Source: Candidatus Nitrospira nitrosa
GTDB taxonomy: Bacteria > Nitrospirota > Nitrospiria > Nitrospirales > Nitrospiraceae
Assembly: GCF_001458735.1 (NCBI RefSeq)
Contig: NZ_CZQA01000010.1
Coordinates: 248,001-312,000 of the forward strand
DNA: 64,000 nt
Reading direction: 5' to 3'
The translations under genes were made by a program, and so were the position numbers. Of the stretch, positions 1 through 64,000 are shown in pieces. The stretch's first letter is position 1. Every line of letters begins with the position of its first letter. Below the pieces are notes generated by a model that saw only the letters and a list, made by a program, of their open reading frames with translations, did not search any database and was not told where the DNA came from.

Positions 1-1630
1 TCTCCCGACTGTTGAACGCCAAAACATCGTTGGCCGCCGGCGCTCCCGATACCGTCACGGCAATACCGTCAACATGAAACGTTTGAGGACCACTGTAGGT
101 CCCGGAAGCTGCGGTAGCCGTTCCCCCAGATAGGCCGAGGCCTGCTCGTGCCGTCCCGCCGGTGACGTCGACGGCACTCGCCCCACCAGTCAAATTGGAT
201 CGCACCAGCAAGCGGTTCGTTGTACTGTCAAAATTTACCGCGACCCGTCGGCCTGCTGCAGTCAGTGTCGCATCTGCGTTGATTTTGTTCTGCAGTTCAG
301 TAGCCAATGCGCTGCCTGACGCATAGGGCTGACCTGGTGATGCGGCTCCATTAAGTGTGATGGTCCCTGACGTTGTCCCGTCAACCGACACAACCAACGT
401 GTCGTTTACCCCAGAGACGATATTGAACGGAGTATCTACTGTTGGAGGGGTAATGGCTGTTCCGGTGTAATTCCCATGAATTCCAGCCCCCGTTGTCGCA
501 TCGACAATGCTATAGCTGTTCGTGCCGCTGAACCGCACTTCGTAGTCATGGAACGTCAGGGAGCTTGGCGCCGTGATGGCTCCGCTGCCGATCGAGCTGG
601 ACCCCGTATTTGTCGTCGGTGCGTTCGTCGTGACCGACAATCCCGAGAAGACATCATTCCCGGTGGAACCGTCAAGGCCGTATCCCACACGGTGAAGTTG
701 GTTCACCTCATTGATCAGCGATCCTGCCAGCGCATCAATCCCACGTTGAACCGACGGAATAGATTGGTCTCGAACATCTAACAGCCCACGAAGGCGTCCG
801 GTTGAAATCAAGTCACTAATGATAGCCGGTTGAGTTCCCCCAATATCGTACCCGATTTCAAGAAGACCCTGGTTGTCCGTCGATTCAACCCCCACCAAGT
901 GACGGGTCGTCTCCTGATCAACGAGCACAAGACCACGAGCGGTAAAGACCGAGATGGTGCCATCTGATCGATCGAGCGTGAACACTTCAACTCTCGTCGC
1001 CAACTCGTTGACGGCAAGATCTCGTTGATCGCGAAGATCGTTGGCATTCTGCCCGCTCACCTCGGCCGACTTTATTTGGGTATTGAACTCTGCAATTTTG
1101 GCGGTCAGCGTATTGACCTCGTCAATCGTCACCCCCACTTGGACATCGATCGCTCGACGAGTTTCAACCAAGTCCGTATTGATCTGGTGAAACGCTCCTG
1201 CCAAGGTCGAAGCTCTTCCCAGCACTACTGAGCGTGAGGAGACTTGTGATGGTGTGGTCGTCGCATCCTGGAAAGCCTTGAACAACTCGTTGAGTTTTCC
1301 TGAGAGCCCCTGACCTCGAGCATCCCCGAAGAGGCTCTCGAGTCGATTTAACTCATCTCGAAGGACCGTGAATTGCCCGAGATCTTCATGAGATTCCTTC
1401 ACCTCACGGTTCAGAAAGACGTCCACCGCTCGTCGGATCTCGGCAATTCTTACGCCGGTTCCGACTTGCCCCGGGCTTCCATCGACCGGCCGCTCTTCGG
1501 TCAGGACGACTTGCTGTCTGGAGAAACCCGGAGTATTGACATTGCCAATATTGTGGCCCGTGACGGTCAGTCCCTGTTGCGCCGTAAACAGGGCCGTCTT
1601 GGCAATGTCCATTAATGCACTAAGTCCCAT
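1..1630 (-). CDS. flgK: Flagellar hook-associated protein 1 FlgK (partial, C-terminus outside window)
   Basis: FlgK forms the first junction ring between hook and filament. The translated N-terminus (MGLSALMDIAKTAL, then GLTVTGHNIGNVNTPGFSRQ) is the conserved rod/hook/HAP motif, with the Asn-rich core typical of flagellar axial proteins. Further on there is a long coiled region and a Ser/Thr/Gly-rich variable domain. The frame stays open for 543 codons to the window edge, so the C-terminal helix is missing. The ATG at 1630 has GAGG just upstream and lies 6 bp after the flgN stop, so it is the last visible gene of the flgF-flgK unit. It is probably co-expressed with its export chaperone FlgN and the anti-sigma factor FlgM as a late gene. 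Confidence 0.95.
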   Translation of the reverse strand, partial: MGLSALMDIAKTALFTAQQGLTVTGHNIGNVNTPGFSRQQVVLTEERPVDGSPGQVGTGVRIAEIRRAVDVFLNREVKESHEDLGQFTVLRDELNRLESLFGDARGQGLSGKLNELFKAFQDATTTPSQVSSRSVVLGRASTLAGAFHQINTDLVETRRAIDVQVGVTIDEVNTLTAKIAEFNTQIKSAEVSGQNANDLRDQRDLAVNELATRVEVFTLDRSDGTISVFTARGLVLVDQETTRHLVGVESTDNQGLLEIGYDIGGTQPAIISDLISTGRLRGLLDVRDQSIPSVQRGIDALAGSLINEVNQLHRVGYGLDGSTGNDVFSGLSVTTNAPTTNTGSSSIGSGAITAPSSLTFHDYEVRFSGTNSYSIVDATTGAGIHGNYTGTAITPPTVDTPFNIVSGVNDTLVVSVDGTTSGTITLNGAASPGQPYASGSALATELQNKINADATLTAAGRRVAVNFDSTTNRLLVRSNLTGGASAVDVTGGTARAGLGLSGGTATAASGTYSGPQTFHVDGIAVTVSGAPAANDVLAFNSRE

Positions 1631-1636
1631 AGATCC

Positions 1637-2164
1637 TCACCCTTGCCGCCTGATGACTGCAGCCGGCACATGGTGCTGTTGTCGAGCGCCCAACTCCGAA
1701 TACAGATCTCCGTCCGGCAATGACTGGCGGTGCGCTTCCAGCGCTCGAAAGAGAAACGATTGAACGCTGTGGATTAGCACCTGGTTGGCAGCAATATCCT
1801 GTTTCACCGCCCGAACCTTTTCCGCCAGTCGCTCATACTGCTCCAGAATTACCCCAGCCTGTGGGCTTTGAACTCGGTGGAGTATTTCCGTAACCGTTCG
1901 ATTGGAAAGTGGCACCTGATACGTGTTGGCGAGGTCGTCAAGCAGCAGATCGAGCTCGTCTTTCAACTGGTGAAGCGACTCAAGGATCGAGATCCTGGAT
2001 TGATTGATGGAAAGAAATTCGCCGAGTGCCATCCGTTTGATGGCATCTCGCTCCTGAACAATATTCTGTGCAAGGAGATCACAGTGCGCTGACTCACGGG
2101 CGAGAATATGCGGCAACTGCGCGAGAGAGATTGAAGCATTCACGGTCGGAACCTGCCCATCCAT
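1637..2164 (-). CDS. flgN: FlgN-family export chaperone
   Basis: FlgN is the cytoplasmic chaperone that keeps FlgK and FlgL unassembled and brings them to the flagellar export gate. This 175-aa protein is almost entirely helical, with heptad-like leucine spacing (for example ESLHQLKDELDLLLDDL near residues 60-80), and it sits directly between flgM and flgK, the usual place for flgN. Sequence conservation in this family is low, so the call rests on size, helical content and position. No strong ribosome binding site precedes the ATG at 2164, so the start may be off by a few codons. The C-terminal 20 residues are polar and probably disordered. Confidence 0.8.
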   Translation of the reverse strand: MDGQVPTVNASISLAQLPHILARESAHCDLLAQNIVQERDAIKRMALGEFLSINQSRISILESLHQLKDELDLLLDDLANTYQVPLSNRTVTEILHRVQSPQAGVILEQYERLAEKVRAVKQDIAANQVLIHSVQSFLFRALEAHRQSLPDGDLYSELGARQQHHVPAAVIRRQG

Positions 2165-2220
2165 GGACCAGATCGAGGATCCGTTGCTGTGACGACTCGA
2201 CGGAGATAGATGCTAACCGC

Positions 2221-2526
2221 TTAAAGAACAGCGTCGGTCAAAACCTGCTTAATCAGCGCGTCCCCAACGGCACGACCGCTGATATCGTAGGTGCCGCTGT
2301 CAAGTGCACGCTTGATGCGATCGACATGTTCTGCCCGCAAAGAATCCGGCTGATTGACCAGCTCTCGAATCCGTTGCAGCTCCTTGGCCTGAGCCGAGAT
2401 CTGAACCTCATCCTTACCAACCTTGGGCTGGGCCGTCGGTTGCCGAACAGCTGCATTCTCAGCCTCATGCACTCCAAGCAATACTTTTGCTAGATGGTCA
2501 ACTTTCCCATGACCTGAAATCTGCAT
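2221..2526 (-). CDS. flgM: Anti-sigma-28 factor FlgM
   Basis: FlgM binds FliA (encoded at 8994-8245) and blocks late gene transcription until it is exported through the finished hook. The 101-aa product has the family layout: a polar disordered N-terminal half, then a conserved C-terminal FliA-binding region. The key segments are the DEVQISAQAKEL stretch near residues 40-50 and the VDRIKRALDSGTYDISG motif near residues 68-85. AGGAG lies 7 bases before the ATG. A FliA-type promoter candidate at 2599-2625 would put flgM, flgN and flgK under the sigma factor that FlgM inhibits, a standard feedback loop. Confidence 0.93.
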   Translation of the reverse strand: MQISGHGKVDHLAKVLLGVHEAENAAVRQPTAQPKVGKDEVQISAQAKELQRIRELVNQPDSLRAEHVDRIKRALDSGTYDISGRAVGDALIKQVLTDAVL

Positions 2527-2598
2527 CGTCCTACTCCTTCCCCAACTCCTCCAACCCGCATCCTGAACGATCAGTGCCCTTTATCCCTGTCGAGTTCC

Positions 2599-2625
2599 TT
2601 ATCGGTCCCTCACCGGAAAACTTGA
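2599..2625 (-). promoter_or_regulatory. Candidate FliA (sigma-28) promoter for flgM-flgN-flgK
   Basis: Read on the minus strand, TCAA is followed by exactly 15 bases and then ACCGATAA. The FliA consensus is TAAA-N15-GCCGATAA, so there is one mismatch in each element. The -10 element overlaps the TAA stop codon of flgJ, and flgM starts about 70 bp downstream. The fit, the spacing and the downstream genes agree, but no other FliA site in the window was available for comparison. Confidence 0.55.
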
Positions 2626-3006
2626 GTGCTCTGCAGAGGGACCTGCAAAATATTTTTCCGCGTGTTCTTGGACCATCCGAGCAATGCCCAGCCCCCCAGA
2701 TTCTGCCGCTCGTCGTCCGATTTCCTCATCATAGAACGAATGGAAATACGCGCCCTGTTTATTGGCTATAGCTCCTTGAGGGACGGTTTCTCTCATAACC
2801 TTTAGTAAATGTGAGACAAAATAGGACTCAAACTGTTTCCCGGCCTCGATAAGCTTCTGACGCTCCTTCATAACATCCTGCACTATCAATGGGTTATGAG
2901 AATTACGCAGCTGACCTGAGGGGAGCAGTGTCCCAGGATCCATATATAATGGTGACGACAACAACGCCCGACTCTTCTCCAAGCCTGTTTGGGTAATCCC
3001 ATCCAT
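2599..3006 (-). CDS. flgJ: Rod-binding protein FlgJ, N-terminal domain only
   Basis: This protein caps or scaffolds rod assembly in the periplasm. The 135-aa product contains the rod-binding core (FESYFVSHLLKVMRET near residue 60 and YDEEIGRRAAESGGLGIARM further on). It lacks the C-terminal muramidase domain of enterobacterial FlgJ, which is usual outside gamma-proteobacteria and implies a separate peptidoglycan hydrolase. A TTG at 3018 overlapping the flgI stop could also initiate, but the ATG at 3006 has GAGGG five bases upstream and is preferred. It lies between flgI and flgM. Confidence 0.9.
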   Translation of the reverse strand: MDGITQTGLEKSRALLSSPLYMDPGTLLPSGQLRNSHNPLIVQDVMKERQKLIEAGKQFESYFVSHLLKVMRETVPQGAIANKQGAYFHSFYDEEIGRRAAESGGLGIARMVQEHAEKYFAGPSAEHSSFPVRDR

Positions 3007-3014
3007 AGAAGCCC

Positions 3015-4148
3015 TCAAATGATCTCCAGATTCGCCTGAAGAGCCCCGGCCGACTTGAGTGCCGAGAGAATCGCCACCAGATCCCGAGGCGTGACCCCTA
3101 CGGCGTTGAGGGCCTGAACAACCTCTCCCAAGGTGACCGTTTCATCGACAACAATCAGCCGAGACTCCTGCTCTTTGACCTCAGTCTGGACATCGGGAGT
3201 AACAGTGGTTTGTCCTGCAGCACTCCCCACAAGCGGCGCCGCCGGCTGAGACACATTCAGCGTATTTTTAACTGAAATTGTGAGGTTCCCATGAGAAATG
3301 GCACAGGTGGAGATCCGAACGTGTTCCCCAAGCACGACCGTACCCGTTCGCTCATTGACAACGACCTTCGCAATGGCATCGACGGACACATCAAGCCCTT
3401 CAATCGACGCAATATATTCAACAACCCGGCCATGAAAAACCGGAGGAATCGTGGCCTTAATAGAGCCGGCGTTGACGGCTGACGCACTCCCCTTCCCAAA
3501 AGCATGTTCAATCGCCTCGGCCGTCCGAATCGCCGTCGTGAAATCTGGCTGACGTAGCAGAACGGAGACGGTCTCCCACGAATCGATATCGACGGGAAGT
3601 TCCTTTTCAATTATGGCTCCACTAGGCACCACACCTGCCGCCTGATGATTCTTGGTCACCGTCGCCCCGCCGGCCCCGCCGGTGCCGCCAAGAAATCCTC
3701 CTATCGAAACGGGCCCTTGCGCCACGGCAAATACTTGCTGATTCGCTGCCTTAAGAGGCGTCAATAGTAAGGTGCCTCCTTGTAAACTCTTCGCGTTGGC
3801 CATTGAGGAGACCACAGCATCCAATGTCATGCCGGGCTTCGAGAATGGAGGAAGTTTCGCTGTGACCATCACCGACGCGATGTTCCTCGTCAGCAGTTGA
3901 ATGGGATCAATGACGAGGTGGACCCCCATCTTGTTCAACATCGACATCATCGCTTGAATCGTAAACTGTCCACCGATCACACGATCGCCTGTGCTGTCTA
4001 ACCCAACCACCAAGCCATAGCCGAGCAATTGGTTTTCACGCACCCCCTCAATCGCACCGATATCCTTGATCCTCACGGCATCGGCATGCACAGGCCAGAG
4101 GAAGCCAGCAGTCAAGAAGAACAGCAACACCAGCCACCGTGACACCAT
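3015..4148 (-). CDS. flgI: Flagellar P-ring protein FlgI
   Basis: FlgI polymerises around the rod in the peptidoglycan layer to make the P-ring bushing. The 377-aa product starts with a signal peptide (MVSRWLVLLFFLTAGFLWPVHA) followed by the family signature VRIKDIGAIEGVRENQLLGYGLVVGL. It ends in the conserved NAVGVTPRDLVAILSALKSAGAL region. The frame is open further upstream to 4346, but the ATG at 4148 has GGAGGA 10-11 bases upstream and gives a clean signal peptide, so it is taken as the start. That GGAGGA is embedded in the last codons of the small ORF at 4153-4425. FlgA (5151-5951) is its assembly chaperone. Confidence 0.97.
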   Translation of the reverse strand: MVSRWLVLLFFLTAGFLWPVHADAVRIKDIGAIEGVRENQLLGYGLVVGLDSTGDRVIGGQFTIQAMMSMLNKMGVHLVIDPIQLLTRNIASVMVTAKLPPFSKPGMTLDAVVSSMANAKSLQGGTLLLTPLKAANQQVFAVAQGPVSIGGFLGGTGGAGGATVTKNHQAAGVVPSGAIIEKELPVDIDSWETVSVLLRQPDFTTAIRTAEAIEHAFGKGSASAVNAGSIKATIPPVFHGRVVEYIASIEGLDVSVDAIAKVVVNERTGTVVLGEHVRISTCAISHGNLTISVKNTLNVSQPAAPLVGSAAGQTTVTPDVQTEVKEQESRLIVVDETVTLGEVVQALNAVGVTPRDLVAILSALKSAGALQANLEII

Positions 4149-4152
4149 ACAG

Positions 4153-4425
4153 CTATTGTCCTCCATCGAATGAGGAACGTTTCGTGAGAGCGGGGTTCGG
4201 CTTCGGGCCAAAAATGACACGTGACAACCACCCTTGCTCCTGTACGACTTCTTTGCAAACGGTTCCTTGCGGTTGATCTGATAGTTGCCTGCGAGCTCGC
4301 TTAGGCGGAGGTGGAGGCATGGAATCTGCCCTCCGGACGACACCACTTCTGACCATCAGTTGCAGCGATTGCACATTCACCAGTCGCCGCTTAGAGATCA
4401 TTCTTTTAGTGGCTGGACGTCTCAT
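4153..4425 (-). CDS. Small basic protein translationally coupled between flgH and flgI
   Basis: I do not recognise this 90-aa protein. Its ATG overlaps the flgH stop by one base (TGATG), and its TAG lies 4 bases before the flgI ATG. The flgI ribosome binding site sits inside its last codons. This packing strongly suggests a translated gene rather than spacer. The product is rich in Arg and Lys, has a run of five prolines near residue 38, and has no signal peptide or membrane segment. It could be an assembly or regulatory factor for the L/P rings, or simply a translated leader that couples flgH to flgI. Function unknown. Confidence 0.6.
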   Translation of the reverse strand: MRRPATKRMISKRRLVNVQSLQLMVRSGVVRRADSMPPPPPKRARRQLSDQPQGTVCKEVVQEQGWLSRVIFGPKPNPALTKRSSFDGGQ

Positions 4426-5144
4426 CAGAACGGATACACCCAGTCAAGAATTCGAACAAACCAACCAGGACGCTGAACATCATCCAATACACCAAGGCCT
4501 GAGTACTCGATTTTGGCATCTGCGATGGCACTCGACGCCACGGTATTCTTGGTATCCACGTCCACACGACGGACGATCCCGCCGATGGTCATCAGCTGCT
4601 TCTCGCTGTTGACGGTGACTTCGCGCCGCCCCTCGATCCGAAGATCCCCGTTGGAAAGCACCTCCGTGACGATCGCAGAGATGGTCCCCGTCAATGTGCC
4701 CTCACGATTGGTGGAGCCTTTCCCGTCGAACTTGTTATTGGCGGTCGCATTGATTCCAAACCCCCGTTTCGTTTCATCGCTGAAGCGGATCCCTGGAAGC
4801 CCGATATATCCCATCCCGCTCCCGACCATGCCGTTCTTAATCGTCGAATCTCGTTGAACCGCCGTATCGGCGGACTTGGACCCTTTATGAACTTCGGACA
4901 CTTTCACGGTCAGAATATCCCCGATCCGCATGGCGCGCATGTCCTCGTACAGATAGGCTCGTCCGTTTTCTTCCTGCCAGAGCGAGCCAAGCGTCTTCGG
5001 AGGAGGGATCAGCGGCAGAGTCACTTTGCTCGACGGACTTGGCGGACTTGAACACCCGCACACGACCATCACGGTCATGATCCCGAGTCCCGCAATGGCA
5101 CGTCTCAACTGTGTTCGATGGGCAGATACTGAGACACTCACCAT
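4425..5144 (-). CDS. flgH: Flagellar L-ring lipoprotein FlgH
   Basis: FlgH forms the outer-membrane L-ring. The 239-aa product has a lipoprotein signal: a hydrophobic stretch ending in VVCGC, where Cys31 (preceded by V-C-G) is the likely lipidated residue. The family core follows: GSLWQEENGRAYLYEDMRAMRIGDILTV and, at the C-terminus, the segment from NGDLRIEGRREVTVN to GLGVLDDVQRPGW. Presence of this gene shows an outer membrane. AGGAG lies close to the ATG, 3-4 bases away, and the gene starts 6 bp after the flgA stop. It is followed, with a one-base overlap, by a small coupled ORF. Confidence 0.96.
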   Translation of the reverse strand: MVSVSVSAHRTQLRRAIAGLGIMTVMVVCGCSSPPSPSSKVTLPLIPPPKTLGSLWQEENGRAYLYEDMRAMRIGDILTVKVSEVHKGSKSADTAVQRDSTIKNGMVGSGMGYIGLPGIRFSDETKRGFGINATANNKFDGKGSTNREGTLTGTISAIVTEVLSNGDLRIEGRREVTVNSEKQLMTIGGIVRRVDVDTKNTVASSAIADAKIEYSGLGVLDDVQRPGWFVRILDWVYPF

Positions 5145-5150
5145 ACGCTC

Positions 5151-5951
5151 CTAGAAATCAACCTGTACCAGACTGGGCGCCACAACCTTCGCTCTCAACT
5201 CTCGACCGGAATCCAGATTCGCAACCATAATGGTCTGTCCGACTTGGCCGCTGGCTTTGGTGATACCATAGGTCTGAATCGACAGACCTCCTCGACGCGC
5301 CTCAATCAAGACTCGGTCGCCCTTCTTCACGATGAGTGGAAGCTTCACGAAGGTCGATCGCAATGGCGTATCAGGCGGGAGTGGGCGGGCGGCGCTCTTA
5401 CCGACCACCTCATCGCGATCAGTCATAAACGGGTGATTCCACTGATGGATTCGAATACGCGTGCTCTTGAGGTCTGCGCCGTCGATCAGCTCCTCCGTTT
5501 TCAACAGACGAGTGGGGACGATGGCCTCGATCATGGCCGAGACATCCGCCAAGACCTGGATCGTTTTCCAGGCTTTTCCACCCACCGTAACTGAAACTGG
5601 GAAGACACGTCTCCCAAGGCCATCGTCGGAACCTGTCGGCAATACTTGGAACTCGATGATTCCTGACGGCACAGCAATCGGTTCGGCTGGATCCAGCACC
5701 GCCACGGTGATTGTCTTCACTTTTTGTGACCACGCTTGCTCCAGATAGCGATGAATCGCTCCTTGGAACAGTTCGGCAGTGAGCTCTTGCGTGGCAGATT
5801 TCTCGCGCTCTTTCCCGACAGATCTCGGCTCGTGCCCCGGATTGACCAGCGTGACGGAGCCGGTATCGACTCTGCTCCCTGCAGAGACCACCGCAGTCCA
5901 GCTCAGCCACCCCACCCAGAGCGATAGGAGCACGATCCCGATCCTCACCAT
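5151..5951 (-). CDS. flgA: Flagellar P-ring assembly chaperone FlgA
   Basis: FlgA is a periplasmic chaperone needed for FlgI polymerisation. The 266-aa product has an N-terminal signal peptide ending near VVSAGS (residue 25). The C-terminal half has the SAF-type beta-clip fold pattern of FlgA: VVGKSAARPLPPDTPLRSTF, then VKKGDRVLIEARRGGLSIQT, then GQVGQTIMVANLDSGRELRAKV and a terminal VQVDF. It lies between flgG and flgH with 6-9 bp gaps and is clearly in the same transcript. Length fits the longer FlgA class found outside enterobacteria. Confidence 0.94.
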   Translation of the reverse strand: MVRIGIVLLSLWVGWLSWTAVVSAGSRVDTGSVTLVNPGHEPRSVGKEREKSATQELTAELFQGAIHRYLEQAWSQKVKTITVAVLDPAEPIAVPSGIIEFQVLPTGSDDGLGRRVFPVSVTVGGKAWKTIQVLADVSAMIEAIVPTRLLKTEELIDGADLKSTRIRIHQWNHPFMTDRDEVVGKSAARPLPPDTPLRSTFVKLPLIVKKGDRVLIEARRGGLSIQTYGITKASGQVGQTIMVANLDSGRELRAKVVAPSLVQVDF

Positions 5952-5960
5952 ATTTCCCCC

Positions 5961-6752
5961 CTACCGTCGCAGATTGTTGGCAATGGACATCATCTCATCG
6001 GAGGCTTGAATCGTCTTCGAATTGATTTCATAGCTGCGCTGGGCAATGATCATGTTGACCATCTCCTCCGCGAGATTGACATTCGAGCTCTCCAGAAATC
6101 CCTGTTGAATCGTGCCGAACCCGGTCGTGAACCCCCCGGTTCCTTGTGTGGGAGGACCCGATGCAAAACTATCGATGAACAGGTTGTTCCCCATCGCTAC
6201 CAAACCTGAGGGATTGTCGAACCTGGTCAACTGAATCTGCCCCACCTGTGAAGCTTGAGTCACACCGGGGAGCAGCACAGACACGGTACCATCTTGACCG
6301 ATATCCACCTTGAGCGCGCCGGACGGAATGGTGATGACCGGATTCAGAAGATCGCCGTCACCGGTAACGAGGTTCCCGACGTTGTCTCGTTTGAATGAGC
6401 CGTTCCTGGTGTACATGATGGTGCCGTCCGGGCGGGACACTTGAAAAAATCCGTTCCCATCGATCGCCAGATCCGTCTCATTGTTCGTTTGACGCATATT
6501 TCCTTGCAGCCATTCTTTAGCCACAGTCGTCGGCCGAACCCCGGTGCCGACCTGAATCCCAACGGGGAACACTCCGACATTCGACGCGTTAGTGCCAGGG
6601 AGTCGCTGGATTTGATAGACCAAGTCAGCAAACTCGGCTCGGCTTCGCTTAAAGGAATTGGTATTCACGTTGGCAAGGTTGTGCGCGATGGTATCGACAT
6701 TGATCTGCTGCGCCGTCATCCCCGTTGCTGCGGTCCACATGGCACGAATCAT
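5961..6752 (-). CDS. flgG: Flagellar distal rod protein FlgG
   Basis: FlgG polymerises into the distal rod that crosses the P and L rings. At 263 aa it is the standard length. It opens with MIRAMWTAATGMTAQQINVDTIAHNLANVNT, the axial-protein N-terminal helix, and ends with SNVNLAEEMVNMIIAQRSYE followed by a NSKTIQASDEMM helix, the matching C-terminal D0 domain. The segment near residues 40-60 (QIQRLPGTNASNVGV) is the FlgG-specific insertion that makes the rod rigid. It follows flgF and precedes flgA. Confidence 0.97.
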   Translation of the reverse strand: MIRAMWTAATGMTAQQINVDTIAHNLANVNTNSFKRSRAEFADLVYQIQRLPGTNASNVGVFPVGIQVGTGVRPTTVAKEWLQGNMRQTNNETDLAIDGNGFFQVSRPDGTIMYTRNGSFKRDNVGNLVTGDGDLLNPVITIPSGALKVDIGQDGTVSVLLPGVTQASQVGQIQLTRFDNPSGLVAMGNNLFIDSFASGPPTQGTGGFTTGFGTIQQGFLESSNVNLAEEMVNMIIAQRSYEINSKTIQASDEMMSIANNLRR

Positions 6753-6815
6753 TGTGACTCTCCCTTACCTTGGTGATTCAGACAGGTCTTGCCTGCGATG
6801 ACGTGTACGCTATCT

Positions 6816-7586
6816 TTAGGCGACTCGCCCGATGTCTTGAATCGCCACTTCAGCCATCCGATCGAGCGTTTGAATGAGTTTTTGTGCGGACTCGTAACTC
6901 CGCATCCCTTCCATCATCTTCACCATTTCACCGATCGAATTGACGTTCGATTCCTCGATATGCCCGGCCAAGAGTTGCGGATTCTTGACGGGTTTGCCTT
7001 TCTCGGACGCGAACAGCCCTTCGGCGGACTTGACCGGCATCTCGTCTTCCGGAAAATCCATGACTTTAATCGTCGCCACTGGCTTGTCATCGACTCTGAT
7101 ATCGCCTTGGGGAGTGATTTCCACCTTCCCTGGAGGAATCTTGATCTCCCCTTTCGCTCCCATCACAGGATAGCCCAGTCCATTGACGAGCCTACGCTGG
7201 CTGTCCAATGAGAGCATGCCGTTCCTGGTGTATCGAGCCCCTTGAGGCGTCTCTACCTCTAAAAACCCTCTCCCCTGAATCGCCAGATCCAACGGATTGC
7301 CGGTCAGCCTGATGCGACCGGCTTCGAACGTGGTTTTCATCGTGTGCGGTGCAACGAACGCACGTTCGGTCGCTCCAAATGGTCTGGCCACGATCTGCTG
7401 TGCGAGTCCCCCACTATGGCCGATCGCTGGAATGACCGCTTGGTACTTGGGGAAAATGGCTTTGAACGCCTGCTCATCTTGCTTGAAGCCGGCCGTATTC
7501 ACATTCGCCATATTATTGGCGAAGACTTGCATCCGCCGCTCATGAGCCAACGCACCGGAGAGGATTGGATAGATACCACGATTCAT
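6816..7586 (-). CDS. flgF: Flagellar proximal rod protein FlgF
   Basis: First gene of the flgF-flgK unit. The 256-aa product has the FlgE/F/G family ends: an N-terminal LSGALAHERRMQVFANNMANVNTAGFKQ and a C-terminal EESNVNSIGEMVKMMEGMRSYE. It lacks the FlgG-specific segment and is closer to FlgF than to FlgG, although the two are paralogues and the label rests on order as well as sequence. The sigma-54 site at 7621-7636 would place the transcription start about 24 bases before the ATG. Confidence 0.9.
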   Translation of the reverse strand: MNRGIYPILSGALAHERRMQVFANNMANVNTAGFKQDEQAFKAIFPKYQAVIPAIGHSGGLAQQIVARPFGATERAFVAPHTMKTTFEAGRIRLTGNPLDLAIQGRGFLEVETPQGARYTRNGMLSLDSQRRLVNGLGYPVMGAKGEIKIPPGKVEITPQGDIRVDDKPVATIKVMDFPEDEMPVKSAEGLFASEKGKPVKNPQLLAGHIEESNVNSIGEMVKMMEGMRSYESAQKLIQTLDRMAEVAIQDIGRVA

Positions 7587-7620
7587 CTGAGCAACTCCTT
7601 ATTGGTCCCGACACAAAGAC

Positions 7621-7636
7621 AGCAACCCTTATGCCA
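7621..7636 (-). promoter_or_regulatory. Sigma-54 promoter of the flgF-flgK unit
   Basis: On the minus strand the sequence is TGGCATAAGGGTTGCT, with GG and GC separated by exactly 10 bases (the -24/-12 architecture). The predicted start is near 7610, about 24 bases before the flgF ATG. Comparable sites with 24-29 base leaders precede fliL, fliK and flgB. Confidence 0.8.
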
Positions 7637-7637
7637 A

Positions 7638-8175
7638 GGTCATCAACCTGCCCATTTCGAGGTCTCCCAATCTAAAACCACTGAAATGTAGGAGAATGAC
7701 GACAGTGGAACATGCCGAATATCACGCTGCCGAATGAAGCGGTCGCCAACCAGGAAATAATCTGCCCAGTCAGCGGCATATTTTTCCTGGAACGACACCC
7801 AACCCCCATCATACTCATCGAAGCCCCTTCTCTTCCCCAAGACGATTCGAAACGATCGGGCACACACCCAATACAGACCTGTTCACGCGGTTCGTCATCT
7901 GTGACAAGCAGGCGCGACAGTAGACGGATTCTTCAAGGCGAGCAGACAGACCGTGGTGCCATCCGGCCTACAAAGACTTAGGGATCACACCATAACGATT
8001 CGTGCCCCATCAGTGGCTCAGGGCCCTGAGCCTCGTCGAGCCTTCGATTCCACTCAGGCTCAACCCAGAGCAAGGTCGAAGGGGCGAGCGACAAAACCAC
8101 CAAGATGCCATGCGAGGCTGGCACCCGGAGCCATGAGCGGTCGATGAATACTTGTGCAATATGATGAGGTCACGA
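7638..8175. other. Non-coding region between the flgF and fliA units
   Basis: I see no credible gene here; the short frames present lack ribosome binding sites and family resemblance. The region contains the palindromic element at 8015-8090. Any activator-binding sites for the sigma-54 promoter at 7621-7636 would be expected in this stretch, but none could be named. Confidence 0.6.
8015..8090. repeat. REP-like palindromic intergenic element
   Basis: It starts with a perfect 18-bp palindrome, GGCTCAGGGCCCTGAGCC (8015-8032). A second inverted pair follows, built on GCCTTCGA and TCGAAGGGGCG (about 8039-8085). The CCTTCGA/CTCAGG vocabulary resembles dispersed palindromic repeats common in many bacterial genomes. 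Only one copy is seen in this window, so repeat status is inferred. Confidence 0.45.
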
Positions 8176-8217
8176 GAAACGAGCCCGGCCGCAGGAAACC
8201 ACGGCCAGGTTCGTTTC
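8176..8217 (-). terminator. Hairpin downstream of fliA, possible terminator
   Basis: GAAACGAGCC...(loop)...GGTTCGTTTC forms a long imperfect stem, with an inner CGGCCG/CGGCC pairing, 28 bp beyond the fliA stop. No T-run follows on the minus strand, so it may terminate with Rho or only stabilise the transcript end. Confidence 0.4.
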
Positions 8218-8244
8218 AATAGAAGTCAGTATGAATAATGCGGG

Positions 8245-8994
8245 CTAACTTATCGCTTCGAGGGTGGCTTTGAGTCGGATGATGGCTTTCGTGTGGATTT
8301 GGCAGACTCGCGATTCTGTCACCTTGAGAAGTTCTCCGATTTCTTTCATGGTGAGTTCTTCATAGTAGTACAGCGTGAGCACCAGCCGTTCCTTTTCCGG
8401 CAACATCTGAATCGCCCCAGCAATGGACTCGCGTTCACGCTCATTCACCAATGAAGAGAGCGGATCAGGGGTATGGGTATCGGCCAACATCTTCACGACT
8501 TTGTGCCCGTCCGGCTCCTGAAGGCTCAGATCGTCGACACTAATCATGACCGCCCCCCGGGCACGTGTGATGAACTCATCCAGCTCTTCCAACGACATTT
8601 TCAGTTCGGTCGCGACCTCCTCATCCTGGGGCGGTCGGCCGAGTCGGCTCATCAGGAGGGTGTGGGTTTTTTGGAGCAAGGAGATTCGTTCGTGGACCGA
8701 TCGCGGAATCCAATCCATAGCGCGGATCTCGTCGAGCATGGCGCCTCGAATGCGAAACTCCGCATACGTTTTGAACTTGGCTTCCCTTGTCGGATCATAC
8801 TTGGTCATCGCATCCATCAATCCGATGGTGCCGACGGAAATCAGATCCTCTGCATCCAGATAGGCCGGCAGCCGGAACGCCAACCGATGGGCCATAGCGC
8901 GAATGACATGGGCGAACTCTTTGATCAGTTGCTCACGTCTCGCCCCTTCTGCTGAGAACGCTTTCCGCTCGTGTGGTAATGCCGCCTTACTCAT
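8245..8994 (-). CDS. fliA: Flagellar sigma factor FliA (sigma-28)
   Basis: FliA directs RNA polymerase to late flagellar promoters. The 249-aa product shows region 2 (AEDLISVGTIGLMDAMTKYDP, then KFKTYAEFRIRGAMLDEIRAMDWIPRSV), region 3, and a region 4 helix-turn-helix (LTMKEIGELLKVTESRVCQIHTKAI). It lacks region 1.1, as expected for this class. It is the last gene of the long fliL unit, immediately after flhG, so it would be made from the upstream sigma-54 promoter and then held by FlgM. Start at the ATG at 8994; the upstream AAGG is rather far from it. Confidence 0.97.
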   Translation of the reverse strand: MSKAALPHERKAFSAEGARREQLIKEFAHVIRAMAHRLAFRLPAYLDAEDLISVGTIGLMDAMTKYDPTREAKFKTYAEFRIRGAMLDEIRAMDWIPRSVHERISLLQKTHTLLMSRLGRPPQDEEVATELKMSLEELDEFITRARGAVMISVDDLSLQEPDGHKVVKMLADTHTPDPLSSLVNERERESIAGAIQMLPEKERLVLTLYYYEELTMKEIGELLKVTESRVCQIHTKAIIRLKATLEAIS

Positions 8995-9013
8995 AATAGT
9001 TGCTAACCTTTTG

Positions 9014-9883
9014 CTAGTTGCCGGCGTGCGTCGCCGACCGTTGCCACACCAACTGCATCGAGCTTTTCGGAAGCACAGGCTTCGGCCATTGCACGATCTG
9101 CCTGGCTAACTTCTTAAAGGCTTCGGACGCCGGCGCCTCAGGGAATAATTCCAGGACTGCCTTCTGCTGCATGACGGCCATCGGCACATAGTCGTCATAC
9201 GGAATGGCTCCAACCAACTCGAGCGCAACATGCAAAAAGCGATCCGCCGCGACATCGAGTTTTCCGAACACCTCGGAGGCCTCTCGAGGACTCTTGGCTT
9301 GGTTGACTAATATCTTGAAGCGACGTGCACGATATTGACGCGCCAAGACCTTGATCAAGGCATAGGCATCGGTGAGTGATGTGGGTTCTGGAGACACCAC
9401 GACCACGGTTTCATCAGCCGAGGCGGCAAAAAATGTCACACTTGGGGAAATACCGGCACCGGTATCGATCAACAGCACATCCATCCCGCCGGAAAACTGC
9501 GCTAACTGATCCTGGATGATGAGCTGTTGGGACTCTGTCAATGTCGTCAACTGTGGGACCCCGGAGCTCGCCGGCAAAACATGAATACCTGCCGGGCCTT
9601 TCAGCACGATTTCGTCAAATGTATGGGTTCCGGCAAGCACATCTTCGATCGTGAGCCGTGGGACCAGGCCAAGCAGCACATCGAGATTTCCCAGGCCGAG
9701 ATCGGCATCCAGGATCAGGACTCGTTTCCCAAGTTTGGTCAGGGCCATGCCCACATTGGCCACCACATTGGTTTTTCCCACGCCACCTTTTCCGCTTGAG
9801 ACGGCAATCACTTGGGGGAATGACTCACCTTCCCATCTGACATGCTCCGGCACCAGGGCAGACGATTTGGATCTGAGCTGCAT
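9014..9883 (-). CDS. flhG: MinD-like ATPase FlhG (YlxH/FleN)
   Basis: FlhG counts flagella: its ATP-bound dimer stimulates FlhF and commonly restrains the master activator. The deviant Walker A motif SSGKGGVGKT lies near residues 29-38, with a following LILDADLGLGNLDVLLG switch and a DTGAG motif. An in-frame ATG lies upstream at 9985 inside flhF, but the ATG at 9883 has GGAGGT six to eight bases upstream, so 289 aa is the likely product. The N-terminus contains a short polar segment before the P-loop rather than a clear DQAxxLR FlhF-activating helix. Confidence 0.94.
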   Translation of the reverse strand: MQLRSKSSALVPEHVRWEGESFPQVIAVSSGKGGVGKTNVVANVGMALTKLGKRVLILDADLGLGNLDVLLGLVPRLTIEDVLAGTHTFDEIVLKGPAGIHVLPASSGVPQLTTLTESQQLIIQDQLAQFSGGMDVLLIDTGAGISPSVTFFAASADETVVVVSPEPTSLTDAYALIKVLARQYRARRFKILVNQAKSPREASEVFGKLDVAADRFLHVALELVGAIPYDDYVPMAVMQQKAVLELFPEAPASEAFKKLARQIVQWPKPVLPKSSMQLVWQRSATHAGN

Positions 9884-9902
9884 AGTGTGACCTCCAACCG
9901 CG

Positions 9903-11324
9903 TTATCGGTGATAAGTTCCCGTTGCCGCCAACACCAGGTTCGCTTCCGCTGAGCGATCTGACGCTCTGACATGATCGTGCGCACGCTCCGAGCTTTCTG
10001 CCGTAAGCTTGGTGGCTAGCTCTTCCGGAGAGGCGACCTCAATATCCCCTGGGACCCGCCGTCCAACACTCCAGTACGACAGAGGAACTCCGGTTGCATG
10101 TCCCACTTCAAAGATCGTTCCAGAAGAGTCCGTTTCGTCGAGTTTGGTAAAGAACAACCGGAGATCCGGAAGTGCCCTCACGCAATCGGTCATTCGACAG
10201 GCCTCTCGTGCTCTGATGGCGGCCGGCAAGACCAGATGCGTCGTAATAGCCTCGTGCTTCAACAACCGACAAAGATCCTGCGCCAAGGCGAGGTCCGCCG
10301 GGGTAATCCCCGGCATATCCATCAACACAAGGTCCACCTTCGCATGGCGGCGCAGCCCGGCTTGCACCTGCCGAGCCGAGAGCGCACAGGCAAACGGCAC
10401 TCCGATGATCTTGGCGTACCGCCGAAGCTGCTCCACTGCGGTTTCGCGATAGGTGTCAAACGTAATCAGCGCGACCGACTTCCGCTGCTCCTGGCGATAG
10501 TAGGCAGCGAGTTTGGCGACGGCTGACGTCTTCCCCGCTCCGCTCGGGCCGATGAACAGTTCAATCGCCGGACGTGCCTGGCCATGATCCAACGGGCTGG
10601 TGACGCGCACACGCCGTACAACTTCCTGATGGAGTGCGCGTCTCATCATCTGTTCGTCTGGAACATGCGCCAGTCGCCCGACCTTCAGTACCTCGCTGAG
10701 GAGCAACTCGGTCGTGGACGGATGCATCCCCTGATCGCACAATGATTGACGGAGAGTTGAAAGAACCGGAATCCATTGACCACCACCCCCTGCCGAGGGA
10801 GCGCCGACTGGTGGATCACCGAGAGGGAGAGTTGAAAGAACCGGAATCGATTGACCACTCCCTGCCGGATCTGCTTCCGGCGAAAGGTTGCGCAACAACT
10901 GACTCAGTTCGTCATACATCGCTCGTACCTGGCGGCGCCGATTCGGATTCCCAGCCGATGTGGCAGGCGTCTGTGGTGGCTCCTGTTGGTGATGCTTTCT
11001 CCGTTTCGTCTCATTGATCGGTTTCAACAATCCTCGCAAGGTATGCTGAAATGTCTTCTCCGGATCAACGGCCGTAGGGCTGTCCCCTGACGTTCGTTCG
11101 GTCGGCACGGATTCTTGAGCCTGTTTGCTCTCCCGTACAACCTGTGGACGCTCGTACTCGGCTGCCGCCATCACTTCCAACACGGTGTGATTGAAGACTC
11201 GCAGCAGTCGCCCCCCCTCGCGCACCTCTTTGGAGGACAGGATGATGGCATCCGGTCCCAATTCCTCCTTGATGGCTCGGAGGGCATCCTGCATGGTGAG
11301 CGCGTGAAATGTCTTGACCTTCAT
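9903..11324 (-). CDS. flhF: SRP-like GTPase FlhF
   Basis: FlhF is a signal-recognition-particle type GTPase that sets flagellar site and assembly, usually at the pole. The 473-aa product has the N-terminal B domain (MKVKTFHALTMQDALRAIKEELGPDAIILSSKEV), a Pro/Gly-rich linker containing a short internal repeat, and the NG GTPase domain with P-loop GPSGAGKTSAVAKLAAYY and a FTKLDET motif. One oddity is the G3 motif: the usual DTAG reads DMPG (LVLMDMPGITPADL). That could lower or alter GTPase activity. It lies between flhA and flhG, the standard order. Confidence 0.94.
   Translation of the reverse strand: MKVKTFHALTMQDALRAIKEELGPDAIILSSKEVREGGRLLRVFNHTVLEVMAAAEYERPQVVRESKQAQESVPTERTSGDSPTAVDPEKTFQHTLRGLLKPINETKRRKHHQQEPPQTPATSAGNPNRRRQVRAMYDELSQLLRNLSPEADPAGSGQSIPVLSTLPLGDPPVGAPSAGGGGQWIPVLSTLRQSLCDQGMHPSTTELLLSEVLKVGRLAHVPDEQMMRRALHQEVVRRVRVTSPLDHGQARPAIELFIGPSGAGKTSAVAKLAAYYRQEQRKSVALITFDTYRETAVEQLRRYAKIIGVPFACALSARQVQAGLRRHAKVDLVLMDMPGITPADLALAQDLCRLLKHEAITTHLVLPAAIRAREACRMTDCVRALPDLRLFFTKLDETDSSGTIFEVGHATGVPLSYWSVGRRVPGDIEVASPEELATKLTAESSERAHDHVRASDRSAEANLVLAATGTYHR
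10751..10858. repeat. In-frame 33-bp direct repeat inside flhF
   Basis: A 33-base segment at 10751-10783 recurs at 10826-10858 with one mismatch, offset 75 bp (25 codons), so the frame is kept. It encodes the repeated peptide IPVLSTL in the linker between the B and GTPase domains. It probably arose by a recent 75-bp tandem duplication. Confidence 0.85.
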
Positions 11325-11332
11325 AGGCTATC

Positions 11333-13429
11333 CTAGGATGACTGTGCCAACTCGGAGTCGACTCGCACCGTATCAAGCGACTGTAAGCGAACAAACGAAT
11401 CGACCTCGTTAAACCCCATCACCGGAACCGAATGAAGAATGCGATCGCTGTGGCGACGAAGATGCCGCCGTACGGCCTGTGAACAGATCACGATCGGTTG
11501 TTGCCCTCGAGCCGCAACCCGTTCAGCCGCCTGTTTAATTCCCGTCAGAAGCTTGTGCGACACGGTCGGATCAAGTTGTAAGGACGCGCCGGGCGGAAGT
11601 GCCGCAACTTGGTCGGCCAGCGACCGGTCTAGCCGAGGATCCAGCGTAATCACCTGGAGGCTTCCGTCTGATGCTTGATACTGTTTGGTAATCGTCCTCG
11701 CCAAGGCCTGCCTGGCATATTCCGTCAGCAGTTCAGGATCTTTACTGTTCGAGGCTTGATCAGAAATCGCCTCCAGAATGGAGCGCAAGTCTCGAATCGG
11801 AATGCCCTCTTTGAGCAGGTTACCGAGGACCCGAACAACTGTTCCCAATGGAACCATCGTCGGAATCAGCTCTTCCACCAACTTGGGATGGGATTTACCA
11901 ACCTCATCCAGCAGCGCCTGAACCTCCTGGCGCCCCAACAATTCGTGACCATACCGCTTCACCAGCTCTGAAAGATGAGTGGCGATCGCGGAACTCGCAT
12001 CTACAACGGTATACCCGGCAATCTGAGCCTGCTCTCTTCCAGCTTCCGGGATCCACAGTGCCGGCAGCCCGAACGCAGGCTCCTTCGTCGCAATGCCCTG
12101 GACCAACCCCTTCTGCCCCGTCCCTGGATCAATCGCCAACAGGTGCCCAGGCAATACATCCGCTTTGGCGACCTCCACCCCCTTCAACATGATGGCGTAT
12201 TCGTTGGGTCTCAACTGTAAATTATCGCGGATGTGAATGGGTGGAACCACGAATCCCATCGTCTCCGCAAACTGCCGCCGGAGCGCTTTGATCCGATCGA
12301 GCAACGCAGTGCCCTGCGTCCCTTCCACCAGACCAATCAGTCCATAGCCCACTTGCACTTCCATCAGATCCAATGGCGTCACACGGGTTGGCCCCTCATC
12401 AACTTTGGGAGCCGCAGGTGTCGGGATTGGTGTAGCTTCCCGAAGCTCCTCTTGGTGCAAGTGATAGGCCATCCAAGCCACTGCGCTGCCTAATACCAAG
12501 AAGGCCAGATGCGGCAGGCCAGGGACTAAACCAAGCGCGAGAAGAATCCCCGCTGCGATCCCGACCGGCTTGGGGGACATCAGCAGTTGCTTTGTCATCG
12601 CCCCCCCCAAGTCCATATCTGAAGCAGCCCGCGTCACGACAATACCGGCTGCAGTCGATACAATGAGAGCGGGGATCTGCGCGACCAGTCCTTCACCGAC
12701 GGTCAGCACCGTGTAGGTTTGCGCGGCGAGTCCCGGACTCATCCCTTGCTGCAATACACCGATGGCCAGGCCGCCGAGGATATTTACCAAGGTGATGATC
12801 ACCGCGGCGATGGCGTCACCTCGAACAAACTTACTGGCTCCGTCCATCGACCCGTAGAAATCTGCCTCTTCGGTGATTTCGTGCCTTCGCCGGCGCGCGT
12901 CGGCTTCGTTGATCAACCCGGCGTTCAGATCCGCATCGATGCTCATCTGCTTCCCTGGCATCGCATCCAACGTGAACCGTGCCGCAACTTCGGCGACACG
13001 GCCTGCTCCCTTCGTGACCACCACAAAATTGATGACGACGAGAATCGTAAAGACCACGAGACCGACGGTGTAATTGCCGCCGACGATGAAATTGCCGAAC
13101 GCCCGAATGACCTCACCGGCCGCCCCGGCCCCTTCGTTGCCGTGCAGAAGGATGAGTCGCGTCGAGGCGATATTCAGCGACAATCGGAACAAGGTAATCA
13201 TCAAGAGAATCGATGGGAACACTGAAAATTCGATGGGGCGGCGTACCTGAAGGCCGACCAAGAGAATGATGACAGAGAGAGTGATGTCGAAGCTGAGCAA
13301 CAAGTCGAGGATAAACCGCGGCAACGGCAGGAGCATCACCATGAGAATGGCGACGACCCCCACGGACATGAGCACGTCCGGGTGCTTGATGAAATGAGTT
13401 GAGCCCGTTGGTTCCGTGACGGTTGCCAT
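11333..13429 (-). CDS. flhA: Flagellar export gate protein FlhA
   Basis: FlhA is the nonameric inner-membrane export gate that uses the proton gradient and docks chaperone-substrate complexes. The 698-aa length is typical. About eight membrane helices occupy residues 20-330, interrupted by the conserved cytoplasmic FHIPEP-type loop (GNFIVGGNYTVGLVVFTILVVINFVVVTKGAGRVAEVAARFTLDAMPGKQMSIDADLNAG). The soluble C-terminal domain follows. It starts 23 bp after the flhB stop, and flhF follows 8 bp downstream. Confidence 0.97.
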   Translation of the reverse strand: MATVTEPTGSTHFIKHPDVLMSVGVVAILMVMLLPLPRFILDLLLSFDITLSVIILLVGLQVRRPIEFSVFPSILLMITLFRLSLNIASTRLILLHGNEGAGAAGEVIRAFGNFIVGGNYTVGLVVFTILVVINFVVVTKGAGRVAEVAARFTLDAMPGKQMSIDADLNAGLINEADARRRRHEITEEADFYGSMDGASKFVRGDAIAAVIITLVNILGGLAIGVLQQGMSPGLAAQTYTVLTVGEGLVAQIPALIVSTAAGIVVTRAASDMDLGGAMTKQLLMSPKPVGIAAGILLALGLVPGLPHLAFLVLGSAVAWMAYHLHQEELREATPIPTPAAPKVDEGPTRVTPLDLMEVQVGYGLIGLVEGTQGTALLDRIKALRRQFAETMGFVVPPIHIRDNLQLRPNEYAIMLKGVEVAKADVLPGHLLAIDPGTGQKGLVQGIATKEPAFGLPALWIPEAGREQAQIAGYTVVDASSAIATHLSELVKRYGHELLGRQEVQALLDEVGKSHPKLVEELIPTMVPLGTVVRVLGNLLKEGIPIRDLRSILEAISDQASNSKDPELLTEYARQALARTITKQYQASDGSLQVITLDPRLDRSLADQVAALPPGASLQLDPTVSHKLLTGIKQAAERVAARGQQPIVICSQAVRRHLRRHSDRILHSVPVMGFNEVDSFVRLQSLDTVRVDSELAQSS

Positions 13430-13452
13430 AATGGATCGAACTTACGACCGAC

Positions 13453-14529
13453 TCACGCCGCGCCCCCTCTCGCCCGATACACAAAGGCCAGGATCTCCGC
13501 CACCGCGCGATAGAGATCATTCGGGATTTCTTTTCCGATATCGACGAGTCTGAATATCGTCCTGGCGACGAACTTATTTTCCACGACCGGCACGCTATGG
13601 TGTCGTGCCAACTCTCTGATTCGTTCCGCAATCACACCGGCACCTTTGGCCACCACGACCGGAGCCGTCATCGTGGCGGTGTCATACTTCAGTGCGACGG
13701 CCAAGTGCGTGGGGTTCGTAATCACCACATCAGCCGTTTTGACGGCCGCCAGCATGCGTTTCTTCACCAACTCACGCTGGGCAATTCGTACGCGACTCTT
13801 AATCAGCGGATCTCCTTCTGCCGCCTTGTGCTCTTCTTTGATCTCCTCCTTCGACATGCGGAGACTGCGTTCCCATTCATATCGCTGATAGGCGTAGTCA
13901 AAAATAGCCAGCACCGCAATCGCGCCCGACACCGCCAACCCGACCTTGAACGCAAGACTCCCCGCCAGCGGTAACACGCCGCTCAACTCAAACTGAATCA
14001 ACTCTGGAATCCGCAACACGTCAGGGCGGGTGACCCACAGCCCGATTCCGGTAATGATGGCGATCTTCAGCAGACCCTTGACGAGTTCCATGACGGAACG
14101 CAACGAGGCCAGACGTGCGAATCCTTTGGCGGGGTTGATTCGACTCCAATCGAGTTGAAAGGCATTCGTTCGCCACAACAAACCTGTTTGGAGGAGTGTG
14201 GCCACACTCCCCAAGATAAGGACACCCGCGACGATCGGAAGACTCAACGCCCCTACCGTCACACCGGTCTGAATAAGAATCGAATAGACTTGTTCAATCG
14301 AGATGTGGCGATACCACTCTCCGGGAAAGGAGAGCGTCAACCCTTGGCGAGTCATCTCCGTCATTTTCAGAAGACCAACCGGCAACATGGCACCCAACAA
14401 TCCCACGCCGCCTAAGAGCACAGCCGCAGTTGACACGTCGCGACTCACGGCGACCTGTCCTTGCTTGCGCGCCTCCTCCTTGCGTTTGGGAGTCGCTGGC
14501 TCTGTTTTATTTCCCTTGTCCTCAGCCAT
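13453..14529 (-). CDS. flhB: Flagellar export switch protein FlhB
   Basis: FlhB sits at the export gate and switches specificity from hook to filament substrates after self-cleavage. The 358-aa product has a polar N-terminus (DKGNKTEPATPKRKEEARKQGQVAVSRD), four membrane helices, and the autocleavage motif NPTH in ADVVITNPTHLAVALKYD near residue 265. FliK (21235-22857) is its partner in hook-length control. The start overlaps the end of fliR by 8 bp. Confidence 0.97.
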   Translation of the reverse strand: MAEDKGNKTEPATPKRKEEARKQGQVAVSRDVSTAAVLLGGVGLLGAMLPVGLLKMTEMTRQGLTLSFPGEWYRHISIEQVYSILIQTGVTVGALSLPIVAGVLILGSVATLLQTGLLWRTNAFQLDWSRINPAKGFARLASLRSVMELVKGLLKIAIITGIGLWVTRPDVLRIPELIQFELSGVLPLAGSLAFKVGLAVSGAIAVLAIFDYAYQRYEWERSLRMSKEEIKEEHKAAEGDPLIKSRVRIAQRELVKKRMLAAVKTADVVITNPTHLAVALKYDTATMTAPVVVAKGAGVIAERIRELARHHSVPVVENKFVARTIFRLVDIGKEIPNDLYRAVAEILAFVYRARGGAA

Positions 14530-15310
14530 GTCCCAACGCCTTCAGAAGTCCAAAGATCGTAAACTGCAATCGTTCGATTTCTTGAATCAGGAGTTCCACT
14601 GTAAACGGCATTGATACGCTGAGTACCGCCAATCCACCGACAATAGTGATAGGGAAGCTCAGCACGAACACGTTGATTTGACTGACCGCCCGTCCGAGGA
14701 TCGCGAGCAGAATGTTGATCATCAGAATGATGACGAGCACCGGGGCGGCAAGCTTGAGCCCTATCATGAACATGTGTTGGGAGAGGCGCAGCACCTCATC
14801 TCCGGCTCCCGACGGAAGAGAGGCTCCAAATGCCGGGATGGATTCATAGCTGGACAAAATAGTCGCCACGATGAGCATGTGGCCATTCAATGAGAGCAGG
14901 ACGAGGGACGCCAGAAGGGTGAAGTACTGTGCCATCAGCGGTGTCTGGCGCTGTGTGGCGGGATCAAGAAGCTGCACGACACCGAATCCCATCTGTACGC
15001 CGATCATTTCTCCCGCAACCTCAAACGCACCAAAAAACAGCCTGACAGCCAAACCAATAGCCAACCCGATGACCAGTTCGCTGAGGAGCCCGGCAGCCAG
15101 CACAAGGGGATCGTAGGGCACCGCCGGAAGATGGATCAAAGGAGCCAACAGCACTCCCAACGCCAATACCAACGCTCCTTTCACCTTCAATGGAACTGAG
15201 CGTCCACTGAGGACCGGCAATGCGGCGAGAAGTCCTCCGATTCGAGAAATGAGGACCAAGAACGCTTGAAACTCAGGAAGGAGCACCTGAATGGTTTGTG
15301 TTAACGCCAT
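14522..15310 (-). CDS. fliR: Flagellar export protein FliR
   Basis: FliR is part of the FliP5-FliQ4-FliR1 export channel. The 262-aa product is very hydrophobic with several membrane helices. It contains the FliR-type segment LASGLLSELVIGLAIGLAVRLFFGAFEVAGEMIGVQMGFG (residues about 70-110 in this protein, beginning AAGLLSEL). It lies between fliQ and flhB; the 8-bp overlap with flhB indicates coupling. A 135-bp gap separates it from fliQ, in which I see no gene. Confidence 0.96.
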   Translation of the reverse strand: MALTQTIQVLLPEFQAFLVLISRIGGLLAALPVLSGRSVPLKVKGALVLALGVLLAPLIHLPAVPYDPLVLAAGLLSELVIGLAIGLAVRLFFGAFEVAGEMIGVQMGFGVVQLLDPATQRQTPLMAQYFTLLASLVLLSLNGHMLIVATILSSYESIPAFGASLPSGAGDEVLRLSQHMFMIGLKLAAPVLVIILMINILLAILGRAVSQINVFVLSFPITIVGGLAVLSVSMPFTVELLIQEIERLQFTIFGLLKALGHG

Positions 15311-15445
15311 CGTTCCTTCCTAGTATCCGGTTGAAACCATTCGTCCAAGCTGATTCTTACATCGCTGAGCGCCCCGCCATCACGTCCTGCGGCACCCATG
15401 ATGACGAGGTGTCGAGGTCTCCACCATCGTGTTTCAACAAGCCCG

Positions 15446-15715
15446 CTAGCGCACGTAATTCGGAATGTTCATCAGGAGATTTGCCATAAACGTTGTCATG
15501 ACGTTCAACATCCACGGGAGAAACACTATTAATGCTCCGAAGAGTGTCAAGACTTTGGGAACGAACGTCAGCGTGGCCTCATTCAGCTGAGTCATGGCTT
15601 GGAACGCACTGATGATCAGGCCGACGAGCAGACTGAGTCCTAAGATCGGAGCCGACACGAGCAACGTGGTTTCCAACGCCTGCCTGCCCAATTCCGTCAC
15701 GATTTCAGGTGTCAT
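15446..15715 (-). CDS. fliQ: Flagellar export protein FliQ
   Basis: FliQ is the smallest subunit of the export channel. The 89-aa product has the two expected membrane helices (residues about 17-37 and 53-75) separated by the conserved short loop FQAMTQLNEATLTFVPKV. It lies between fliP and fliR in the usual fliP-fliQ-fliR order. Confidence 0.97.
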   Translation of the reverse strand: MTPEIVTELGRQALETTLLVSAPILGLSLLVGLIISAFQAMTQLNEATLTFVPKVLTLFGALIVFLPWMLNVMTTFMANLLMNIPNYVR

Positions 15716-15805
15716 CGACTCCTCCCTACTGAATCATATCCAGAGTCGCCGTCAGCCGCATCGCACACAACTCCCGTTGCCGCAGTCACTCAAACGACCA
15801 TGGAG

Positions 15806-16573
15806 TCATTGAAAACTGCGCACCATCGAGCCGACAACGAGATACCAGCCGTCGGCCAGCACGAATAGAATCAACTTGAACGGGAGGGAGATGACGACCG
15901 GAGGCAGGAGCATCATACCCATCGACATCAAGATGCTCGCGACAACCATGTCGACGATCAGAAATGGAATGTAGATCAAGAAGCCGATTTGAAAGGCGAT
16001 TCGCAACTCACTCAGAATAAAGGCAGGAATGATGGCATGGGTCGGAACGTCCTCAACCCGATCCGGTTTGGGGATGTGACTTAACTGAATGAACAACTCA
16101 AGGTCCTTGTCCCGGACCTGTTTCAGCATGAACCCACGAACCGGCTCAATCCCCTTCTTCCACGCATCTTCGTAGGAGATCTGTTCGGCAAGCAACGGCT
16201 GCAGCGCGTTGTTGTAGACGGACTGCCCGACCGGCGCCATAATGAACATCGTCAGAAACAGGGCCAGGGATAATAAGACTTGGTTGGGAGGAACGGCTTG
16301 TGTGCCGAGCGCTTGCCGGAGGAAAGCCAGGACAATGACGATCCTGGTAAAGGACGTGACCATGATGAATAAGGCCGGTGCCAAAGACAGCACCGTCAAC
16401 AGGATCAGAATCTGGATGACGACGGCCATTTGTTTCGGGCCACCGGCTCCCAAATCAATACTGACAGACGGGCCGTTTGTGGCTGCTTCTGCCGCCGATG
16501 CCAAAAGCAGCATCCCCGCCCCGACGACAAGCGTCCAGCCAAGAAGTCGCGAATGAACGCGATCAGTGACCAT
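15806..16573 (-). CDS. fliP: Flagellar export protein FliP
   Basis: FliP forms five of the ten or so subunits of the export channel core. The 255-aa product has a cleavable-looking N-terminal signal ([22 protein letters not shown]) and the family signatures [22 protein letters not shown] and [41 protein letters not shown] (with MGMMLLPP here). An upstream in-frame ATG exists at 16633, but AAGGA lies six bases before the ATG at 16573 and this start gives the normal length. The start overlaps the end of fliO by 11 bp. Confidence 0.96.
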   Translation of the reverse strand: [255 protein letters not shown]

Positions 16574-16970
16574 GCTGTTCCTTCTCATGATCAGCCCAAT
16601 GGAGCGGTTGTCGTTGAAGCCATGACGCCACATCCGCTCCTGGGGCCGATGTCATCTCAGGGGAAGGCTTCTGAGCCGGCATCCCCAGCAATTCACGGAG
16701 ATGTGCCGTATTGTTGATCCGTCCTAAGGAAATGAGATCGGTTGCCGTTGCTCCCACGATCAGATACTCGCCGGCGACTTCCACCACACTGATCGTCTTG
16801 CGCGGAGCAAGATACCCACTCGCTAACACCTGAACCAGCGGCCGGCCACCGGAATTCCCTGCCCGTGGCCCCATCACCCGACGGGCCACAAATGCGACGA
16901 TGCCGATACAGACCAACACCACGGCCAACGCCAAGACGGTTCGAATCAGACTATCCCAGACGTCAATCAC
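16563..16970 (-). CDS. fliO: Flagellar biosynthetic protein FliO
   Basis: FliO is a small membrane protein that stabilises FliP complexes during export-gate assembly. The likely product is 135 aa, with one membrane helix (VLALAVVLVCIGIVAFVARRVM) followed by a beta-rich cytoplasmic domain (LVQVLASGYLAPRKTISVVEVAGEYLIVGAT, typical of FliO). I choose a GTG start at 16970 because AAAGGGAG lies just upstream. The ATG at 17030 would overlap fliN by 41 bp and has no such site. The gene lies between fliN and fliP. Confidence 0.88.
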   Translation of the reverse strand: MIDVWDSLIRTVLALAVVLVCIGIVAFVARRVMGPRAGNSGGRPLVQVLASGYLAPRKTISVVEVAGEYLIVGATATDLISLGRINNTAHLRELLGMPAQKPSPEMTSAPGADVASWLQRQPLHWADHEKEQHGH

Positions 16971-16989
16971 GCGTTCTCCCTTTGACCAT

Positions 16990-17358
16990 TTACCGGAGCT
17001 GCTGAACTCGCTCGGCCGCACTGACCACATCGGTCAACCGAATACCGAACTTTTCGTTCACCACGACGACCTCGCCACGTGCGACCAGCTTATTGTTGAC
17101 CATCACCTCCATTGGTTCGCCTGCCAATTTGTCGAGCTCGATGACGGACCCTTGCGCCAGCTGGAGCAGATCACGGATCGCCATTTTGGTGGATCCCACA
17201 TACACCGCGACGTTCATCGGAATATCTAAAATAAAGTCGATATTCTTTGAGCTGCCTCCGGTTTCTGAATCCTGAACAGGCGGAAACGATGCAAGCTGTG
17301 GAGACATCCCTCCACCGGTCTGGGAATCACGAGGCGTCGTGGAATCTGATTCGGCCAT
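16990..17358 (-). CDS. fliN: Flagellar switch protein FliN
   Basis: FliN forms the lower part of the C-ring and binds FliH, linking export and switching. The 122-aa product has a polar, Ser/Thr/Gly-rich N-terminus (residues 1-38) and the SpoA domain (FILDIPMNVAVYVGSTKMAIRDLLQLAQGSVIELDKLAGEPMEVMVNNKLVARGEVVVVNEKFGIRLTDV, with the invariant GEVVVV...GIR motif). It sits between fliM and fliO. Confidence 0.96.
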   Translation of the reverse strand: MAESDSTTPRDSQTGGGMSPQLASFPPVQDSETGGSSKNIDFILDIPMNVAVYVGSTKMAIRDLLQLAQGSVIELDKLAGEPMEVMVNNKLVARGEVVVVNEKFGIRLTDVVSAAERVQQLR

Positions 17359-17383
17359 GGTCGTTCGCGTCCTCCGGTCCCGC

Positions 17384-18358
17384 CTAGGTCAGCACTTTGG
17401 TCACGCGACATGCGTGATTGCCCTTATAGACTCCGGGACTCCCCTGAAATTTATGGTAGCCTTCGATAAAGCAATCGAGTGGATCACCCGGTCGCTGATT
17501 GAGTAACACCACATCCCCGGGGGAGAAATTGAGAACATCCTTGACCGTCACCGTGGCAGTTCCCAACCGAACGGCGATCGGTAGAGGACATTCATGCAGG
17601 CGTTCTCGGAATCGTTGACTCCAGTCTCCATTCTGATCGACTTGGTCGGATACTAGGCCCGAATACAATTTTTCTTTGATCGGTTCGAGCATGGCATAGG
17701 GATACACAATGTAGAGTTCACGAGCGGTTTCACCGAGCACGACCTGCAACGTCACGACCATTACGATTTCGGAAGACGTCACCACCATCGCGAACTGCGG
17801 GTTACTTTCCGATCGTACATATTCCACCTTGACCGGGGCGACAGCCTGCCATGCCTTTTCAAGATCGACCAACGCCTGCAGCAGGAGTTTTTTGATCACG
17901 CGTAACTGCACAGGAGTAAAGTCTCGGCCTTCCGGTTTCACATGAGTCTGCCCCTTCCCACCGAAGAAGTAATCAATGATCAAGTAGACGAGAAATGCAT
18001 CCATCACATAGAGCGCGCTACCGCGCAAGGGTGACATGTGAAACACATTCAGTGAAGAGGGCTGCGGGATTTTCTTGAGAAATTCGCCGAACTTGATCAC
18101 TTGAGTCCCGACCACCACAAAATCAATGGCGTCACGAAACATATTGGTCCAGGCCACGGATTGCCGGCGAATAAACCGATCGTTGATCATTTCCATCGTG
18201 GGCATTCGCCCGCGAATGATCCGCTCTTGATTGAAAAGATCGTATTGCGCGACTCCCTTTGCGGTCGTTTCACCTTCCTTGGGCGTCGTGTCGACTTCTC
18301 CCGAGACGACCCCCTTCAAAAGGGCATCAATTTCGTCTTGCGATAGGATCTTTTCCAT
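17384..18358 (-). CDS. fliM: Flagellar switch protein FliM
   Basis: FliM forms the wall of the C-ring and binds phosphorylated CheY. The 324-aa product starts with the CheY-binding peptide (ILSQDEIDALLKGV). The middle CheC-like domain carries the GGKG motif (DYFFGGKGQTH), and a SpoA domain closes the protein (VRLGTATVTVKDVLNFSPGDVVLL). A flexible acidic linker lies between residues 17 and 35. It follows fliL and precedes fliN. Confidence 0.97.
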   Translation of the reverse strand: MEKILSQDEIDALLKGVVSGEVDTTPKEGETTAKGVAQYDLFNQERIIRGRMPTMEMINDRFIRRQSVAWTNMFRDAIDFVVVGTQVIKFGEFLKKIPQPSSLNVFHMSPLRGSALYVMDAFLVYLIIDYFFGGKGQTHVKPEGRDFTPVQLRVIKKLLLQALVDLEKAWQAVAPVKVEYVRSESNPQFAMVVTSSEIVMVVTLQVVLGETARELYIVYPYAMLEPIKEKLYSGLVSDQVDQNGDWSQRFRERLHECPLPIAVRLGTATVTVKDVLNFSPGDVVLLNQRPGDPLDCFIEGYHKFQGSPGVYKGNHACRVTKVLT

Positions 18359-18369
18359 GTGAGTGATCT

Positions 18370-18921
18370 TTACTGAACGACGAAATCCGTGAAATACGCG
18401 GATCGCACACCCGGCTTAGGGAGCAGGCCATTGATCCGTTGCGTAATCTCATCTCGCAATTGAAACTTCCCTTGCGTGGTTCTGACCGCATTCACATCCT
18501 TACTGCTGAGTAACACCAGGACTGCGTCGCGGACCTGGGGAACCCGGGCGGACAGATCGGCAGAAACCGCATCACTGTCGACTTCAAGCTTGACGGTCAG
18601 CTTCAAATAGCGGACGTCCGGAACGTCAGCCAGATTCACGATGAACGGATCCAAATCGAACATCACCCCTGGGGCGGCAGTCTGTCCCGGCTTTCCACTT
18701 GTTCCGCCTTGTGGGTCGGGTTTAGCCGCTGTCTCAGTCTTATGCTCCTCGGTATGTTCCGCACTTTTATCGGATCCGCCGAAGAACTTGACGGCGACAA
18801 CCGCTCCTCCCACACCGAACAGGAGAGCAACCACCGACACAATAATAAGCAACTTGATCGGGAGTGCCGGAGCGAGGGCCGCTCCAGCGGTTTTGTCGTC
18901 TGTCTCGGCTGCATCTGCCAT
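18370..18921 (-). CDS. fliL: Flagellar basal body-associated protein FliL
   Basis: FliL associates with the stator and supports motor torque. The 183-aa product has a short cytoplasmic N-terminus, one membrane helix (residues about 22-45, LPIKLLIIVSVVALLFGVGG), a charged linker, and a periplasmic FliL domain (FDLDPFIVNLADVPDVRYLKLTVKLEVDS). It is the first gene of the long unit ending with fliA. The sigma-54 site at 18961-18976 predicts a leader of about 29 bases. Confidence 0.95.
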   Translation of the reverse strand: MADAAETDDKTAGAALAPALPIKLLIIVSVVALLFGVGGAVVAVKFFGGSDKSAEHTEEHKTETAAKPDPQGGTSGKPGQTAAPGVMFDLDPFIVNLADVPDVRYLKLTVKLEVDSDAVSADLSARVPQVRDAVLVLLSSKDVNAVRTTQGKFQLRDEITQRINGLLPKPGVRSAYFTDFVVQ

Positions 18922-18960
18922 AGCTCCTCCTTGAAGGCCTCATCGCCCCCGTGAAGCAAC

Positions 18961-18976
18961 TGCAATGCATATGCCA
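18961..18976 (-). promoter_or_regulatory. Sigma-54 promoter of the fliL-fliA unit
   Basis: On the minus strand the site reads TGGCATATGCATTGCA, with GG-N10-GC spacing and a near-consensus -12 TTGCA. The predicted start is near 18950. Confidence 0.8.
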
Positions 18977-19142
18977 TTGCACGGCTTGTGGTTGCCGGCC
19001 ACAGAGCTTTGTAATAGATGTATTTCCACGAGGTTTTAGGAGAGGTGGGCCAGGTAGTCGGCACCTTCCCGCCATACCGTCAGGCGAGTCGTTGACACCG
19101 TCAAGAAACTGACATGATGGGAAGACGCGAGGAGTGGAACGA

Positions 19143-19170
19143 GGCCCGGGAAGAATCTTCCTCCCGGGCT
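19143..19170 (-). terminator. Hairpin downstream of flgE, possible terminator
   Basis: GCCCGGGAAG and CTTCCTCCCGGGC form a GC-rich stem with one bulge, starting 14 bp after the flgE stop. There is no clear T-run after it, so intrinsic termination is uncertain. Confidence 0.5.
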
Positions 19171-19183
19171 ACAACCGATACAT

Positions 19184-20542
19184 CTATCGTTTCAGATTCA
19201 CCAACTCTTGAAGCACTTCATCCGATGTCGTGATGACCCTCGAATTTGCCTGGAAGCCTCGCTGGGCTGCAATCATCTCAATAAAACTTTCCCCCAGATC
19301 GACGTTGGACAACTCAAGCGTATTGGCAAGGACTCTTCCAAGACCAGCAGATGTGGCTGCCCCGATCAACGGTTGTCCGGAGGTACCGGATTCGGCAAAC
19401 GTATTTTTTCCGGTTCGCACAAGCCCGAGGGGATCAGGGAACCGCGCCAACGCTAACTGGGCCAGCGGCCGGACCTGCCCATTTGAAAATCTTCCATTGA
19501 TCATTCCGTTGGTCTCCACACTGAATGTCTGGAGCGCTCCGGCCCCGAATCCATTTTGAGATTGCTGAACGAGCCCTGAGGCGGCACCGAACTGAGTGGT
19601 CAGGTTCATGCCGTTCCCCCCATCGGTCGTGACACTTGTACCGAAGTTGAAGCTGATCGCTTGATCGGCAGTCGCGCCGACAAAATCGATCTGTGACTGT
19701 CCGACCGTACCTCCGGCCGTGCCTCCAGCCGTGCCGCTATCGTAGCTCGTCACGACACTCTCCGTGTCCAATGCGCCTGAGGTGTTAAAGGTCAACGTTC
19801 CCGAGGCTAACCGCACCAGTCCGAGCGAGGTATTCACATTCGACGTATGGTAATTACCCGTCACGATTTCGCTCGTACTGCCGAGCACGTTATACGTCCA
19901 GGTGTTCGCCGCCGTCTTCGTAAAATAACTCGTCAGGAGATGACTGTTACCCACGGAGTCATAGACCGTGATCGACGAGGAGAACCGAGACGTCCCGGCC
20001 GGATCCGCAAGGGAAAATGTATCGGTCGCCGATTGTGAATTGAGATTGGCGCCGATATCGACGGTGCTGGTCGGATTCGGTGGAGCCGTGGTCGTCGGAA
20101 GTGTGACGCCGCTGATGCTGGCAGTGATCAGCCCACTGGTGTTGACCTGAAAACCCTGGAGCAGAAATCCGCTTGGATCAACGATCTGGTTTTGCGAATT
20201 CAAATGAAACTGTCCCGCCCGAGAATAAAACGCCGCCCCGGCTGTGTCGCGAAGGACAAAAAATCCGTTACCGTCTACGGCCAAGTCCAATGCGTTGCTT
20301 GTGGTACTGAGCGAACCTTGACTGAAGTTCCCTTGCACACCGTTGAGCGCGACACCCAGACCGGTCTGAATCGCTCCGCCCGCCCCTCCCAGCGAGGAAC
20401 TGATCAGGTCGGCAAAGACAGAGCGGCTGGACTTGAATCCCACCGTGCTCAGATTCGCAATATTATTTCCCACGACCGATAGCGCATTGCCGTTTGCGTT
20501 CAGCCCGCTGACGCCCGTAAAAAGCGACGACAGAATTCCCAT
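19184..20542 (-). CDS. flgE: Flagellar hook protein FlgE
   Basis: FlgE polymerises into the hook. The 452-aa product begins with LSSLFTGVSGLNANGNALSVVGNNIANLSTVGFK and ends with LSNVDLGESFIEMIAAQRGFQANSRVITTSDEVLQELVNL, the paired D0/D1 axial helices. Between them lies a Ser/Thr/Gly-rich variable region (residues about 140-340) that is typical of hook surface domains. It is the last gene of the fliK-flgD-flgE unit, and a hairpin follows it. Confidence 0.96.
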   Translation of the reverse strand: MGILSSLFTGVSGLNANGNALSVVGNNIANLSTVGFKSSRSVFADLISSSLGGAGGAIQTGLGVALNGVQGNFSQGSLSTTSNALDLAVDGNGFFVLRDTAGAAFYSRAGQFHLNSQNQIVDPSGFLLQGFQVNTSGLITASISGVTLPTTTAPPNPTSTVDIGANLNSQSATDTFSLADPAGTSRFSSSITVYDSVGNSHLLTSYFTKTAANTWTYNVLGSTSEIVTGNYHTSNVNTSLGLVRLASGTLTFNTSGALDTESVVTSYDSGTAGGTAGGTVGQSQIDFVGATADQAISFNFGTSVTTDGGNGMNLTTQFGAASGLVQQSQNGFGAGALQTFSVETNGMINGRFSNGQVRPLAQLALARFPDPLGLVRTGKNTFAESGTSGQPLIGAATSAGLGRVLANTLELSNVDLGESFIEMIAAQRGFQANSRVITTSDEVLQELVNLKR

Positions 20543-20563
20543 CGGTACAGTCCTCCTCTTGTG

Positions 20564-21217
20564 TTATCTCAACTCGACGATCTCGGACGGATCAACCGAC
20601 AAATCACCGACCAGGAGTTTCGCCTGCCCTTCTTCCATGCGGATACCGGACACGGTGAGGGTGGCACGCCCCTCAACTTTCACCGACTTTCCTTCACCGT
20701 CTGCTGCGGAAATAACATACCGGTACAGCCCCTTCGGCATCTGCACTCCGTCCTGGTTCTTTCCATCCCACTCGGCAGCATTGGGTCCGGCCAATCGATC
20801 ACGATACTCTAGCGTCCGCATGACTTGTCCGTCTGCATTCTGAATGCTGACGAGAACTTTCGCGGCATTCTTCTCCAGTGAGTACCCAAACGTGGCCGGG
20901 CCCTCTCCCAGCTGAACCAACGGGTGACCGATCGTCACCGTACGGCCAACCATGGGAAGCAGTGTGAATTGTAAAGACGCCGTTTGTGCATCGAGGCTCT
21001 GCTGCAGCAGCTGCGCTTGTTTTGCACTTTGTTCGAGCTGGCTGAACTGTGCGAGCTGCGAGACAAACTCGGTATTGTCTGTCGGCTTCAATGGATCCTG
21101 ATTCTTGAGCTGTGTCACGAGTAACTTGAGAAAATCATCCTGCCCCAGCGTTTTTGGTCCGGTCTGTACCGGCGTCGACGTGACCGATGTAGAACCGATT
21201 CCTGATATCTCAGCCAT
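20564..21217 (-). CDS. flgD: Hook-capping protein FlgD
   Basis: FlgD caps the growing hook and is needed for FlgE polymerisation. The 217-aa product has the conserved N-terminal FlgD motif (LGQDDFLKLLVTQLKNQDPLKPTDNTEFVSQLAQFSQLEQ), then a tudor-like/Ig-like C-terminal region with WDGKNQDGVQMPKGLYRYVISA, characteristic of the family. Spacing is 17 bp to fliK and 21 bp to flgE. Confidence 0.96.
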   Translation of the reverse strand: MAEISGIGSTSVTSTPVQTGPKTLGQDDFLKLLVTQLKNQDPLKPTDNTEFVSQLAQFSQLEQSAKQAQLLQQSLDAQTASLQFTLLPMVGRTVTIGHPLVQLGEGPATFGYSLEKNAAKVLVSIQNADGQVMRTLEYRDRLAGPNAAEWDGKNQDGVQMPKGLYRYVISAADGEGKSVKVEGRATLTVSGIRMEEGQAKLLVGDLSVDPSEIVELR

Positions 21218-21234
21218 TTGAAGTCTCCCTGTTC

Positions 21235-22857
21235 TTACGCCACCACGTTCAGCCGCCCCTGGAGGGGACGGTACATCTCATCCGACCACCCGTGAGCCTG
21301 CTCCTGTACGCCCCCCTGGGATCCTTGCTGTCCGGATTGTCCTTGTTCATGAAAGAATCCCTGTTGGAACGAGCGCCCACCACTCTGACGGTCGATATCG
21401 ACTCGAAACTGTCCCATGTCGAGTCCGTTTGCTTGCAGCGTGCTTTGAAGTCTGTCCTGTCCGTTGATCAGGAACTGCCCAACCTCCACCCGATCCGTCA
21501 AGAAGTGAGCGTGAACGGACTCGTTCATCATGGCGACACGAATGTTGACATGCCCTAACTCTGGCTGAGCCACCTCCAACACCACTGAGCGCAAGCCAGA
21601 AGGAGTAGGTGGCTGAGTCAGATCAGGCACTGGAGAGACTGGATGTGCCGGCGGCACATTGACCGTTGGGGAAGGTGCCGTCGGTACGGAAACGGCTTGA
21701 CTTTGCGTGACAGCCGCATAATTTTCCATTGTACGACCATTCATGGATGGAGGGTCGACAACCGCCCCCTGAACGAGCTTGGTCTCAGGATTGCCCTGCT
21801 GTCGCCCCTCATGCTCCTGCCCTGACTGACTGAACAGTTCCTCCTGAGCAGCAACGAGTTGCTGTCCATGAGGGGTGATCCCCTGAGTCTTTGGACCAGC
21901 ATCTCCCTGATCCTCGTGAGCCGGCACAAGTAGAGGCCCCTGATTGTCCGCTGAATGGTGCGCGACACCCTGTTCGCCTCGACCAAAAGCTGCCAGGTTT
22001 TGATCAAATTGACTCTCTGGTAAGAGCTTTCCGTCATGGGTCTGGACAAGCCGAGCAATAGTGTGATCGGAAGCCGACATGGTTTCACCTGATGGTGAGG
22101 TTTGAATCGCAGCGTGAGTGGTTACAGAATCGGTTGTGCTCCGCTGCAGGTCATGATCACCCTTGGTGCCCCCCAGCTCAGCGGTCTGCTTGACGTGGGG
22201 GTCAGCTTCTTTCTGAGACGGCGATGCAGCCTGAGCCTGTTCCGGCCCATCAGCCGGTACAGGAGGTGCTCCTTTCTCAAGTGAACGATTCTCGGTTGGT
22301 CGCACTGAAGCGTCAGTCACCATTGGTGTTGATGAAGATCCTTCATCGGAACTACATTCGCAGTCTGAGACCGGCAAGCCATTGTGCGTCTCCGGTACCA
22401 CATTAGCCACCATCGGAGCTCCTGCCTGAGACACATTCGCGGACGTCATCGACACAAACATTGATCCATCCGCTGTTGATCCGGAGTTACTCTGCGACAA
22501 TGCCGATTCAGATTCGTCCTGAGAGCTATCCGTTGTCTGACTTTGACTATCGCGTAACTTTTCACTACCTGAAGCACGAGCCTGTACGGCCTCAGCCCGT
22601 TCAGTGTGGGACGCCGCAGAGCTAAGGTCTTTACTCTGCTTGGGATCCGGTCGATCCTCGGCCTTATAGGATCCTCGTGGACTCTCCGCTTCCTGAATGT
22701 TCCCCTTCCTCTCTTCGCCACGAACCCCTTGCAAAACAGAAGAAAAACTCTTCTGAACGGCAGGACCACTGAAAGAAGCAGAACGAGCAGTCCGCACTAT
22801 CCCACCTGAGGTAGGGCTCGATGTGGTGGAGAGTAGATCTGGGGTAATGAAATCCAT
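21235..22857 (-). CDS. fliK: Flagellar hook-length control protein FliK
   Basis: FliK is the secreted molecular ruler that tells FlhB to stop exporting hook subunits. The product is 540 aa from the ATG at 22857, which has GAGGA about 9 bases upstream. An ATG at 22905 is in frame but lies on the sigma-54 promoter and has no ribosome binding site. Residues 1-440 are low-complexity, Ser/Gln/Pro-rich and poorly conserved, as in other FliKs. The conserved C-terminal domain follows (LRSVVLEVAQPELGHVNIRVAMMNESVHAHFLTDR, then LQSTLQANGLDMGQFRVDI), and the Gln-rich tail is typical. Confidence 0.9.
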   Translation of the reverse strand: MDFITPDLLSTTSSPTSGGIVRTARSASFSGPAVQKSFSSVLQGVRGEERKGNIQEAESPRGSYKAEDRPDPKQSKDLSSAASHTERAEAVQARASGSEKLRDSQSQTTDSSQDESESALSQSNSGSTADGSMFVSMTSANVSQAGAPMVANVVPETHNGLPVSDCECSSDEGSSSTPMVTDASVRPTENRSLEKGAPPVPADGPEQAQAASPSQKEADPHVKQTAELGGTKGDHDLQRSTTDSVTTHAAIQTSPSGETMSASDHTIARLVQTHDGKLLPESQFDQNLAAFGRGEQGVAHHSADNQGPLLVPAHEDQGDAGPKTQGITPHGQQLVAAQEELFSQSGQEHEGRQQGNPETKLVQGAVVDPPSMNGRTMENYAAVTQSQAVSVPTAPSPTVNVPPAHPVSPVPDLTQPPTPSGLRSVVLEVAQPELGHVNIRVAMMNESVHAHFLTDRVEVGQFLINGQDRLQSTLQANGLDMGQFRVDIDRQSGGRSFQQGFFHEQGQSGQQGSQGGVQEQAHGWSDEMYRPLQGRLNVVA

Positions 22858-22893
22858 GTCAATCCGTCCTCGTGAGATTCCGGCAGGACGAAA

Positions 22894-22909
22894 TACAAGC
22901 CCCATGCCA
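22894..22909 (-). promoter_or_regulatory. Sigma-54 promoter (imperfect) of the fliK-flgD-flgE unit
   Basis: The minus strand reads TGGCATGGGGCTTGTA. The -24 element is good, but the -12 element is TTGT instead of TTGC. The predicted start near 22883 is 26 bases before the fliK ATG, the same leader length as at the other flagellar sigma-54 promoters, which is why I accept the mismatch. Confidence 0.6.
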
Positions 22910-23385
22910 GGCTAGCGGTTCCTAATGATCTGAAATATCGAGTGGTTGTGATTCAACTTACAATCACAGAGAGGGAAAGAGGCAAATTTTACTCGGTGGT
23001 AGGCAAAAGGAATCGGAATGGGGAAAGAGCTCGTTTCAACGTTCTTTAGAACGGAGGCTCCATCTGTTGCTGATTCTCCGTACCAGGCTCTTCTGGAAGT
23101 TTGAACCGAAAATGCCAATCCAGTTGTCTAAACTCCGGAGGCGAACGGACTTGGACTTGCCTTCAGGATCGTACCTGGACCGCAGCGATCATTGGCCCTT
23201 TGTGATCGAGTTAGCCTGGCTCGGATGACCAGAGATTTCCACGTGATCCTCCAGCTGATGTACCGCTTGGTTGAATAGCAATCTGAATGGGAACGGGATA
23301 GGTCATACGAGGTGTCTCCGGTTCACAACATCTGTCCGTCGGCCACTGTGCGCTGTTTCCAGCATCTACCCCAAAACTTCTACCT
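22910..23385. other. Non-coding region between fliK unit and the secreted-protein gene
   Basis: No convincing gene is seen. A minus-strand frame at 23046-23192 is open for 48 codons except for one in-frame TGA and was not accepted. A 31-codon minus-strand ORF at 23211-23306 with GGAGA upstream is also possible but unsupported. Confidence 0.5.
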
Positions 23386-23997
23386 TCATTGCACCCACTG
23401 ACCGACGATCGTGAGCTGGCCGGCCACAATACTCGTGATGTGCCCTTCTTGGTCAAGAAGCGCGATCAGCCATCCACTCACATTCCCCTTGCCTTTGGCC
23501 CCGCTTTGAAAATTCATTCTGCCGTTCAGCAACAGTCCTGGCACGAAGTTGCCGACCGGTGTCTCAAGACAGGTCGTACCATCCGGTATCTCACAGGGCA
23601 CCGGAGTAGGCCCGACACTGGATACCATCGTCATATTTGCCTCATACACACCGGCAACCATTCGAGCGTGAATGGGACCAGACTGGGTGGCAAGCGGAAC
23701 ATTGGTATCATAGGTGACTGTGAAGCCACCACTGATGTCGCCCGCAAATGTACCCGTGATGTGCCGATCTCTCACAATAAACCGCCCACTGTGACCAGCA
23801 GGCTTGACGTCACCCTCATCGATCGACCAAGGCGTATTCTGCGCATGTGTACTCGAGACAGTGAATGGAACCTGCTGGCCGGCAACCACCGGCTCAGAAA
23901 GAGCCGCAAGCGTAGCCATGATTGCACAAGCCAAGAGCGAAGCTCTGGACAGAGCTGTTCGTAGCGACTGGCTAATAGAGGCGCTGCGTTGAGACAT
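23386..23997 (-). CDS. Predicted secreted protein of unknown function
   Basis: I do not recognise this 203-aa protein. A signal peptide is clear: positively charged start, hydrophobic ASLLACAIMATLAALS, cleavage near VVAG. The mature part is beta-rich with many Thr, Gly and Val residues and one close cysteine pair (VPCEIPDGTTC) that could form a disulfide. I place the start at the ATG at 23997 because GGAG lies about 10 bases upstream; two earlier in-frame ATGs lack this. It sits alone between two flagellar units. Its upstream DNA (24000-24075) is strikingly AT-rich compared with its surroundings, so it may be an insertion. No flagellar role can be claimed. Confidence 0.7.
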   Translation of the reverse strand: MSQRSASISQSLRTALSRASLLACAIMATLAALSEPVVAGQQVPFTVSSTHAQNTPWSIDEGDVKPAGHSGRFIVRDRHITGTFAGDISGGFTVTYDTNVPLATQSGPIHARMVAGVYEANMTMVSSVGPTPVPCEIPDGTTCLETPVGNFVPGLLLNGRMNFQSGAKGKGNVSGWLIALLDQEGHITSIVAGQLTIVGQWVQ

Positions 23998-24161
23998 GAC
24001 AATGTTCTCCATTAAATTTAATAACATACGTATTATATTTCAAGTTATTATATCGTATAGTATTTATTTAGAGAATGCAACCTTCGAGAGAGCGGCCAAG
24101 CCATCGATCGTCCTGAGGACGGACGGAAGGAGCCTGAAGTTCATGTGCGTGGCTGGAACAA

Positions 24162-24176
24162 CCACCGGCACGGTGG
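24162..24176 (-). terminator. Terminator of the flgB-motE unit
   Basis: On the minus strand a perfect 6-bp stem CCACCG-TGC-CGGTGG lies just after the motE stop and is followed by the T-rich sequence TTGTT. It fits a short intrinsic terminator, although the T-run is weak. Confidence 0.55.
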
Positions 24177-24180
24177 AACT

Positions 24181-24936
24181 CTACGGCGTTTGTGTCAGCA
24201 ACTGTTCGGTGAGTTTAGCAGCTCGATCCGCTTTCACCTGAGAAAGGATCGCTCCTGCCGTCTTGGACTTGACGATTCGTAGAATTTCAATCGCTTTTCT
24301 GTCCGGCATCCGTTCAAGACGTGCCGCAGCATCCTCCGCCGGCATCGATTCAAAGATTTTGGCCAGCTGAGTCCGCTGTTCCTGTGCTCCACGATCTTTG
24401 TCCGCTTGGTTCTTGGTCGATTGAGCCGCAGGACGTTCCTCTTTGGCTCGTGCGCTCTGCATCCGCTTTTCTAACGCCTCGTTCTGTTCAAGGAGCTCCT
24501 CGACCTGACTCCGCACGATCATGAGTCGTTCTTCATTCTGGCGAAGGACCTCTTCCCGTCGATCCAGGTCGCGCTTTCGTTGATCCAGCATCTCGAGTAT
24601 TTCGCGGGGCATCTCAATTGCCGGTCCCTGAGTCGCCGATCGGACCGCGGCCGTCGCCCCTTCCTTGGCTTCAGGCTCGTGAAGTGGTCCCTCCTGGGCA
24701 GATGCTTGCCCTTCTTGCTTGACGGAATTTTGTGGCGGCGAAGCTTTGGGCTTGGAATCTGAAGAGGCTTGCCCCAACTGCACCATCATCCAAAAAAGAA
24801 TCGTCGAGACGACCAATCCCCCGACCATCGTCCAGAGGGGTGCACGCCGGTTCCCCCTCAATCGCGGTGTGAACCACGACCAGCGAGTCCTGAGAGTACA
24901 TCGTGAACCTTTCATGCGTCTGACATACTTCGTCAT
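24181..24936 (-). CDS. motE: MotE-like flagellar protein (MgtE_N/coiled-coil)
   Basis: MotE-type proteins are inner-membrane periplasmic chaperones for the stator protein MotC or a related role. The 251-aa product has a basic N-terminus, one membrane helix (residues about 35-52), a long Ala/Glu-rich linker, a coiled coil (EILEMLDQRKRDLDRREEVL onwards) and a C-terminal MgtE-N-like domain (AKIFESMPAEDAAARLERMPDRKAIEILR, then SKTAGAILSQV). The start overlaps the end of fliJ by 4 bp (ATGA), so they are coupled. The name is by domain layout; I am less sure that its partner is MotC. Confidence 0.8.
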   Translation of the reverse strand: MTKYVRRMKGSRCTLRTRWSWFTPRLRGNRRAPLWTMVGGLVVSTILFWMMVQLGQASSDSKPKASPPQNSVKQEGQASAQEGPLHEPEAKEGATAAVRSATQGPAIEMPREILEMLDQRKRDLDRREEVLRQNEERLMIVRSQVEELLEQNEALEKRMQSARAKEERPAAQSTKNQADKDRGAQEQRTQLAKIFESMPAEDAAARLERMPDRKAIEILRIVKSKTAGAILSQVKADRAAKLTEQLLTQTP

Positions 24937-25373
24937 GAGTCGACCCGACTTCGCATAGAGACCTGACGGCTGGCAGCCTCATCTGTCGCCCACTGTTCCC
25001 GACGAGCATGTGCCGCACGCACCACGCTCCGGCGCTGCTCAGCGACTCGTTCAAGAAGCTTGCACTCTTGCCTGGCTACAAGAAGTCGTTCCTGAGTCTG
25101 CTGCCACAGATCGGACGCATGATCGATTGCGGCACGGACTTGCTGCAGCGCAGACCGCTGGGCATCCAGCGTCGCCTGCCATTGCAACAGGTCTTCGATC
25201 GTCAGGCCCTGCCTGGCCTGTTGAGCATAGGTCTCAGTATCCGCCTGAAGCTGGACCTCCATGGTGCGATACTGCTCTTCACTGTGAGTCAGCGCTTGTA
25301 CGATATGCGATAATTCCATCATCAGTGACTCGACAGTCTGTGCGTGAACCTTGCGTATCGAATCAAGACTCAT
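24933..25373 (-). CDS. fliJ: Flagellar export chaperone FliJ
   Basis: FliJ is the coiled-coil stalk inside the FliI hexamer and binds FlhA. The 146-aa product is one long antiparallel coiled coil with many Gln, Glu and Arg residues and conserved-type spacing (LLQWQATLDAQRSALQQV, then LLVARQECKLLERVAEQR). Low sequence conservation makes position important: it lies between fliI and motE, with 4-bp overlaps on both sides. Confidence 0.85.
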   Translation of the reverse strand: MSLDSIRKVHAQTVESLMMELSHIVQALTHSEEQYRTMEVQLQADTETYAQQARQGLTIEDLLQWQATLDAQRSALQQVRAAIDHASDLWQQTQERLLVARQECKLLERVAEQRRSVVRAAHARREQWATDEAASRQVSMRSRVDS

Positions 25374-26677
25374 GTCGCTTGCCGCGCTAACGCCTCAAGT
25401 TCCTGCACCGAGGAGGCCAAGCTGGCAGGCTGGTCGGTCGCTTGTCGGAGATATCCGTTGATCGAATCCTGGGCCTGAACGGCTTTATCGAGTACCGCAT
25501 TCATCCCAGCCTTGTACGCGCCTAATAACACGAGATCTTCGGACTGTTGATAGCGAGCCATCAATTCAAGCACCCGCCTAGCGGCATCATGATGCGTCTT
25601 CCCCACGATATCCCGCATGACACGGCTCGTGCTCTGGAGCAGGTCAATGGCCGGAAAGTGGTTGCGCGCGGCCAACGTACGCGACAACACAATATGGCCA
25701 TCTAAAATCGATCGTACGGTATCGGCGATGGGATCATTCATGTCATCGCCGTCCACTAATACGGTATAGAGACCGGTAATGGTTCCTGGTCCGGGCCCTG
25801 TTCCCACACGCTCCAAGAGCTGTGGCAGAAGCGCAAACACCGATGGCGTATACCCTTTCGTTGTCGGCGGCTCTCCGATGGCGAGTCCGACCTCTCTCTG
25901 GCTATAGGCCAGCCGCGTGACTGAATCCATCAACAAGAGAACCTGCTGTCCTGCATCACGGAAATATTCGGCAATTGTCGTGGCCACCAAAGCGGCTCGC
26001 AGACGTATTAAAGGGGCTTGGTCGGACGTTGCGACGACCACGATGCTTCGCGCAAGTGCATCGGCCCCCAGGTCACGCTCAAGAAACTCGTTGACTTCTC
26101 GTCCTCGTTCTCCGATCAGTGCAATGACGTTGACATCTGCCTTTGTGTAGCGGCTAATCATCCCTAACAGGACGCTCTTTCCGACCCCGGACCCTGAAAA
26201 AATCCCCATCTTTTGTCCACGGCCACAAGTCAGGAATCCATTGATCGCACGAACACCGAGATCAAGGGGATCCTGGATGCGAGCCCGCTTGAGAGGATTC
26301 GGTGCGGCAGTATGCAGCGGATACGAATGACTCGTCTTCAACGCTCCCTTACCGTCGATGGGATCCCCGCATCCATCCAGAATCCGGCCTAACAAGCCGG
26401 ACCCGACTGCGAGGCTCGCCACTTGGCCGGTCATGGTGATGCGGCTAGCGGGTCCGATCCCGCGCATATCTCCAAGCGGCATTAGCAACACACGGTCTCC
26501 ACGAAATCCGACCACCTCCGCCGTAATCGGAGCTTCACCCACTTCCCTGGTAATGCGGCAGAGCTCGCCGATGGTCGTCATCGGGCCATAGCCTTCCACC
26601 ACCATCCCTACGGCCTGGGCCACTCGTCCGGATATCTCAAGCGGTTCGATGTGCTCAAGAAGATGACTAAGACTCAT
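25370..26677 (-). CDS. fliI: Flagellum-specific ATPase FliI
   Basis: FliI is the hexameric export ATPase. The 435-aa product has Walker A SGSGVGKS (GIFSGSGVGKSVLLGMIS), Walker B LLLMDSVTR, and the type III ATPase signature (LAIGEPPTTKGYTPSVFALLPQLLERVG). The start at 26677 is the only one of three near-identical copies of the fliI 5' end that continues into the full gene. The other two, upstream, are fragments (see the repeat at 26604-27066). In the ancestral arrangement the fliI ATG lay 11 bases inside the end of fliH; now about 310 bp of duplicated sequence separates the fliH stop from the working start. Confidence 0.96.
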   Translation of the reverse strand: MSLSHLLEHIEPLEISGRVAQAVGMVVEGYGPMTTIGELCRITREVGEAPITAEVVGFRGDRVLLMPLGDMRGIGPASRITMTGQVASLAVGSGLLGRILDGCGDPIDGKGALKTSHSYPLHTAAPNPLKRARIQDPLDLGVRAINGFLTCGRGQKMGIFSGSGVGKSVLLGMISRYTKADVNVIALIGERGREVNEFLERDLGADALARSIVVVATSDQAPLIRLRAALVATTIAEYFRDAGQQVLLLMDSVTRLAYSQREVGLAIGEPPTTKGYTPSVFALLPQLLERVGTGPGPGTITGLYTVLVDGDDMNDPIADTVRSILDGHIVLSRTLAARNHFPAIDLLQSTSRVMRDIVGKTHHDAARRVLELMARYQQSEDLVLLGAYKAGMNAVLDKAVQAQDSINGYLRQATDQPASLASSVQELEALARQAT

Positions 26678-27066
26678 GAGGCACCCCATGCTGCACGGCC
26701 CGTCCCTAAACGAGCTGCCTGCATCTCAAGGGACGCATCCACCATCCCTGTACCGGCCATCATCTGGTCGTAGTCTTTTACCACCACCCCCCCACGGCCT
26801 GGGCCACCCGTCCGGATATCTCAAGCGGTTCAATGTGCTCAAGGAGATGACTAAGACTCATGAGGCACTCCATGCTGCACGGCCTGTCCTAAGCGAGCTG
26901 ACTGCATCACAAGGGAGGCATCCACAATTCCCACGGCCTGGGCGACCCGTCCGGATTTCTCAAGCGGTTCGATGTGCTCAAAAAGATGACTAAGAGTCAT
27001 GAGGCACTCCATGCTGCACAGCATGACCCAAACGGGCCAACTGCGTCTCAAGGGAGGCATCGACCA
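26604..27066. repeat. Triplicated fliH-end/fliI-start junction
   Basis: Three imperfect tandem copies of about 137-143 bp lie at about 26930-27066 (A, next to fliH), 26791-26931 (B) and 26604-26746 (C, the true fliI start). Each contains the fliH 3' end and the fliI 5' end. Period A-B is 139 bp; B-C is 184 bp because of about 45 extra bases near 26746-26790. Copy A plus B encodes a chimeric reading frame (26851-26998) that starts like FliI (MTLSHLFEHIEPLEKSGRVA) and ends like FliH (GQAVQHGVPHES). Copy B starts a 27-codon FliI-like frame ending in GGWW. Confidence 0.9.
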
Positions 27067-28015
27067 ATCGTGTACTGGTATGCAAGAGACAACTCCCTCG
27101 TGGGAGTGAAGGAACCGCTTCAACGTTGATTGCGAAAGAGATATCTCGTTGTCCTGCGAGCTCGGCCTTGGCCGCTTCCAAGACACCGGCATCCAAGGGA
27201 TGTGCCTGTATCACCACGCTCTCGGCGTCGCGCAACGCATTGATCCCAGCCTTAGCCTGAACGATGATCTGCTCCCGAGACGATTCAGCCGACTCATGCA
27301 GAATCTTGGAAGCCACTTGAAACGCCAACTCGACCACGTCCGCTTCCATCGTCTGCCGCACCGTTCCTCGCGCGAGGTCAAACTGTCTCGCGGCGTTGGT
27401 CAGCACGGCCAAGACCTGTCGACGTTCATCCTCTACGAGCTGTCGTCCCTCCGCCAATCCACGCTCGTACTCCCCAGGACCATCGGCTTCCCGAAACATG
27501 CCACCCTCATCAAAGGTATGAAAGGGTGTATTCTGTAGCCGGATCGCCCCAGACCGGACAGCCGCGTGCTTCACCACCGCATTGTCCCCGCGCGCCTGAT
27601 GAACCGCCAACAAACGTCGAACTGTGGCACTGACCACTTCAGTCTGAAACGGCTTCAAGAAGAACTCGACAGCCCCTGCTTTCATCGCTCGCACGGCAAG
27701 CTCGATGGTGGCCGCTCCGGTCATCACCGCGCCGATGATCCGATTGTCCAGTTTCTGTACTTCTTCCAGGACGGCAATGCCGTCTCCATCCGGCAGCAAC
27801 ACGTCGACAATCATCAGAGTCGGCGCCATCTGCTTGACCATCGCCACCGCTTCCTGTCGGGAACCGGCAACACGGACATTGATACGCTCAGATCTGAAGA
27901 GTTCACGGAAGAGGTTCCGAATGCTTTCTTCATCATCGACGACAAGGACCGTCCCCTGCACTCTGGAGAGTCCCTGCCCCTGAGACGACATCGACGACAT
28001 GGCCGCAGCTGCCAC
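26990..28015 (-). CDS. fliH: FliH with an N-terminal CheY-like receiver domain
   Basis: FliH dimers regulate FliI and tie it to FliN. The 341-aa product is a fusion. Residues about 21-140 are a full response-regulator receiver: acidic pair Asp27-Asp28, phosphoacceptor Asp71 (LMIVDVLLPDGDG), Thr99 (AVMTGAA) and Lys121 (FFLKPF). Residues about 180-341 are FliH: GLAEGRQ repeats, ADVVELAFQVASKIL, VVIQAHPLDAG, and the C-terminal RLVDASLETQLARLG. All phosphorylation residues are kept, so export may respond to a histidine kinase. It starts with GTG at 28015 overlapping the fliG stop; GAGGAG is about 9 bases upstream. No effector HTH is present. Confidence 0.92.
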   Translation of the reverse strand: MAAAAMSSMSSQGQGLSRVQGTVLVVDDEESIRNLFRELFRSERINVRVAGSRQEAVAMVKQMAPTLMIVDVLLPDGDGIAVLEEVQKLDNRIIGAVMTGAATIELAVRAMKAGAVEFFLKPFQTEVVSATVRRLLAVHQARGDNAVVKHAAVRSGAIRLQNTPFHTFDEGGMFREADGPGEYERGLAEGRQLVEDERRQVLAVLTNAARQFDLARGTVRQTMEADVVELAFQVASKILHESAESSREQIIVQAKAGINALRDAESVVIQAHPLDAGVLEAAKAELAGQRDISFAINVEAVPSLPRGSCLLHTSTRLVDASLETQLARLGHAVQHGVPHDS

Positions 28016-29007
28016 TAGAGCATCTCCTCTCCAACGCCGGCGATGACAATACGGCCTTCGTCCTCCAGCTTTCGGCAGACTTTGAGGATATTTTGTTGTG
28101 ATTTTTCGACATCGGATACTTTAACCGGCCCCCTGGCTTCCATGTCATCCTTCAACATTTCCGCAGCACGACTCGACATATTCTTAAAGAATTTTTCCTT
28201 CACCTCCGGATTTGCGCCGCGCAGCGCCACCGGCAAATCTTCCTTGCTGATCTCCTTCATTAATTCCTGGATTCCACGATCGTCCACTTTCACCATGTCG
28301 TCGAATACGAACATCAGTGCCCGGATGTTATCGGCAAGCGTTTGACTCTTCTCCGTGATGCGTGCCATGATGCCGCCTTCGTTCGATTTATCCATTCGCA
28401 TCAGAATATTGGCAATCACCTCAGCGCCTCCCACGCTATGTGCGCCGACCCCTTTGCCGGCCAGCAAGGTTTCTTGTAGCGTGTCGCTTAGTTCCTCCAG
28501 CACATCCGGCTGGACCTCTTCCATGGTTGCAAGCCGAAGCGCCACGTCCCCTCGCATCTCCTCCGGAAGCGCAGCCAGGACTTGACCGGCCTGGTCGCTC
28601 TCCAGATGTGCAAGGATCACAGCGACTGTTTGCGCATGTTCGATCTTCAACATTTGCGTGAGAGTTTTCACGTCAACCCACTTCAATGCCTCAATCCCGG
28701 GATAATTTTTCTGCGTCATGGACTCAATAATCCGCGCCGCTTTGTCTGCTCCCAAAGCCTTTGTCAGTACCGTTTTAATGAATTCTCGTCCTTGGAATTG
28801 AATGCCTCCGGCCGCGCTGGCCGCCTGGAAATCGGAAATGACCACTTCTTCGTCCTCTCGGGAGATCTGTGCGGTCCCGCTCATGAAGCTTCCCAGCTTC
28901 TTGATCTCCTTCGGATCCAGCTGCTTCATGACTTGGGCAGCCGCTTCCTCTCCGATCGCACGAAGCAGAATCGCCGCTTTTTGTTCACCGGTCAGAGTAT
29001 TTGCCAT
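28015..29007 (-). CDS. fliG: Flagellar motor switch protein FliG
   Basis: FliG couples the MS-ring to the C-ring and contacts the stator to make torque. The 330-aa product has the normal three-domain layout: N-terminal FliF-binding domain (GEQKAAILLRAIGEEAAAQVMKQL), a middle domain with the EHAQTVAVILAHL motif, and a C-terminal torque domain (IMARITEKSQTLADNIRALMFVFDDMVKVDDRGIQELMKEI) with the conserved charged residues. The terminal helix ends IVIAGVGEEML. It is coupled to fliH by a 1-base stop/start overlap. Confidence 0.97.
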   Translation of the reverse strand: MANTLTGEQKAAILLRAIGEEAAAQVMKQLDPKEIKKLGSFMSGTAQISREDEEVVISDFQAASAAGGIQFQGREFIKTVLTKALGADKAARIIESMTQKNYPGIEALKWVDVKTLTQMLKIEHAQTVAVILAHLESDQAGQVLAALPEEMRGDVALRLATMEEVQPDVLEELSDTLQETLLAGKGVGAHSVGGAEVIANILMRMDKSNEGGIMARITEKSQTLADNIRALMFVFDDMVKVDDRGIQELMKEISKEDLPVALRGANPEVKEKFFKNMSSRAAEMLKDDMEARGPVKVSDVEKSQQNILKVCRKLEDEGRIVIAGVGEEML

Positions 29008-29016
29008 CGCCAGACT

Positions 29017-30588
29017 CTAGCTTGGACTCTTCAACCATTCTTTGACCACCACAGCCGTCGCATCAGGGTTTTTTTTGGCCATATCAATGATCTGCGCTCG
29101 ATCCGGCGTATTCGCCAACGTCGCTCCACCCGCTGGGTTCCCACCAGAAAGCTCGGCCACGGACGCCTCTGCCTGTGCCTGTTCTATATTTGTTCCCAAC
29201 ATGGCCAACAAGGGCCGCACGACAAACAAGAGAATCACGGCAAAGAGAAGTATCGCCACTCCGTATCGAAGATAGGGCATCCAGGGTTTCAACCCTTCTG
29301 AGGCAATTTCCGTCGTCCCCGCCTGCGGTTCCTCAGCCTCGGTCCCGAACTGCACGTTCACAACTTGCACCTGATCTTGCCGTTCAGCAGAAAAGCCCAT
29401 CGCCTTCTTCACGATGTCTTCGATACGCTTGAGATCCTCTTCCGATCGCGGAACATACTTTCGCGCCGCAGCCGGAGCGTCCCCCGCCTGACCTTCAGCG
29501 GCCTTTGCCGCTTCATACACCCCGTCGACCAACACCGCGACCGACAGCTGCTTGATGGCACCGACAGGTTCCACAATTTTCGACACGGTGCGGCTGATCT
29601 CATAGTTGACCGTTTCGTTTTTTGTTTGACTGCTGTTTGAACTGGTTTGTGCCGGCTCAGCATCGGTTCCCGGCGGCACGTTGGACTGAACGCCGGGTAC
29701 ACCGCCACCAACCCCGTTGCTCCCATTGGACTTTTCTTGGCCTCGCTGTTCGCTTCTCACGACTTGGCTATTCGGATCATATCGCTCTTCCGTCGTCTCG
29801 ATTTTTCTGAAATCCACGACACTCGACACACGAACAACGGCCTTATTGGGTCCGACGATCCGTTCCAACATCGTTTGGATACGCGTCTCGATGTCCTTTT
29901 CAATGCTGCGCTGATAATCGAGTTGCGTATTGGTCAGCCCGGCCGTCTCATCCGTCACCGTCGCCGACAGGAGACGCCCGTGTCCGTCCACCACGGTCAC
30001 ATCACGGGATTGAAGCCCTTCCACACTGCTCGATACCAAATGGATGACCCCTTGCACCTGTGCCGGCGAGAGTTGCTGCCCGCCACGAAGCGTGACGATC
30101 ACAGAGGCTCTCGCCTTCTCCTGCTCACTCGCGAACAGTCGTCGCTCCGGCATGGCCAGATGGACGCGCGCCCGTTCCACTTCCGGCATCTGAGCGATGG
30201 TTCGCGCCAATTCTCCCTGCAATGCCCGACGATAATTCAACTTCTGAACAAATTCGGACATCCCAATTGAGGTCTTGTCGAAAATTTCAAATCCGACTCC
30301 ACCGCCGTGGGGAAGCCCTTGGGTCGCAAGTTGCAATCGCAGGTCGTGAACCTGGTCGCTGGGCACCAGTACGGTTGAACCGCCGCCGGTCGTCTCGTAC
30401 GGCACCTTAGTCTCTTTGAGCTTGTCGATAATGGCGGCGGCGTCTTCGCTGCCAAGGTGGGTGAACAGCACTTGCATGTCGGGCTGTTGCGTCCACAAGG
30501 CGATGGCGATCAGACCGGCAATGGATCCCGCCAAGGCGACGAGGATGATCATCCGTTGATTGATGGAAAACTTGGAGAACATGCCCAC
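29017..30588 (-). CDS. fliF: Flagellar MS-ring protein FliF
   Basis: FliF builds the MS-ring, the first assembled part of the basal body. The 523-aa product has a first membrane helix at about residues 13-32, ring-building motifs (LFTHLGSEDAAAIIDKLKETKVPYE, then LASQGLP-type sequence written here LATQGLPHGGGVGFEIFD), a Ser/Gly/Thr-rich linker, a second membrane helix at about residues 440-465, and a short C-terminal tail for FliG binding. Length is near the usual 540-570. Confidence 0.97.
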   Translation of the reverse strand: MGMFSKFSINQRMIILVALAGSIAGLIAIALWTQQPDMQVLFTHLGSEDAAAIIDKLKETKVPYETTGGGSTVLVPSDQVHDLRLQLATQGLPHGGGVGFEIFDKTSIGMSEFVQKLNYRRALQGELARTIAQMPEVERARVHLAMPERRLFASEQEKARASVIVTLRGGQQLSPAQVQGVIHLVSSSVEGLQSRDVTVVDGHGRLLSATVTDETAGLTNTQLDYQRSIEKDIETRIQTMLERIVGPNKAVVRVSSVVDFRKIETTEERYDPNSQVVRSEQRGQEKSNGSNGVGGGVPGVQSNVPPGTDAEPAQTSSNSSQTKNETVNYEISRTVSKIVEPVGAIKQLSVAVLVDGVYEAAKAAEGQAGDAPAAARKYVPRSEEDLKRIEDIVKKAMGFSAERQDQVQVVNVQFGTEAEEPQAGTTEIASEGLKPWMPYLRYGVAILLFAVILLFVVRPLLAMLGTNIEQAQAEASVAELSGGNPAGGATLANTPDRAQIIDMAKKNPDATAVVVKEWLKSPS

Positions 30589-30615
30589 CCCTTACTCGTC
30601 AACCGAGACGACCGA

Positions 30616-30927
30616 TCAGATTTGCATCCGTTGAATTTCCTCGTAGGCGGTCACGAGCTTATTTCTGACCTGCATCATCAATTGGAACGACACATCGGCT
30701 TGCTGCAGCGCAACCATGGTCCGATGAATGTCTTGCGTATCGCCGGTCATGAGCGCATCGACCGCTCGACCCGCTTCCTTTTGCGCATCGTTGACATTGC
30801 CGATCGCCGACTTGAGTGAATCCAGGAATCCTGGACCGCCTGTTTTTCCAGTCGTGCCCGTGGATCCAGTCGATGCCACATCGACAATAGGAGCGATGCC
30901 GGATGCCACACCAGTGATTGGCCCCAT
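30616..30927 (-). CDS. fliE: Flagellar rod adaptor FliE
   Basis: FliE links the MS-ring to the rod. The product is 103 aa from the ATG at 30927, which is preceded by GGGAGG located in the last codons of flgC; an upstream ATG at 30960 is less likely. The N-terminus is Gly/Thr-rich and the C-terminal helices show the FliE signature (DIHRTMVALQQADVSFQLMMQVRNKLVTAYEEIQRMQI). Order flgB-flgC-fliE-fliF is standard. Confidence 0.95.
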   Translation of the reverse strand: MGPITGVASGIAPIVDVASTGSTGTTGKTGGPGFLDSLKSAIGNVNDAQKEAGRAVDALMTGDTQDIHRTMVALQQADVSFQLMMQVRNKLVTAYEEIQRMQI

Positions 30928-30929
30928 GA

Positions 30930-31379
30930 TTACCTCCCGATTTCCAGCGCCTTGTTCCACATCGTGCGTGTCGCATTGATCGCCTGCACATTCGCTTCAT
31001 ACGCGCGCGACGCCCCGATCATATTCACCATTTCCTCCATCACATTGACGTTGGGAAGCCGGACGAATCCTTTTGGGTCGGCATCCGGATGGTGCGGATC
31101 ATAGATCAGTTGCCCGGGCTTGGGATCTTCTTGCACCCGTGAGACAGAAACCCCTTCAAGCGCATGGGCCGATGGGCCCACGGCCACCTGCCGAAACGAT
31201 CGCTGAAATGCACTGGGAACTGCCGTCGATCGAAAGACCACGTCCCGCCGCTTATACGGACCGCCGGACGGCGTTTTCGTCGACTGCGCGTTGGCGAGAT
31301 TGCTGGCAATGACGTTGAGTCGTCGCCGTTGAGCGTCTAACCCGGAAACCGAAACTGCCAGACTGTCTGACATCTCCAT
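30930..31379 (-). CDS. flgC: Flagellar proximal rod protein FlgC
   Basis: FlgC forms part of the proximal rod. The 149-aa product has the axial N-terminus (LAVSVSGLDAQRRRLNVIASNLANAQSTKTPSGGPYKRRDVVF) and C-terminus (VRLPNVNVMEEMVNMIGASRAYEANVQAINATRTM), both highly typical. It follows flgB by 67 bp and its 3' end carries the fliE ribosome binding site. Confidence 0.97.
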   Translation of the reverse strand: MEMSDSLAVSVSGLDAQRRRLNVIASNLANAQSTKTPSGGPYKRRDVVFRSTAVPSAFQRSFRQVAVGPSAHALEGVSVSRVQEDPKPGQLIYDPHHPDADPKGFVRLPNVNVMEEMVNMIGASRAYEANVQAINATRTMWNKALEIGR

Positions 31380-31446
31380 GTGAACCTCCTCGGTATCAAG
31401 AATGACTCGTCAACCGTCTTCCCGCTGTGGAACACTCACTCAATCG

Positions 31447-31857
31447 TTATCGTCCCTCCCGTATGGCATTCAACAGCCCGTTGAACTTCTTCGCAAGAAT
31501 GGTGGCAGCCGCGTTGTACTGCATGACGTTCTCAGACAACTTCGCCATCTCCAATTCGAGATTGACCGAGTTGGCATCGAGCGGAATGTCTCCGGCCGGC
31601 ACCTCACCGAGCTTTCCCGTCACCGCCTGCACTCCTTCCGCCCCGTGAAGACCAAAATGCCGTGGCTGGGTCGCCGCCAAGACGATTGGGAGACGCCCCT
31701 TGTGCGCCGACTGCAATTGATCCATGAACGTCAGCTCCGAGGCTCGATATCCCGGAGTTTCTTCATTCGCGAGATTCGAGGCGATGACCCGTTGCCTGCC
31801 ACTGCGAAGGTCAAGCGTGCGCTCCAGCAACCGCATCGTTCGATCGAAGATCGTCAT
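31447..31857 (-). CDS. flgB: Flagellar proximal rod protein FlgB
   Basis: FlgB forms the most proximal rod layer. The 136-aa product has the conserved RQRVIASNLANEETPGYRASELTF motif near the N-terminus and a C-terminal LELEMAKLSENVMQYNAAATILAKKFNGL helix. First gene of the flgB-motE unit; a sigma-54 site at 31895-31910 gives a leader of about 27 bases. Confidence 0.96.
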   Translation of the reverse strand: MTIFDRTMRLLERTLDLRSGRQRVIASNLANEETPGYRASELTFMDQLQSAHKGRLPIVLAATQPRHFGLHGAEGVQAVTGKLGEVPAGDIPLDANSVNLELEMAKLSENVMQYNAAATILAKKFNGLLNAIREGR

Positions 31858-31894
31858 GCTCTTTACTCCTTTCAGGGTGACACCCTATCGTCCT

Positions 31895-31910
31895 TGCAAC
31901 CTGAGTGCCG
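31895..31910 (-). promoter_or_regulatory. Sigma-54 promoter of the flgB-motE unit
   Basis: On the minus strand the site reads CGGCACTCAGGTTGCA, close to the -24/-12 consensus with GG-N10-GC spacing. The predicted start is near 31884. Confidence 0.8.
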
Positions 31911-32041
31911 ATCTCCCTGTATAAACGTCACCCACGAGTGCTGCCCTAGGCCACATCCCTTGTGTTCAGCCCTCCCACCTCTTCAGAACTCTGTTGAGCA
32001 CAGTGATTGCCTGGGACAATTTTGCCCATCGGCAATTGTGG

Positions 32042-32126
32042 TCACCCTCCCGGCATACTGGAGGCCGAGTGTTCACCCTCCCGATACTCCCGCAGTTTGT
32101 TACGGAGGGTACGAATGCTGATACCC
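32042..32126 (-). pseudogene. flrC: Severed 3' end of flrC (Fis-type HTH), cut off by the IS
   Basis: On the minus strand this stretch encodes GISIRTLRNKLREY and a short tail ending at the stop at 32042-32044. This is the recognition helix of the Fis-like DNA-binding domain of NtrC-family activators. Joined to the flrC body at 33689 with the IS removed (one base is shared), it restores a continuous 471-aa frame reading ...AAKELGISIRTLRNKL.... It has no start codon and cannot be made from its present position unless fused. Confidence 0.92.
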
Positions 32127-32132
32127 GATAAT

Positions 32133-32147
32133 CATCTCGAAGGCTCC
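32133..32147 (+). repeat. Left inverted repeat of the IS
   Basis: CATCTCGAAGGCTCC, exact reverse complement of 33672-33686. Confidence 0.9.
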
Positions 32148-32211
32148 TCTCTTGAAGAGTAGAGTCGTTGCTAACGCGACGGGCTCATCCACTTTAACCG
32201 AGGAGGTTGCG

Positions 32212-33228
32212 ATGATGTGTTATGCGGGCATTGATCTCCATGCCACGAATAGTGTGCTGGTCGTGATTGATGAAGCGGATCGAGTGCTGTATCAGAAACG
32301 CCTCCGCAATGACCTGGCCGTGATCTTCACGGCCTTAACACCGTATCAGACCACGCTGCAGGGCGTGGTCGTTGAGTCCACCTATAATTGGTACTGGTTA
32401 GTCGACGGGCTCATGGAAGCAGGGTACCGGGTCCACCTCGCTCATGCACCAGCCCTGCCGCAGTATAGTGGGCTCAAGCATGTTGACGATCAACACGATG
32501 CGCAGTGGTTAGCCCATTTACTCCGGCTAGGTTTGCTCCCTACCGGGTACATTTACCCCAAAGCGGAACGGGCCGTGCGGGACTTGTTGCGGAAGCGCAG
32601 TCAGTTGGTTCGGCACAAGACCATGGTCGTGCTGAGCCTACAAAGCCTGCTGACACGACTGACTGGCAATCGGCTCTCCCTCCCTCGGCTTCGACAGCTC
32701 ACCCCAGAGGGCATTCAGGCACTTGTGCCATTTCCCGAACATGTGCAATCGGTCAGCAGTTCGTTGGCTGTGCTGCAATGTCTGGAGCACGAGATTCACA
32801 CGATTGAGGGCACGGTTCGGGAAGCGGGGCGGACTCAGCCGGGCTATGTGCTCTTACAGACCGTCCCCGGAATCGGGCCGATCTTGGCGGGCACCATTCT
32901 CCTGGAAGCCGGTGACCTGCGGCGGTTTGCGACCGTGGGACACTTCGCCTCCTACTGTCGCTGTGTCGGCAGCGAACATGTGAGTAACGGCAAACGCAAA
33001 GGGGCTGGCAACACGAAGAACGGCAACAAGTATTTAAGCTGGGCGTTCATCGAGGCGGCGCACTTCGCCATTCGCTATGAGGCCGTGATTCGCACGTATT
33101 ATCAGCGCAAGCAGGCACGGACGCATCCCCTTGTGGCGCTGAAGGCCGTGGCCCATAAATTGGCGCGGGCCTGCTATCACATGCTCCGTGCGCAGGTGCC
33201 ATTCGATCTGTCCCGCGCTTTTGGCTAG
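32212..33228 (+). CDS. IS110-family transposase (DEDD recombinase)
   Basis: The 338-aa protein has the two IS110 domains: an N-terminal RuvC-like DEDD domain (GIDLHAT with the first Asp; VVVESTYNWYWL with the Glu; HVDDQHDAQWLAHLL with the last Asp pair) and a C-terminal Tnp domain with a helix-hairpin-helix (LLQTVPGIGPILAGTIL) and the Ser-containing NGNKYLSWAFIEAAH segment near the presumed catalytic serine. GAGGAGG lies 6 bases before the ATG at 32212. The frame is open upstream to 32152 but without a ribosome binding site. It looks intact and probably active. Enzymes of this family use a guide RNA from the element to choose their target. Confidence 0.93.
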   Translation: MMCYAGIDLHATNSVLVVIDEADRVLYQKRLRNDLAVIFTALTPYQTTLQGVVVESTYNWYWLVDGLMEAGYRVHLAHAPALPQYSGLKHVDDQHDAQWLAHLLRLGLLPTGYIYPKAERAVRDLLRKRSQLVRHKTMVVLSLQSLLTRLTGNRLSLPRLRQLTPEGIQALVPFPEHVQSVSSSLAVLQCLEHEIHTIEGTVREAGRTQPGYVLLQTVPGIGPILAGTILLEAGDLRRFATVGHFASYCRCVGSEHVSNGKRKGAGNTKNGNKYLSWAFIEAAHFAIRYEAVIRTYYQRKQARTHPLVALKAVAHKLARACYHMLRAQVPFDLSRAFG

Positions 33229-33671
33229 GCGCGGCAGAGCTGGGGGGAGCTGGGAGCTCGCAAAGGGGTTGAGGCCACACCTCGCACTCCCGATTAGCCC
33301 CGGTCTTCCCCCTTCAACTCCCTCGCCACTGGCGTGGGGACTGAGACGCCTCGACCGTGAGCCATGATGGGGTTGGCGCCAGCCCGCTGGTAGCCAGACG
33401 TCCTGTGCGTAGGTATGCTGGACACGGCCGGGAACCGACGGTTGTCTGGGGCACGAGGTGCCAGGGGCTGGAGTGGATCCCCGACGGGGCTCGCTCCCAC
33501 GCCTTGATCCTGATGGGTGACTGGTGCGGCTCAAATCCGAGCTGACACTGCTGACGACGACAACCGGGATGCGACGGAGTCACGCGACCACCATGGCGAG
33601 GGAAGACGTCGTCGGAGACCTCGCCCCGTTTGTAGGATACGGAGGGCATGATCGGCTGTGCCCTCTTGACC
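33229..33671 (+). ncRNA. Candidate guide (bridge/seek) RNA region in the IS right end
   Basis: IS1111-type elements carry their target-selecting RNA between the transposase stop and the right end. This 443-bp stretch has no plausible gene but several potential stems. The segment GCAAAGGGGTTG (33260-33271) could pair over 12 positions, with two G-T wobbles, with the flank of the insertion site CAACTCTTTTGC (33689-33700). It lies between two possible stems, GGGAG/CTCCC (33252-33256 with 33287-33291) and GAGG/CCTC (33271-33274 with 33280-33283), as a loop guide would. Exact ends are unknown. Confidence 0.5.
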
Positions 33672-33686
33672 GGAGCCTTCGAGATG
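33672..33686 (+). repeat. Right inverted repeat of the IS
   Basis: GGAGCCTTCGAGATG, exact reverse complement of the left repeat at 32133-32147. Confidence 0.9.
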
Positions 33687-33688
33687 GG

Positions 33689-35020
33689 CAACTCTTTTGC
33701 CGCATGGGTCCGATTGTCTTTCACACGGGCCAAGGTTTTGAAAATCAGCTCTCGTTCCATCTCCCACAGCGATCCATTCGTCGGTGGCGATGCACGCACC
33801 AACGGGATCGTGACGTCCTCGGTCCTTTCAGGAGGACAATGTTCCGGTAAAATAGGCCCTTGGCCTGCCAACAACAGCGCTCGTTCCATCACGTTCTCCA
33901 ACTCACGCACATTTCCTTTCCAGGGTAAGCGTTGTAAATGCGCCAGAGCACTGTCCGACAGAGTCGGTGGAGTCAGACCATTTCTCATGGCTGATTGATT
34001 CACAAAATGGCGCGCGAGTACGGGGATATCGACGACACGCTCGCGTAACGGTGGCACCGTCACGGGGAAGACGTTTAATCGATAATAGAGATCTTCGCGA
34101 AAGCGGCCCTGCTCAACCTCCCGATAGAGCATGCGATTCGTCGTGGCGATCACGCGAATGTTGACCGGAACCGGATCACGCCCCCCGATCCGATCCACCT
34201 CACGTTCCTGCAAGACGCGCAACAATTTCGCCTGGAGGGCCAGATTCATTTCGCTGATTTCGTCCAAGAGCAAGGTGCCTGTATGGGCCATCTCAAACTT
34301 CCCGACTTTCCTGATGACGGCACCGGTAAATGCCCCTCGCTCATGGCCGAAGAGTTCACTTTCCAGCAATCCATCAGGAAGCGCAGCACAGTTCACCGCA
34401 ATGAACGGTCGATGGGCCCGCGGACTTCGCAAATGAATAAACCGTGCCAACAACTCTTTGCCCGTTCCACTTTCGCCATGAATCAGGACGGTGGCCTGAC
34501 TGGAAGCCACTCCTTCAATCGTGCTCAGGAGTCTGACCATCCCTGGGTCTTGGCTGAGCAGCGCTCGGTGCTCGACCTGATGGATCGGCCGACCCAGTCC
34601 AATCCCTTCCTCACGGCCGGCTTTGAGATTGGCAATCGCCCGCTCCAGGACATCCATGGAAAATGGCTTCAACAGATATTCGCTGGCCCCCAGCTTCATG
34701 GCCTCAACGGCTGTTTCAACTGTTCCGTAGGCCGTCATGAGGACAATCGCCGTTTGCGGGGCTCGCGCCTTCATCTCCTTGATCAGCTCGAGACCCGTCA
34801 GGCGAGGCATACGCAAATCCGTCAAGACCAACCATGGACGAAACTTCGTGATTCGCTCCAAGGCCTCTGTCCCATCAGTCGCCCCCTGCACGGCATAGCC
34901 AAGCCGCCTGATGGTTTCCATCAAGGCGATACGCATCGACGGATCATCATCGACGACCAGAATCCGCTCCTGCTCCTCACCGGTTTCCGCCATCGGGATT
35001 TGCTTCTCACGATCAGTCAT
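33689..35020 (-). pseudogene. flrC: Sigma-54-dependent flagellar response regulator FlrC, truncated by the IS
   Basis: FlrC-type activators switch on middle flagellar genes from sigma-54 promoters. The remaining 444 codons encode a receiver domain (Asp68 in VLTDLRMPRLTG) and a full AAA+ domain (Walker A GESGTGKE at 182-189, GAFTGA at 229-234 for sigma-54 contact). The protein then runs into the IS: after AAKEL the frame continues to 33314 with about 124 IS-encoded residues, giving a 568-aa chimera without its DNA-binding helix. The rest of the domain is at 32042-32126. The chimera might still activate weakly from solution, as naturally HTH-less activators do, but normal promoter targeting should be lost. 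It overlaps flrB by 8 bp. Confidence 0.9.
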
Positions 35021-36311
35021 AAGACGAATCCTCCATCAGGACGACCTCTCGAACCGCTCGCTCGGCGTTCTTGACGGCACCCCTTTCGCAACCTGGGCCG
35101 TCCTCAGGACTTACGTCTCCGGCTACTGAGGGATGAGGGAGGATGATTGAACAGGCCGTGCCCTGCCCCACCGTGCTCTCGATATCGATCCGTCCATGGT
35201 GGGCGTCCACAATGGAATGTACGATAGCGAGCCCCAGACCGGTCCCCTCGTCTTTCGTCGTAAAAAATGGGTCGAACAAACGAGAGCGATGCGCTGGATC
35301 GATCCCCATACCGGAATCACGGACCGTCAGTCGCACCGCTGATGTTCCCAGCGACTGAAGCGGCTCTGGGGACAGACTGATCGCTAACTCGCCTCCGTTC
35401 GGCATCGCTTGGACGGCATTGACGATCAAGTTCACAACGACCTGCTTCAACTGCCCATCGTGGCACCAAATCGACGGCACCTCCCGGCTGATGTCCATGC
35501 GAATGTCTACGGGCGCTTTGGCAATTGCATGCGCAGCCAACTCCAGAGATTCGTTGAGTAACGATTCCGCGTGATGCCACGATCGCGTCAAGTGCATCGG
35601 GCGCATGTACAGCAGCAGATTCGCCAGAAGACCATCCATCAACTGAACGGCCTGTGAAATCTGCTGCGCGTACCGTTGCGTGGGCTCATGCTCGTTGAGG
35701 TCGCGTTGCAGCAACGACGCAAAAAGTTCCACACTGCCCAACGGATTACGGATCTCGTGCGCGATCCGACCGATCAGTTCACCCATCGCGGCAAGTCGAT
35801 CCTTTCGTTGCAATTGTTCTTCGAGTTGATAGACCCGGGTAATGTCCTGAAGCAGAACCAGCTGCCCGGAATCCTCACCGGAGTCGTTTCGAAGCGGGAC
35901 CTGACTGATGGAAACTACGCTCTGCCCAATGCGTTGCGGACGATCAGAAACAGTCAGCCCTCGATCCGCTAAGACCTCCGGGATGCAACGACTGTGTAGT
36001 TCCACATCGCTCCTCCCTAGGAGCTGCTCCGCGGCGCGGTTACTACGAGTGATGATCCCACGCTCGTCCACGACCACTACCCCGGTCGACAACGATTCAA
36101 GAATTCCATCTAAGCGCACGCGCATGGCTTCGTTGTCGACAAGCTGTCGACGAAGCGCCTCGTTGCTCTGCGCGAGTTCGGCATCCATCTCCTCCACGCG
36201 TGCCGTGAGTGCGCTATAGGATTGCTGTAACGTGTGTGCCGCCTCGTCAAAACTCTGAAAAGCCGCCTGTAAGAGGGCCCGTTCCTCCGGGTTTGTCGTC
36301 ATGTTGGTCAT
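35013..36311 (-). CDS. flrB: Sensor histidine kinase FlrB-like
   Basis: The likely partner kinase of FlrC. The 432-aa protein has no membrane segment, so it is cytoplasmic. An N-terminal coiled coil (residues about 15-65) leads to a PAS domain (ILESLSTGVVVVDERGIITRSNRAAEQLLG), then the phosphoacceptor His185 in GRIAHEIRNPLGS, and a HATPase domain (N box NLIVNAVQAMPNGG, DSGMGI, FTTKDEGTGLGLAIV). It lies between the TPR gene and flrC and overlaps both (4 and 8 bp), so the three are translated together. The signal sensed is unknown, probably a basal-body assembly state by analogy with FlrB/FleS. Confidence 0.9.
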   Translation of the reverse strand: MTNMTTNPEERALLQAAFQSFDEAAHTLQQSYSALTARVEEMDAELAQSNEALRRQLVDNEAMRVRLDGILESLSTGVVVVDERGIITRSNRAAEQLLGRSDVELHSRCIPEVLADRGLTVSDRPQRIGQSVVSISQVPLRNDSGEDSGQLVLLQDITRVYQLEEQLQRKDRLAAMGELIGRIAHEIRNPLGSVELFASLLQRDLNEHEPTQRYAQQISQAVQLMDGLLANLLLYMRPMHLTRSWHHAESLLNESLELAAHAIAKAPVDIRMDISREVPSIWCHDGQLKQVVVNLIVNAVQAMPNGGELAISLSPEPLQSLGTSAVRLTVRDSGMGIDPAHRSRLFDPFFTTKDEGTGLGLAIVHSIVDAHHGRIDIESTVGQGTACSIILPHPSVAGDVSPEDGPGCERGAVKNAERAVREVVLMEDSSYD

Positions 36312-38482
36312 AGCCCCTCCGCTTTTCCTGATTGCCGGACCGTTTGGGCAGCCCCCTTGAGCGATGCTGAGAGCCGATTTACCATCTCATCATCCGCACG
36401 ACCGAGTTCTGCCAGAGCCACCGTGGCGCGATCGTATTGCTTCAGCGCGGTCCAATGCTGAGCCGTTTGCAGGCGAGCCCATTCAGCTTGGCGCACTTTA
36501 GGCTTCTTCTCCAACACCGACTGATACACCGCGATCGCTCGTTCGTGGCGATTCAGCCGCGATAATGTGTCGGCGTACGCCAACAGCGTCTCGGAAGACG
36601 CGACGGCCCCGGCCTTGAAGCCTTCTTCATAGGCCAGAGCCGACTCTTCAAGCTTGTCCAGCTCTCCCAACGTCCTAGCCAGCTGAAGATACATCGCCGG
36701 ACGCTCTCGATGACCGGGATGGCGCAACAGCCATGTGCGGCACAGATGCAGAAGGCCCTGCATGTCTCGCTGCTGCCGCATCGCCTGTACCAGCAACAGC
36801 ACGACTTCCCCTTCGTAGGTTCCAAGCGGAAACTGAAAACGGTATCGTTCAAACACCTTCCGCGCCGCATCGGGGTCGCGCTGATCCAGATAGATTTTCC
36901 CAAGCCCTATCAAAGCCGGCTCGATCAACGCCGGATCGTTGTGGACCTTAATCACCTGCTGGTACAGACTGCTGCCTTCTGCCGCGAATCCCAGCCGGCG
37001 ATGCGCGTCGGCAATCTGCAACAAGAGTGGTGATCGCGCATAGCGTTGTCTCGCCACGGTTCCCTGCCGATGGAACAGACTGACCACCGTCAGATCATCC
37101 TGAGATGCGATCGCTGCCTCAATCCATGGAGTCAGCAGTACAGCCAGGCGGTCGACGGCTTTTGCAGCCCAGGGATCATTCACCTGCCCCGTCTTCAGAG
37201 TGATATCCCGGTAGAGGCCAATCGCCCGGTGCATGTCGTTGCTCTGCTCTGCGGCCTTCGCCAGGTAAAAGAGCGCCTCGCTCCCGGCTGGGTTCGCCGC
37301 TTCTCGCGTGGCAATGTCTTCCAATAAGGACCGATACGATGCGGCACTCTGGAACGGGGTCGGAACATCGTGCATCATGGCACTGACCGTGCGGCCGATT
37401 GACTCGACTCCCCCGGCCTGCATCATCTCCGTCTGCTGAACCGCCAAGCGGAGCTTGGCCGTCGTGGCCGGCACGCTATAGGGATAGAGCGCCGGAATGA
37501 GGGCGTACACAAACTCCGCGAGTCGCTGGTTGGCACCGGCCCTTAGGCTCTCGGCAAGCTGCAACAGCGCCGCAGGCGTATGTTCGTGGCGGGGATATAA
37601 ATTGTATAACAACAGGAGCAACTCTCTCGCGGATGCCTCATGCTGAAGCCTGATTTCCGTCACCGCGAACCGTTGAAGCGCAAGTGGGTCAGCTTTGACC
37701 AGACGAGGCCACCGTCGATAGGCGAGGTCGAAGAGCGGTTGCGCGTCCGCGTATCGCTGTTGCCGATACAAGGCATGGGCCATCCCCAACGTGGCACCTT
37801 GCAACAGCGGCTCTTGCTCAGTCCGTGTGCGCACATTTGAAAAGGCATGCTCAGCCTCGCTCCACTTGCCCATGGCCATATACGCATAGCCCAGACCGAG
37901 CAACGAGCGTGGACCGTCAAAGTGACGGCTCTCCGCATGAGCCATCGCTTGCTCATAGAAGACCTGAGCCTCTTGATACCAGCCTTGTTCAAAGTACAGA
38001 TCCCCGATCCGCCACTCTGCTCGCCGAGCATTGACCGACTGCGGATGGTCTCGCACGAGTTTCTTGTACTCCTGGATTCCCAACGCGCGACCTTGGCCTG
38101 AGGAGTCCTCACGAAGAGCCAGTTCAATGAGAAACGCTTTCGCGGACGGCACAAGCGGGCTTTCAGGGTAATCCGTGACAATCTTCGCAAAGAATCGTTG
38201 CGCCTCTGCCCACGCTTGCTTCTTGTAGGCAGACTGCCCCTCCTGCCACGCCAACCCATCGATCCCGGTCGACTGCCCTTCCAGCCGTGGACCATCGTCC
38301 GGCAATAACAGAGCAAGTCGTTCAACCGGCGCCTGGCTTTTCACCGCTGCCGGCCGGCTACCGACAGGGCTACTGGAACTCTTCCCGGAGGGAAGTGTCT
38401 GTCCAATGGCCACCGAAGGCACGACTGTCCAGACGACGAGCAGGACAATCAGTCGGACATATGGAAGACGGCATAGATTCAC
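36308..38482 (-). CDS. Exported TPR-repeat protein at the head of the flrBC unit
   Basis: The 724-aa product begins with a signal peptide (LPYVRLIVLLVVWTVVPSVAIG) and consists of many tetratricopeptide-like helix pairs (for example AYKKQAWAEAQRFFAKIVTDYP, then YEQAMAHAE and YADAQPLFDLAYRRWP), so it is probably a periplasmic scaffold. I do not know a named homologue. Its 4-bp overlap with flrB suggests a link to the signalling pair, perhaps presenting an envelope cue or assisting motor assembly, but this is inference. The start is a GTG at 38482 with no ribosome binding site. The sigma-54 site just upstream would place the transcript start only about 4 bases before it, implying a nearly leaderless message. 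Confidence 0.8.
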   Translation of the reverse strand: MNLCRLPYVRLIVLLVVWTVVPSVAIGQTLPSGKSSSSPVGSRPAAVKSQAPVERLALLLPDDGPRLEGQSTGIDGLAWQEGQSAYKKQAWAEAQRFFAKIVTDYPESPLVPSAKAFLIELALREDSSGQGRALGIQEYKKLVRDHPQSVNARRAEWRIGDLYFEQGWYQEAQVFYEQAMAHAESRHFDGPRSLLGLGYAYMAMGKWSEAEHAFSNVRTRTEQEPLLQGATLGMAHALYRQQRYADAQPLFDLAYRRWPRLVKADPLALQRFAVTEIRLQHEASARELLLLLYNLYPRHEHTPAALLQLAESLRAGANQRLAEFVYALIPALYPYSVPATTAKLRLAVQQTEMMQAGGVESIGRTVSAMMHDVPTPFQSAASYRSLLEDIATREAANPAGSEALFYLAKAAEQSNDMHRAIGLYRDITLKTGQVNDPWAAKAVDRLAVLLTPWIEAAIASQDDLTVVSLFHRQGTVARQRYARSPLLLQIADAHRRLGFAAEGSSLYQQVIKVHNDPALIEPALIGLGKIYLDQRDPDAARKVFERYRFQFPLGTYEGEVVLLLVQAMRQQRDMQGLLHLCRTWLLRHPGHRERPAMYLQLARTLGELDKLEESALAYEEGFKAGAVASSETLLAYADTLSRLNRHERAIAVYQSVLEKKPKVRQAEWARLQTAQHWTALKQYDRATVALAELGRADDEMVNRLSASLKGAAQTVRQSGKAEGL

Positions 38483-38496
38483 AGCGGGAAGACACC

Positions 38497-38512
38497 AGCA
38501 AGGCTCATGCCC
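38497..38512 (-). promoter_or_regulatory. Candidate sigma-54 promoter of the TPR-flrB-flrC unit
   Basis: On the minus strand the site is GGGCATGAGCCTTGCT, with correct GG-N10-GC spacing and TTGCT at -12. In Vibrio and Pseudomonas the equivalent flrBC/fleSR genes are also sigma-54 dependent. The very short predicted leader (about 4 bases) is a reason for caution. Confidence 0.55.
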
Positions 38513-38600
38513 TTCGCATCAGCCCAAAACATGAGGAAAATCAGGAGAATTATCGCGAGGAATTGAGAATCTACACGAATCGCGTCAGGACTGGCATCGA

Positions 38601-40058
38601 CTAGGTCGGAAGGTCGTCAATCTTTTGACTGGATATGCGGGGCCAGAGCGGAAGGGTTTCCACATGGGAGCGAGGATCAACCCCCTTGCGTTTCAGCTTT
38701 TCAACCAACGTCGTTCGATTCAAGTGGAGTAACTGCGCGGCTCTGGAGGTGACACCATTCGCTTTGCGCAACGCTTCCATGATGAGATGCTTTTCGTACT
38801 GCTCCACCTCTCTCGAGAGGTTGATCCCATCGTCGTTGAACCGAATGAACTGCTCCTTGAATTCAGGCGCGATCGACCGGCGACCGATTTTGGGAGGCAA
38901 GTCTTCGACCGCCAACGTCCCCTGTTTTTTTAGAACGACCAATCGCTCGATCATATTCTCCAACTCGCGAATGTTGCCGGGCCAGTCGTACTCGATCAAG
39001 AACTGCAGCGCATCTGACGAAAAGCCCGACACATCCGTATGCTTACTCTGATTGAAGCGAGTCAGAAAGTGCTCGATCAGCAACGGGATATCACTTCGTC
39101 GTTCTCGAAGTGGAGGAATCACAATGGGAATGACATTGAGCCGATAGAAGAGATCCTTCCGAAATCGCCGTTCCTCCACCTGCAGCTCCAGATCCTGATT
39201 CGTCGCCGCGATAATGCGTACATCCACATGAATCGTACGATTGCCGCCGACTCGTTCAAACTCCCGTTCCTGCAACACCCGCAGGAGTTTCACTTGCAAC
39301 GGGAGACTCATCTCGCCGATTTCATCAAGAAAGATCGTCCCGCCGTTCGCCAATTCAAACCGACCCATCCGCGAATGCGTGGCGCCGGTGAAGGCACCCT
39401 TTTCGTGTCCAAAGAGTTCGGACTCCAGCAGGTTTTCAGGAATGGCCCCGCAGTTGACCGGAACCAGCGGGCGGTCCCTCCGCAGGCTGTTGAAGTGGAG
39501 CATGCGGGCAACCAACTCTTTGCCGGTGCCGCTCTCACCTTGGATCATGACCGTACTGTCGCTGTCGGCGACCTTTTGCACAAACTCCAGCACCTGTTGC
39601 ATCGGCTCACTGACGCCGACCAACTGCTCCAACCGATACTGATCACGGACGGCTTTCCGTAGCAGATGGTTTTCCTGTCGCAGCCGATAAAACTCCGCCG
39701 CCTTTCGCACCACGACCGCCACGGTCTCAAGATCAAAGGGTTTGGTAATGAAATCAAAGGCACCGGACTTCATAGCCCGCACCGCGGTTTCAATTGTTCC
39801 GAACCCCGTCATCATGATGGGAATGATCTTGGCATCCTGCTTGACCAGACGATCGATGATCTCCAACCCATCGATATCCGGCAACTGCAAGTCCGTGATC
39901 ACGATATGAACGACCGACTCTTTGGCAACCTGAATCGCCGCGTGACCGTCTTCGGCCATGGACACGCCATAGCCCTCGTGCAGGAGCACCTCCTGCAGAA
40001 TCGCCCGGACGGCCGCATCATCGTCGACAATCAGTACGTTGACTGTGTTCATACTCAT
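38601..40058 (-). CDS. NtrC-family sigma-54 activator (FlrA/FleQ-like role)
   Basis: The 485-aa protein is complete: receiver domain with Asp56 (VITDLQLPDIDG), AAA+ domain with Walker A GESGTGKE (174-181), GAFTGA (221-226), and a C-terminal Fis-type HTH (ALRKANGVTSRAAQLLHLNRTTLVEKLKRKG). It stands upstream of all the flagellar units and is the only intact sigma-54 activator in the window, so it is the likely driver of the sigma-54 sites listed here. Unlike FlrA/FleQ proper, its receiver keeps the phosphorylation residues. No strong ribosome binding site was noted for the ATG at 40058. Confidence 0.9.
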   Translation of the reverse strand: MSMNTVNVLIVDDDAAVRAILQEVLLHEGYGVSMAEDGHAAIQVAKESVVHIVITDLQLPDIDGLEIIDRLVKQDAKIIPIMMTGFGTIETAVRAMKSGAFDFITKPFDLETVAVVVRKAAEFYRLRQENHLLRKAVRDQYRLEQLVGVSEPMQQVLEFVQKVADSDSTVMIQGESGTGKELVARMLHFNSLRRDRPLVPVNCGAIPENLLESELFGHEKGAFTGATHSRMGRFELANGGTIFLDEIGEMSLPLQVKLLRVLQEREFERVGGNRTIHVDVRIIAATNQDLELQVEERRFRKDLFYRLNVIPIVIPPLRERRSDIPLLIEHFLTRFNQSKHTDVSGFSSDALQFLIEYDWPGNIRELENMIERLVVLKKQGTLAVEDLPPKIGRRSIAPEFKEQFIRFNDDGINLSREVEQYEKHLIMEALRKANGVTSRAAQLLHLNRTTLVEKLKRKGVDPRSHVETLPLWPRISSQKIDDLPT

Positions 40059-40464
40059 ACAATTTGGAATGCGAAATGCGTAGCGGGCTTAGAATAATGG
40101 CCCAAGGCACCCATTGCAAGCGATATCAATTACTTTGACGAGGACCGGATGCGCAGTAGGCGATCGAACATCGGGACACCCTCCCCTCCGTCCATCCGAA
40201 CAGAGGGCGAATGCGCTGTCGTGATTCAGACCCGAGCTGCAGCAAGAAGCACGCATTGAGAAACAACTGAATTCCCTAACTGCGCCCTCGACGGGGTGGA
40301 TTATTATTTCACCCGGGCCCTGACGATCAATGCAGAGCAGTGAGTAACGCATTCAGCGTCCTTGTTATCCTGTGTAAATCGTTAGGGTACAACAGCCTGG
40401 TCCTATTGATCCAAACCAAGGAGTTGAGATGGGCTATATCTAATATGGTATAGTACAGCCGTCC
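40059..40464. other. Boundary region between flagellar regulon and accessory island
   Basis: No gene is supported here. An 87-codon minus-strand frame (40089-40352) is Cys/Ser-rich with no ribosome binding site and was rejected. The region contains the first copy of the direct repeat at 40270-40342. The probable higBA promoter lies at its right end: TTGAGA near 40424, then TATAGT near 40449, with an imperfect CTATA...TATAG dyad that could be an operator. Confidence 0.5.
40270..40342. repeat. Diverged direct repeat, copy 1 (left of higBA)
   Basis: It matches 41102-41177 in the same orientation. The right-hand third is nearly identical (shared core CCTGACGATCAATGC); the left part is about 70 percent similar by eye. 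The two copies bracket the toxin-antitoxin pair. Confidence 0.7.
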
Positions 40465-40746
40465 ATGTGGGAGATCTACGAACACCGTCGAGCGAGCAAG
40501 AGCCTTGATCGCCTTCCGGTCGAGTTACTGAAATGTTATGAGAAGTGGAAAGACATCGTACGAATCTCAGGCCCTGCCGGTTTACGCCTCATCAAGGGGT
40601 TCCATGACGAACAGCTTCGGGGAGAATGGGAAGGACATCGCTCATCACGATTAAATGCCCAGTATCGAGTGATCTACAAGGTTGAAGCGCAGCGAATCCT
40701 GGTAGTAGTCATGGACGTAACCGCGCACGATTATCGGAGGCACTGA
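40465..40746 (+). CDS. higB: RelE/HigB-type toxin
   Basis: The 93-aa protein has the RelE/ParE superfamily fold pattern: SKSLDRLPVELLKCYEKWKDIV helices, then LRLIKGFHDEQLRGEWEGHRSSRLNAQYRVIYKVEAQRILVVVMDVTAHDYRRH, with basic residues and the terminal Asp-Tyr expected of mRNA-cleaving RelE enzymes. Toxin before antitoxin and a one-base overlap with the next gene match the HigBA order. It is on the opposite strand from the genes on both sides. The exact subfamily is uncertain. Confidence 0.88.
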   Translation: MWEIYEHRRASKSLDRLPVELLKCYEKWKDIVRISGPAGLRLIKGFHDEQLRGEWEGHRSSRLNAQYRVIYKVEAQRILVVVMDVTAHDYRRH

Positions 40747-41012
40747 TGAAAACGAAGGACGTTCGTCCGGCAAAAGTACGGGCTGCGGTGTCGGTAGGCG
40801 AATCCGTTCGGATTGTCCGTGAACTTCAGGGGTTCACGCAGAGCGAACTGGCTCGCAGGACCAAAATTCCACAGTCCACTATCTCAGCGATCGAAAACGA
40901 CACCATTAATCTGGGCGTCGAACGGGCCAAGATGCTGGCGCTGGTGCTGCAATGCCACCCAGCCGTCCTGGTGTTTCCAGGCTGGGATGTGAACAAGCAG
41001 TCCGCTGCTTAA
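40746..41012 (+). CDS. higA: HigA-type antitoxin (XRE helix-turn-helix)
   Basis: The 88-aa protein has an XRE HTH (VRIVRELQGFTQSELARRTKIPQSTISAIENDTINLGVERAKMLALVL) and a short C-terminal tail. It overlaps the toxin gene by one base (TGATGA region), so the two are coupled. It should neutralise the toxin and repress the promoter upstream of 40465. Confidence 0.9.
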   Translation: MKTKDVRPAKVRAAVSVGESVRIVRELQGFTQSELARRTKIPQSTISAIENDTINLGVERAKMLALVLQCHPAVLVFPGWDVNKQSAA

Positions 41013-41101
41013 CCACCGATCGGCAATATTCAGCTCCGTCCACTCGCAACTCCTCAGTACGATACCAGAGCTGACCCTACCTTTTTTTGTAGAATGAACC
41101 A

Positions 41102-41177
41102 AATTCTCTAACCGTGCGATCGACGGCAGCGGATGTTTTTCTTGCACTCGGGGCCTGACGATCAATGCGGAGCGGTG
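41102..41177. repeat. Diverged direct repeat, copy 2 (right of higBA)
   Basis: Second copy of the 40270-40342 repeat, located between higA and the 3' end of the NPYG-repeat gene. Confidence 0.7.
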
Positions 41178-41187
41178 TGTGGATCTA

Positions 41188-41496
41188 TTACTGTCCTTCG
41201 ATTCGCAAGCCACGGCCGTAGGAATTGGTGGGACTGTCAGAACGATACGGGCTGCCGACGCCGTACGGGTTGTTGATGGAATCTTGGGAAAACCGCGAGC
41301 CGTATCGGCCATAGGGGTTGCTGGTTGAGTCCGTATCATACGGATTGGCGCTCAATTTGCCACGGTAGTTTCCCTGCTGATCATAGAGCCATGGCGCGTC
41401 AGTCGCGAAGGGATTCCTCGCCGATTGATTGCTGAAAGGGCTGCCGTAGGGACTGAAGGCAGTGGACACGCCAGATTCCAATAAGTCGATAGTCAT
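41188..41496 (-). CDS. Small NPYG-repeat protein of unknown function
   Basis: The 102-aa product consists largely of short repeats built on Asn-Pro-Tyr-Gly: NPFATD, NPYDTDSTSNPYGRYGSRFS, then SINNPYGVGSPYRSD and NSYGRG. It is rich in Ser, Asn, Tyr and Gly, lacks a signal peptide, and is likely mostly disordered or beta-turn-rich. Similar short Tyr-Gly-rich proteins occur as hypothetical proteins in other bacteria by my recollection, but I know no function. There is no strong ribosome binding site, yet the ordered repeats make a chance frame unlikely. Confidence 0.7.
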   Translation of the reverse strand: MTIDLLESGVSTAFSPYGSPFSNQSARNPFATDAPWLYDQQGNYRGKLSANPYDTDSTSNPYGRYGSRFSQDSINNPYGVGSPYRSDSPTNSYGRGLRIEGQ

Positions 41497-41713
41497 GCCT
41501 GACCCTGAATCTGCGTGTTGGTCTTCTGTTTATAGTGCAGCAGTTTCATTATAGGTTCCAGCCACCAGAGGGTACTTCGAACCCTCTATGATTTTGAGAG
41601 TTTGGATCGTGGTGAGTACCGCGTCGGGCTTGTGCCTGACGAGCTATTCGATCGCTGCTGTTCATGATAGCTCCACAACATACTTTGCCGCCTCTCCATG
41701 CGGCATTGAGCAC

Positions 41714-42088
41714 CTACTCCCTGTCTTTCCCGGTTAACTGAAACTCAAACAAATCGCAAGCCGTAGCAATGCCTCGCAAGTACACCAAGAACTCGTCAGC
41801 GGTCAGACCGGCACCAGGCACCCACGACTCGCCCACTAAGCGCCCTCGATCATCGACTCGAAACCCAACGAGGCTAACGGCGCGGTTGCGATACCAGGCG
41901 GCCAGCGCTGGATTGTCTTGCTCATCTACCATGGCGCGCCGTGCGATAACGGCGCGTAGTTCAACAGCCTCACCCTTTGACGCAACATCAACCCGATGCT
42001 GACGCCCACGGCCAAGCGTAACCACAACGGCTTCACCGTCAATCTGAACGTCCTGCGCTCCTGTGCAGAGTTTGCGCCAATCAATCAT
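41714..42088 (-). CDS. Small protein, last gene of the helicase-PLD operon
   Basis: The 124-aa protein starts inside the end of the helicase gene (4-bp ATGA overlap). It has an alternating beta/alpha pattern (RQHRVDVASKGEAVELRAVIA, then VSLVGFRVDDRGRLVGESWVPGAGLTADEFLVYLRGIATACDLFEF) that resembles YbjN or type III chaperone-like folds, which act as small binding partners. That resemblance is by pattern only. By position it is probably an accessory or regulatory subunit of the system. Confidence 0.8.
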   Translation of the reverse strand: MIDWRKLCTGAQDVQIDGEAVVVTLGRGRQHRVDVASKGEAVELRAVIARRAMVDEQDNPALAAWYRNRAVSLVGFRVDDRGRLVGESWVPGAGLTADEFLVYLRGIATACDLFEFQLTGKDRE

Positions 42089-45000
42089 TCTTGGCTTCCA
42101 CCTTCACGAAGGAGTTCCTTTCGAAACACACCGAGCAACTGGTCACGCCCCAGAAGATGAATCAGCTCGAGTCGATCGGCCTCTTCAGCAACACGCCGAA
42201 GTAGCGCCCTTGCACGAGTCGCATCATATTGGGGCTCTGCAAGCAGAACGTCCTCCTGAACCGTGAGGTTGTAAGAGCCTTGGTCGCATTCCTCCACTGC
42301 ACCAAGACGCACACGATGCGATGCGACACTAGATACGATTGCTTCGAGCATGTTAACAAAGTCAACGATGCCGACAGGACTGACACACCGAAGCAGTAAC
42401 CGGCTCCCGAGAGAATCAAGGAAGAGCGTGAATGGCTGAATACGTCCACTGTTCAACTTCATAGTCCCGAGCAACTGCCCGGAATGGAGGTCTGGTGACC
42501 ACTCGATGCTCAGCAGGTTCCCCATGAGCCACCGCAATGATTCAAGCCGCTGAATGCTGGTCATAGCAAAATCCGGCGTTACGTCGAGCTCTTGGACTTC
42601 TCCCTTTAATACGTCCTTTCTAATTTGAAAGGCCGATTCGAGCCTCTTCGTGATGACCTCGACGGGCCGACGCCCTCGGGCAAGAGTCTCCTGAACATCG
42701 ATATGTTTGTCCTCTGACTCGTTTGTGCCCAATCCCTCATGCATGAGGCGGAGAAATACGTTCATCCGTTCGAGTATGCGTTCGACCTGCAAGATCTCGA
42801 CGGTGTCCTGAAGGTGCGGGAAGTGTACCTGCAGTAGATCCTCTCCATCAGGCGCTCGTTGGAGATCCGACAAGCGCCGATCCGTCTGAGATCGCACGCG
42901 GTCAATTCGACCAATCCGCTGCTCCATTGACGACGGCGTCCATGAAATGCCGTAGTGATGAATCGAAGAACAGAATGTGTGCAGGTCTTCACCTTCCTGC
43001 AACAAGTCCGTGGTCACCAACACGAACGGATACCCGGGCATTCTGAATTGCTGAACAAGCTGCTTGCTCACTTTTCCAAACATTCCACCAACGGGTTGCT
43101 GTTGCCCCAACAGCGTTCCAAACAGCCTGGCCACCTCGCTAAACGTCTTCGCCCGAACCTCAGGTACATTGACATCGAGCACCAACCGGAAGTTCGAAGC
43201 CACCTCGCGCAACTCATCGAACGCCGCCCATCGGCGATTGGACAACGAAGTCACCCTCTGTTGCTCGAGCCTTTCGAGATATTCCACAAGCCGACGCGAC
43301 TCCAAGTCCGAGCCTGCATCGTCATCTGACTCCAGACTCCGCAGAGCGAGGGTCTTCAGGCGCCCGATGGTCAGCAGGTAGATGTCGATTAGACCGTGTC
43401 CGAGCCGAGCCGTCGTTGCCAACATTTTCGCCCTGAGCTCTGACTCTTGGAAACTATCCTGTAGCTCTTCTTTCGCTGATTGCGGCCAGAGGTCCATACG
43501 CAGGGCCTGCCATTGGGGCTTGAGCAATTCGGTAAAGAAAGTCCGCTCCTCAAGGCTCGGCAAAACATCCAAGGGCTGGTTCGCAGCCGGCCTCTTAGCT
43601 TCGCTCAGGTAAACCTGCCCGAATACCAGTCGTGCGAACTCAGCCTTTGTGCTCTTACTCTCGCCCAGAAGTTCAAGCGCGGCGGCCTGAGCCGCAACGA
43701 AACGGGCGTATGCCGAATGCTTGGTCGCCCGGGCACTCAGAAAGCATACCGCGCGCTTTTGAATTTCCGCCTTGAGTTCCGCCCGGGAGTATCCCGTCGC
43801 CAAGGCCAACCCGTCCACCACCTGACCCGGCTCAACGGTAAGCACCTCGGCCACATGATTTCTCTCGAAGAAGCTTCGGTAAGCAGATCCAGACCGAATG
43901 AACCGTTGGGCAATGCGTGCACCGCTGACAAACCCCTTCGGCCCCTTACCCCGGAAGAACCAGGCGAAAAACGTGTCTGTGCCTCCCCGATTATCCTCGG
44001 AATCATCAGCAGCCTCCATACTCCCTGTCATTCGAGCTTGCCGAGCCTCGTCAATCGCCTTCTTTTCTGCGCGGTAGCGAACCACAGCGGAATCGAACGC
44101 ACCTGTTACTTCTTGCGGCAGATTCTCTCGGAGGTACGGAATGAGCCACTTGTCGTACCGCTCATCAAGTTTCTGTTTCAGTTCCTTGACCGAGGCAACT
44201 CGGCGGACAAACACCAGTGTCTTCTTGCCTGTCAGCCACGCCGTTGAGAGAGCCTCAACCACCTCATCCATCTTGGGATGTGGAAGGTGTTCCTGAAAAC
44301 GATTGTAGTAGTCTTGAGCGAGGCGATTGACATCCTGCACGTCAAGCCCTTCCTTGACCGCTTCACTGAGGTCCCGAGCCTGGTCTGGATCATCAAAGTT
44401 GCTGGTTTCATCGTCCCGTCGCAACTTGCTGGTCTGCAGAAAACTTTCGAATGAGGCAAGCATACCGATTTGGAACGACATGTTGAACTTACCCGACCCC
44501 AGAAGTTCAGCCACCTTCTTCTGTACTAACGCCACGACAAGTCGCTTCCGAGGATCCGTGACCTTGATTGCCTTGTCGTGCTCGAGAACGCCGCCCTGCC
44601 GCCACTCACGACGGTACTGGTTCTTGGTCAACTCAGCGCCGTTGACTTGCATCGAAGTCACCCGACGAACAAGAAACCGGGAGGCCGTTTCCTTCTTTGA
44701 CTCGTCCGTGACATCGCGTTTCTTCAATTCGGTGTAAGGCCCAGCGATACCGAACACATCCAACTGATTCCAGAGTTGCTGATACGATTCCTCGATCGGC
44801 GTGGCGGACAGAAACAATACTCTCTTGGCCCTTCGACCGTAGCCGGGAAACAACCTGGGATCCGCCTCGACATCTCGGCCCATCGCCAGGGCCAGCATTC
44901 GATTTCTGGCGGCGACACCCTCGCGGAAACCATGCTTCAGTTTGTGCCCCTCGTCAATAATCACCAAGTCAAACGATGGAATGGCACAGCACACCGCACG

Positions 45001-45561
45001 CGCATAATTGTCCTTGAAGGCCTCTTTACTTCGGAGGACGAACACCTCATCGGCCAACCAAGGCAGTTCACACCGAATCTGCTCACGTTGAACCTTCCAG
45101 CCTTCCTTGTCGCCCTTCAGCCCCATGCTGAAGGACGTCATCCTGAGAAAGAAGTCCCGGCGCGCGTCTACACCGACTTCGTGAACGAAACTGTGCAGGT
45201 TGCTGCACAACACCATCGGTCTGGCCGGCCCGCCTCGGATGGACTTCACGCGAAGATCAGGGAACCGCACATTATTCGCACAGAAATTGCCAAGCTCCTT
45301 CATCCATTTGTTCTGGATATTCTCGCTTGGCGCGATCACCAGAACCCGGAACTCCGGATTGAAATGCCTGAACACTGCCATCGCGCCAAGAGCCACATAG
45401 GTCTTGCCCATGCCAACTTCGTCAGCAAGATAGGCTACATTGTACTTCTCTAAAATATTGTGGATAGCAACGGCTCCCTCAAGCTGTTCATCAGCTCGAC
45501 GGCCTTCGCCAATACTGGCGCCGAAATTGAGGAGCTGCCCGGCGGCTTGGAGATTGATCAC
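42085..45561 (-). CDS. SNF2-type helicase of a putative defence operon
   Basis: The 1158-aa protein is a superfamily-2 ATPase of SNF2/RapA style: Walker A ADEVGMGKT (46-54), DEGH box (203-206), SATP (252-255), and late in the protein the motif V/VI block (TTDLLQEGEDLHTFCSSIHHYG, then SSMEQRIGRIDR). Between the two ATPase lobes there is a long insertion of about 350 residues, and a C-terminal extension of about 250 residues follows. It would translocate along DNA or remodel protein-DNA complexes. It overlaps the PLD gene upstream and the 124-aa gene downstream by 4 bp each, so the proteins are probably made in fixed ratio and act together. Confidence 0.92.
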   Translation of the reverse strand: MINLQAAGQLLNFGASIGEGRRADEQLEGAVAIHNILEKYNVAYLADEVGMGKTYVALGAMAVFRHFNPEFRVLVIAPSENIQNKWMKELGNFCANNVRFPDLRVKSIRGGPARPMVLCSNLHSFVHEVGVDARRDFFLRMTSFSMGLKGDKEGWKVQREQIRCELPWLADEVFVLRSKEAFKDNYARAVCCAIPSFDLVIIDEGHKLKHGFREGVAARNRMLALAMGRDVEADPRLFPGYGRRAKRVLFLSATPIEESYQQLWNQLDVFGIAGPYTELKKRDVTDESKKETASRFLVRRVTSMQVNGAELTKNQYRREWRQGGVLEHDKAIKVTDPRKRLVVALVQKKVAELLGSGKFNMSFQIGMLASFESFLQTSKLRRDDETSNFDDPDQARDLSEAVKEGLDVQDVNRLAQDYYNRFQEHLPHPKMDEVVEALSTAWLTGKKTLVFVRRVASVKELKQKLDERYDKWLIPYLRENLPQEVTGAFDSAVVRYRAEKKAIDEARQARMTGSMEAADDSEDNRGGTDTFFAWFFRGKGPKGFVSGARIAQRFIRSGSAYRSFFERNHVAEVLTVEPGQVVDGLALATGYSRAELKAEIQKRAVCFLSARATKHSAYARFVAAQAAALELLGESKSTKAEFARLVFGQVYLSEAKRPAANQPLDVLPSLEERTFFTELLKPQWQALRMDLWPQSAKEELQDSFQESELRAKMLATTARLGHGLIDIYLLTIGRLKTLALRSLESDDDAGSDLESRRLVEYLERLEQQRVTSLSNRRWAAFDELREVASNFRLVLDVNVPEVRAKTFSEVARLFGTLLGQQQPVGGMFGKVSKQLVQQFRMPGYPFVLVTTDLLQEGEDLHTFCSSIHHYGISWTPSSMEQRIGRIDRVRSQTDRRLSDLQRAPDGEDLLQVHFPHLQDTVEILQVERILERMNVFLRLMHEGLGTNESEDKHIDVQETLARGRRPVEVITKRLESAFQIRKDVLKGEVQELDVTPDFAMTSIQRLESLRWLMGNLLSIEWSPDLHSGQLLGTMKLNSGRIQPFTLFLDSLGSRLLLRCVSPVGIVDFVNMLEAIVSSVASHRVRLGAVEECDQGSYNLTVQEDVLLAEPQYDATRARALLRRVAEEADRLELIHLLGRDQLLGVFRKELLREGGSQE

Positions 45562-47606
45562 GCCTCCGCCTCCTGCTTAACCGGCTTTGCCCGCTTCAGA
45601 AACCACTCTTCGAACCATAGAAGGAATTCGGCCATTGTGCGGTTCTTACCCTCACTCAGCCGCGCTCGCAGTTCGACTGCGATACCAAGTTGTTGCTCCA
45701 GCCGCTTAGCCTCCTCAGGATGCTTACCAAAGAAGTGAGGCCAATCATTACGCAGCTCTGTGACCATCTGTCTAGCGCAGAGCGCCATCACATAGTGCTC
45801 TATCAGATTGTCGGTGTTCTTAGCTCCATCGTCTTGAATACGCGTGAGAAGGCGCCCGAGTGAGTCGTACTTCTGCCCAAACATGCGATACTCGGCAGCC
45901 CGATCCTTGCCGGCAGCCAGCGACTCTCGCACGCTCTGCTCAAGCTGACCGAACGAGATGAAGATTCCGGCAAATCGGTCGAAGAAACTGTCGCGATCAT
46001 CGAGACGCTCGTGCTTCGCCACCAGGTCAGCACCTTCGCCCGTCAGCGCAATCTCTGGCGCGTGAGCCTCGAGGAACGCGGCTCGCTGCTCCGTCGTTAG
46101 CAACGACCAGTAACGCAGGATCTCCGCCGGCGTGAGGTCGAACAGCAGCGACGGGCGCTGGGTCATGCCCTCTTCCTGGACAAGTACGGCAGCAGGCTCG
46201 GGACGATCTCCTTCGACCATGAAGATGGACGTAGACTGAAGCGTCCCCTTTATCGCGGTGGCATTCGAGGTCTCCAACTGAACCCACTGCCTTGCTAAGA
46301 TCGGGTCGACGGCAAACAGCGGTACGCCGCCCCGCGAAATCTGAAGCCGCGGCGACTTCTCTCCACTGTCCCAGTAGGCCTCCGCACGTTTTGAATCCCA
46401 CCAGTACCGAAGCGACAGCCTGGAACCGGCTGTACTAGCAGCGCCTTCATCCTCGCCCCGAGGCTCGTAGATCGTTGGTTTGGTTCGGTCAGCCTCCAGC
46501 CACCAGTCCGGACGACAAACTGGATCTAGCTCAACGAGAAATCCGGTCTCGAGGTTGCCTCCTTTGCGATGCGCGGGTCCAGTCAGATTGACTGAACCCA
46601 CGAATAGATACTCGCGCTTCGGGTTAGCTTGAAAGAACCGGTATACCTTTGCATGCACTGTCCGGGACTTCACGTCGTCCGACTTGCCGCCACGAATCAC
46701 ATCTTTCGGCAGCCGGCCCCAGCTGACATCTGACTGTAATCGGACCCATTCGAACAGCTCGGCCGAACACAGTGCCTCGCCGGTCTCCTTCCGCGGCAGG
46801 AACACCCGCACTTCCTTGGGAGCAAATTCGGCAATGAGGTCGCTGAGCGGCTTCGATTCAGGGCCAGCGTCGAAGTAGGGCGAGATTACTTCGAGATAGA
46901 GACCATCGATCGCGCTGCCTGTGGCCTCCCGAATGAACTTGGGCACGGTTGTGGTGCCGTCAAAGAAGTGGGTGTGGAGCCGCCCGCCGGACGAACGCAC
47001 AAGGCGTTGGTCCGTGGTGCGCAGGAAGCTCTTGATTGCTTTGATTGACGCGTGCCCATCCGCGGCCTTATCGCCCGCCTTTCGCTCAAGACCCTCGAGG
47101 AAGCGGAACAGGTCTTCCTTGAGACGGGTACCTTCGCCTTGAGCAATTGTCTCAATATGACAAACCTCGACGTTCTCCCACCAGCCAGCACGCGTCAAGT
47201 TCGCAGACATACATGCGACCACGAGCGACTGGGCGCGGTGGCCGTCATTGTCGGGGTCCAGCTCTTCGACGAGGGCAAAGACGTTTTTGGGATGAAAGAT
47301 CCCTGTGCGGTGAACGATCGGAACTCGCGACACATCCTGCCGGGCTGGTCCTGCATTAGGAGCTAGGCCGTTCTGGTCGTAGTACACCGCAACCCGGTGG
47401 CGAACGTCCTTTAGTACGTCCTCCAACTGTACACGCCGGATCGCCTCGGAGTGACTTGTCGCCACATTGAGGAATACCGGAAGTACTTGCTGCTCAAAGA
47501 ACTCCGGCTCGAACCGAAACGTGACAAACACCGCGGCCAAAAGGCGCCGACCGCCGAGGTGTTCTTCAATCTGCTCAGAGAGGACTGCACGGGGAATGTC
47601 CGGCAT
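45558..47606 (-). CDS. Phospholipase D-family nuclease of the putative defence operon
   Basis: The 682-aa protein carries two HKD half-sites: His105-Pro-Lys107 followed by SANLTRAGWWENVE (134 onwards), and His318-Ala-Lys320 followed by GSVNLTG (337 onwards). The SANLT form is typical of PLD-type nucleases such as BfiI-like and NgoFVII-like enzymes rather than lipases, so DNA cleavage by a single-chain active site is likely. The C-terminal 300 residues are helical and unassigned. The gene begins 3 bp after the stop of the 432-aa gene, with GAGGT upstream. Confidence 0.9.
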   Translation of the reverse strand: MPDIPRAVLSEQIEEHLGGRRLLAAVFVTFRFEPEFFEQQVLPVFLNVATSHSEAIRRVQLEDVLKDVRHRVAVYYDQNGLAPNAGPARQDVSRVPIVHRTGIFHPKNVFALVEELDPDNDGHRAQSLVVACMSANLTRAGWWENVEVCHIETIAQGEGTRLKEDLFRFLEGLERKAGDKAADGHASIKAIKSFLRTTDQRLVRSSGGRLHTHFFDGTTTVPKFIREATGSAIDGLYLEVISPYFDAGPESKPLSDLIAEFAPKEVRVFLPRKETGEALCSAELFEWVRLQSDVSWGRLPKDVIRGGKSDDVKSRTVHAKVYRFFQANPKREYLFVGSVNLTGPAHRKGGNLETGFLVELDPVCRPDWWLEADRTKPTIYEPRGEDEGAASTAGSRLSLRYWWDSKRAEAYWDSGEKSPRLQISRGGVPLFAVDPILARQWVQLETSNATAIKGTLQSTSIFMVEGDRPEPAAVLVQEEGMTQRPSLLFDLTPAEILRYWSLLTTEQRAAFLEAHAPEIALTGEGADLVAKHERLDDRDSFFDRFAGIFISFGQLEQSVRESLAAGKDRAAEYRMFGQKYDSLGRLLTRIQDDGAKNTDNLIEHYVMALCARQMVTELRNDWPHFFGKHPEEAKRLEQQLGIAVELRARLSEGKNRTMAEFLLWFEEWFLKRAKPVKQEAEA

Positions 47607-47609
47607 CGC

Positions 47610-48908
47610 CTATACCTCAAGCTCTTTCGTAACAGTTCGGAGCGAGTCCAGGAAGTAGGAATGGATCCAATGCGTGGGCAGATCTTTCTTCGTCGGCAAA
47701 TAGCCGGTTTCTACGGCCAACTTCACATGTAACTTGCCATCTCGAATTTCCAACCACGGCGCCGCGCCTCCGCGCATCACCATTACTTCGCGGTTCTGGT
47801 CGATGAGCTGCGTGATGACCTTGGCATAGTCTCCTTGCGCCAAATCCCCGGCAATGGTCAGCCACCGCCGAGCAGACTCACGCTCGCCGGAGGCGCCAAT
47901 TAGTTCAGGCTCGATGGCCTCGAGGGCTTTTGGATCCACTGACCGAAGTTCGGGTCCCCACTCCTTACGAATAGTGACGGCCACGTCATCAAGGCGCTGG
48001 TTATCACTGCTCAGGGAATAAGCAAAGAGGCTCACGCATGGAGCCAAGAGTTGCTCCGCGAGCCTGATGTGCTCGAGGTAGTCGGCCACTTTCCTGCCGG
48101 TGTCGCCAGACTTGGCACGACACTGCTTCGCCAAGTGGCTCACCACAACCGGAGAAAGCTGCCAGTCTTTGACGTCGAAGGTCGTCTTCATTGCCTCGGC
48201 AAGAAGACGCTGGCCGCCCTGAGTTGAATCTTTCGGGCCTCCCTCGATCAGGTGTCGGACATACAGGGAGCGCTCGGCGCTGCTGAACTTCCGGCGCAGC
48301 ACTTTGGCAACGGAGCCGAATAACACGCGGTCCCGATCTTTCGGTCGCAGCTCGACCGATCGTTTACCCAGAATATCGACCAGCCCTTCCCCGCGTGCCA
48401 TCGACTTTCCGTCAAGAACTGGGAGGTAGTTCTCCTCAACGAACTGCCTGGCCTCGGCTGTCAATCGGGTTGGGCTGCCCTCAACGAGACCTGAGGATCG
48501 AGAAGGCACGCTATAAAGACCCCAAAGCCCGTAGGTCTTCTGATCGCTAAGGATGAAAGAGCCAGAGTCCGCTCCAAGCCGAACTCGGTCGGCCGAGTTC
48601 CAATAGTTCTTCGTACGCTCAGTGCCACGGAACGCCCAATCGTTGTTCCCTCCACCTCGTGCATATGCCGATAGCTGCTCCCACCGCAGGAAGACGTTGA
48701 GATCGTCACTGGCGGCCGTCTCCTCAGCCACGCGCTCGGCGAAGTAGTAGCCGAGCATCGTTACAGTGAAGTCCCGGACGGAGGTGCTAACAGTCGTTAG
48801 GTTGCCAACAACGTGCCTGCCCATGCGGGTCCAGATGGACTGAACGCCAAGTGGATCGCGGGAGCCCTTGATGGCTGCGCGCGAATCGAGGTCGGTAAGA
48901 AATGGCAT
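47610..48908 (-). CDS. Unknown 432-aa protein, first gene of the helicase-PLD operon
   Basis: I do not recognise this protein. It is soluble and mixed alpha/beta, with an aromatic-rich region near residues 85-135 (WEQLSAYARGGGNNDWAFRGTER, then SDQKTYGLWGLYSVPSR) that is unusual and may be a binding surface. The rest is helical. It has no signal peptide or obvious catalytic motif. As first gene of an operon with a nuclease and a helicase it may be the sensor or specificity subunit, but this is inference from position. Confidence 0.85.
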   Translation of the reverse strand: MPFLTDLDSRAAIKGSRDPLGVQSIWTRMGRHVVGNLTTVSTSVRDFTVTMLGYYFAERVAEETAASDDLNVFLRWEQLSAYARGGGNNDWAFRGTERTKNYWNSADRVRLGADSGSFILSDQKTYGLWGLYSVPSRSSGLVEGSPTRLTAEARQFVEENYLPVLDGKSMARGEGLVDILGKRSVELRPKDRDRVLFGSVAKVLRRKFSSAERSLYVRHLIEGGPKDSTQGGQRLLAEAMKTTFDVKDWQLSPVVVSHLAKQCRAKSGDTGRKVADYLEHIRLAEQLLAPCVSLFAYSLSSDNQRLDDVAVTIRKEWGPELRSVDPKALEAIEPELIGASGERESARRWLTIAGDLAQGDYAKVITQLIDQNREVMVMRGGAAPWLEIRDGKLHVKLAVETGYLPTKKDLPTHWIHSYFLDSLRTVTKELEV

Positions 48909-48916
48909 CGAGAGCT

Positions 48917-49145
48917 TTATGGTTTATATTTATATTTGAGCTTGACCCATTTCGGCGACCAGTGCGGCATGGCCCATGTTTCGCAGAAATGGCTGATCGG
49001 GATTACGGTGCCTGGCACACCTAACCCAGGATATGCGAAACTGATACCAGTAACGGATCGACGTACCTTCAGCCTTATGGCGCAGTTCTTCCAGTAACTC
49101 TTCAGCAACCGAACGAGGCCGCTTTTTGTCGGTGGCATCACGCAT
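48917..49145 (-). CDS. Possible small gene, perhaps frameshifted, before the operon
   Basis: An ATG at 49145 opens a frame with a credible start (MRDATDKKRPRSVAEELLEELRHKAEG). After about 30 codons a different frame looks more protein-like and ends at 48917 (GVPGTVIPISHFCETWAMPHW, then KLKYKYKP). One indel near 49050 would join them into a 70-75-aa protein. The ATG overlaps the end of the upstream nuclease pseudogene. It may be a decayed or frameshift-controlled small gene. Low confidence. Confidence 0.3.
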
Positions 49146-49818
49146 CAGAATTCCCTTTGAATGCCTTGTCAAGAATGGAGGCTAGCGGCGCATCCTGTTC
49201 GGCGTCGTGCTCAGCCTTTGGAGATGAGGCGGAGCCTAGTTCACACCAAACAAAGTAGCCTGCCCCGTTTTTCTTCCCTCAACGGATATCGAGACCCTGC
49301 TCATTCATCCATAATGCCGTGGTGGTGATCTCTTTAGAAAAGTCAGCAGAAACGAGGACTAATCTGACGACCTCGGCAAATCGTCTTTCCGCTTCCTCTT
49401 CCCACCCTAAGAATTCTAGAATCGCCTCTTTGGCATTGGCAAAGGAGCCTCGTGAATGAAGATATTCTTCATGGGCCTCGACGGCTTAAGCGAACGTCAT
49501 GGTCGATACCATTGCGGCGTAACGGAGGGCCTGTAGCTCCATGTGCCCGCCACTATCGGTCAGCTTGAGTTCCACAACCACAAGGTTGGCATCCTTGTCG
49601 AGAACCAGCAAATCGATTCGTCGGGACGAATCTTCCCATGAGCCAAACTCCTCAGCAAGCACCATTCCATCTTCAACAACAATGTCAGTTTGGTCGCGAA
49701 AGAGACGCTGAAGATCACCCCGTTCTTTGAGGTGTATCTGTTCGAACTTTACTGGTTGCAGCAAACGAATGCCGTTGTTTTCAATGGAGTGCCATGCCAA
49801 CCTCGCAGGACTGATCAC
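49138..49818 (-). pseudogene. PD-(D/E)XK-like nuclease pseudogene with in-frame stops
   Basis: The first 110 codons (49818-49486) read as the N-terminal part of a NucS/DUF91-like nuclease, with RRIDLLVLDKDANLVVVELK containing the D...ExK catalytic pattern. A TAA at 49486-49488 interrupts, yet the same frame continues with clearly protein-like sequence (AVEAHEEYLHSRGSFANAKE, then GWEEEAERRFAEVVRLVLVS). It then meets a second stop (TGA after GLDIR, near 49278) and continues to 49138 (APLASILDKAFKGNSDA). A segment seems missing at the second stop. Two stops in one otherwise intact frame mark a recent pseudogene. It may once have belonged to the adjacent defence operon. Confidence 0.75.
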
Positions 49819-50545
49819 ACGACTCCAGCAATTGCTCTCTGCAGAATAGCAAGTTTCTTTGAGCTGTAAATCTTTAGTGGATTTGGAGGCTGCAGGTTCT
49901 CTTACAATTTCGGGAGATTACTGAATCGCCGGTGATTTGGACATCCAACAAGGTTCGGCAATGGGATACGCCGTTCTCACCAAACCGGTTGAGATAGGGT
50001 AACGATTTAGCAAAGAGTGCTGCCGAATAAGTGGCCTATAATTAAATCTCACGTTGCGTACCGTGCAACCCGCCAACAAAGGTATCCGCCACCTTTGCTC
50101 TTCTCCTCATGCCTATGAATGGTTATCGCCAAAGCGCTTAGTACCAGGTAAACGGGGATGAACGTCCGGCTTTCGGTCCGGCGTTGTTTACGGATTCTCG
50201 ACATGCAGTTTGTTTTTCCTGAGATCAGACAGGGGGCCATCTTATTGCCCGTGCTGTGCGAACACCGAGACGGATATGATCAAGATCGTTGGCTTAGCCG
50301 ACGTGTGAGCGTGATTGACAATGACACTCTGACCTAAGCGTCCCATGAAGTCTCAATATTGAGGGGCGCGAATGTCAACGTCGAGTGACTCAAGTCAGTA
50401 CACCACAATGCCCAGCTTTCTCGCACCGGCTAACAGTAGCTCCTCAGTGATGATGTAGTGGATGGCAGGGGTAAACCAGCCTTCGAACGTCGACCGGAGT
50501 TCATCGGTAGGGATGAACTCGAGCTAAATTGCATAATATACAGCT
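49819..50545. other. Non-coding region with gene relics
   Basis: No intact gene. A minus-strand fragment at 50395-50523 reads like the end of a protein (STFEGWFTPAIHYIITEELL, then GARKLGIVVY and a stop) but has an in-frame stop just upstream, so it is a relic. A short dyad GTTGC...GCAAC lies near 50053-50069. The probable promoter of the nuclease pseudogene must lie near 49830-50000. Confidence 0.45.
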
Positions 50546-50571
50546 CATATTGGCTTGATTTAGCTAATATG
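50546..50571. promoter_or_regulatory. Dyad operator candidate upstream of hipB-like gene
   Basis: A 26-bp dyad with arms CATATT-n-GCT and AGC-n-AATATG (6-base centre) lies 18 bp before the ATG at 50589. A second dyad, GAGCT-N16-AGCTC (50521-50546), abuts it. Paired dyads before an XRE-type antitoxin gene suggest autorepression. Confidence 0.5.
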
Positions 50572-50588
50572 ACTAGTATGTTGGTCAC

Positions 50589-50867
50589 ATGCTAACCATG
50601 CCTTCTATAGGGGAAGTGATCGCGAAAAAGCGCAAGTCGCTGGGCTGGAGTCAGCCCATCCTGGCGAAGAAGGCCCGAGTGGCACGCTCCACGCTCGAGG
50701 CGTTGGAGAATGCGCGACTGGGCAAGCTCGGCTATTCGAAGATCACCAACATTCTGACGGCGCTGGGGCTGGAACTTACCCTGCAGGACTCCCGTACGCG
50801 CCGCCTCAGGCTCGACGATCTGATGAACGAGGCGCCTGATGATCAAGGTCTGGACCGACGCCGCTGA
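50589..50867 (+). CDS. hipB: HipB-like XRE regulator/antitoxin
   Basis: The 92-aa protein has a compact HTH (IGEVIAKKRKSLGWSQPILAKKARVARSTLEALENARLGKLGYSKITNILTALGLELTL), close in style to HipB and related antitoxins. The partner gene hipA should follow and does so only as a fragment overlapping its 3' end. With no toxin left, it may now act only as an autorepressor or be a remnant. The ATG at 50598 is an alternative start. Confidence 0.8.
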   Translation: MLTMPSIGEVIAKKRKSLGWSQPILAKKARVARSTLEALENARLGKLGYSKITNILTALGLELTLQDSRTRRLRLDDLMNEAPDDQGLDRRR

Positions 50868-51012
50868 CGTTGGCCTACGGAATGGCTTCGGCGCACGTGG
50901 CAGTACCTTCGCCTCTCAGACCAAAAAGACCATCCGAATTTCGAAGCCATCGGCACCCGCATGCTGGCGCAATGGGAGGAAGGCATGGTCACCTCGCTTC
51001 GTTCTTACCTGA
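50839..51012 (+). pseudogene. hipA: hipA fragment
   Basis: A frame starting at ATG 50839, inside the end of hipB, opens with MIKVWTDAADVGLRNGFGARGSTFA, which follows the HipA N-terminal pattern (VWTDG...G..L...G.RGSTF). Similarity then stops and the frame ends at 51012. In another frame, about 50925-51093, the sequence NFEAIGTRMLAQWEEGMVTS is protein-like and could be a piece of a different or shifted gene. An internal deletion has removed the kinase part. Confidence 0.65.
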
Positions 51013-51098
51013 GCGAAGTCGCGAAGAGAACACGACTGGAACACTTGACCTCAAGGCTGAGAGTCTGTAAAAGTGTACCGCTTTCAAATCATTGAGAT

Positions 51099-51174
51099 GC
51101 TGGCGTAGCTCAATCGGCAGAGCAGCGGTTTTGTAAACCGCAGGTTGGAGGTTCGATTCCTCTCGCCAGCTCCA
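51099..51174 (+). tRNA. tRNA-Thr (anticodon TGT)
   Basis: The 76-nt sequence folds as a standard tRNA: acceptor arms GCTGGCG and CGCCAGC, D-arm with GTAGCTCAATCGGCAGAGC, anticodon stem-loop GCGGTTTTGTAAACCGC with TGT, T-arm GGAGG TTCGATT CCTC. CCA is encoded. tRNA 3' ends are common integration sites, but I found no second copy of its 3' end in the window. Confidence 0.95.
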
Positions 51175-51433
51175 CTATCCTCTGATCAATCCAACGAGTC
51201 CAGGCTCTTCCTCGTAAGCCGACGAAATGGGTGCTCGCGGCAGTCCACTCTTATTCCCCTGCATTCTTCTCGTGCCCGCATCTCATGCTGGTGTATTTTG
51301 CAACCGCAGCCATAAGATTGTTTTTCACAGTGCTGGCTCTCAACAGGAATCGATGCTCCTGTGAGGGAGACTTACGATCTGTTGAACCTATACGTATGCG
51401 GTGCCATCCACGGAATCACAGCAACACCCAGTT

Positions 51434-51664
51434 TTACATTGATAAGTTGGATGGGCGGGTCGACTTGCTGGTGTGTAACCGCTGTTGCACCTCAACCACA
51501 TTGAACGCACAGCCTACCGCAAAATGAAGCCGGTCTTGAAAGTAGAAGGAATTGAACTTTTTGGCCCCCTCATCGAGTTCTTTAATCGTGATGTCGGTCT
51601 GCCGTTCCACAATATTTCCTATAGCGAGCAAACCATTCATCACCGTCTGCTCAGGAGTTAACAC
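51434..51664 (-). CDS. Possible small hypothetical protein
   Basis: A 76-codon frame with GTG start (ATG at 51640 possible) encodes a protein-like sequence (MNGLLAIGNIVERQTDITIK, then FNSFYFQDRLHFAVGCAFNVVEVQQRL). There is no clear ribosome binding site and I recognise no family. It could be a relic. Confidence 0.3.
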   Translation of the reverse strand: MLTPEQTVMNGLLAIGNIVERQTDITIKELDEGAKKFNSFYFQDRLHFAVGCAFNVVEVQQRLHTSKSTRPSNLSM

Positions 51665-51918
51665 TCACAACATCATATAGCCGGGAGGTACATAGATAGT
51701 AATAGTTCAGCGCCAGTCTCAAGGCCTCACGCTCACCTGCAGTCATTTTGCAATGCGGTAGACATCCCGCCACCAGCCCCTCCTACCACCCTGCCCTGTG
51801 GCGATGGCTACGTCGCTACAACAATGATGCTCGCCGCAATAAATATGCCGTGTCGACCACACCTATTTTCCTTGTTTGAATCTGACACACACAAGATAAC
51901 CATGGCCTGCAGGCGAGT

Positions 51919-51956
51919 GAATCCAAAAGGATACAGAGCTGAATCTAAAAAGATAC
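51919..51956. promoter_or_regulatory. Paired dyad boxes upstream of the first array unit
   Basis: GAATCCAAAAGGATAC (51919-51934) and GAATCTAAAAAGATAC (51941-51956) are near-palindromes spaced 22 bp start to start, two helical turns. Close copies occur at 57811-57849 before the second array unit. They are 345 bp upstream of the ATG at 52302. Confidence 0.6.
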
Positions 51957-52301
51957 GTACGCAGGTTCAATTCTAATGCGGCCGATTGTCAGAATTCGTG
52001 CACCAGGACTCGCAAACTATTACAAAACTCGATACTGCAGGAACTACTGAGCAGTCGTCATCACCCAGGACTGCGTTAACAAACCTCAGCGAGTACGGCC
52101 CCTTCAGATTAAGAGCTGACAGCACGGCGCTGATGTCAGAACTGTCGGTGAGGTTTTTGAGTACATGTCTTGCACACATGTCCCACATGAGATTTCAAAA
52201 CGTGTTTGATAACACGCGCATCTGCGTATCAGACCGCACTCAAACGTAATTGCAGAACGATTTGTAGCTGCCCCACTTCCTGAACGAATGGAGCTCACCC
52301 T

Positions 52302-53039
52302 ATGCCGGAAACTAACTTCCTACGCCTCAGTGAAGCGACTTTTCAGCCCAATGCAACTCTAGCGCCCTCTCCTCAAGCATTAACGAAAAAGACTACGGCT
52401 ATATTATGGAATCCGACTCTCATCAACTCTTCTGCAAGCGTACCCGAGACGGAAGCTCCCTTCCCTATCTGTCCTCAGACCGAGCCGACCGATACGGTGA
52501 TCTATAGAGACGGCAAGGATCCTTCAAAAACATTCCTCCTCCAGCGATATCGCCTACGCGACTCGCAAGGGCGCTACGAAATTGCGATCAAGCTTGAAGC
52601 TGACAGTTTATGGTCGATGACATTTGGTCTTGCACCTTACCCCGCCCCCGAAGTCGCAGAAACGGCACGAACAAGCCAACCGCTTCCGCACAAAACCACG
52701 TGGTCTCTCCGATATGTCATGGCTGGGACAACCATGGAGAAGGAGTTTCAAGCTTTTGCCGTTACACCAGATCCGAACGGTACGGTCATCGAGTTTCGTC
52801 TGACCCTTGCGGAGCGAGACGCGGTGTTACGGGCCTTCGGGAAAGATGAATCCCAGGCGCGCCTCGTCGTGATGCGTCAGATCGACGTCTGCATTCCTAC
52901 GCCCCCCAAACCTGGGGGAGGTAGCCCACCCCCAATTCCCTTCAACCTCTTTGTGCAAAGACGAAAGACCGTCGCTCTCGACACCGCAACAATACAGCCT
53001 TTGATCCTTTCCTCTACGATGAGGAGGGTGCAGCCATGA
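52302..53039 (+). CDS. Array protein 1 (245 aa), unknown
   Basis: First gene of the three-gene unit; GGAG lies 9 bases before the ATG. No signal peptide or membrane segment. The central part (FLLQRYRLRDSQGRYEIAIKLEADSLWSMTFGLAP, then VIEFRLTLAERDAVLRAFGKDESQARLVVMRQI) follows the same strand-then-helix pattern as a module in the later genes, but is smaller. A Pro/Gly hinge (PTPPKPGGGSPPPIP) separates a short C-terminal tail. It overlaps the next gene by 4 bp (ATGA). Function unknown; I propose membership in the same superfamily on the basis of pattern and context only. Confidence 0.8.
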   Translation: MPETNFLRLSEATFQPNATLAPSPQALTKKTTAILWNPTLINSSASVPETEAPFPICPQTEPTDTVIYRDGKDPSKTFLLQRYRLRDSQGRYEIAIKLEADSLWSMTFGLAPYPAPEVAETARTSQPLPHKTTWSLRYVMAGTTMEKEFQAFAVTPDPNGTVIEFRLTLAERDAVLRAFGKDESQARLVVMRQIDVCIPTPPKPGGGSPPPIPFNLFVQRRKTVALDTATIQPLILSSTMRRVQP

Positions 53040-55039
53040 GAACTGACGACAGAGATCGAGAGGAGATTAGAAGGGAACAAATGGCTGTGCGCCCGCGATT
53101 TCGACCACAAGAGCCTTTCGAACCACTCCCGACTCGCACTCCGGTCACGCCGCCGCCTGAGGTCCGCATCTCTGTCCCACTTGATGGCTTAAACCTTCAG
53201 CAAGACTGGGCATGGTGCAAGAAGTGTGAAGGGCTATTTTTTGGTCCCGGTGTCTCAAGCTCACGGTGCCCTATTGGCGGAACACATACCCCGCCGTTGG
53301 AGAGCCAAAGTGGCAACTACAGTCTCCCCTACAATGCGGCGCCAGATCCATCACGACAGAGTGACTGGCGGTGGTGCAACAAGTGCCAAGGACTATTTTA
53401 TGGTCCTGGTGCCGCTAACTCGCTATGTCCCGCAGGTGGCACACATGCTCCAGCAGCAGAAAGTGGTAGCTGGGACTATAGCCTCCCACACAATGTAGCT
53501 CCGAATACATTTCGCCAGAGTGATTGGCGATGGTGTAACAAATGTCAGGGATTGTTTTATGGGCGATATGTTGCGAATTCTGCTTGTATGGCTGGAGGCA
53601 CGCATGCTCCAGCAGCAGAAAGCGGTAGCTGGGACTATAGCCTCCTAGCCAGCCCCTTCATTGATCCGAGGGTGACGCCCCCCCCAGTTCCACCTCCACC
53701 ACCGAGGGTCCTATCATCCAGTCGCACTCTTGTCGATACCGTAGCATTACGTTTTGATCCAGTGACACATCCATACATATTTTCAGCAGGTGCAGGAACA
53801 CAGGGAGGAGCAGAGGTCGAGCGCATTGTGCTGCGCTATCCTCCCGATGGTCCCAATGGCCGTCAACATTCTTACTTTCGTGACCAAACTAAACCCAACC
53901 GGTTCTTTTTCCTCCCGGACTCCTTCAAGCTTGCACGAACACGAATCGCACCATTCGTTCCAGCAATGACGATCCGCCCTGTGCAGAATGAGAATCCTGA
54001 ACAGAGGGACCTCATTGAGATTTTTGCCGAACTACGGCCTGACCTCGATGGAGCACGCCTCCTTGCCGCCAAAGTTGCACTGAGAGCTCACATTCCTGTC
54101 TCTAGCGCAACGACAGGCAATGAGCCGGAGCTGGAATCGCTGACCGCGCAAGCCCAGGTAGAACTAAGTGTATTACGTTCAGGTCTGGTACAGACCGTTA
54201 AAACAGATTCTCTTGTCGATCTCGGTAACGGATTCTCAATCCACGAGTACGTCGCTCAAAAAGATTTTCAACAGATCTTCGCAGCACTTAAATCCACACG
54301 CGATGTGCCGCTGTTTCGTGGCCAAGTGGTTGTCTCGACGGATCTCAGTGCACCGGACCTTATCCCAGTGAATATCCGTTTCGCCGATATGGAAGGCGAA
54401 GTCTTTCTGTACAAGGAGCAGACCAACTCAACTGCCGGAACGGTCACAGCGACATTACAGAACGCTACAGAAAGTCCATTCGGGATTGAGGCTCTCCCCG
54501 TTTGGCTCAGGCGTGCCGGCGTTCAGGTGCAGGGTCGAATCGATGGCCTCGACCTCTCTACACCGGTCGTGCTTCAACCCAGTGCTAGTATCGAGATAAC
54601 TATCCACCCCTCACAGTCTCTGCCGGGGGAGGGAGGTATTGATGCAATTTTTGACATCAGCCAGATCCATGGCCTACCAGACCATAAGAAAATCTGGGAC
54701 TACATTATTGACGAATCAGTACTCCCTGCCGGGTCACGAACAATCACCGTGAGCGGGGCGCCAACCGCATTCGCCGAAGGCCAGCCACCGGATGAAAGGG
54801 TCACATCAATCGGTCTTGAGTTTCAAAACAACGTGACCGTGACTCTTGATGCTTCACATCTCAATACGCAGGTCTCTGTTCCAACCTCACTGTACGAACA
54901 GCTGTTCCCCAGTACTCCTCCCAAAACTACGCCCTACTGGTACCGCCAGACGATTTTCTACGAATCCGGTCGCATAGCTGATTCGGACTGGCGTCAGGAC
55001 AACTCTGCCTTTTTGCCGGTTCCCAAAGGAGGCAACTGA
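53036..55039 (+). CDS. Array protein 2 (667 aa) with three Cys-x-x-Cys repeats
   Basis: A basic, Pro-rich N-terminus (1-55) leads to three tandem repeats of about 53 residues (57-210), each with W-x-W-C-x-K-C-x-G-L-F, then C-P-x-G-G-T-H and a Y-S-L ending. The Cys-Cys-Cys-His set looks like a small zinc-binding or disulfide-knit module; similar repeats occur, by my recollection, in actinobacterial proteins of unknown role. A polyproline linker follows (VTPPPVPPPPPRV). The C-terminal 430 residues are beta-rich and begin with a segment containing RFFFLPDSFKL, the FYYLP-like motif of the array. No signal peptide. Overlaps genes on both sides by 4 and 1 bases. Confidence 0.85.
   Translation: MRTDDRDREEIRREQMAVRPRFRPQEPFEPLPTRTPVTPPPEVRISVPLDGLNLQQDWAWCKKCEGLFFGPGVSSSRCPIGGTHTPPLESQSGNYSLPYNAAPDPSRQSDWRWCNKCQGLFYGPGAANSLCPAGGTHAPAAESGSWDYSLPHNVAPNTFRQSDWRWCNKCQGLFYGRYVANSACMAGGTHAPAAESGSWDYSLLASPFIDPRVTPPPVPPPPPRVLSSSRTLVDTVALRFDPVTHPYIFSAGAGTQGGAEVERIVLRYPPDGPNGRQHSYFRDQTKPNRFFFLPDSFKLARTRIAPFVPAMTIRPVQNENPEQRDLIEIFAELRPDLDGARLLAAKVALRAHIPVSSATTGNEPELESLTAQAQVELSVLRSGLVQTVKTDSLVDLGNGFSIHEYVAQKDFQQIFAALKSTRDVPLFRGQVVVSTDLSAPDLIPVNIRFADMEGEVFLYKEQTNSTAGTVTATLQNATESPFGIEALPVWLRRAGVQVQGRIDGLDLSTPVVLQPSASIEITIHPSQSLPGEGGIDAIFDISQIHGLPDHKKIWDYIIDESVLPAGSRTITVSGAPTAFAEGQPPDERVTSIGLEFQNNVTVTLDASHLNTQVSVPTSLYEQLFPSTPPKTTPYWYRQTIFYESGRIADSDWRQDNSAFLPVPKGGN
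53206..53650 (+). repeat. Tandem 159-bp coding repeats
   Basis: Three repeats encode the W-C-x-x-C modules. The last two are nearly identical in DNA; for example a 43-bp stretch starting at 53443 recurs at 53602 with two or three changes. This indicates recent duplication or strong homogenisation. Confidence 0.8.
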
Positions 55040-57534
55040 TGCTCCAAGGGTATCCGGATTGGCACAATCCACATCGATCGGCAGGTCATCTGCTCTTCGC
55101 GGCCTACGACACACCCGGAACATTTCTATCGCCGCCGTCCGGCCTGCCCGTAGCTGAGGATGCCACCAAAACGCCGGAGTTTCGCCTGGACCTTTACAGC
55201 CAAGACCTCGGCGCTTCTGGGGTCAGCACATTCGGACTCTTGGCAGTCCGCTTCCGGCTGGACTACGATCTTACCGCTGCGCGTGAGGTGTTACTGGCAA
55301 ACGCACCCCACTTGCGCGTTAATCCCTTAGAAGTCGAAGAGGGATGGGTCCGTTTTTCAGCACCTGCGGCATTCAAATTGCCCGAGGCTTTACGTATTCC
55401 GCGCAGACTTGATCCCCACGGCACCAACTTGGCATTACACCTCTCCCTCGAAGGAGCAGATGCTGACCTTTTCCTCGAAATGCTGAGAAGAGGCCTGTCT
55501 ACGATTTTCGCCGAGGTATTGGTGATTCGGCAGGGCATTGCGCCGCGGGTCGCTAATGTGGTGACCTTCAATCCGTCCACTTTGCATGCTGTCCTTTGGG
55601 GCACCAAGGAGACTATCTCGGGAGAGGCGCTGTACGACGCCATGGCTGCCGGAATCACGACATTGCCTCTGCGTTTTACGAAGCCAGTGACTGATGACGA
55701 CGCGAAGGCTACCGCACAGGCACTACTTGACCGTTTTGCTGCCCGATTCGGAAAGCTCGAACTCTCGCCCAATGGTGTCGGATCGAGTCCCTATTTGCGC
55801 GCCACCCCAGCTGATGTGCCCAGCAGTGAGGTACGTTTCGATCTGGACCAGCCAGTGCTCGTCCCTCGGGGGTTCATCCTTACCGCCGACCCCCTCGGCT
55901 CGGCACGTGCGTTGTCCGCTGTCGACTTCGAGAAGCACCTCGTCCAGCGCATTGATGCACCAGCCTTTCACAGTGGATGGCGGCAAATCACCGTGGCGGG
56001 GAACTTACCGAAACGCCGCATCGGTGTATTGCTTCTTGGTATTGAGATTAGCGCCCCTCCCTTCCTGCCTGCACGGCCCCACACCGCCCAGGCCAGCGTT
56101 GAGCTTGATGCAGAAACGGCATATCAAACAGTTGATCTTAGGCTTTCGCCTGATGAGCCTTTACGATTCACGTGGCGCACACTGGCAGTGTTGGATGCCG
56201 GTGGAACAGCACAGAGTTTGGAAGGCCCAGTCCAGACCTATGAAGGGAACGGCAATGCTACCTTTCTCGTTGTTCCTCCCAGCGCCTTCGAAGCCAGTTT
56301 CGTGATCCTTGAGGCCGACCCTTCCTTTCTTGTTGAGGCACAGATCGAAATTCGTGTCCGTGGATCGCGTGGCACCGCATCCTGGGCGGGAAAAGGCGTA
56401 CTGGATGAAAATGCCCAAGAACTAGCCGTCTTTGTACCGCGCGACGTGATACAACCGGAATTGATTGCCACGGCAGTTTCCCGCTCAACCGGAGTTCGGA
56501 TCGAAACGGAAGTTCTCCCCCTCCGACCAACTCGCTTGGACCCATTCAGCTTTCCGGGAACCGGTGCGCGGCGCGCGCTTCTGAAGGCCTCCTTCACAAG
56601 CGGAATTCGTCAAATGCTCGTCGAATGTGCGCCACAAGATCGACTGGACGATCCCTCGCGACGGCGCCTGGTCAGACTAACCCCTGCTGCACCGGAAGCC
56701 GAGTTCTCATACGTGGCGTTCTCGCCATTTCGTGCGGGCTACTGCTGGCGCTGGGCTGTTTCCGATAACACACCTGCAGGCGCCTGGTCGGCCCCCCTTA
56801 ATCCAGATACACCCCTTCTTCTTGCTCTAGCTCCAATGGAGGATCCCATGCCGACCCCCTCACCACTGATTATCGATGGTGTCGAACTCTCCCAGGTTCC
56901 GGACGAACCACGAGCATACTTTTATCGTCCAACGGCAGCAGGAATTGCGAGTGATACCACTGGGCGCAAGCAAATCTCGCTCATTGAGGCAGGAACTGTT
57001 GTGATGATCTCATTGACAACACAGTGGGGGGTAGAAGGTCCCGAGCTTGAAACTGTGCGAAACAAACTTGCCTCGAAACTGAATTTTGCCGACGCCCATG
57101 TCGTGACATTGCGGCCCGCTCTCGTGGAGGTTGGGGAAGTCGAACTGTTGCTGAGCGACGGTTCTGGAAACTTCAAACCCTTTCTCAAAGCTACCTCTTC
57201 CGGTATGCCCCCCTATGCCGCGGCCTTTAATACAATGCTGACGGCAGATCAAGCACCGACCATAAAGAAAGCTCTGAAGGGTGAGCGAGGTCTTCTTCGC
57301 TTACGCTATACCGTCACTGAGCGTACAATGAAACACTCGACACAATCTGCGACTGAACACATGGTCCACGAATCTGCAACGTGGACGACCACATCGGTGG
57401 GCCGAGAGGGGGAAACCACTATCCGTGAAGAGACCCGTACGGACACACAGGCTTCGAATACAGCGCCCTCGTCATCCCCCCCAGCCACTCGACTCTACGA
57501 AACTGATGCGGCTGATTGGGGATTAGCTAGCTGA
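55039..57534 (+). CDS. Array protein 3 (831 aa), large beta-rich protein
   Basis: Its ATG overlaps the previous stop by one base. The N-terminal 200 residues (FRLDLYSQDLGASG onwards, then LALHLSLEGADADLFLEMLRRGLSTIFAEVLVI) and residues about 605-790 (LIIDGVELSQVPDEPRAYFYRP, then YAAAFNTMLTADQAPTIKKALKGERGLLRLRYTV) both follow the array module: extended strands, a motif rich in aromatic residues, then a short helix before a final strand. The middle is beta-sandwich-like with repeated strands. The C-terminus is a Thr/Ser/Glu-rich tail that may be flexible. No signal peptide, no known catalytic motif. Confidence 0.85.
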   Translation: MLQGYPDWHNPHRSAGHLLFAAYDTPGTFLSPPSGLPVAEDATKTPEFRLDLYSQDLGASGVSTFGLLAVRFRLDYDLTAAREVLLANAPHLRVNPLEVEEGWVRFSAPAAFKLPEALRIPRRLDPHGTNLALHLSLEGADADLFLEMLRRGLSTIFAEVLVIRQGIAPRVANVVTFNPSTLHAVLWGTKETISGEALYDAMAAGITTLPLRFTKPVTDDDAKATAQALLDRFAARFGKLELSPNGVGSSPYLRATPADVPSSEVRFDLDQPVLVPRGFILTADPLGSARALSAVDFEKHLVQRIDAPAFHSGWRQITVAGNLPKRRIGVLLLGIEISAPPFLPARPHTAQASVELDAETAYQTVDLRLSPDEPLRFTWRTLAVLDAGGTAQSLEGPVQTYEGNGNATFLVVPPSAFEASFVILEADPSFLVEAQIEIRVRGSRGTASWAGKGVLDENAQELAVFVPRDVIQPELIATAVSRSTGVRIETEVLPLRPTRLDPFSFPGTGARRALLKASFTSGIRQMLVECAPQDRLDDPSRRRLVRLTPAAPEAEFSYVAFSPFRAGYCWRWAVSDNTPAGAWSAPLNPDTPLLLALAPMEDPMPTPSPLIIDGVELSQVPDEPRAYFYRPTAAGIASDTTGRKQISLIEAGTVVMISLTTQWGVEGPELETVRNKLASKLNFADAHVVTLRPALVEVGEVELLLSDGSGNFKPFLKATSSGMPPYAAAFNTMLTADQAPTIKKALKGERGLLRLRYTVTERTMKHSTQSATEHMVHESATWTTTSVGREGETTIREETRTDTQASNTAPSSSPPATRLYETDAADWGLAS

Positions 57535-57810
57535 TCGCCATCTTCTTTCGTGATGTGAGAGCATATTTCAGCCGCCCTCGACAGACCTTGGCTTTTCGAC
57601 CAGAGGCGCATGCGAGACCTGCCCCCGATCCGCCAGAATGGTAAACGAACCTCCGCACCTTACTCCCACCCTTGTGAGCAATCTTCGCTCAACCAGCGAC
57701 CAAACTCCTCATAACAACATATCCTCATCTGGTTACTCCGCTATCGATATGCCGGATGGTGCACAATGCCGTCATGCCCTCACGACCAATATACGAGGCT
57801 CCCGCAAACT

Positions 57811-57849
57811 GTATCTTTTTAGATCCCCCCCCTGAATCTATTTCGATAC
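57811..57849. promoter_or_regulatory. Paired dyad boxes upstream of the second array unit
   Basis: GTATCTTTTTAGATCC (57811-57826) is the reverse complement of the 51941-51956 box except for one base. GAATCTATTTCGATAC (57834-57849) is a related box. Start-to-start spacing is 23 bp. They lie 236 bp before the ATG at 58086. Confidence 0.6.
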
Positions 57850-57919
57850 ACCAAACCGCTCCACAAATATCGCACACGATAAACTCCCGAGTTTTCACAG
57901 GTCACCCATATTAATCTAC

Positions 57920-57935
57920 CGGCATTGGGCTTGCA
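57920..57935 (+). promoter_or_regulatory. Sigma-54-like promoter before the second array unit
   Basis: CGGCATTGGGCTTGCA has GG-N10-GC spacing and matches the flagellar sites in style. The leader to the ATG at 58086 would be about 140 bases, longer than at the flagellar promoters. A single site could be chance. Confidence 0.4.
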
Positions 57936-58085
57936 GTACATACGTACGTACATTTTACATAGCCTTTGTTTGACCTAATGCCTATAGTTGCCGACACTGC
58001 AGCCGGCATTTTCCGGCATTAAAAAGACGAACATGAGAATCCAGCACCTAGTGCACTTCATACATCAGAAGAAAGGAATTCTCCC

Positions 58086-60275
58086 ATGCTCAAGCTTGAC
58101 GACATCCGAACACTTCATGGCTATCAGGTCCACGGCGATACTGACGGACGCACCTTCTATATTCTCCCCAAAGACGTAGGATCGGTAAACTTCGCACGGC
58201 TGAGCAACGGCGGCCTCGCGTTGCGTTTTGTTGAGTATACGCATTTACGCGAAGATGGAGATAATCAATTCGGCGGATTTATCGCGTTTGACACCGAATT
58301 GTCAATTCCTCTGGAAGATGAAAAAAACATTACCGTTGATCTGCAAAAGGAGGTTGACGATCGTTTCCGTAGTCTCAACCTTCAGCCACCAGCGGTGCAA
58401 ATCGCACCCATCAACTGGACCGACGGAACAGTTAAACTCATCCTCACAGAAGATGGGAAGATGATCGAGAAAATTCGTGGTGCCGGCAAACCGTCCCTCT
58501 ACGGACGAAACATTGCCTCCTTCATGATGGAATTGTCTTTGCTCGGAACTGCAATATTCAAAAAAGCCTTAAGCACAGGCGCCGCATCAGCTATTCAAGT
58601 GGTTTATGAACTAAACTACTTCGGCAAGCTTCCGAAAATGATAGCCCGTGGCGAATGGCATGCCACAGAATTTTACTCATTCTTCCAGGATATTAACACC
58701 GAGGATAACTTCTGGTCTGAAGATTCCTACACGGAAATCGTCAGTTCCAGTCGCTATAAGAACGATGTGACCAAGACGTCATTTGATTTCATTCAGATCC
58801 CAAATCTAAAAGCTGAGGATCAAGCCAAGCTCGAGAAAGATATACGCGACCACATCATGAAACAGCTCGAAACGAAAGTACAACAGAACCTCTTGAAGGA
58901 GATCCAAGCGGTTGATCCCAACACGAAAGAGTTACGAGAAGGCCAAGACATTGAAGATATTCGCCGCACCATCTCTCAAACCCAAATCGCCGATGTCGTC
59001 GTTGGATGGGAGCAGGAGAATACGATCATCGTCAACAAGAATCCGCAGGGTATGTTGCCGACCATCACCTCGATGAAAGATGCCAACAACCAACCACTCA
59101 AATGGGATGACTACTATTTGAACATTGGGGTTGACGAGTTTCTAAAAGATCTCACAGTCAGGGTCCAGGTTAATGCAGATTTTGCCGACCTTCCTGTCCA
59201 CAGTGTGGAAGTAAACCTCAACTACCCACATGGGCCAAACGCGGCGGTGAAGCCCCATGTGTTCACCAACCCCGACGACGCTAAGACATTCAAATTCATC
59301 GTGCATGAGGGCATTCGCAAGTACAAGTATTCTTACAAAGTCAACTACAAGGACAGTCAGGTAAGTTTCCAATCTCAAGAAATCGAAACCGACGACCCAA
59401 GCCTCATCATCAGTGTCGGCGATCTCAGCATTCTTTCACTCGACATCGCTCCCGGCGACATCAATTTCGGGCAGGTTGATCGAGCCATGATTACCGTACG
59501 CTATGACGATGCGGGGACAGCAATCGAGAAAAAGTACAACATGACGAAGACGGCCGCCAATTTCAGGCTGCGCGAGGTATTAAGTCGGCCTCGCAGCGGG
59601 GCTGTCACGTATCAGATTACCTATCAGATGTCAGATGGGCGTGAGATTAAAACTTCTGAACGCGAACAACATGCGAGGGAACTGAATATAGATGATCCAT
59701 TTACTGCAATAAAAACCTTCGGCTTCCGGGCAATTGGCGACCTCGAGAATGATATTGCATCTATTGCGCTGGCGGTCGATTACGTTGACCAACTGAATAA
59801 CTATCGCCAAAGCACGCAGCTCAATCTCTCAAAGAGTCAGCCATTTTTTGACTGGCATTTTCCAGTGATCGACGAGGATTCTGGCACACTGACGTACTCG
59901 GGAGCCATCACCTTCAAAAATGGCACGACAACTGACATCCCTGAGACGGTCGCCAAGCGCTCCATCGTCCAAGTGGGGAATCGGGTGGCGGATTTCCTTG
60001 AAGTGGCGGTTGTCCCGGATCTCATTAATTGGAGCCTCGTCAAGCTCGTCAACGTCAGTCTGAGCTATGCAGATGTCCCCAATGGGGTCAACGAGCGCAT
60101 GGATGTGCGATTCAAGAGCGGCGAACCTGAAAAAAGATGGAAGGTCGCTCTCAAAGATGCGAGTAAGACCTCTTATGCTTGGACCTCGACATTCTTCCTG
60201 CAGGACGGAAGCCGTAAGGTCGTGGGCCCAAACAACGAAGTCAACCTGAGCATTTTCCCAGAACTGCCATCCTAA
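58086..60275 (+). CDS. Array protein 4 (729 aa), FYYLP-module protein
   Basis: First gene of the second unit; AGGA lies 8-9 bases upstream. Module 1 (residues 1-185) shows the array signature: HGYQVHGDTDGRTFYILP, FGGFIAFDTEL, KPSLYGRNIASFMMELSLLGTAIFKKAL, then VVYELNYFGKLP. Module 2 includes NPQGMLPTI and a LTVRVQVNADFADLPVHSVEVNLNYP strand block. The remainder (residues about 370-729) is a chain of about four beta-sandwich-like repeats of 85-95 residues with V-x-V-x-L-x-Y and a Tyr-then-Asp-Gly strand. No signal peptide. Function unknown. Confidence 0.9.
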   Translation: MLKLDDIRTLHGYQVHGDTDGRTFYILPKDVGSVNFARLSNGGLALRFVEYTHLREDGDNQFGGFIAFDTELSIPLEDEKNITVDLQKEVDDRFRSLNLQPPAVQIAPINWTDGTVKLILTEDGKMIEKIRGAGKPSLYGRNIASFMMELSLLGTAIFKKALSTGAASAIQVVYELNYFGKLPKMIARGEWHATEFYSFFQDINTEDNFWSEDSYTEIVSSSRYKNDVTKTSFDFIQIPNLKAEDQAKLEKDIRDHIMKQLETKVQQNLLKEIQAVDPNTKELREGQDIEDIRRTISQTQIADVVVGWEQENTIIVNKNPQGMLPTITSMKDANNQPLKWDDYYLNIGVDEFLKDLTVRVQVNADFADLPVHSVEVNLNYPHGPNAAVKPHVFTNPDDAKTFKFIVHEGIRKYKYSYKVNYKDSQVSFQSQEIETDDPSLIISVGDLSILSLDIAPGDINFGQVDRAMITVRYDDAGTAIEKKYNMTKTAANFRLREVLSRPRSGAVTYQITYQMSDGREIKTSEREQHARELNIDDPFTAIKTFGFRAIGDLENDIASIALAVDYVDQLNNYRQSTQLNLSKSQPFFDWHFPVIDEDSGTLTYSGAITFKNGTTTDIPETVAKRSIVQVGNRVADFLEVAVVPDLINWSLVKLVNVSLSYADVPNGVNERMDVRFKSGEPEKRWKVALKDASKTSYAWTSTFFLQDGSRKVVGPNNEVNLSIFPELPS

Positions 60276-60296
60276 CGCAGAAGGAGAGCTCTTGCC

Positions 60297-62582
60297 ATGC
60301 TACTGCTCGACAGTCGCGTTCGAGAAATCAACGGCATTTCTATCTTCCCGGATCATGCCGATCCTGAACAGTGGTACTACTTACCCCTCTCCCCACACCT
60401 CACCACGGTGCGAGATGAGACTTTAGGAATTGAGGTTCCCCAATTTTCGCTTATCGGCTTTCGTGGCGATGCGGGCACCGGTGGATTTCTTAATTTTGAC
60501 TGCAACGTCGGTGCGGCACAATCACAGGTCGACGATCTTGCCCGAGAAATCGCCAACAACGAGAACCTCCGCAATATGCCGCGCATCGCTTCCGTCCCGT
60601 TGGTTGATGGCGGCGTCAAATTGATGATGCTCGGAAAAAAGACAGGCGATGCGCCTGGCACGACACCGGGAATCGCAGGTCCGGCGTTCGTGCTGAAGAT
60701 CGATCAGAATGAGAAACCCGCTCTCTATGGTTCAAACCAAGCGGCTTTTTCCATCCGACTCGACCAAGAAGGTTTCACCATGATGGAACAATGCCTTGAT
60801 GGTGAGATCATGCCGGTTGCCGTCATCTATTCACTTGATTTTCTTGGGCTACGGCCGGCGTATGCCATCAAATTGAGTATTGACTGGGACAGGGTTCAGA
60901 AACACATGGATGAGAGTTTCAAGGCCGGATTCATGTTCTTTTCAGCCGAGATCGGCAAGGCCGTGGATGAACTGGTGGAGTCCCGTGCCATTGTGCTGGA
61001 ATCCGATACATTTGTGCCTGAAGGTGACGACAGCAAAGGCATTATCGATCGCAGGGATGCCGCACTCGCCCAGGTCCGCAATATGATTACGGACGCCTTC
61101 TTTACCCCAAGTCTCCCACCTTGGACCCCGGAGAAACCATCCGACTTTGAAAGGGGTTTAGACGCTGCGGCTAAATTCGCCGGCACAACAAGCGCAATGG
61201 CGGCAGGCGGTCCGGCAGCTCAAGTCTCAAACGCAAGTTTTTCCTATAAGAGAATGGACTACACTCGCATTGACCGCAAGGTCCTCAATGTGAATTTTTC
61301 GGAACGAGTCACAATCAAAAGGAGCATTTATCCACAAGGTCACCTCGCAGGCATGTTCAAGCTCTTACGCGATATCCCGATGCCACTCGATCGTTTCGTG
61401 AGGCATGTCGATCTCAATAACGACTGGTTCAAGAAACGCACGGTACGGATCGTGACACGGGCGGATTTTGCCGCCGATGAAATATCAAGCGTCAATGTTC
61501 GCGCGCGCTATGGAGATCAGCCCACCAACGCACTGCTGACAGCCACCCAGCCCGAGACAAATTTTTCATGGTTGAGCCAACTCCAGAATGGAGCCATGCA
61601 GCGCGATGTCGAGGTTGAGTACGAAGTCACATTTAAGAACGTGGATTCGACGGAACGTCCGCTCACGCTCGGTTCGGCAAAGAAAACGACTGATATCGAC
61701 AATGTGGAGATCGTTCCGCGGGAACTCTACACCATCTCGCCGATCACGTTGTTGGCCGAGAACTTTCCCTGGAACGACTACTCCTCCGTGGAATTTCACT
61801 TGCGCTACACGGATGAAGTCAATGGCATCAAACAACGCGACCTCCTACGCCTCACCAAGGAGAAACCCGACGCCGTTTGGAAAATGTTCGTCCTCGATCC
61901 GACGAAGACGACATTCGAATATCGTGTCCTCTTCCGTGCCATGAATAACCGTGACATCGAGCGTGCCTGGACACCCAGCAGCGAGACGCAAATCACGGTT
62001 CGCAATCCGTTTCCTACTCGACGCGTGGTGGAAGTTGTGCCGTCTTTTCGTTGGGAAGAGGTGGAGCAGGCCTTTGTTGACCTTCGCTATAAGGATCCCG
62101 CGAACAATCTGCTGGCAGAAGATTCCTTCTCATTCCAGCAGGGCATTGCTGCAAAAACCTTTAGCGTTGATCTTCGCGACCCCACCCGCAAGACCGTCTA
62201 TTACAAGATTTCCGTCAACTACAAGGATGGCCGATTCCTTGAATTACCTGAATCCATGACGAATGAGCGACGCATTCATGCTAGTGCCGATTCGAAGGGC
62301 CGCCGGATCATTGGGATCATGCCGCCGGTCAACTTCGCCCAACGCCGTCTAAAACGTGTAACGGTCGATTTACGATTTGAGGACCTCATGTCCAATCTGA
62401 GCTTTGCCGACACATTCGTTTTCGAGGCACCTGAAGCTCATGGTTCGTTCGAATATCAGTACGTAGACGAAACACGCAAGAAATATGAATATCGCGCCAA
62501 CCTCCTGTTCGAAAACGGCCTCGAGCTCAATATCGACTGGACAGCCTCTGATACGACTGAACTGATCGTGAAGGTTCCCTGA
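60297..62582 (+). CDS. Array protein 5 (761 aa), FYYLP-module protein
   Basis: It starts 21 bp after protein 4, with AAGGAG upstream. Module 1: REINGISIFPDHADPEQWYYLPLSPHL, then GGFLNFDCNV, KPALYGSNQAAFSIRLDQEGFTMMEQCL, VIYSLDFLGLRPAYAIKLSIDWDRVQKHM. A Gly/Ala-rich hinge (AGTTSAMAAGGPAAQ) follows. Module 2: SIYPQGHLAGMFKLL, then TVRIVTRADFAADEISSVNVRARYGD. Four beta repeats complete the protein (for example VEFHLRYTD, AFVDLRYKD, VTVDLRFED openings). It is a paralogue of proteins 4 and 6 with the same order of parts. Function unknown. Confidence 0.9.
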   Translation: MLLLDSRVREINGISIFPDHADPEQWYYLPLSPHLTTVRDETLGIEVPQFSLIGFRGDAGTGGFLNFDCNVGAAQSQVDDLAREIANNENLRNMPRIASVPLVDGGVKLMMLGKKTGDAPGTTPGIAGPAFVLKIDQNEKPALYGSNQAAFSIRLDQEGFTMMEQCLDGEIMPVAVIYSLDFLGLRPAYAIKLSIDWDRVQKHMDESFKAGFMFFSAEIGKAVDELVESRAIVLESDTFVPEGDDSKGIIDRRDAALAQVRNMITDAFFTPSLPPWTPEKPSDFERGLDAAAKFAGTTSAMAAGGPAAQVSNASFSYKRMDYTRIDRKVLNVNFSERVTIKRSIYPQGHLAGMFKLLRDIPMPLDRFVRHVDLNNDWFKKRTVRIVTRADFAADEISSVNVRARYGDQPTNALLTATQPETNFSWLSQLQNGAMQRDVEVEYEVTFKNVDSTERPLTLGSAKKTTDIDNVEIVPRELYTISPITLLAENFPWNDYSSVEFHLRYTDEVNGIKQRDLLRLTKEKPDAVWKMFVLDPTKTTFEYRVLFRAMNNRDIERAWTPSSETQITVRNPFPTRRVVEVVPSFRWEEVEQAFVDLRYKDPANNLLAEDSFSFQQGIAAKTFSVDLRDPTRKTVYYKISVNYKDGRFLELPESMTNERRIHASADSKGRRIIGIMPPVNFAQRRLKRVTVDLRFEDLMSNLSFADTFVFEAPEAHGSFEYQYVDETRKKYEYRANLLFENGLELNIDWTASDTTELIVKVP

Positions 62583-62592
62583 GGAGATCCCC

Positions 62593-64000
62593 ATGCTTCA
62601 ACTCGATTCTTCAGCGCTGATGATCGAAGGCGTCACCATCTTCAAAGATCATGCAGATCCACGTCAATTTTGGTATTTGCCTGGTCCTGTGGCGCTAGCA
62701 CGGCGAGCAGCCGATGGTCGAGCCGCCTTCACGTTTCTAAAATTCAAACGACTACCCAGTACTGCGAGCCGAGGCGGCGGATTCCTGACATTCGAAGTGG
62801 CACTTAAGCTGGATCGTGACCTCGAACGCCGAGTTCTCGAGCGTCTGTCCAGTATCTCCCGTGGTACTCCACGCCTGAGCGCTGTGCCGTTTGACGAAGG
62901 AACCGTACAGTGTATCGCCCTCAACGTACAAGGTGCCGGCGGTGCCACTGCAGCATCGGATCCCAATGCTCCACCGGGTTCTTTTCGCGCCGTCCATACG
63001 ATTTTCGGTGCCGCGAAGCCATCGCTCCAAGGGGACAACGTCGCTGCCTTCAGCCTTGAGCTATCGGCCGAAGGTACAACGATCTTAGAAAAGGCATTTC
63101 AGGAACGAACCACGCCGGTCGGCGTAATCTATGACTTGAAATATACCGGACTACGTCCCGCATTCAACGTCAAGATTACAGCCGACTTCAAACAGATCTT
63201 CAGCCATTTCAGCTCGGCTGCGGATGGTCAGCGTGGATTTGTACGCGCCGGTATCGATCTCGGCTTTGAACGGTTGGTCCGCAACGGGGCCATTAAGATC
63301 GAGGTGCTTGATTTCACCAATACCACAGAGAATGAGACGCGCATCAAAGAAGCACTCGACTATTTTAAAGGGCAGGTACTCACAAACTGGTTTACCCCGG
63401 TCCTGGTGCCTGGAATCCTTGCCGCTCCCGCCGCTCAAGCCACTTCACTCGACCAGGTTCGCGCACTTGGTGCACAACTACGCCCACCACAACCGTCACC
63501 GCCGCCACGCCCAGACCCTTCACAACCCGCACCGGAGCCGGTTGATCATGGTCCAAGCCCGACCGCAGAGACCGGCCGCGGTGATACACCGCAAGGACTT
63601 CCGGGTACTGCATCTGCCGCCAATGTTGAAAGCCCAACGGAAGGGACAGGTAGTCCAGCTCCGGCAACCCCGGCTCCAGCGAGTGGCTCGGCCGATGTTT
63701 CCACAAGGAATCCGAATGGAGGTCTACCTGCAGCAACAGACAATCCAAATACTGCACAAAACGAAGGGATGGTTGCGTCCTTTAAGCTCAAGGCTATCCG
63801 CCAGGAGGAACAGCGTACGGCGATCCTGGAATACACACGTGCGGAAGCCCAGCAAAGAATGTATGCGCCACAGGGGTTTTTCGGCCTCCTTACCGCTGAT
63901 CTCGAACGCTCCAAGCACTTTATCGAGATCGACCTCGACGATCCCTTCTACAGGACCATCTCCGTTGAAACCAAAGCGCCTTTCGATTTTTCCGGGGTAG
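62593..64000 (+). CDS. Array protein 6, FYYLP-module protein (partial, runs off window)
   Basis: The ATG at 62593 has GAGGAG 6 bases upstream and lies 10 bp after protein 5. At least 469 residues are visible. Module 1 is the clearest form: LMIEGVTIFKDHADPRQFWYLPGPVAL, GGGFLTFEVAL, KPSLQGDNVAAFSLELSAEGTTILEKAF, VIYDLKYTGLRPAFNVKITADFKQI. A Pro/Ser/Gly/Thr-rich linker of about 115 residues takes the place of the hinge. Module 2 then begins (SFKLKAIRQEEQRTAILEYT, YAPQGFFGLLTADL). The frame is open at 64000. Confidence 0.9.
   Translation, partial: MLQLDSSALMIEGVTIFKDHADPRQFWYLPGPVALARRAADGRAAFTFLKFKRLPSTASRGGGFLTFEVALKLDRDLERRVLERLSSISRGTPRLSAVPFDEGTVQCIALNVQGAGGATAASDPNAPPGSFRAVHTIFGAAKPSLQGDNVAAFSLELSAEGTTILEKAFQERTTPVGVIYDLKYTGLRPAFNVKITADFKQIFSHFSSAADGQRGFVRAGIDLGFERLVRNGAIKIEVLDFTNTTENETRIKEALDYFKGQVLTNWFTPVLVPGILAAPAAQATSLDQVRALGAQLRPPQPSPPPRPDPSQPAPEPVDHGPSPTAETGRGDTPQGLPGTASAANVESPTEGTGSPAPATPAPASGSADVSTRNPNGGLPAATDNPNTAQNEGMVASFKLKAIRQEEQRTAILEYTRAEAQQRMYAPQGFFGLLTADLERSKHFIEIDLDDPFYRTISVETKAPFDFSGV

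Follow-up and report, generated by a model that had tools for sequence, protein, structure and literature searches.

The window analysed here, a 64,000-nucleotide stretch of a Candidatus Nitrospira nitrosa contig, carries an operon of four genes, A to D, near a tRNA gene (Table 1). The ORF list gives a gap of 3 bp between A and B and overlaps of 4 bp between B and C and between C and D, in exact agreement with an earlier note on this DNA that described the genes as overlapping or abutting. Together and in the same order, all four genes recur in several phyla, at 16 of the 45 other genome loci, in keeping with the same note's view of a single unit, and because of this recurrence the four-gene operon is real rather than a chance arrangement. 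A scan of positions 41300–49600 returned 7 promoter-like sites against 2.8 expected and 6 terminator-like sites against 8.1 expected, and Rfam at gathering thresholds found the tRNA and no other RNA element between positions 38000 and 53000.

Table 1 Features of the operon and its surroundings, in window coordinates.
Feature	Positions	Strand	Remarks
RelE-type toxin gene and HTH antitoxin gene	40465-41012	plus	TIGR02385 30.2 bits, cut-off 27.9
Accessory segment with operon	41013-50939		Ends approximate; from comparison with relative G086 (locus L095)
Gene D	41714-42088	minus	124 aa; YbjN-family protein
Gene C	42085-45561	minus	1158 aa, GTG start; SNF2-family helicase/translocase
C-terminal extension of C, residues 985-1158	42085-42609	minus	Predicted YbjN/type III secretion chaperone fold
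Gene B	45558-47606	minus	682 aa; PLD-superfamily nuclease, two BfiI-like half-sites
Gene A	47610-48908	minus	432 aa; PDC-M27A relative, mostly helical
PDC-S11 candidate defence protein remnant	49486-49818	minus	110 aa; E=7.5e-49, positions 4-103 of 347
HipB-like gene	50589-50867		TIGR03070 35.1 bits, below cut-off 71.65
tRNA-Thr(TGT)	51099-51174	plus	Insertion neighbourhood

The operon sits in a segment of roughly 10 kb that is absent from the eight relatives examined. In the relative G086 (locus L095), the toxin–antitoxin pair is 90% identical and in the same place and the stretch on the tRNA side is 84% identical, and none of the four operon genes has a match there; in relatives, the tRNA-Thr gene lies close to an NtrC-type gene. 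A search of 58 related genomes with PDC-M27C, the catalogue model that corresponds to gene C, gave no strong match. The neighbours listed in the earlier note were recovered, with its toxin–antitoxin pair combining a RelE-type toxin and an HTH antitoxin, its nuclease pseudogene corresponding to the PDC-S11 remnant, and its hipBA relic by the tRNA gene consisting of a HipB-like gene beside which the ORF list holds no ORF of hipA length. No second exact copy of the tRNA 3′ end, down to 18 bases, was present in the window, and no recombinase was identified among those ORFs of the segment that were scanned. The operon is intact and apparently mobile. It does adjoin a broken defence gene, and broken copies of the operon were found elsewhere (loci L033, L034 and L051), but the window copy has four open frames, intact overlaps and its catalytic motifs, and it is very improbable that it is a degenerating relic like the PDC-S11 remnant nearby.

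Comparison with PADLOC-DB 2.0.0 placed three of the genes within a candidate system, PDC-M27, whose genes are M27A-M27B-M27C. All three models match adjacent genes of the operon (A to PDC-M27A at E=3.2e-21, B to PDC-M27B at a weak 2.1e-8, C to PDC-M27C at E=5.6e-83), PADLOC’s own thresholds not being applied. No PADLOC model matched D at E≤1, so that no system in PADLOC contains all four families. The first gene can therefore no longer be called unassigned, as the earlier note had it, and the suggestion that the system might be undescribed stands in part: the operon is not identical to any catalogued system, but three of its four genes are in the catalogue. From these matches, A, B and C appear to be diverged relatives of PDC-M27 and the operon a four-gene subtype of it.

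Sequence evidence agrees with the reading of B as a PLD nuclease. It contains two half-sites, H105-K107-S134-N136-E147 and H318-K320-S338-N340-E353, which are invariant in 35 aligned rows, H105, K107, H318 and K320 included. Its best PADLOC match was ZacB (E=3.2e-19), and its family profile matched BfiI (2c1l) at E=6.6e-8, covering the second half-site; the Pfam PLD models fell below cut-off, and likeness to DISARM DrmC was 3e-4, far under the equivalog cut-off. Judged by its residues, B keeps two complete BfiI-like half-sites, as in PLD-superfamily nucleases. BfiI is a PLD restriction enzyme that cuts DNA without metal, and its HxK...SxN...NxE motif order is common to B’s second half-site. 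Unlike BfiI, B carries both half-sites on a single chain. No BfiI-type DNA-binding domain was identified in it, and recognition would come from A.

Gene C passes the Pfam cut-offs for Helicase_C, ResIII, DEAD and SNF2-rel_dom, and its alignment displays Walker A K53 (invariant in 4 aligned rows), DEGH, SAT and motif VI QRIGRIDR, in accord with its earlier description as an SNF2 helicase. It is distantly similar to RapA, DpdE and DrmD (the last at 5e-17, far under the equivalog cut-off), and it matched a DrmA model at 2.3e-10, more weakly than PDC-M27C. Its C-terminal extension was modelled with a pLDDT of 81.4. Foldseek placed YbjN (6vu7) and AmyR at the top (probability 0.99–1.00, E about 4e-3, no match at E≤0.001), and VIA-align gave a Z of 12.2 to the CesT entry 5z38, with the first 34 rows at Z of at least 8.2 and the next row at 6.1, so that the fold match stands well clear of unrelated folds. 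No Pfam family matched more than one of 17 extension members. On these models, helicases of the window’s subtype are predicted to carry an extension with the fold of YbjN, AmyR, DR1245 and the type III secretion chaperones.

Gene A matched no Pfam family at E≤1, and among 41 A members no family matched more than one and no HTH family matched any. The AlphaFold2 model of A reached a pLDDT of 91.9. Foldseek against the PDB gave nothing at E≤0.001 (FokI ranked 13 at E 2.8), a viral structure library likewise gave nothing at E≤0.001, and a sequence search of solved structures with A and D produced nothing credible. The best VIA-align result, with the FokI recognition region, had a Z of 5.1 at an rmsd of 6.3 (174 aligned), and a MarR-type match had a Z of 4.1, both weak and below the tool’s meaningful level. 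The fold of A is thus predicted with confidence but has no close counterpart among solved structures, and its similarity to winged-helix recognition modules of the FokI/DndG type is weak; a DNA-recognition subunit is a possible role for it, and a FokI-like fold is a weak lead.

The last gene, left unassigned in the earlier note, falls in the YbjN family, with 28.8 bits to PF10722 against a Pfam gathering cut-off of 22. D is the sole PF10722 match in the host genome, and 6 of 17 D homologues match this family at E≤0.1. Its distribution follows the helicase closely. In the subtype, 16 genome loci have an intact-length C followed by further sequence, and at all 16 D stands directly after C, against 0/19 PDC-M27 loci outside the subtype (whole C), and the D family occurs in 19/20 subtype genomes against 0/10 canonical genomes. 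In a tree of B, for which the tool flagged long branches and unusual composition, a branch with an SH-aLRT of 99 separates the D-bearing rows from the rest, and the window’s rows group with canonical PDC-M27 rows, with Azaca outside and a support of 38 for the canonical group. By these sequence comparisons D marks a clade of the system. At locus L046, D is fused in frame to helicase C; MAFFT alignments of this fusion with unfused C and D rows misplaced the C extensions onto D. Aligned with D directly, the extension gave E=0.001 at a probability of 21%. Since D is a YbjN protein and the extension has the same predicted fold, each system would contain two such domains, and D probably pairs with the C-terminal domain of the helicase. 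What sets this arrangement apart from known YbjN proteins and chaperones is that one of the two domains forms part of a helicase and the second is encoded next to it in the operon. Among the literature matches listed, with supplementary files outside the search, the relevant link of YbjN or such chaperones to defence was a TY-chaperone prediction in ADP-ribose-linked conflict systems (PMC9503650), and there was no other.

Defence-type neighbours were found at five homologous loci (type I R-M, and the Druantia-, Zorya- or BREX-like DruE, ZorD, BrxC and PglW); the neighbour proteins were picked by eye, and 7/10 gave a match. In a positional control with Pfam HSDR_N, 4 of the 20 subtype loci had an HsdR-type gene, where 0.16 would be expected (56 copies in all; Poisson 2.6e-5), HsdR being the sole family controlled and picked after being seen. 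This control replaced an earlier one (3 seen, 0.13 expected) whose profile came from the counted neighbours and may miss other copies. The enrichment near defence genes that the earlier note named as a test is thus present in one family, chosen post hoc. An operon for DNA repair, recombination or RNA-polymerase recycling that merely travels with defence genes would fit the distant similarity of C to RapA, which stands beside those to DpdE and DrmD, and the DUF2779/RNase H-like gene, weakly similar to Cas4, that lies upstream at locus L022. We regard this as improbable, given the defence-type neighbours, the kinship of B and C with Azaca proteins, the patchy spread across phyla and the 58 related genomes without a strong match. 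Instead of phages, the system may act on plasmids or conjugative elements, or it may serve competition between carrier elements; canonical A relatives lie on three plasmid records, and a serine recombinase gene lies downstream at the Bryobacterales locus L029 and, by position, on the viral-collection contig L023. This reading seems rather unlikely.

We consider it probable that the operon encodes a horizontally acquired complex against phages or other mobile DNA; it is best read as a defence complex that attacks DNA, has no methylase and includes a chaperone-like gate. Gene A, helical with possible winged-helix parts, would recognise DNA or a DNA state, the SNF2 motor C would engage and translocate on DNA, and the BfiI-like nuclease B would cut it, perhaps metal-free like BfiI. 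D would pair with the C-terminal chaperone-fold domain of the helicase, and by binding a peptide, which may be part of B or come from a phage protein, this pair would dock or gate the nuclease. As the operon has no methylase, self would be told from non-self by DNA state or a peptide signal and not by the system’s own modification. A bolder version, in which the domain pair is an infection sensor that captures a phage peptide and licenses the SNF2-PLD machine against invader DNA, seems rather doubtful; if true, discrimination would rest on a protein signal, not DNA methylation. In this version the module would have been gained or lost as a unit, given the joint occurrence of D and the extension and the fusion of D at one locus. 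Somewhat more credible, yet still below an even chance, is that the same complex uses D and the C-terminal domain purely as an assembly or folding chaperone, or as an inhibitor of a self-toxic nuclease-helicase, with no sensor. The strict link of D to the long helicase speaks for it, as does the YbjN relative DR1245 of Deinococcus, which, according to PMC3575483, binds the SSB-like DdrB and was proposed as its chaperone; however, the canonical PDC-M27 and Azaca loci examined manage without D. Under the gated-complex reading, the strict coupling of D and extension would offer a handle on the restraint of a methylase-free restriction-like complex.

Among known systems, DISARM is the more distant cousin. 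The earlier note saw a DISARM-like pairing of nuclease and helicase, and C does resemble DrmD and B DrmC, but this similarity is distant and DISARM membership was rejected; neither a methylase nor DrmA nor DrmB (DUF1998) is among the four genes, the absence of methylase and DUF1998 helicase being as that note stated. Azaca (ZacA-ZacB-ZacC) was reportedly described experimentally by Millman et al. 2022. It has the same gene order and, in three longer Azaca stretches, similar sizes. ZacB compared with B by profile gives E=3.7e-16 (prob 98.7) over about the first 360 residues of B, and the C profile picks up ZacC at values between 1.5e-28 and 1e-26. Straight Azaca membership was not accepted, because A has no match at E≤1 to the ZacA model or to DUF6361, the family to which ZacA belongs; a profile comparison of A with ZacA (E=0.001, prob 22%) is suggestive, with remote kinship possible. 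ZacA was found in 0/5 of the first genomes and 6/299 genomes searched, no D homologue occurs in the Azaca stretches read, and ‘DUF6361’ was found in no paper, supplementary files being outside the search. Azaca’s mechanism is described as unknown in a passage of PMC10482375. By its sequences, the operon would be a cousin of Azaca.

PDC-M27 is nearer. The term was not found in literature main texts, nor any experiment on it (supplementary files outside the search), and most PDCs lack validation according to a passage of PMC12988326. The window operon shares its A-B-C order with canonical loci on a Rhodoferax and a Vibrio plasmid; identity between canonical members and the window proteins is only 15–25%. 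Canonical helicases measure about 870–1020 aa, apart from one of 1191 aa; they lack the chaperone-fold extension, and their loci have no D gene. PDC-M27 would thereby gain a concrete anatomy of a two-half-site nuclease, an SNF2 motor and a confidently predicted A without a close solved match, to which one clade alone appears to have added a coupled pair of chaperone-fold domains, and the operon links PDC-M27 to Azaca.

The four genes lie on the minus strand where the earlier note had placed them, with one 3-bp gap and two 4-bp overlaps. PADLOC models identified A as PDC-M27A (E 3.2e-21), C as PDC-M27C (5.6e-83) and B as ZacB (3.2e-19), as well as PDC-M27B (2.1e-8), and D had no match at E ≤ 1. 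In Pfam, C exceeded the cut-offs for Helicase_C, ResIII, DEAD and SNF2-rel_dom, D matched YbjN (28.8 bits against a cut-off of 22), the PLD models found in B were all sub-threshold, and A fell into no family. NCBIfam matches of the DISARM/DpdE type were distant and far under the equivalog cut-offs. We classify this four-gene subtype as a variant of PDC-M27, an already catalogued candidate; PDCs are described as mostly unvalidated candidates (PMC12988326). The name PDC-M27 was not found in the main text of the literature searched, nor, in the portions accessible, was a description of a four-gene subtype with coupled chaperone-fold domains.

Table. Features of the operon, its relatives and their surroundings
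Feature	Locus	Coordinates	Detail	Basis
A (first transcribed)	window		432 aa, minus strand
B (second)	window		682 aa, minus strand
C (third)	window		1158 aa, minus strand
D (fourth)	window		124 aa, minus strand
NtrC-to-tRNA-Thr interval	window	40059-51098	11,040 bp
Five ORFs right of tRNA-Thr	window	52302-62582	plus strand; 245, 667, 831, 729, 761 aa
Second copy of tRNA-Thr 3' end	L096	17372-17416	45 bases, exact
C-extension-D fusion	L046	13326-17630	1434 aa, in frame
Metagenome element, helicase	L022	4947-8522
Metagenome element, helicase	L023	4947-8511
Transposase between A and B	L034	11343-12578	ISL3 family
DUF2779 gene	L022	127-1641	upstream of A	Pfam
DUF2779 gene	L025	3073-4575	upstream of A	annotation
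Type I R, M and S	beside L031			PADLOC
DruE-like protein	L032			PADLOC
ZorD/DpdE-like	L044			PADLOC
PglW	L038			PADLOC
BrxC	L034			PADLOC

Scanning genomes once with the A family gave 45 loci: 26 of the window's subtype (L027-L052), assigned by at least 41% identity or by the presence of D and the extension of C (its last 174 residues, 985-1158), and 19 canonical loci (L053-L071). D directly follows C in all 16 subtype loci where C is whole and the sequence runs on past it for 1.6 to 4.5 kb, counting L046, where D shares the frame of C. In eight of the remaining ten (L028, L034, L035, L037, L038, L039, L043, L049) the contig ends inside the operon or no more than 20 bases from C, and L033 and L051 are broken copies in which C and D are both missing. 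D is absent from the two plasmid loci and from every canonical locus with a whole C (17). At genome level the D profile matched 19 of 20 subtype genomes (on a separate contig in three, those of L034, L038 and L043, where the contig of A is cut) and 0 of 10 canonical genomes; the subtype genome missed (G393) holds L037, whose contig stops inside B. The window's genome has no PF10722 match other than the operon's D. A Vicinamibacteraceae MAG (L046) joins helicase, chaperone-fold extension and YbjN protein in a single natural fusion.

Two viral-collection contigs (L022, L023) carry the same four genes; L022 was counted once with the Bryobacterales locus L029, their match scores being identical. 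A quick tree of B, flagged for long branches and odd letter make-up, set all of the 19 D-bearing rows on one side of a branch (SH-aLRT 99); they span Acidobacteriota, Myxococcota, Planctomycetota and Pseudomonadota, and two of them, L034 and L038, took their label from the genome. This grouping of B sequences across phyla speaks for lateral spread of the subtype. A matched three plasmid records, and the two inspected, from Rhodoferax and Vibrio, hold canonical PDC-M27 with M27A and M27B (each at E 5e-172 or lower) and M27C (E 0) matched near full length. The transposase in Rhodopirellula solitaria (L034) apparently inactivated that operon copy.

C of the window's subtype exceeds most canonical C in length. 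The extension was modelled at pLDDT 81. Foldseek ranked YbjN and AmyR of E. coli highest (TM 0.39-0.46, E about 4e-3, probability 0.99-1.00), with START-type folds next at lower probability and no match at E ≤ 0.001. VIA-align matched it to CesT entry 5z38 at Z 12.2; rows 1-34 were secretion chaperones, YbjN-type and a few uncharacterised proteins, down to Z 8.2, and the next row stood at 6.1. The extension profile matched every subtype C whose end is complete (the window and 17 genome loci, among them the profile's own training rows) and 0 of 19 canonical helicases. Profile comparison of the extension with D (E = 0.001, probability 21%) is suggestive only. Each subtype system is predicted from these models to have two YbjN/chaperone-fold domains, one attached to the motor and the other separate. 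Two same-fold domains per system lead us naturally to infer that D and the extension may form a heterodimer, and the heterodimeric chaperone SycN-YscB is among the extension's VIA-align matches. The L022 and L023 elements are near-identical except in the helicase, whose main frame in one, as assembled, stops early without the C-terminal chaperone-fold domain.

Among solved structures at E ≤ 0.1, the B family profile (35 rows) matched BfiI alone, a restriction enzyme of the PLD type (2c1l, E 6.6e-8), and the match covers the second half-site. Residues H105/K107/S134/N136/E147 and H318/K320/S338/N340/E353 of the half-sites are invariant in the 35 rows, so the enzyme looks intact. The AlphaFold2 model of A (41 rows; pLDDT 91.9, pTM 0.89) is mostly helical and had no Foldseek match at E ≤ 0.001 among PDB and viral models; its best structural alignments, to the FokI recognition region (Z 5.1, rmsd 6.3) and, at Z about 4, to winged helices of MarR type, fall under the aligner's meaningful level. 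Because the restriction-system proteins DndG and SspB are reported to contain FokI-like triple winged-helix modules (PMC10853773), a role for A as recognition subunit is plausible by analogy. In the best-supported mechanism, A would recognise, C would translocate, B would cut, and the D/C-extension pair would dock or gate. This draws on the observed families, intact active-site residues, co-conservation and fusion, and on the predicted chaperone fold of the extension; the system's triggers and targets we infer. The operon lacks a methylase, so any self-protection would differ from classical restriction-modification.

Seven of ten flanking proteins, picked by eye as likely candidates, match PADLOC at E ≤ 1e-10 and three do not. 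BLAST clusters placed an HsdR-like gene at nine loci and a DruE-like gene at three. HSDR_N (Pfam) has 56 matches in 20 subtype genomes, and was observed at four loci (L031, L037, L045, L048) against 0.16 expected within loci by chance (Poisson 2.6e-5), this control being one family selected after being seen. Two Planctomycetota and a betaproteobacterium (L032, L036, L040) have the DruE-like giant helicases (about 1750-1920 aa; one identified by PADLOC, two by BLAST cluster) 1.4 to 4.5 kb upstream of this operon family. A DUF2779 gene upstream of A occurs in both subtypes, also in L043 and L067, where BLAST clusters it with the L025 gene, and is a possible accessory component.

The interval between the NtrC-type gene and tRNA-Thr is a variable insertion site, ranging from ~0.17 to 11 kb among congeners (window and L092-L099) and measuring about 168 bp in G032 and G066. 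None of A to D had a blastn match in stretches from eight relatives (L092-L099; no whole tRNA was found in L094 and L098, and L099 is short). In G086 the toxin-antitoxin pair is present at 90% identity, as is the stretch on the tRNA side, and the operon is absent. The M27C model had some match in 22 of 59 genomes of the genus and order, the best in 58 relatives reaching 3.6e-7 (generic helicases) versus 7.2e-59 in the window's genome. Given relatives without the operon and the widened interval, the operon represents accessory DNA inserted near a tRNA. The tRNA-Thr 3'-end copy in G087 (L096), about 14.5 kb past the tRNA, fits expectation for an element integrated there. The five ORFs right of tRNA-Thr had no Pfam match at E ≤ 0.01; the 667-aa one has three W.W-C-KC..LF-type repeats.

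Azaca reportedly has experimental proof from Millman et al. 2022. Azaca is classed as PLD-containing (PMC10952713), ZacC as SNF2 (PMC10925250), and the mechanism is given as unknown (PMC10482375). Of 299 genomes in the phylum to which the genome with L057 belongs, 6 contain ZacA. The three longer Azaca stretches (L100, L101, L103) hold ZacA, ZacB and ZacC in A-B-C order and of similar sizes. The C profile matches ZacC there at 1.5e-28 to 1e-26, and B against ZacB gave E 3.7e-16 (probability 98.7); the A and D profiles had no match in those stretches at E ≤ 10. ZacA is DUF6361 in both proteins tested, and comparison with A reached only E 0.001 (probability 22%), aligning DPLG..IW...NLTTVS.SVR with DELG..IRD...FPGTSTI.TRA. 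In our reading, Azaca is a sister kind to PDC-M27.
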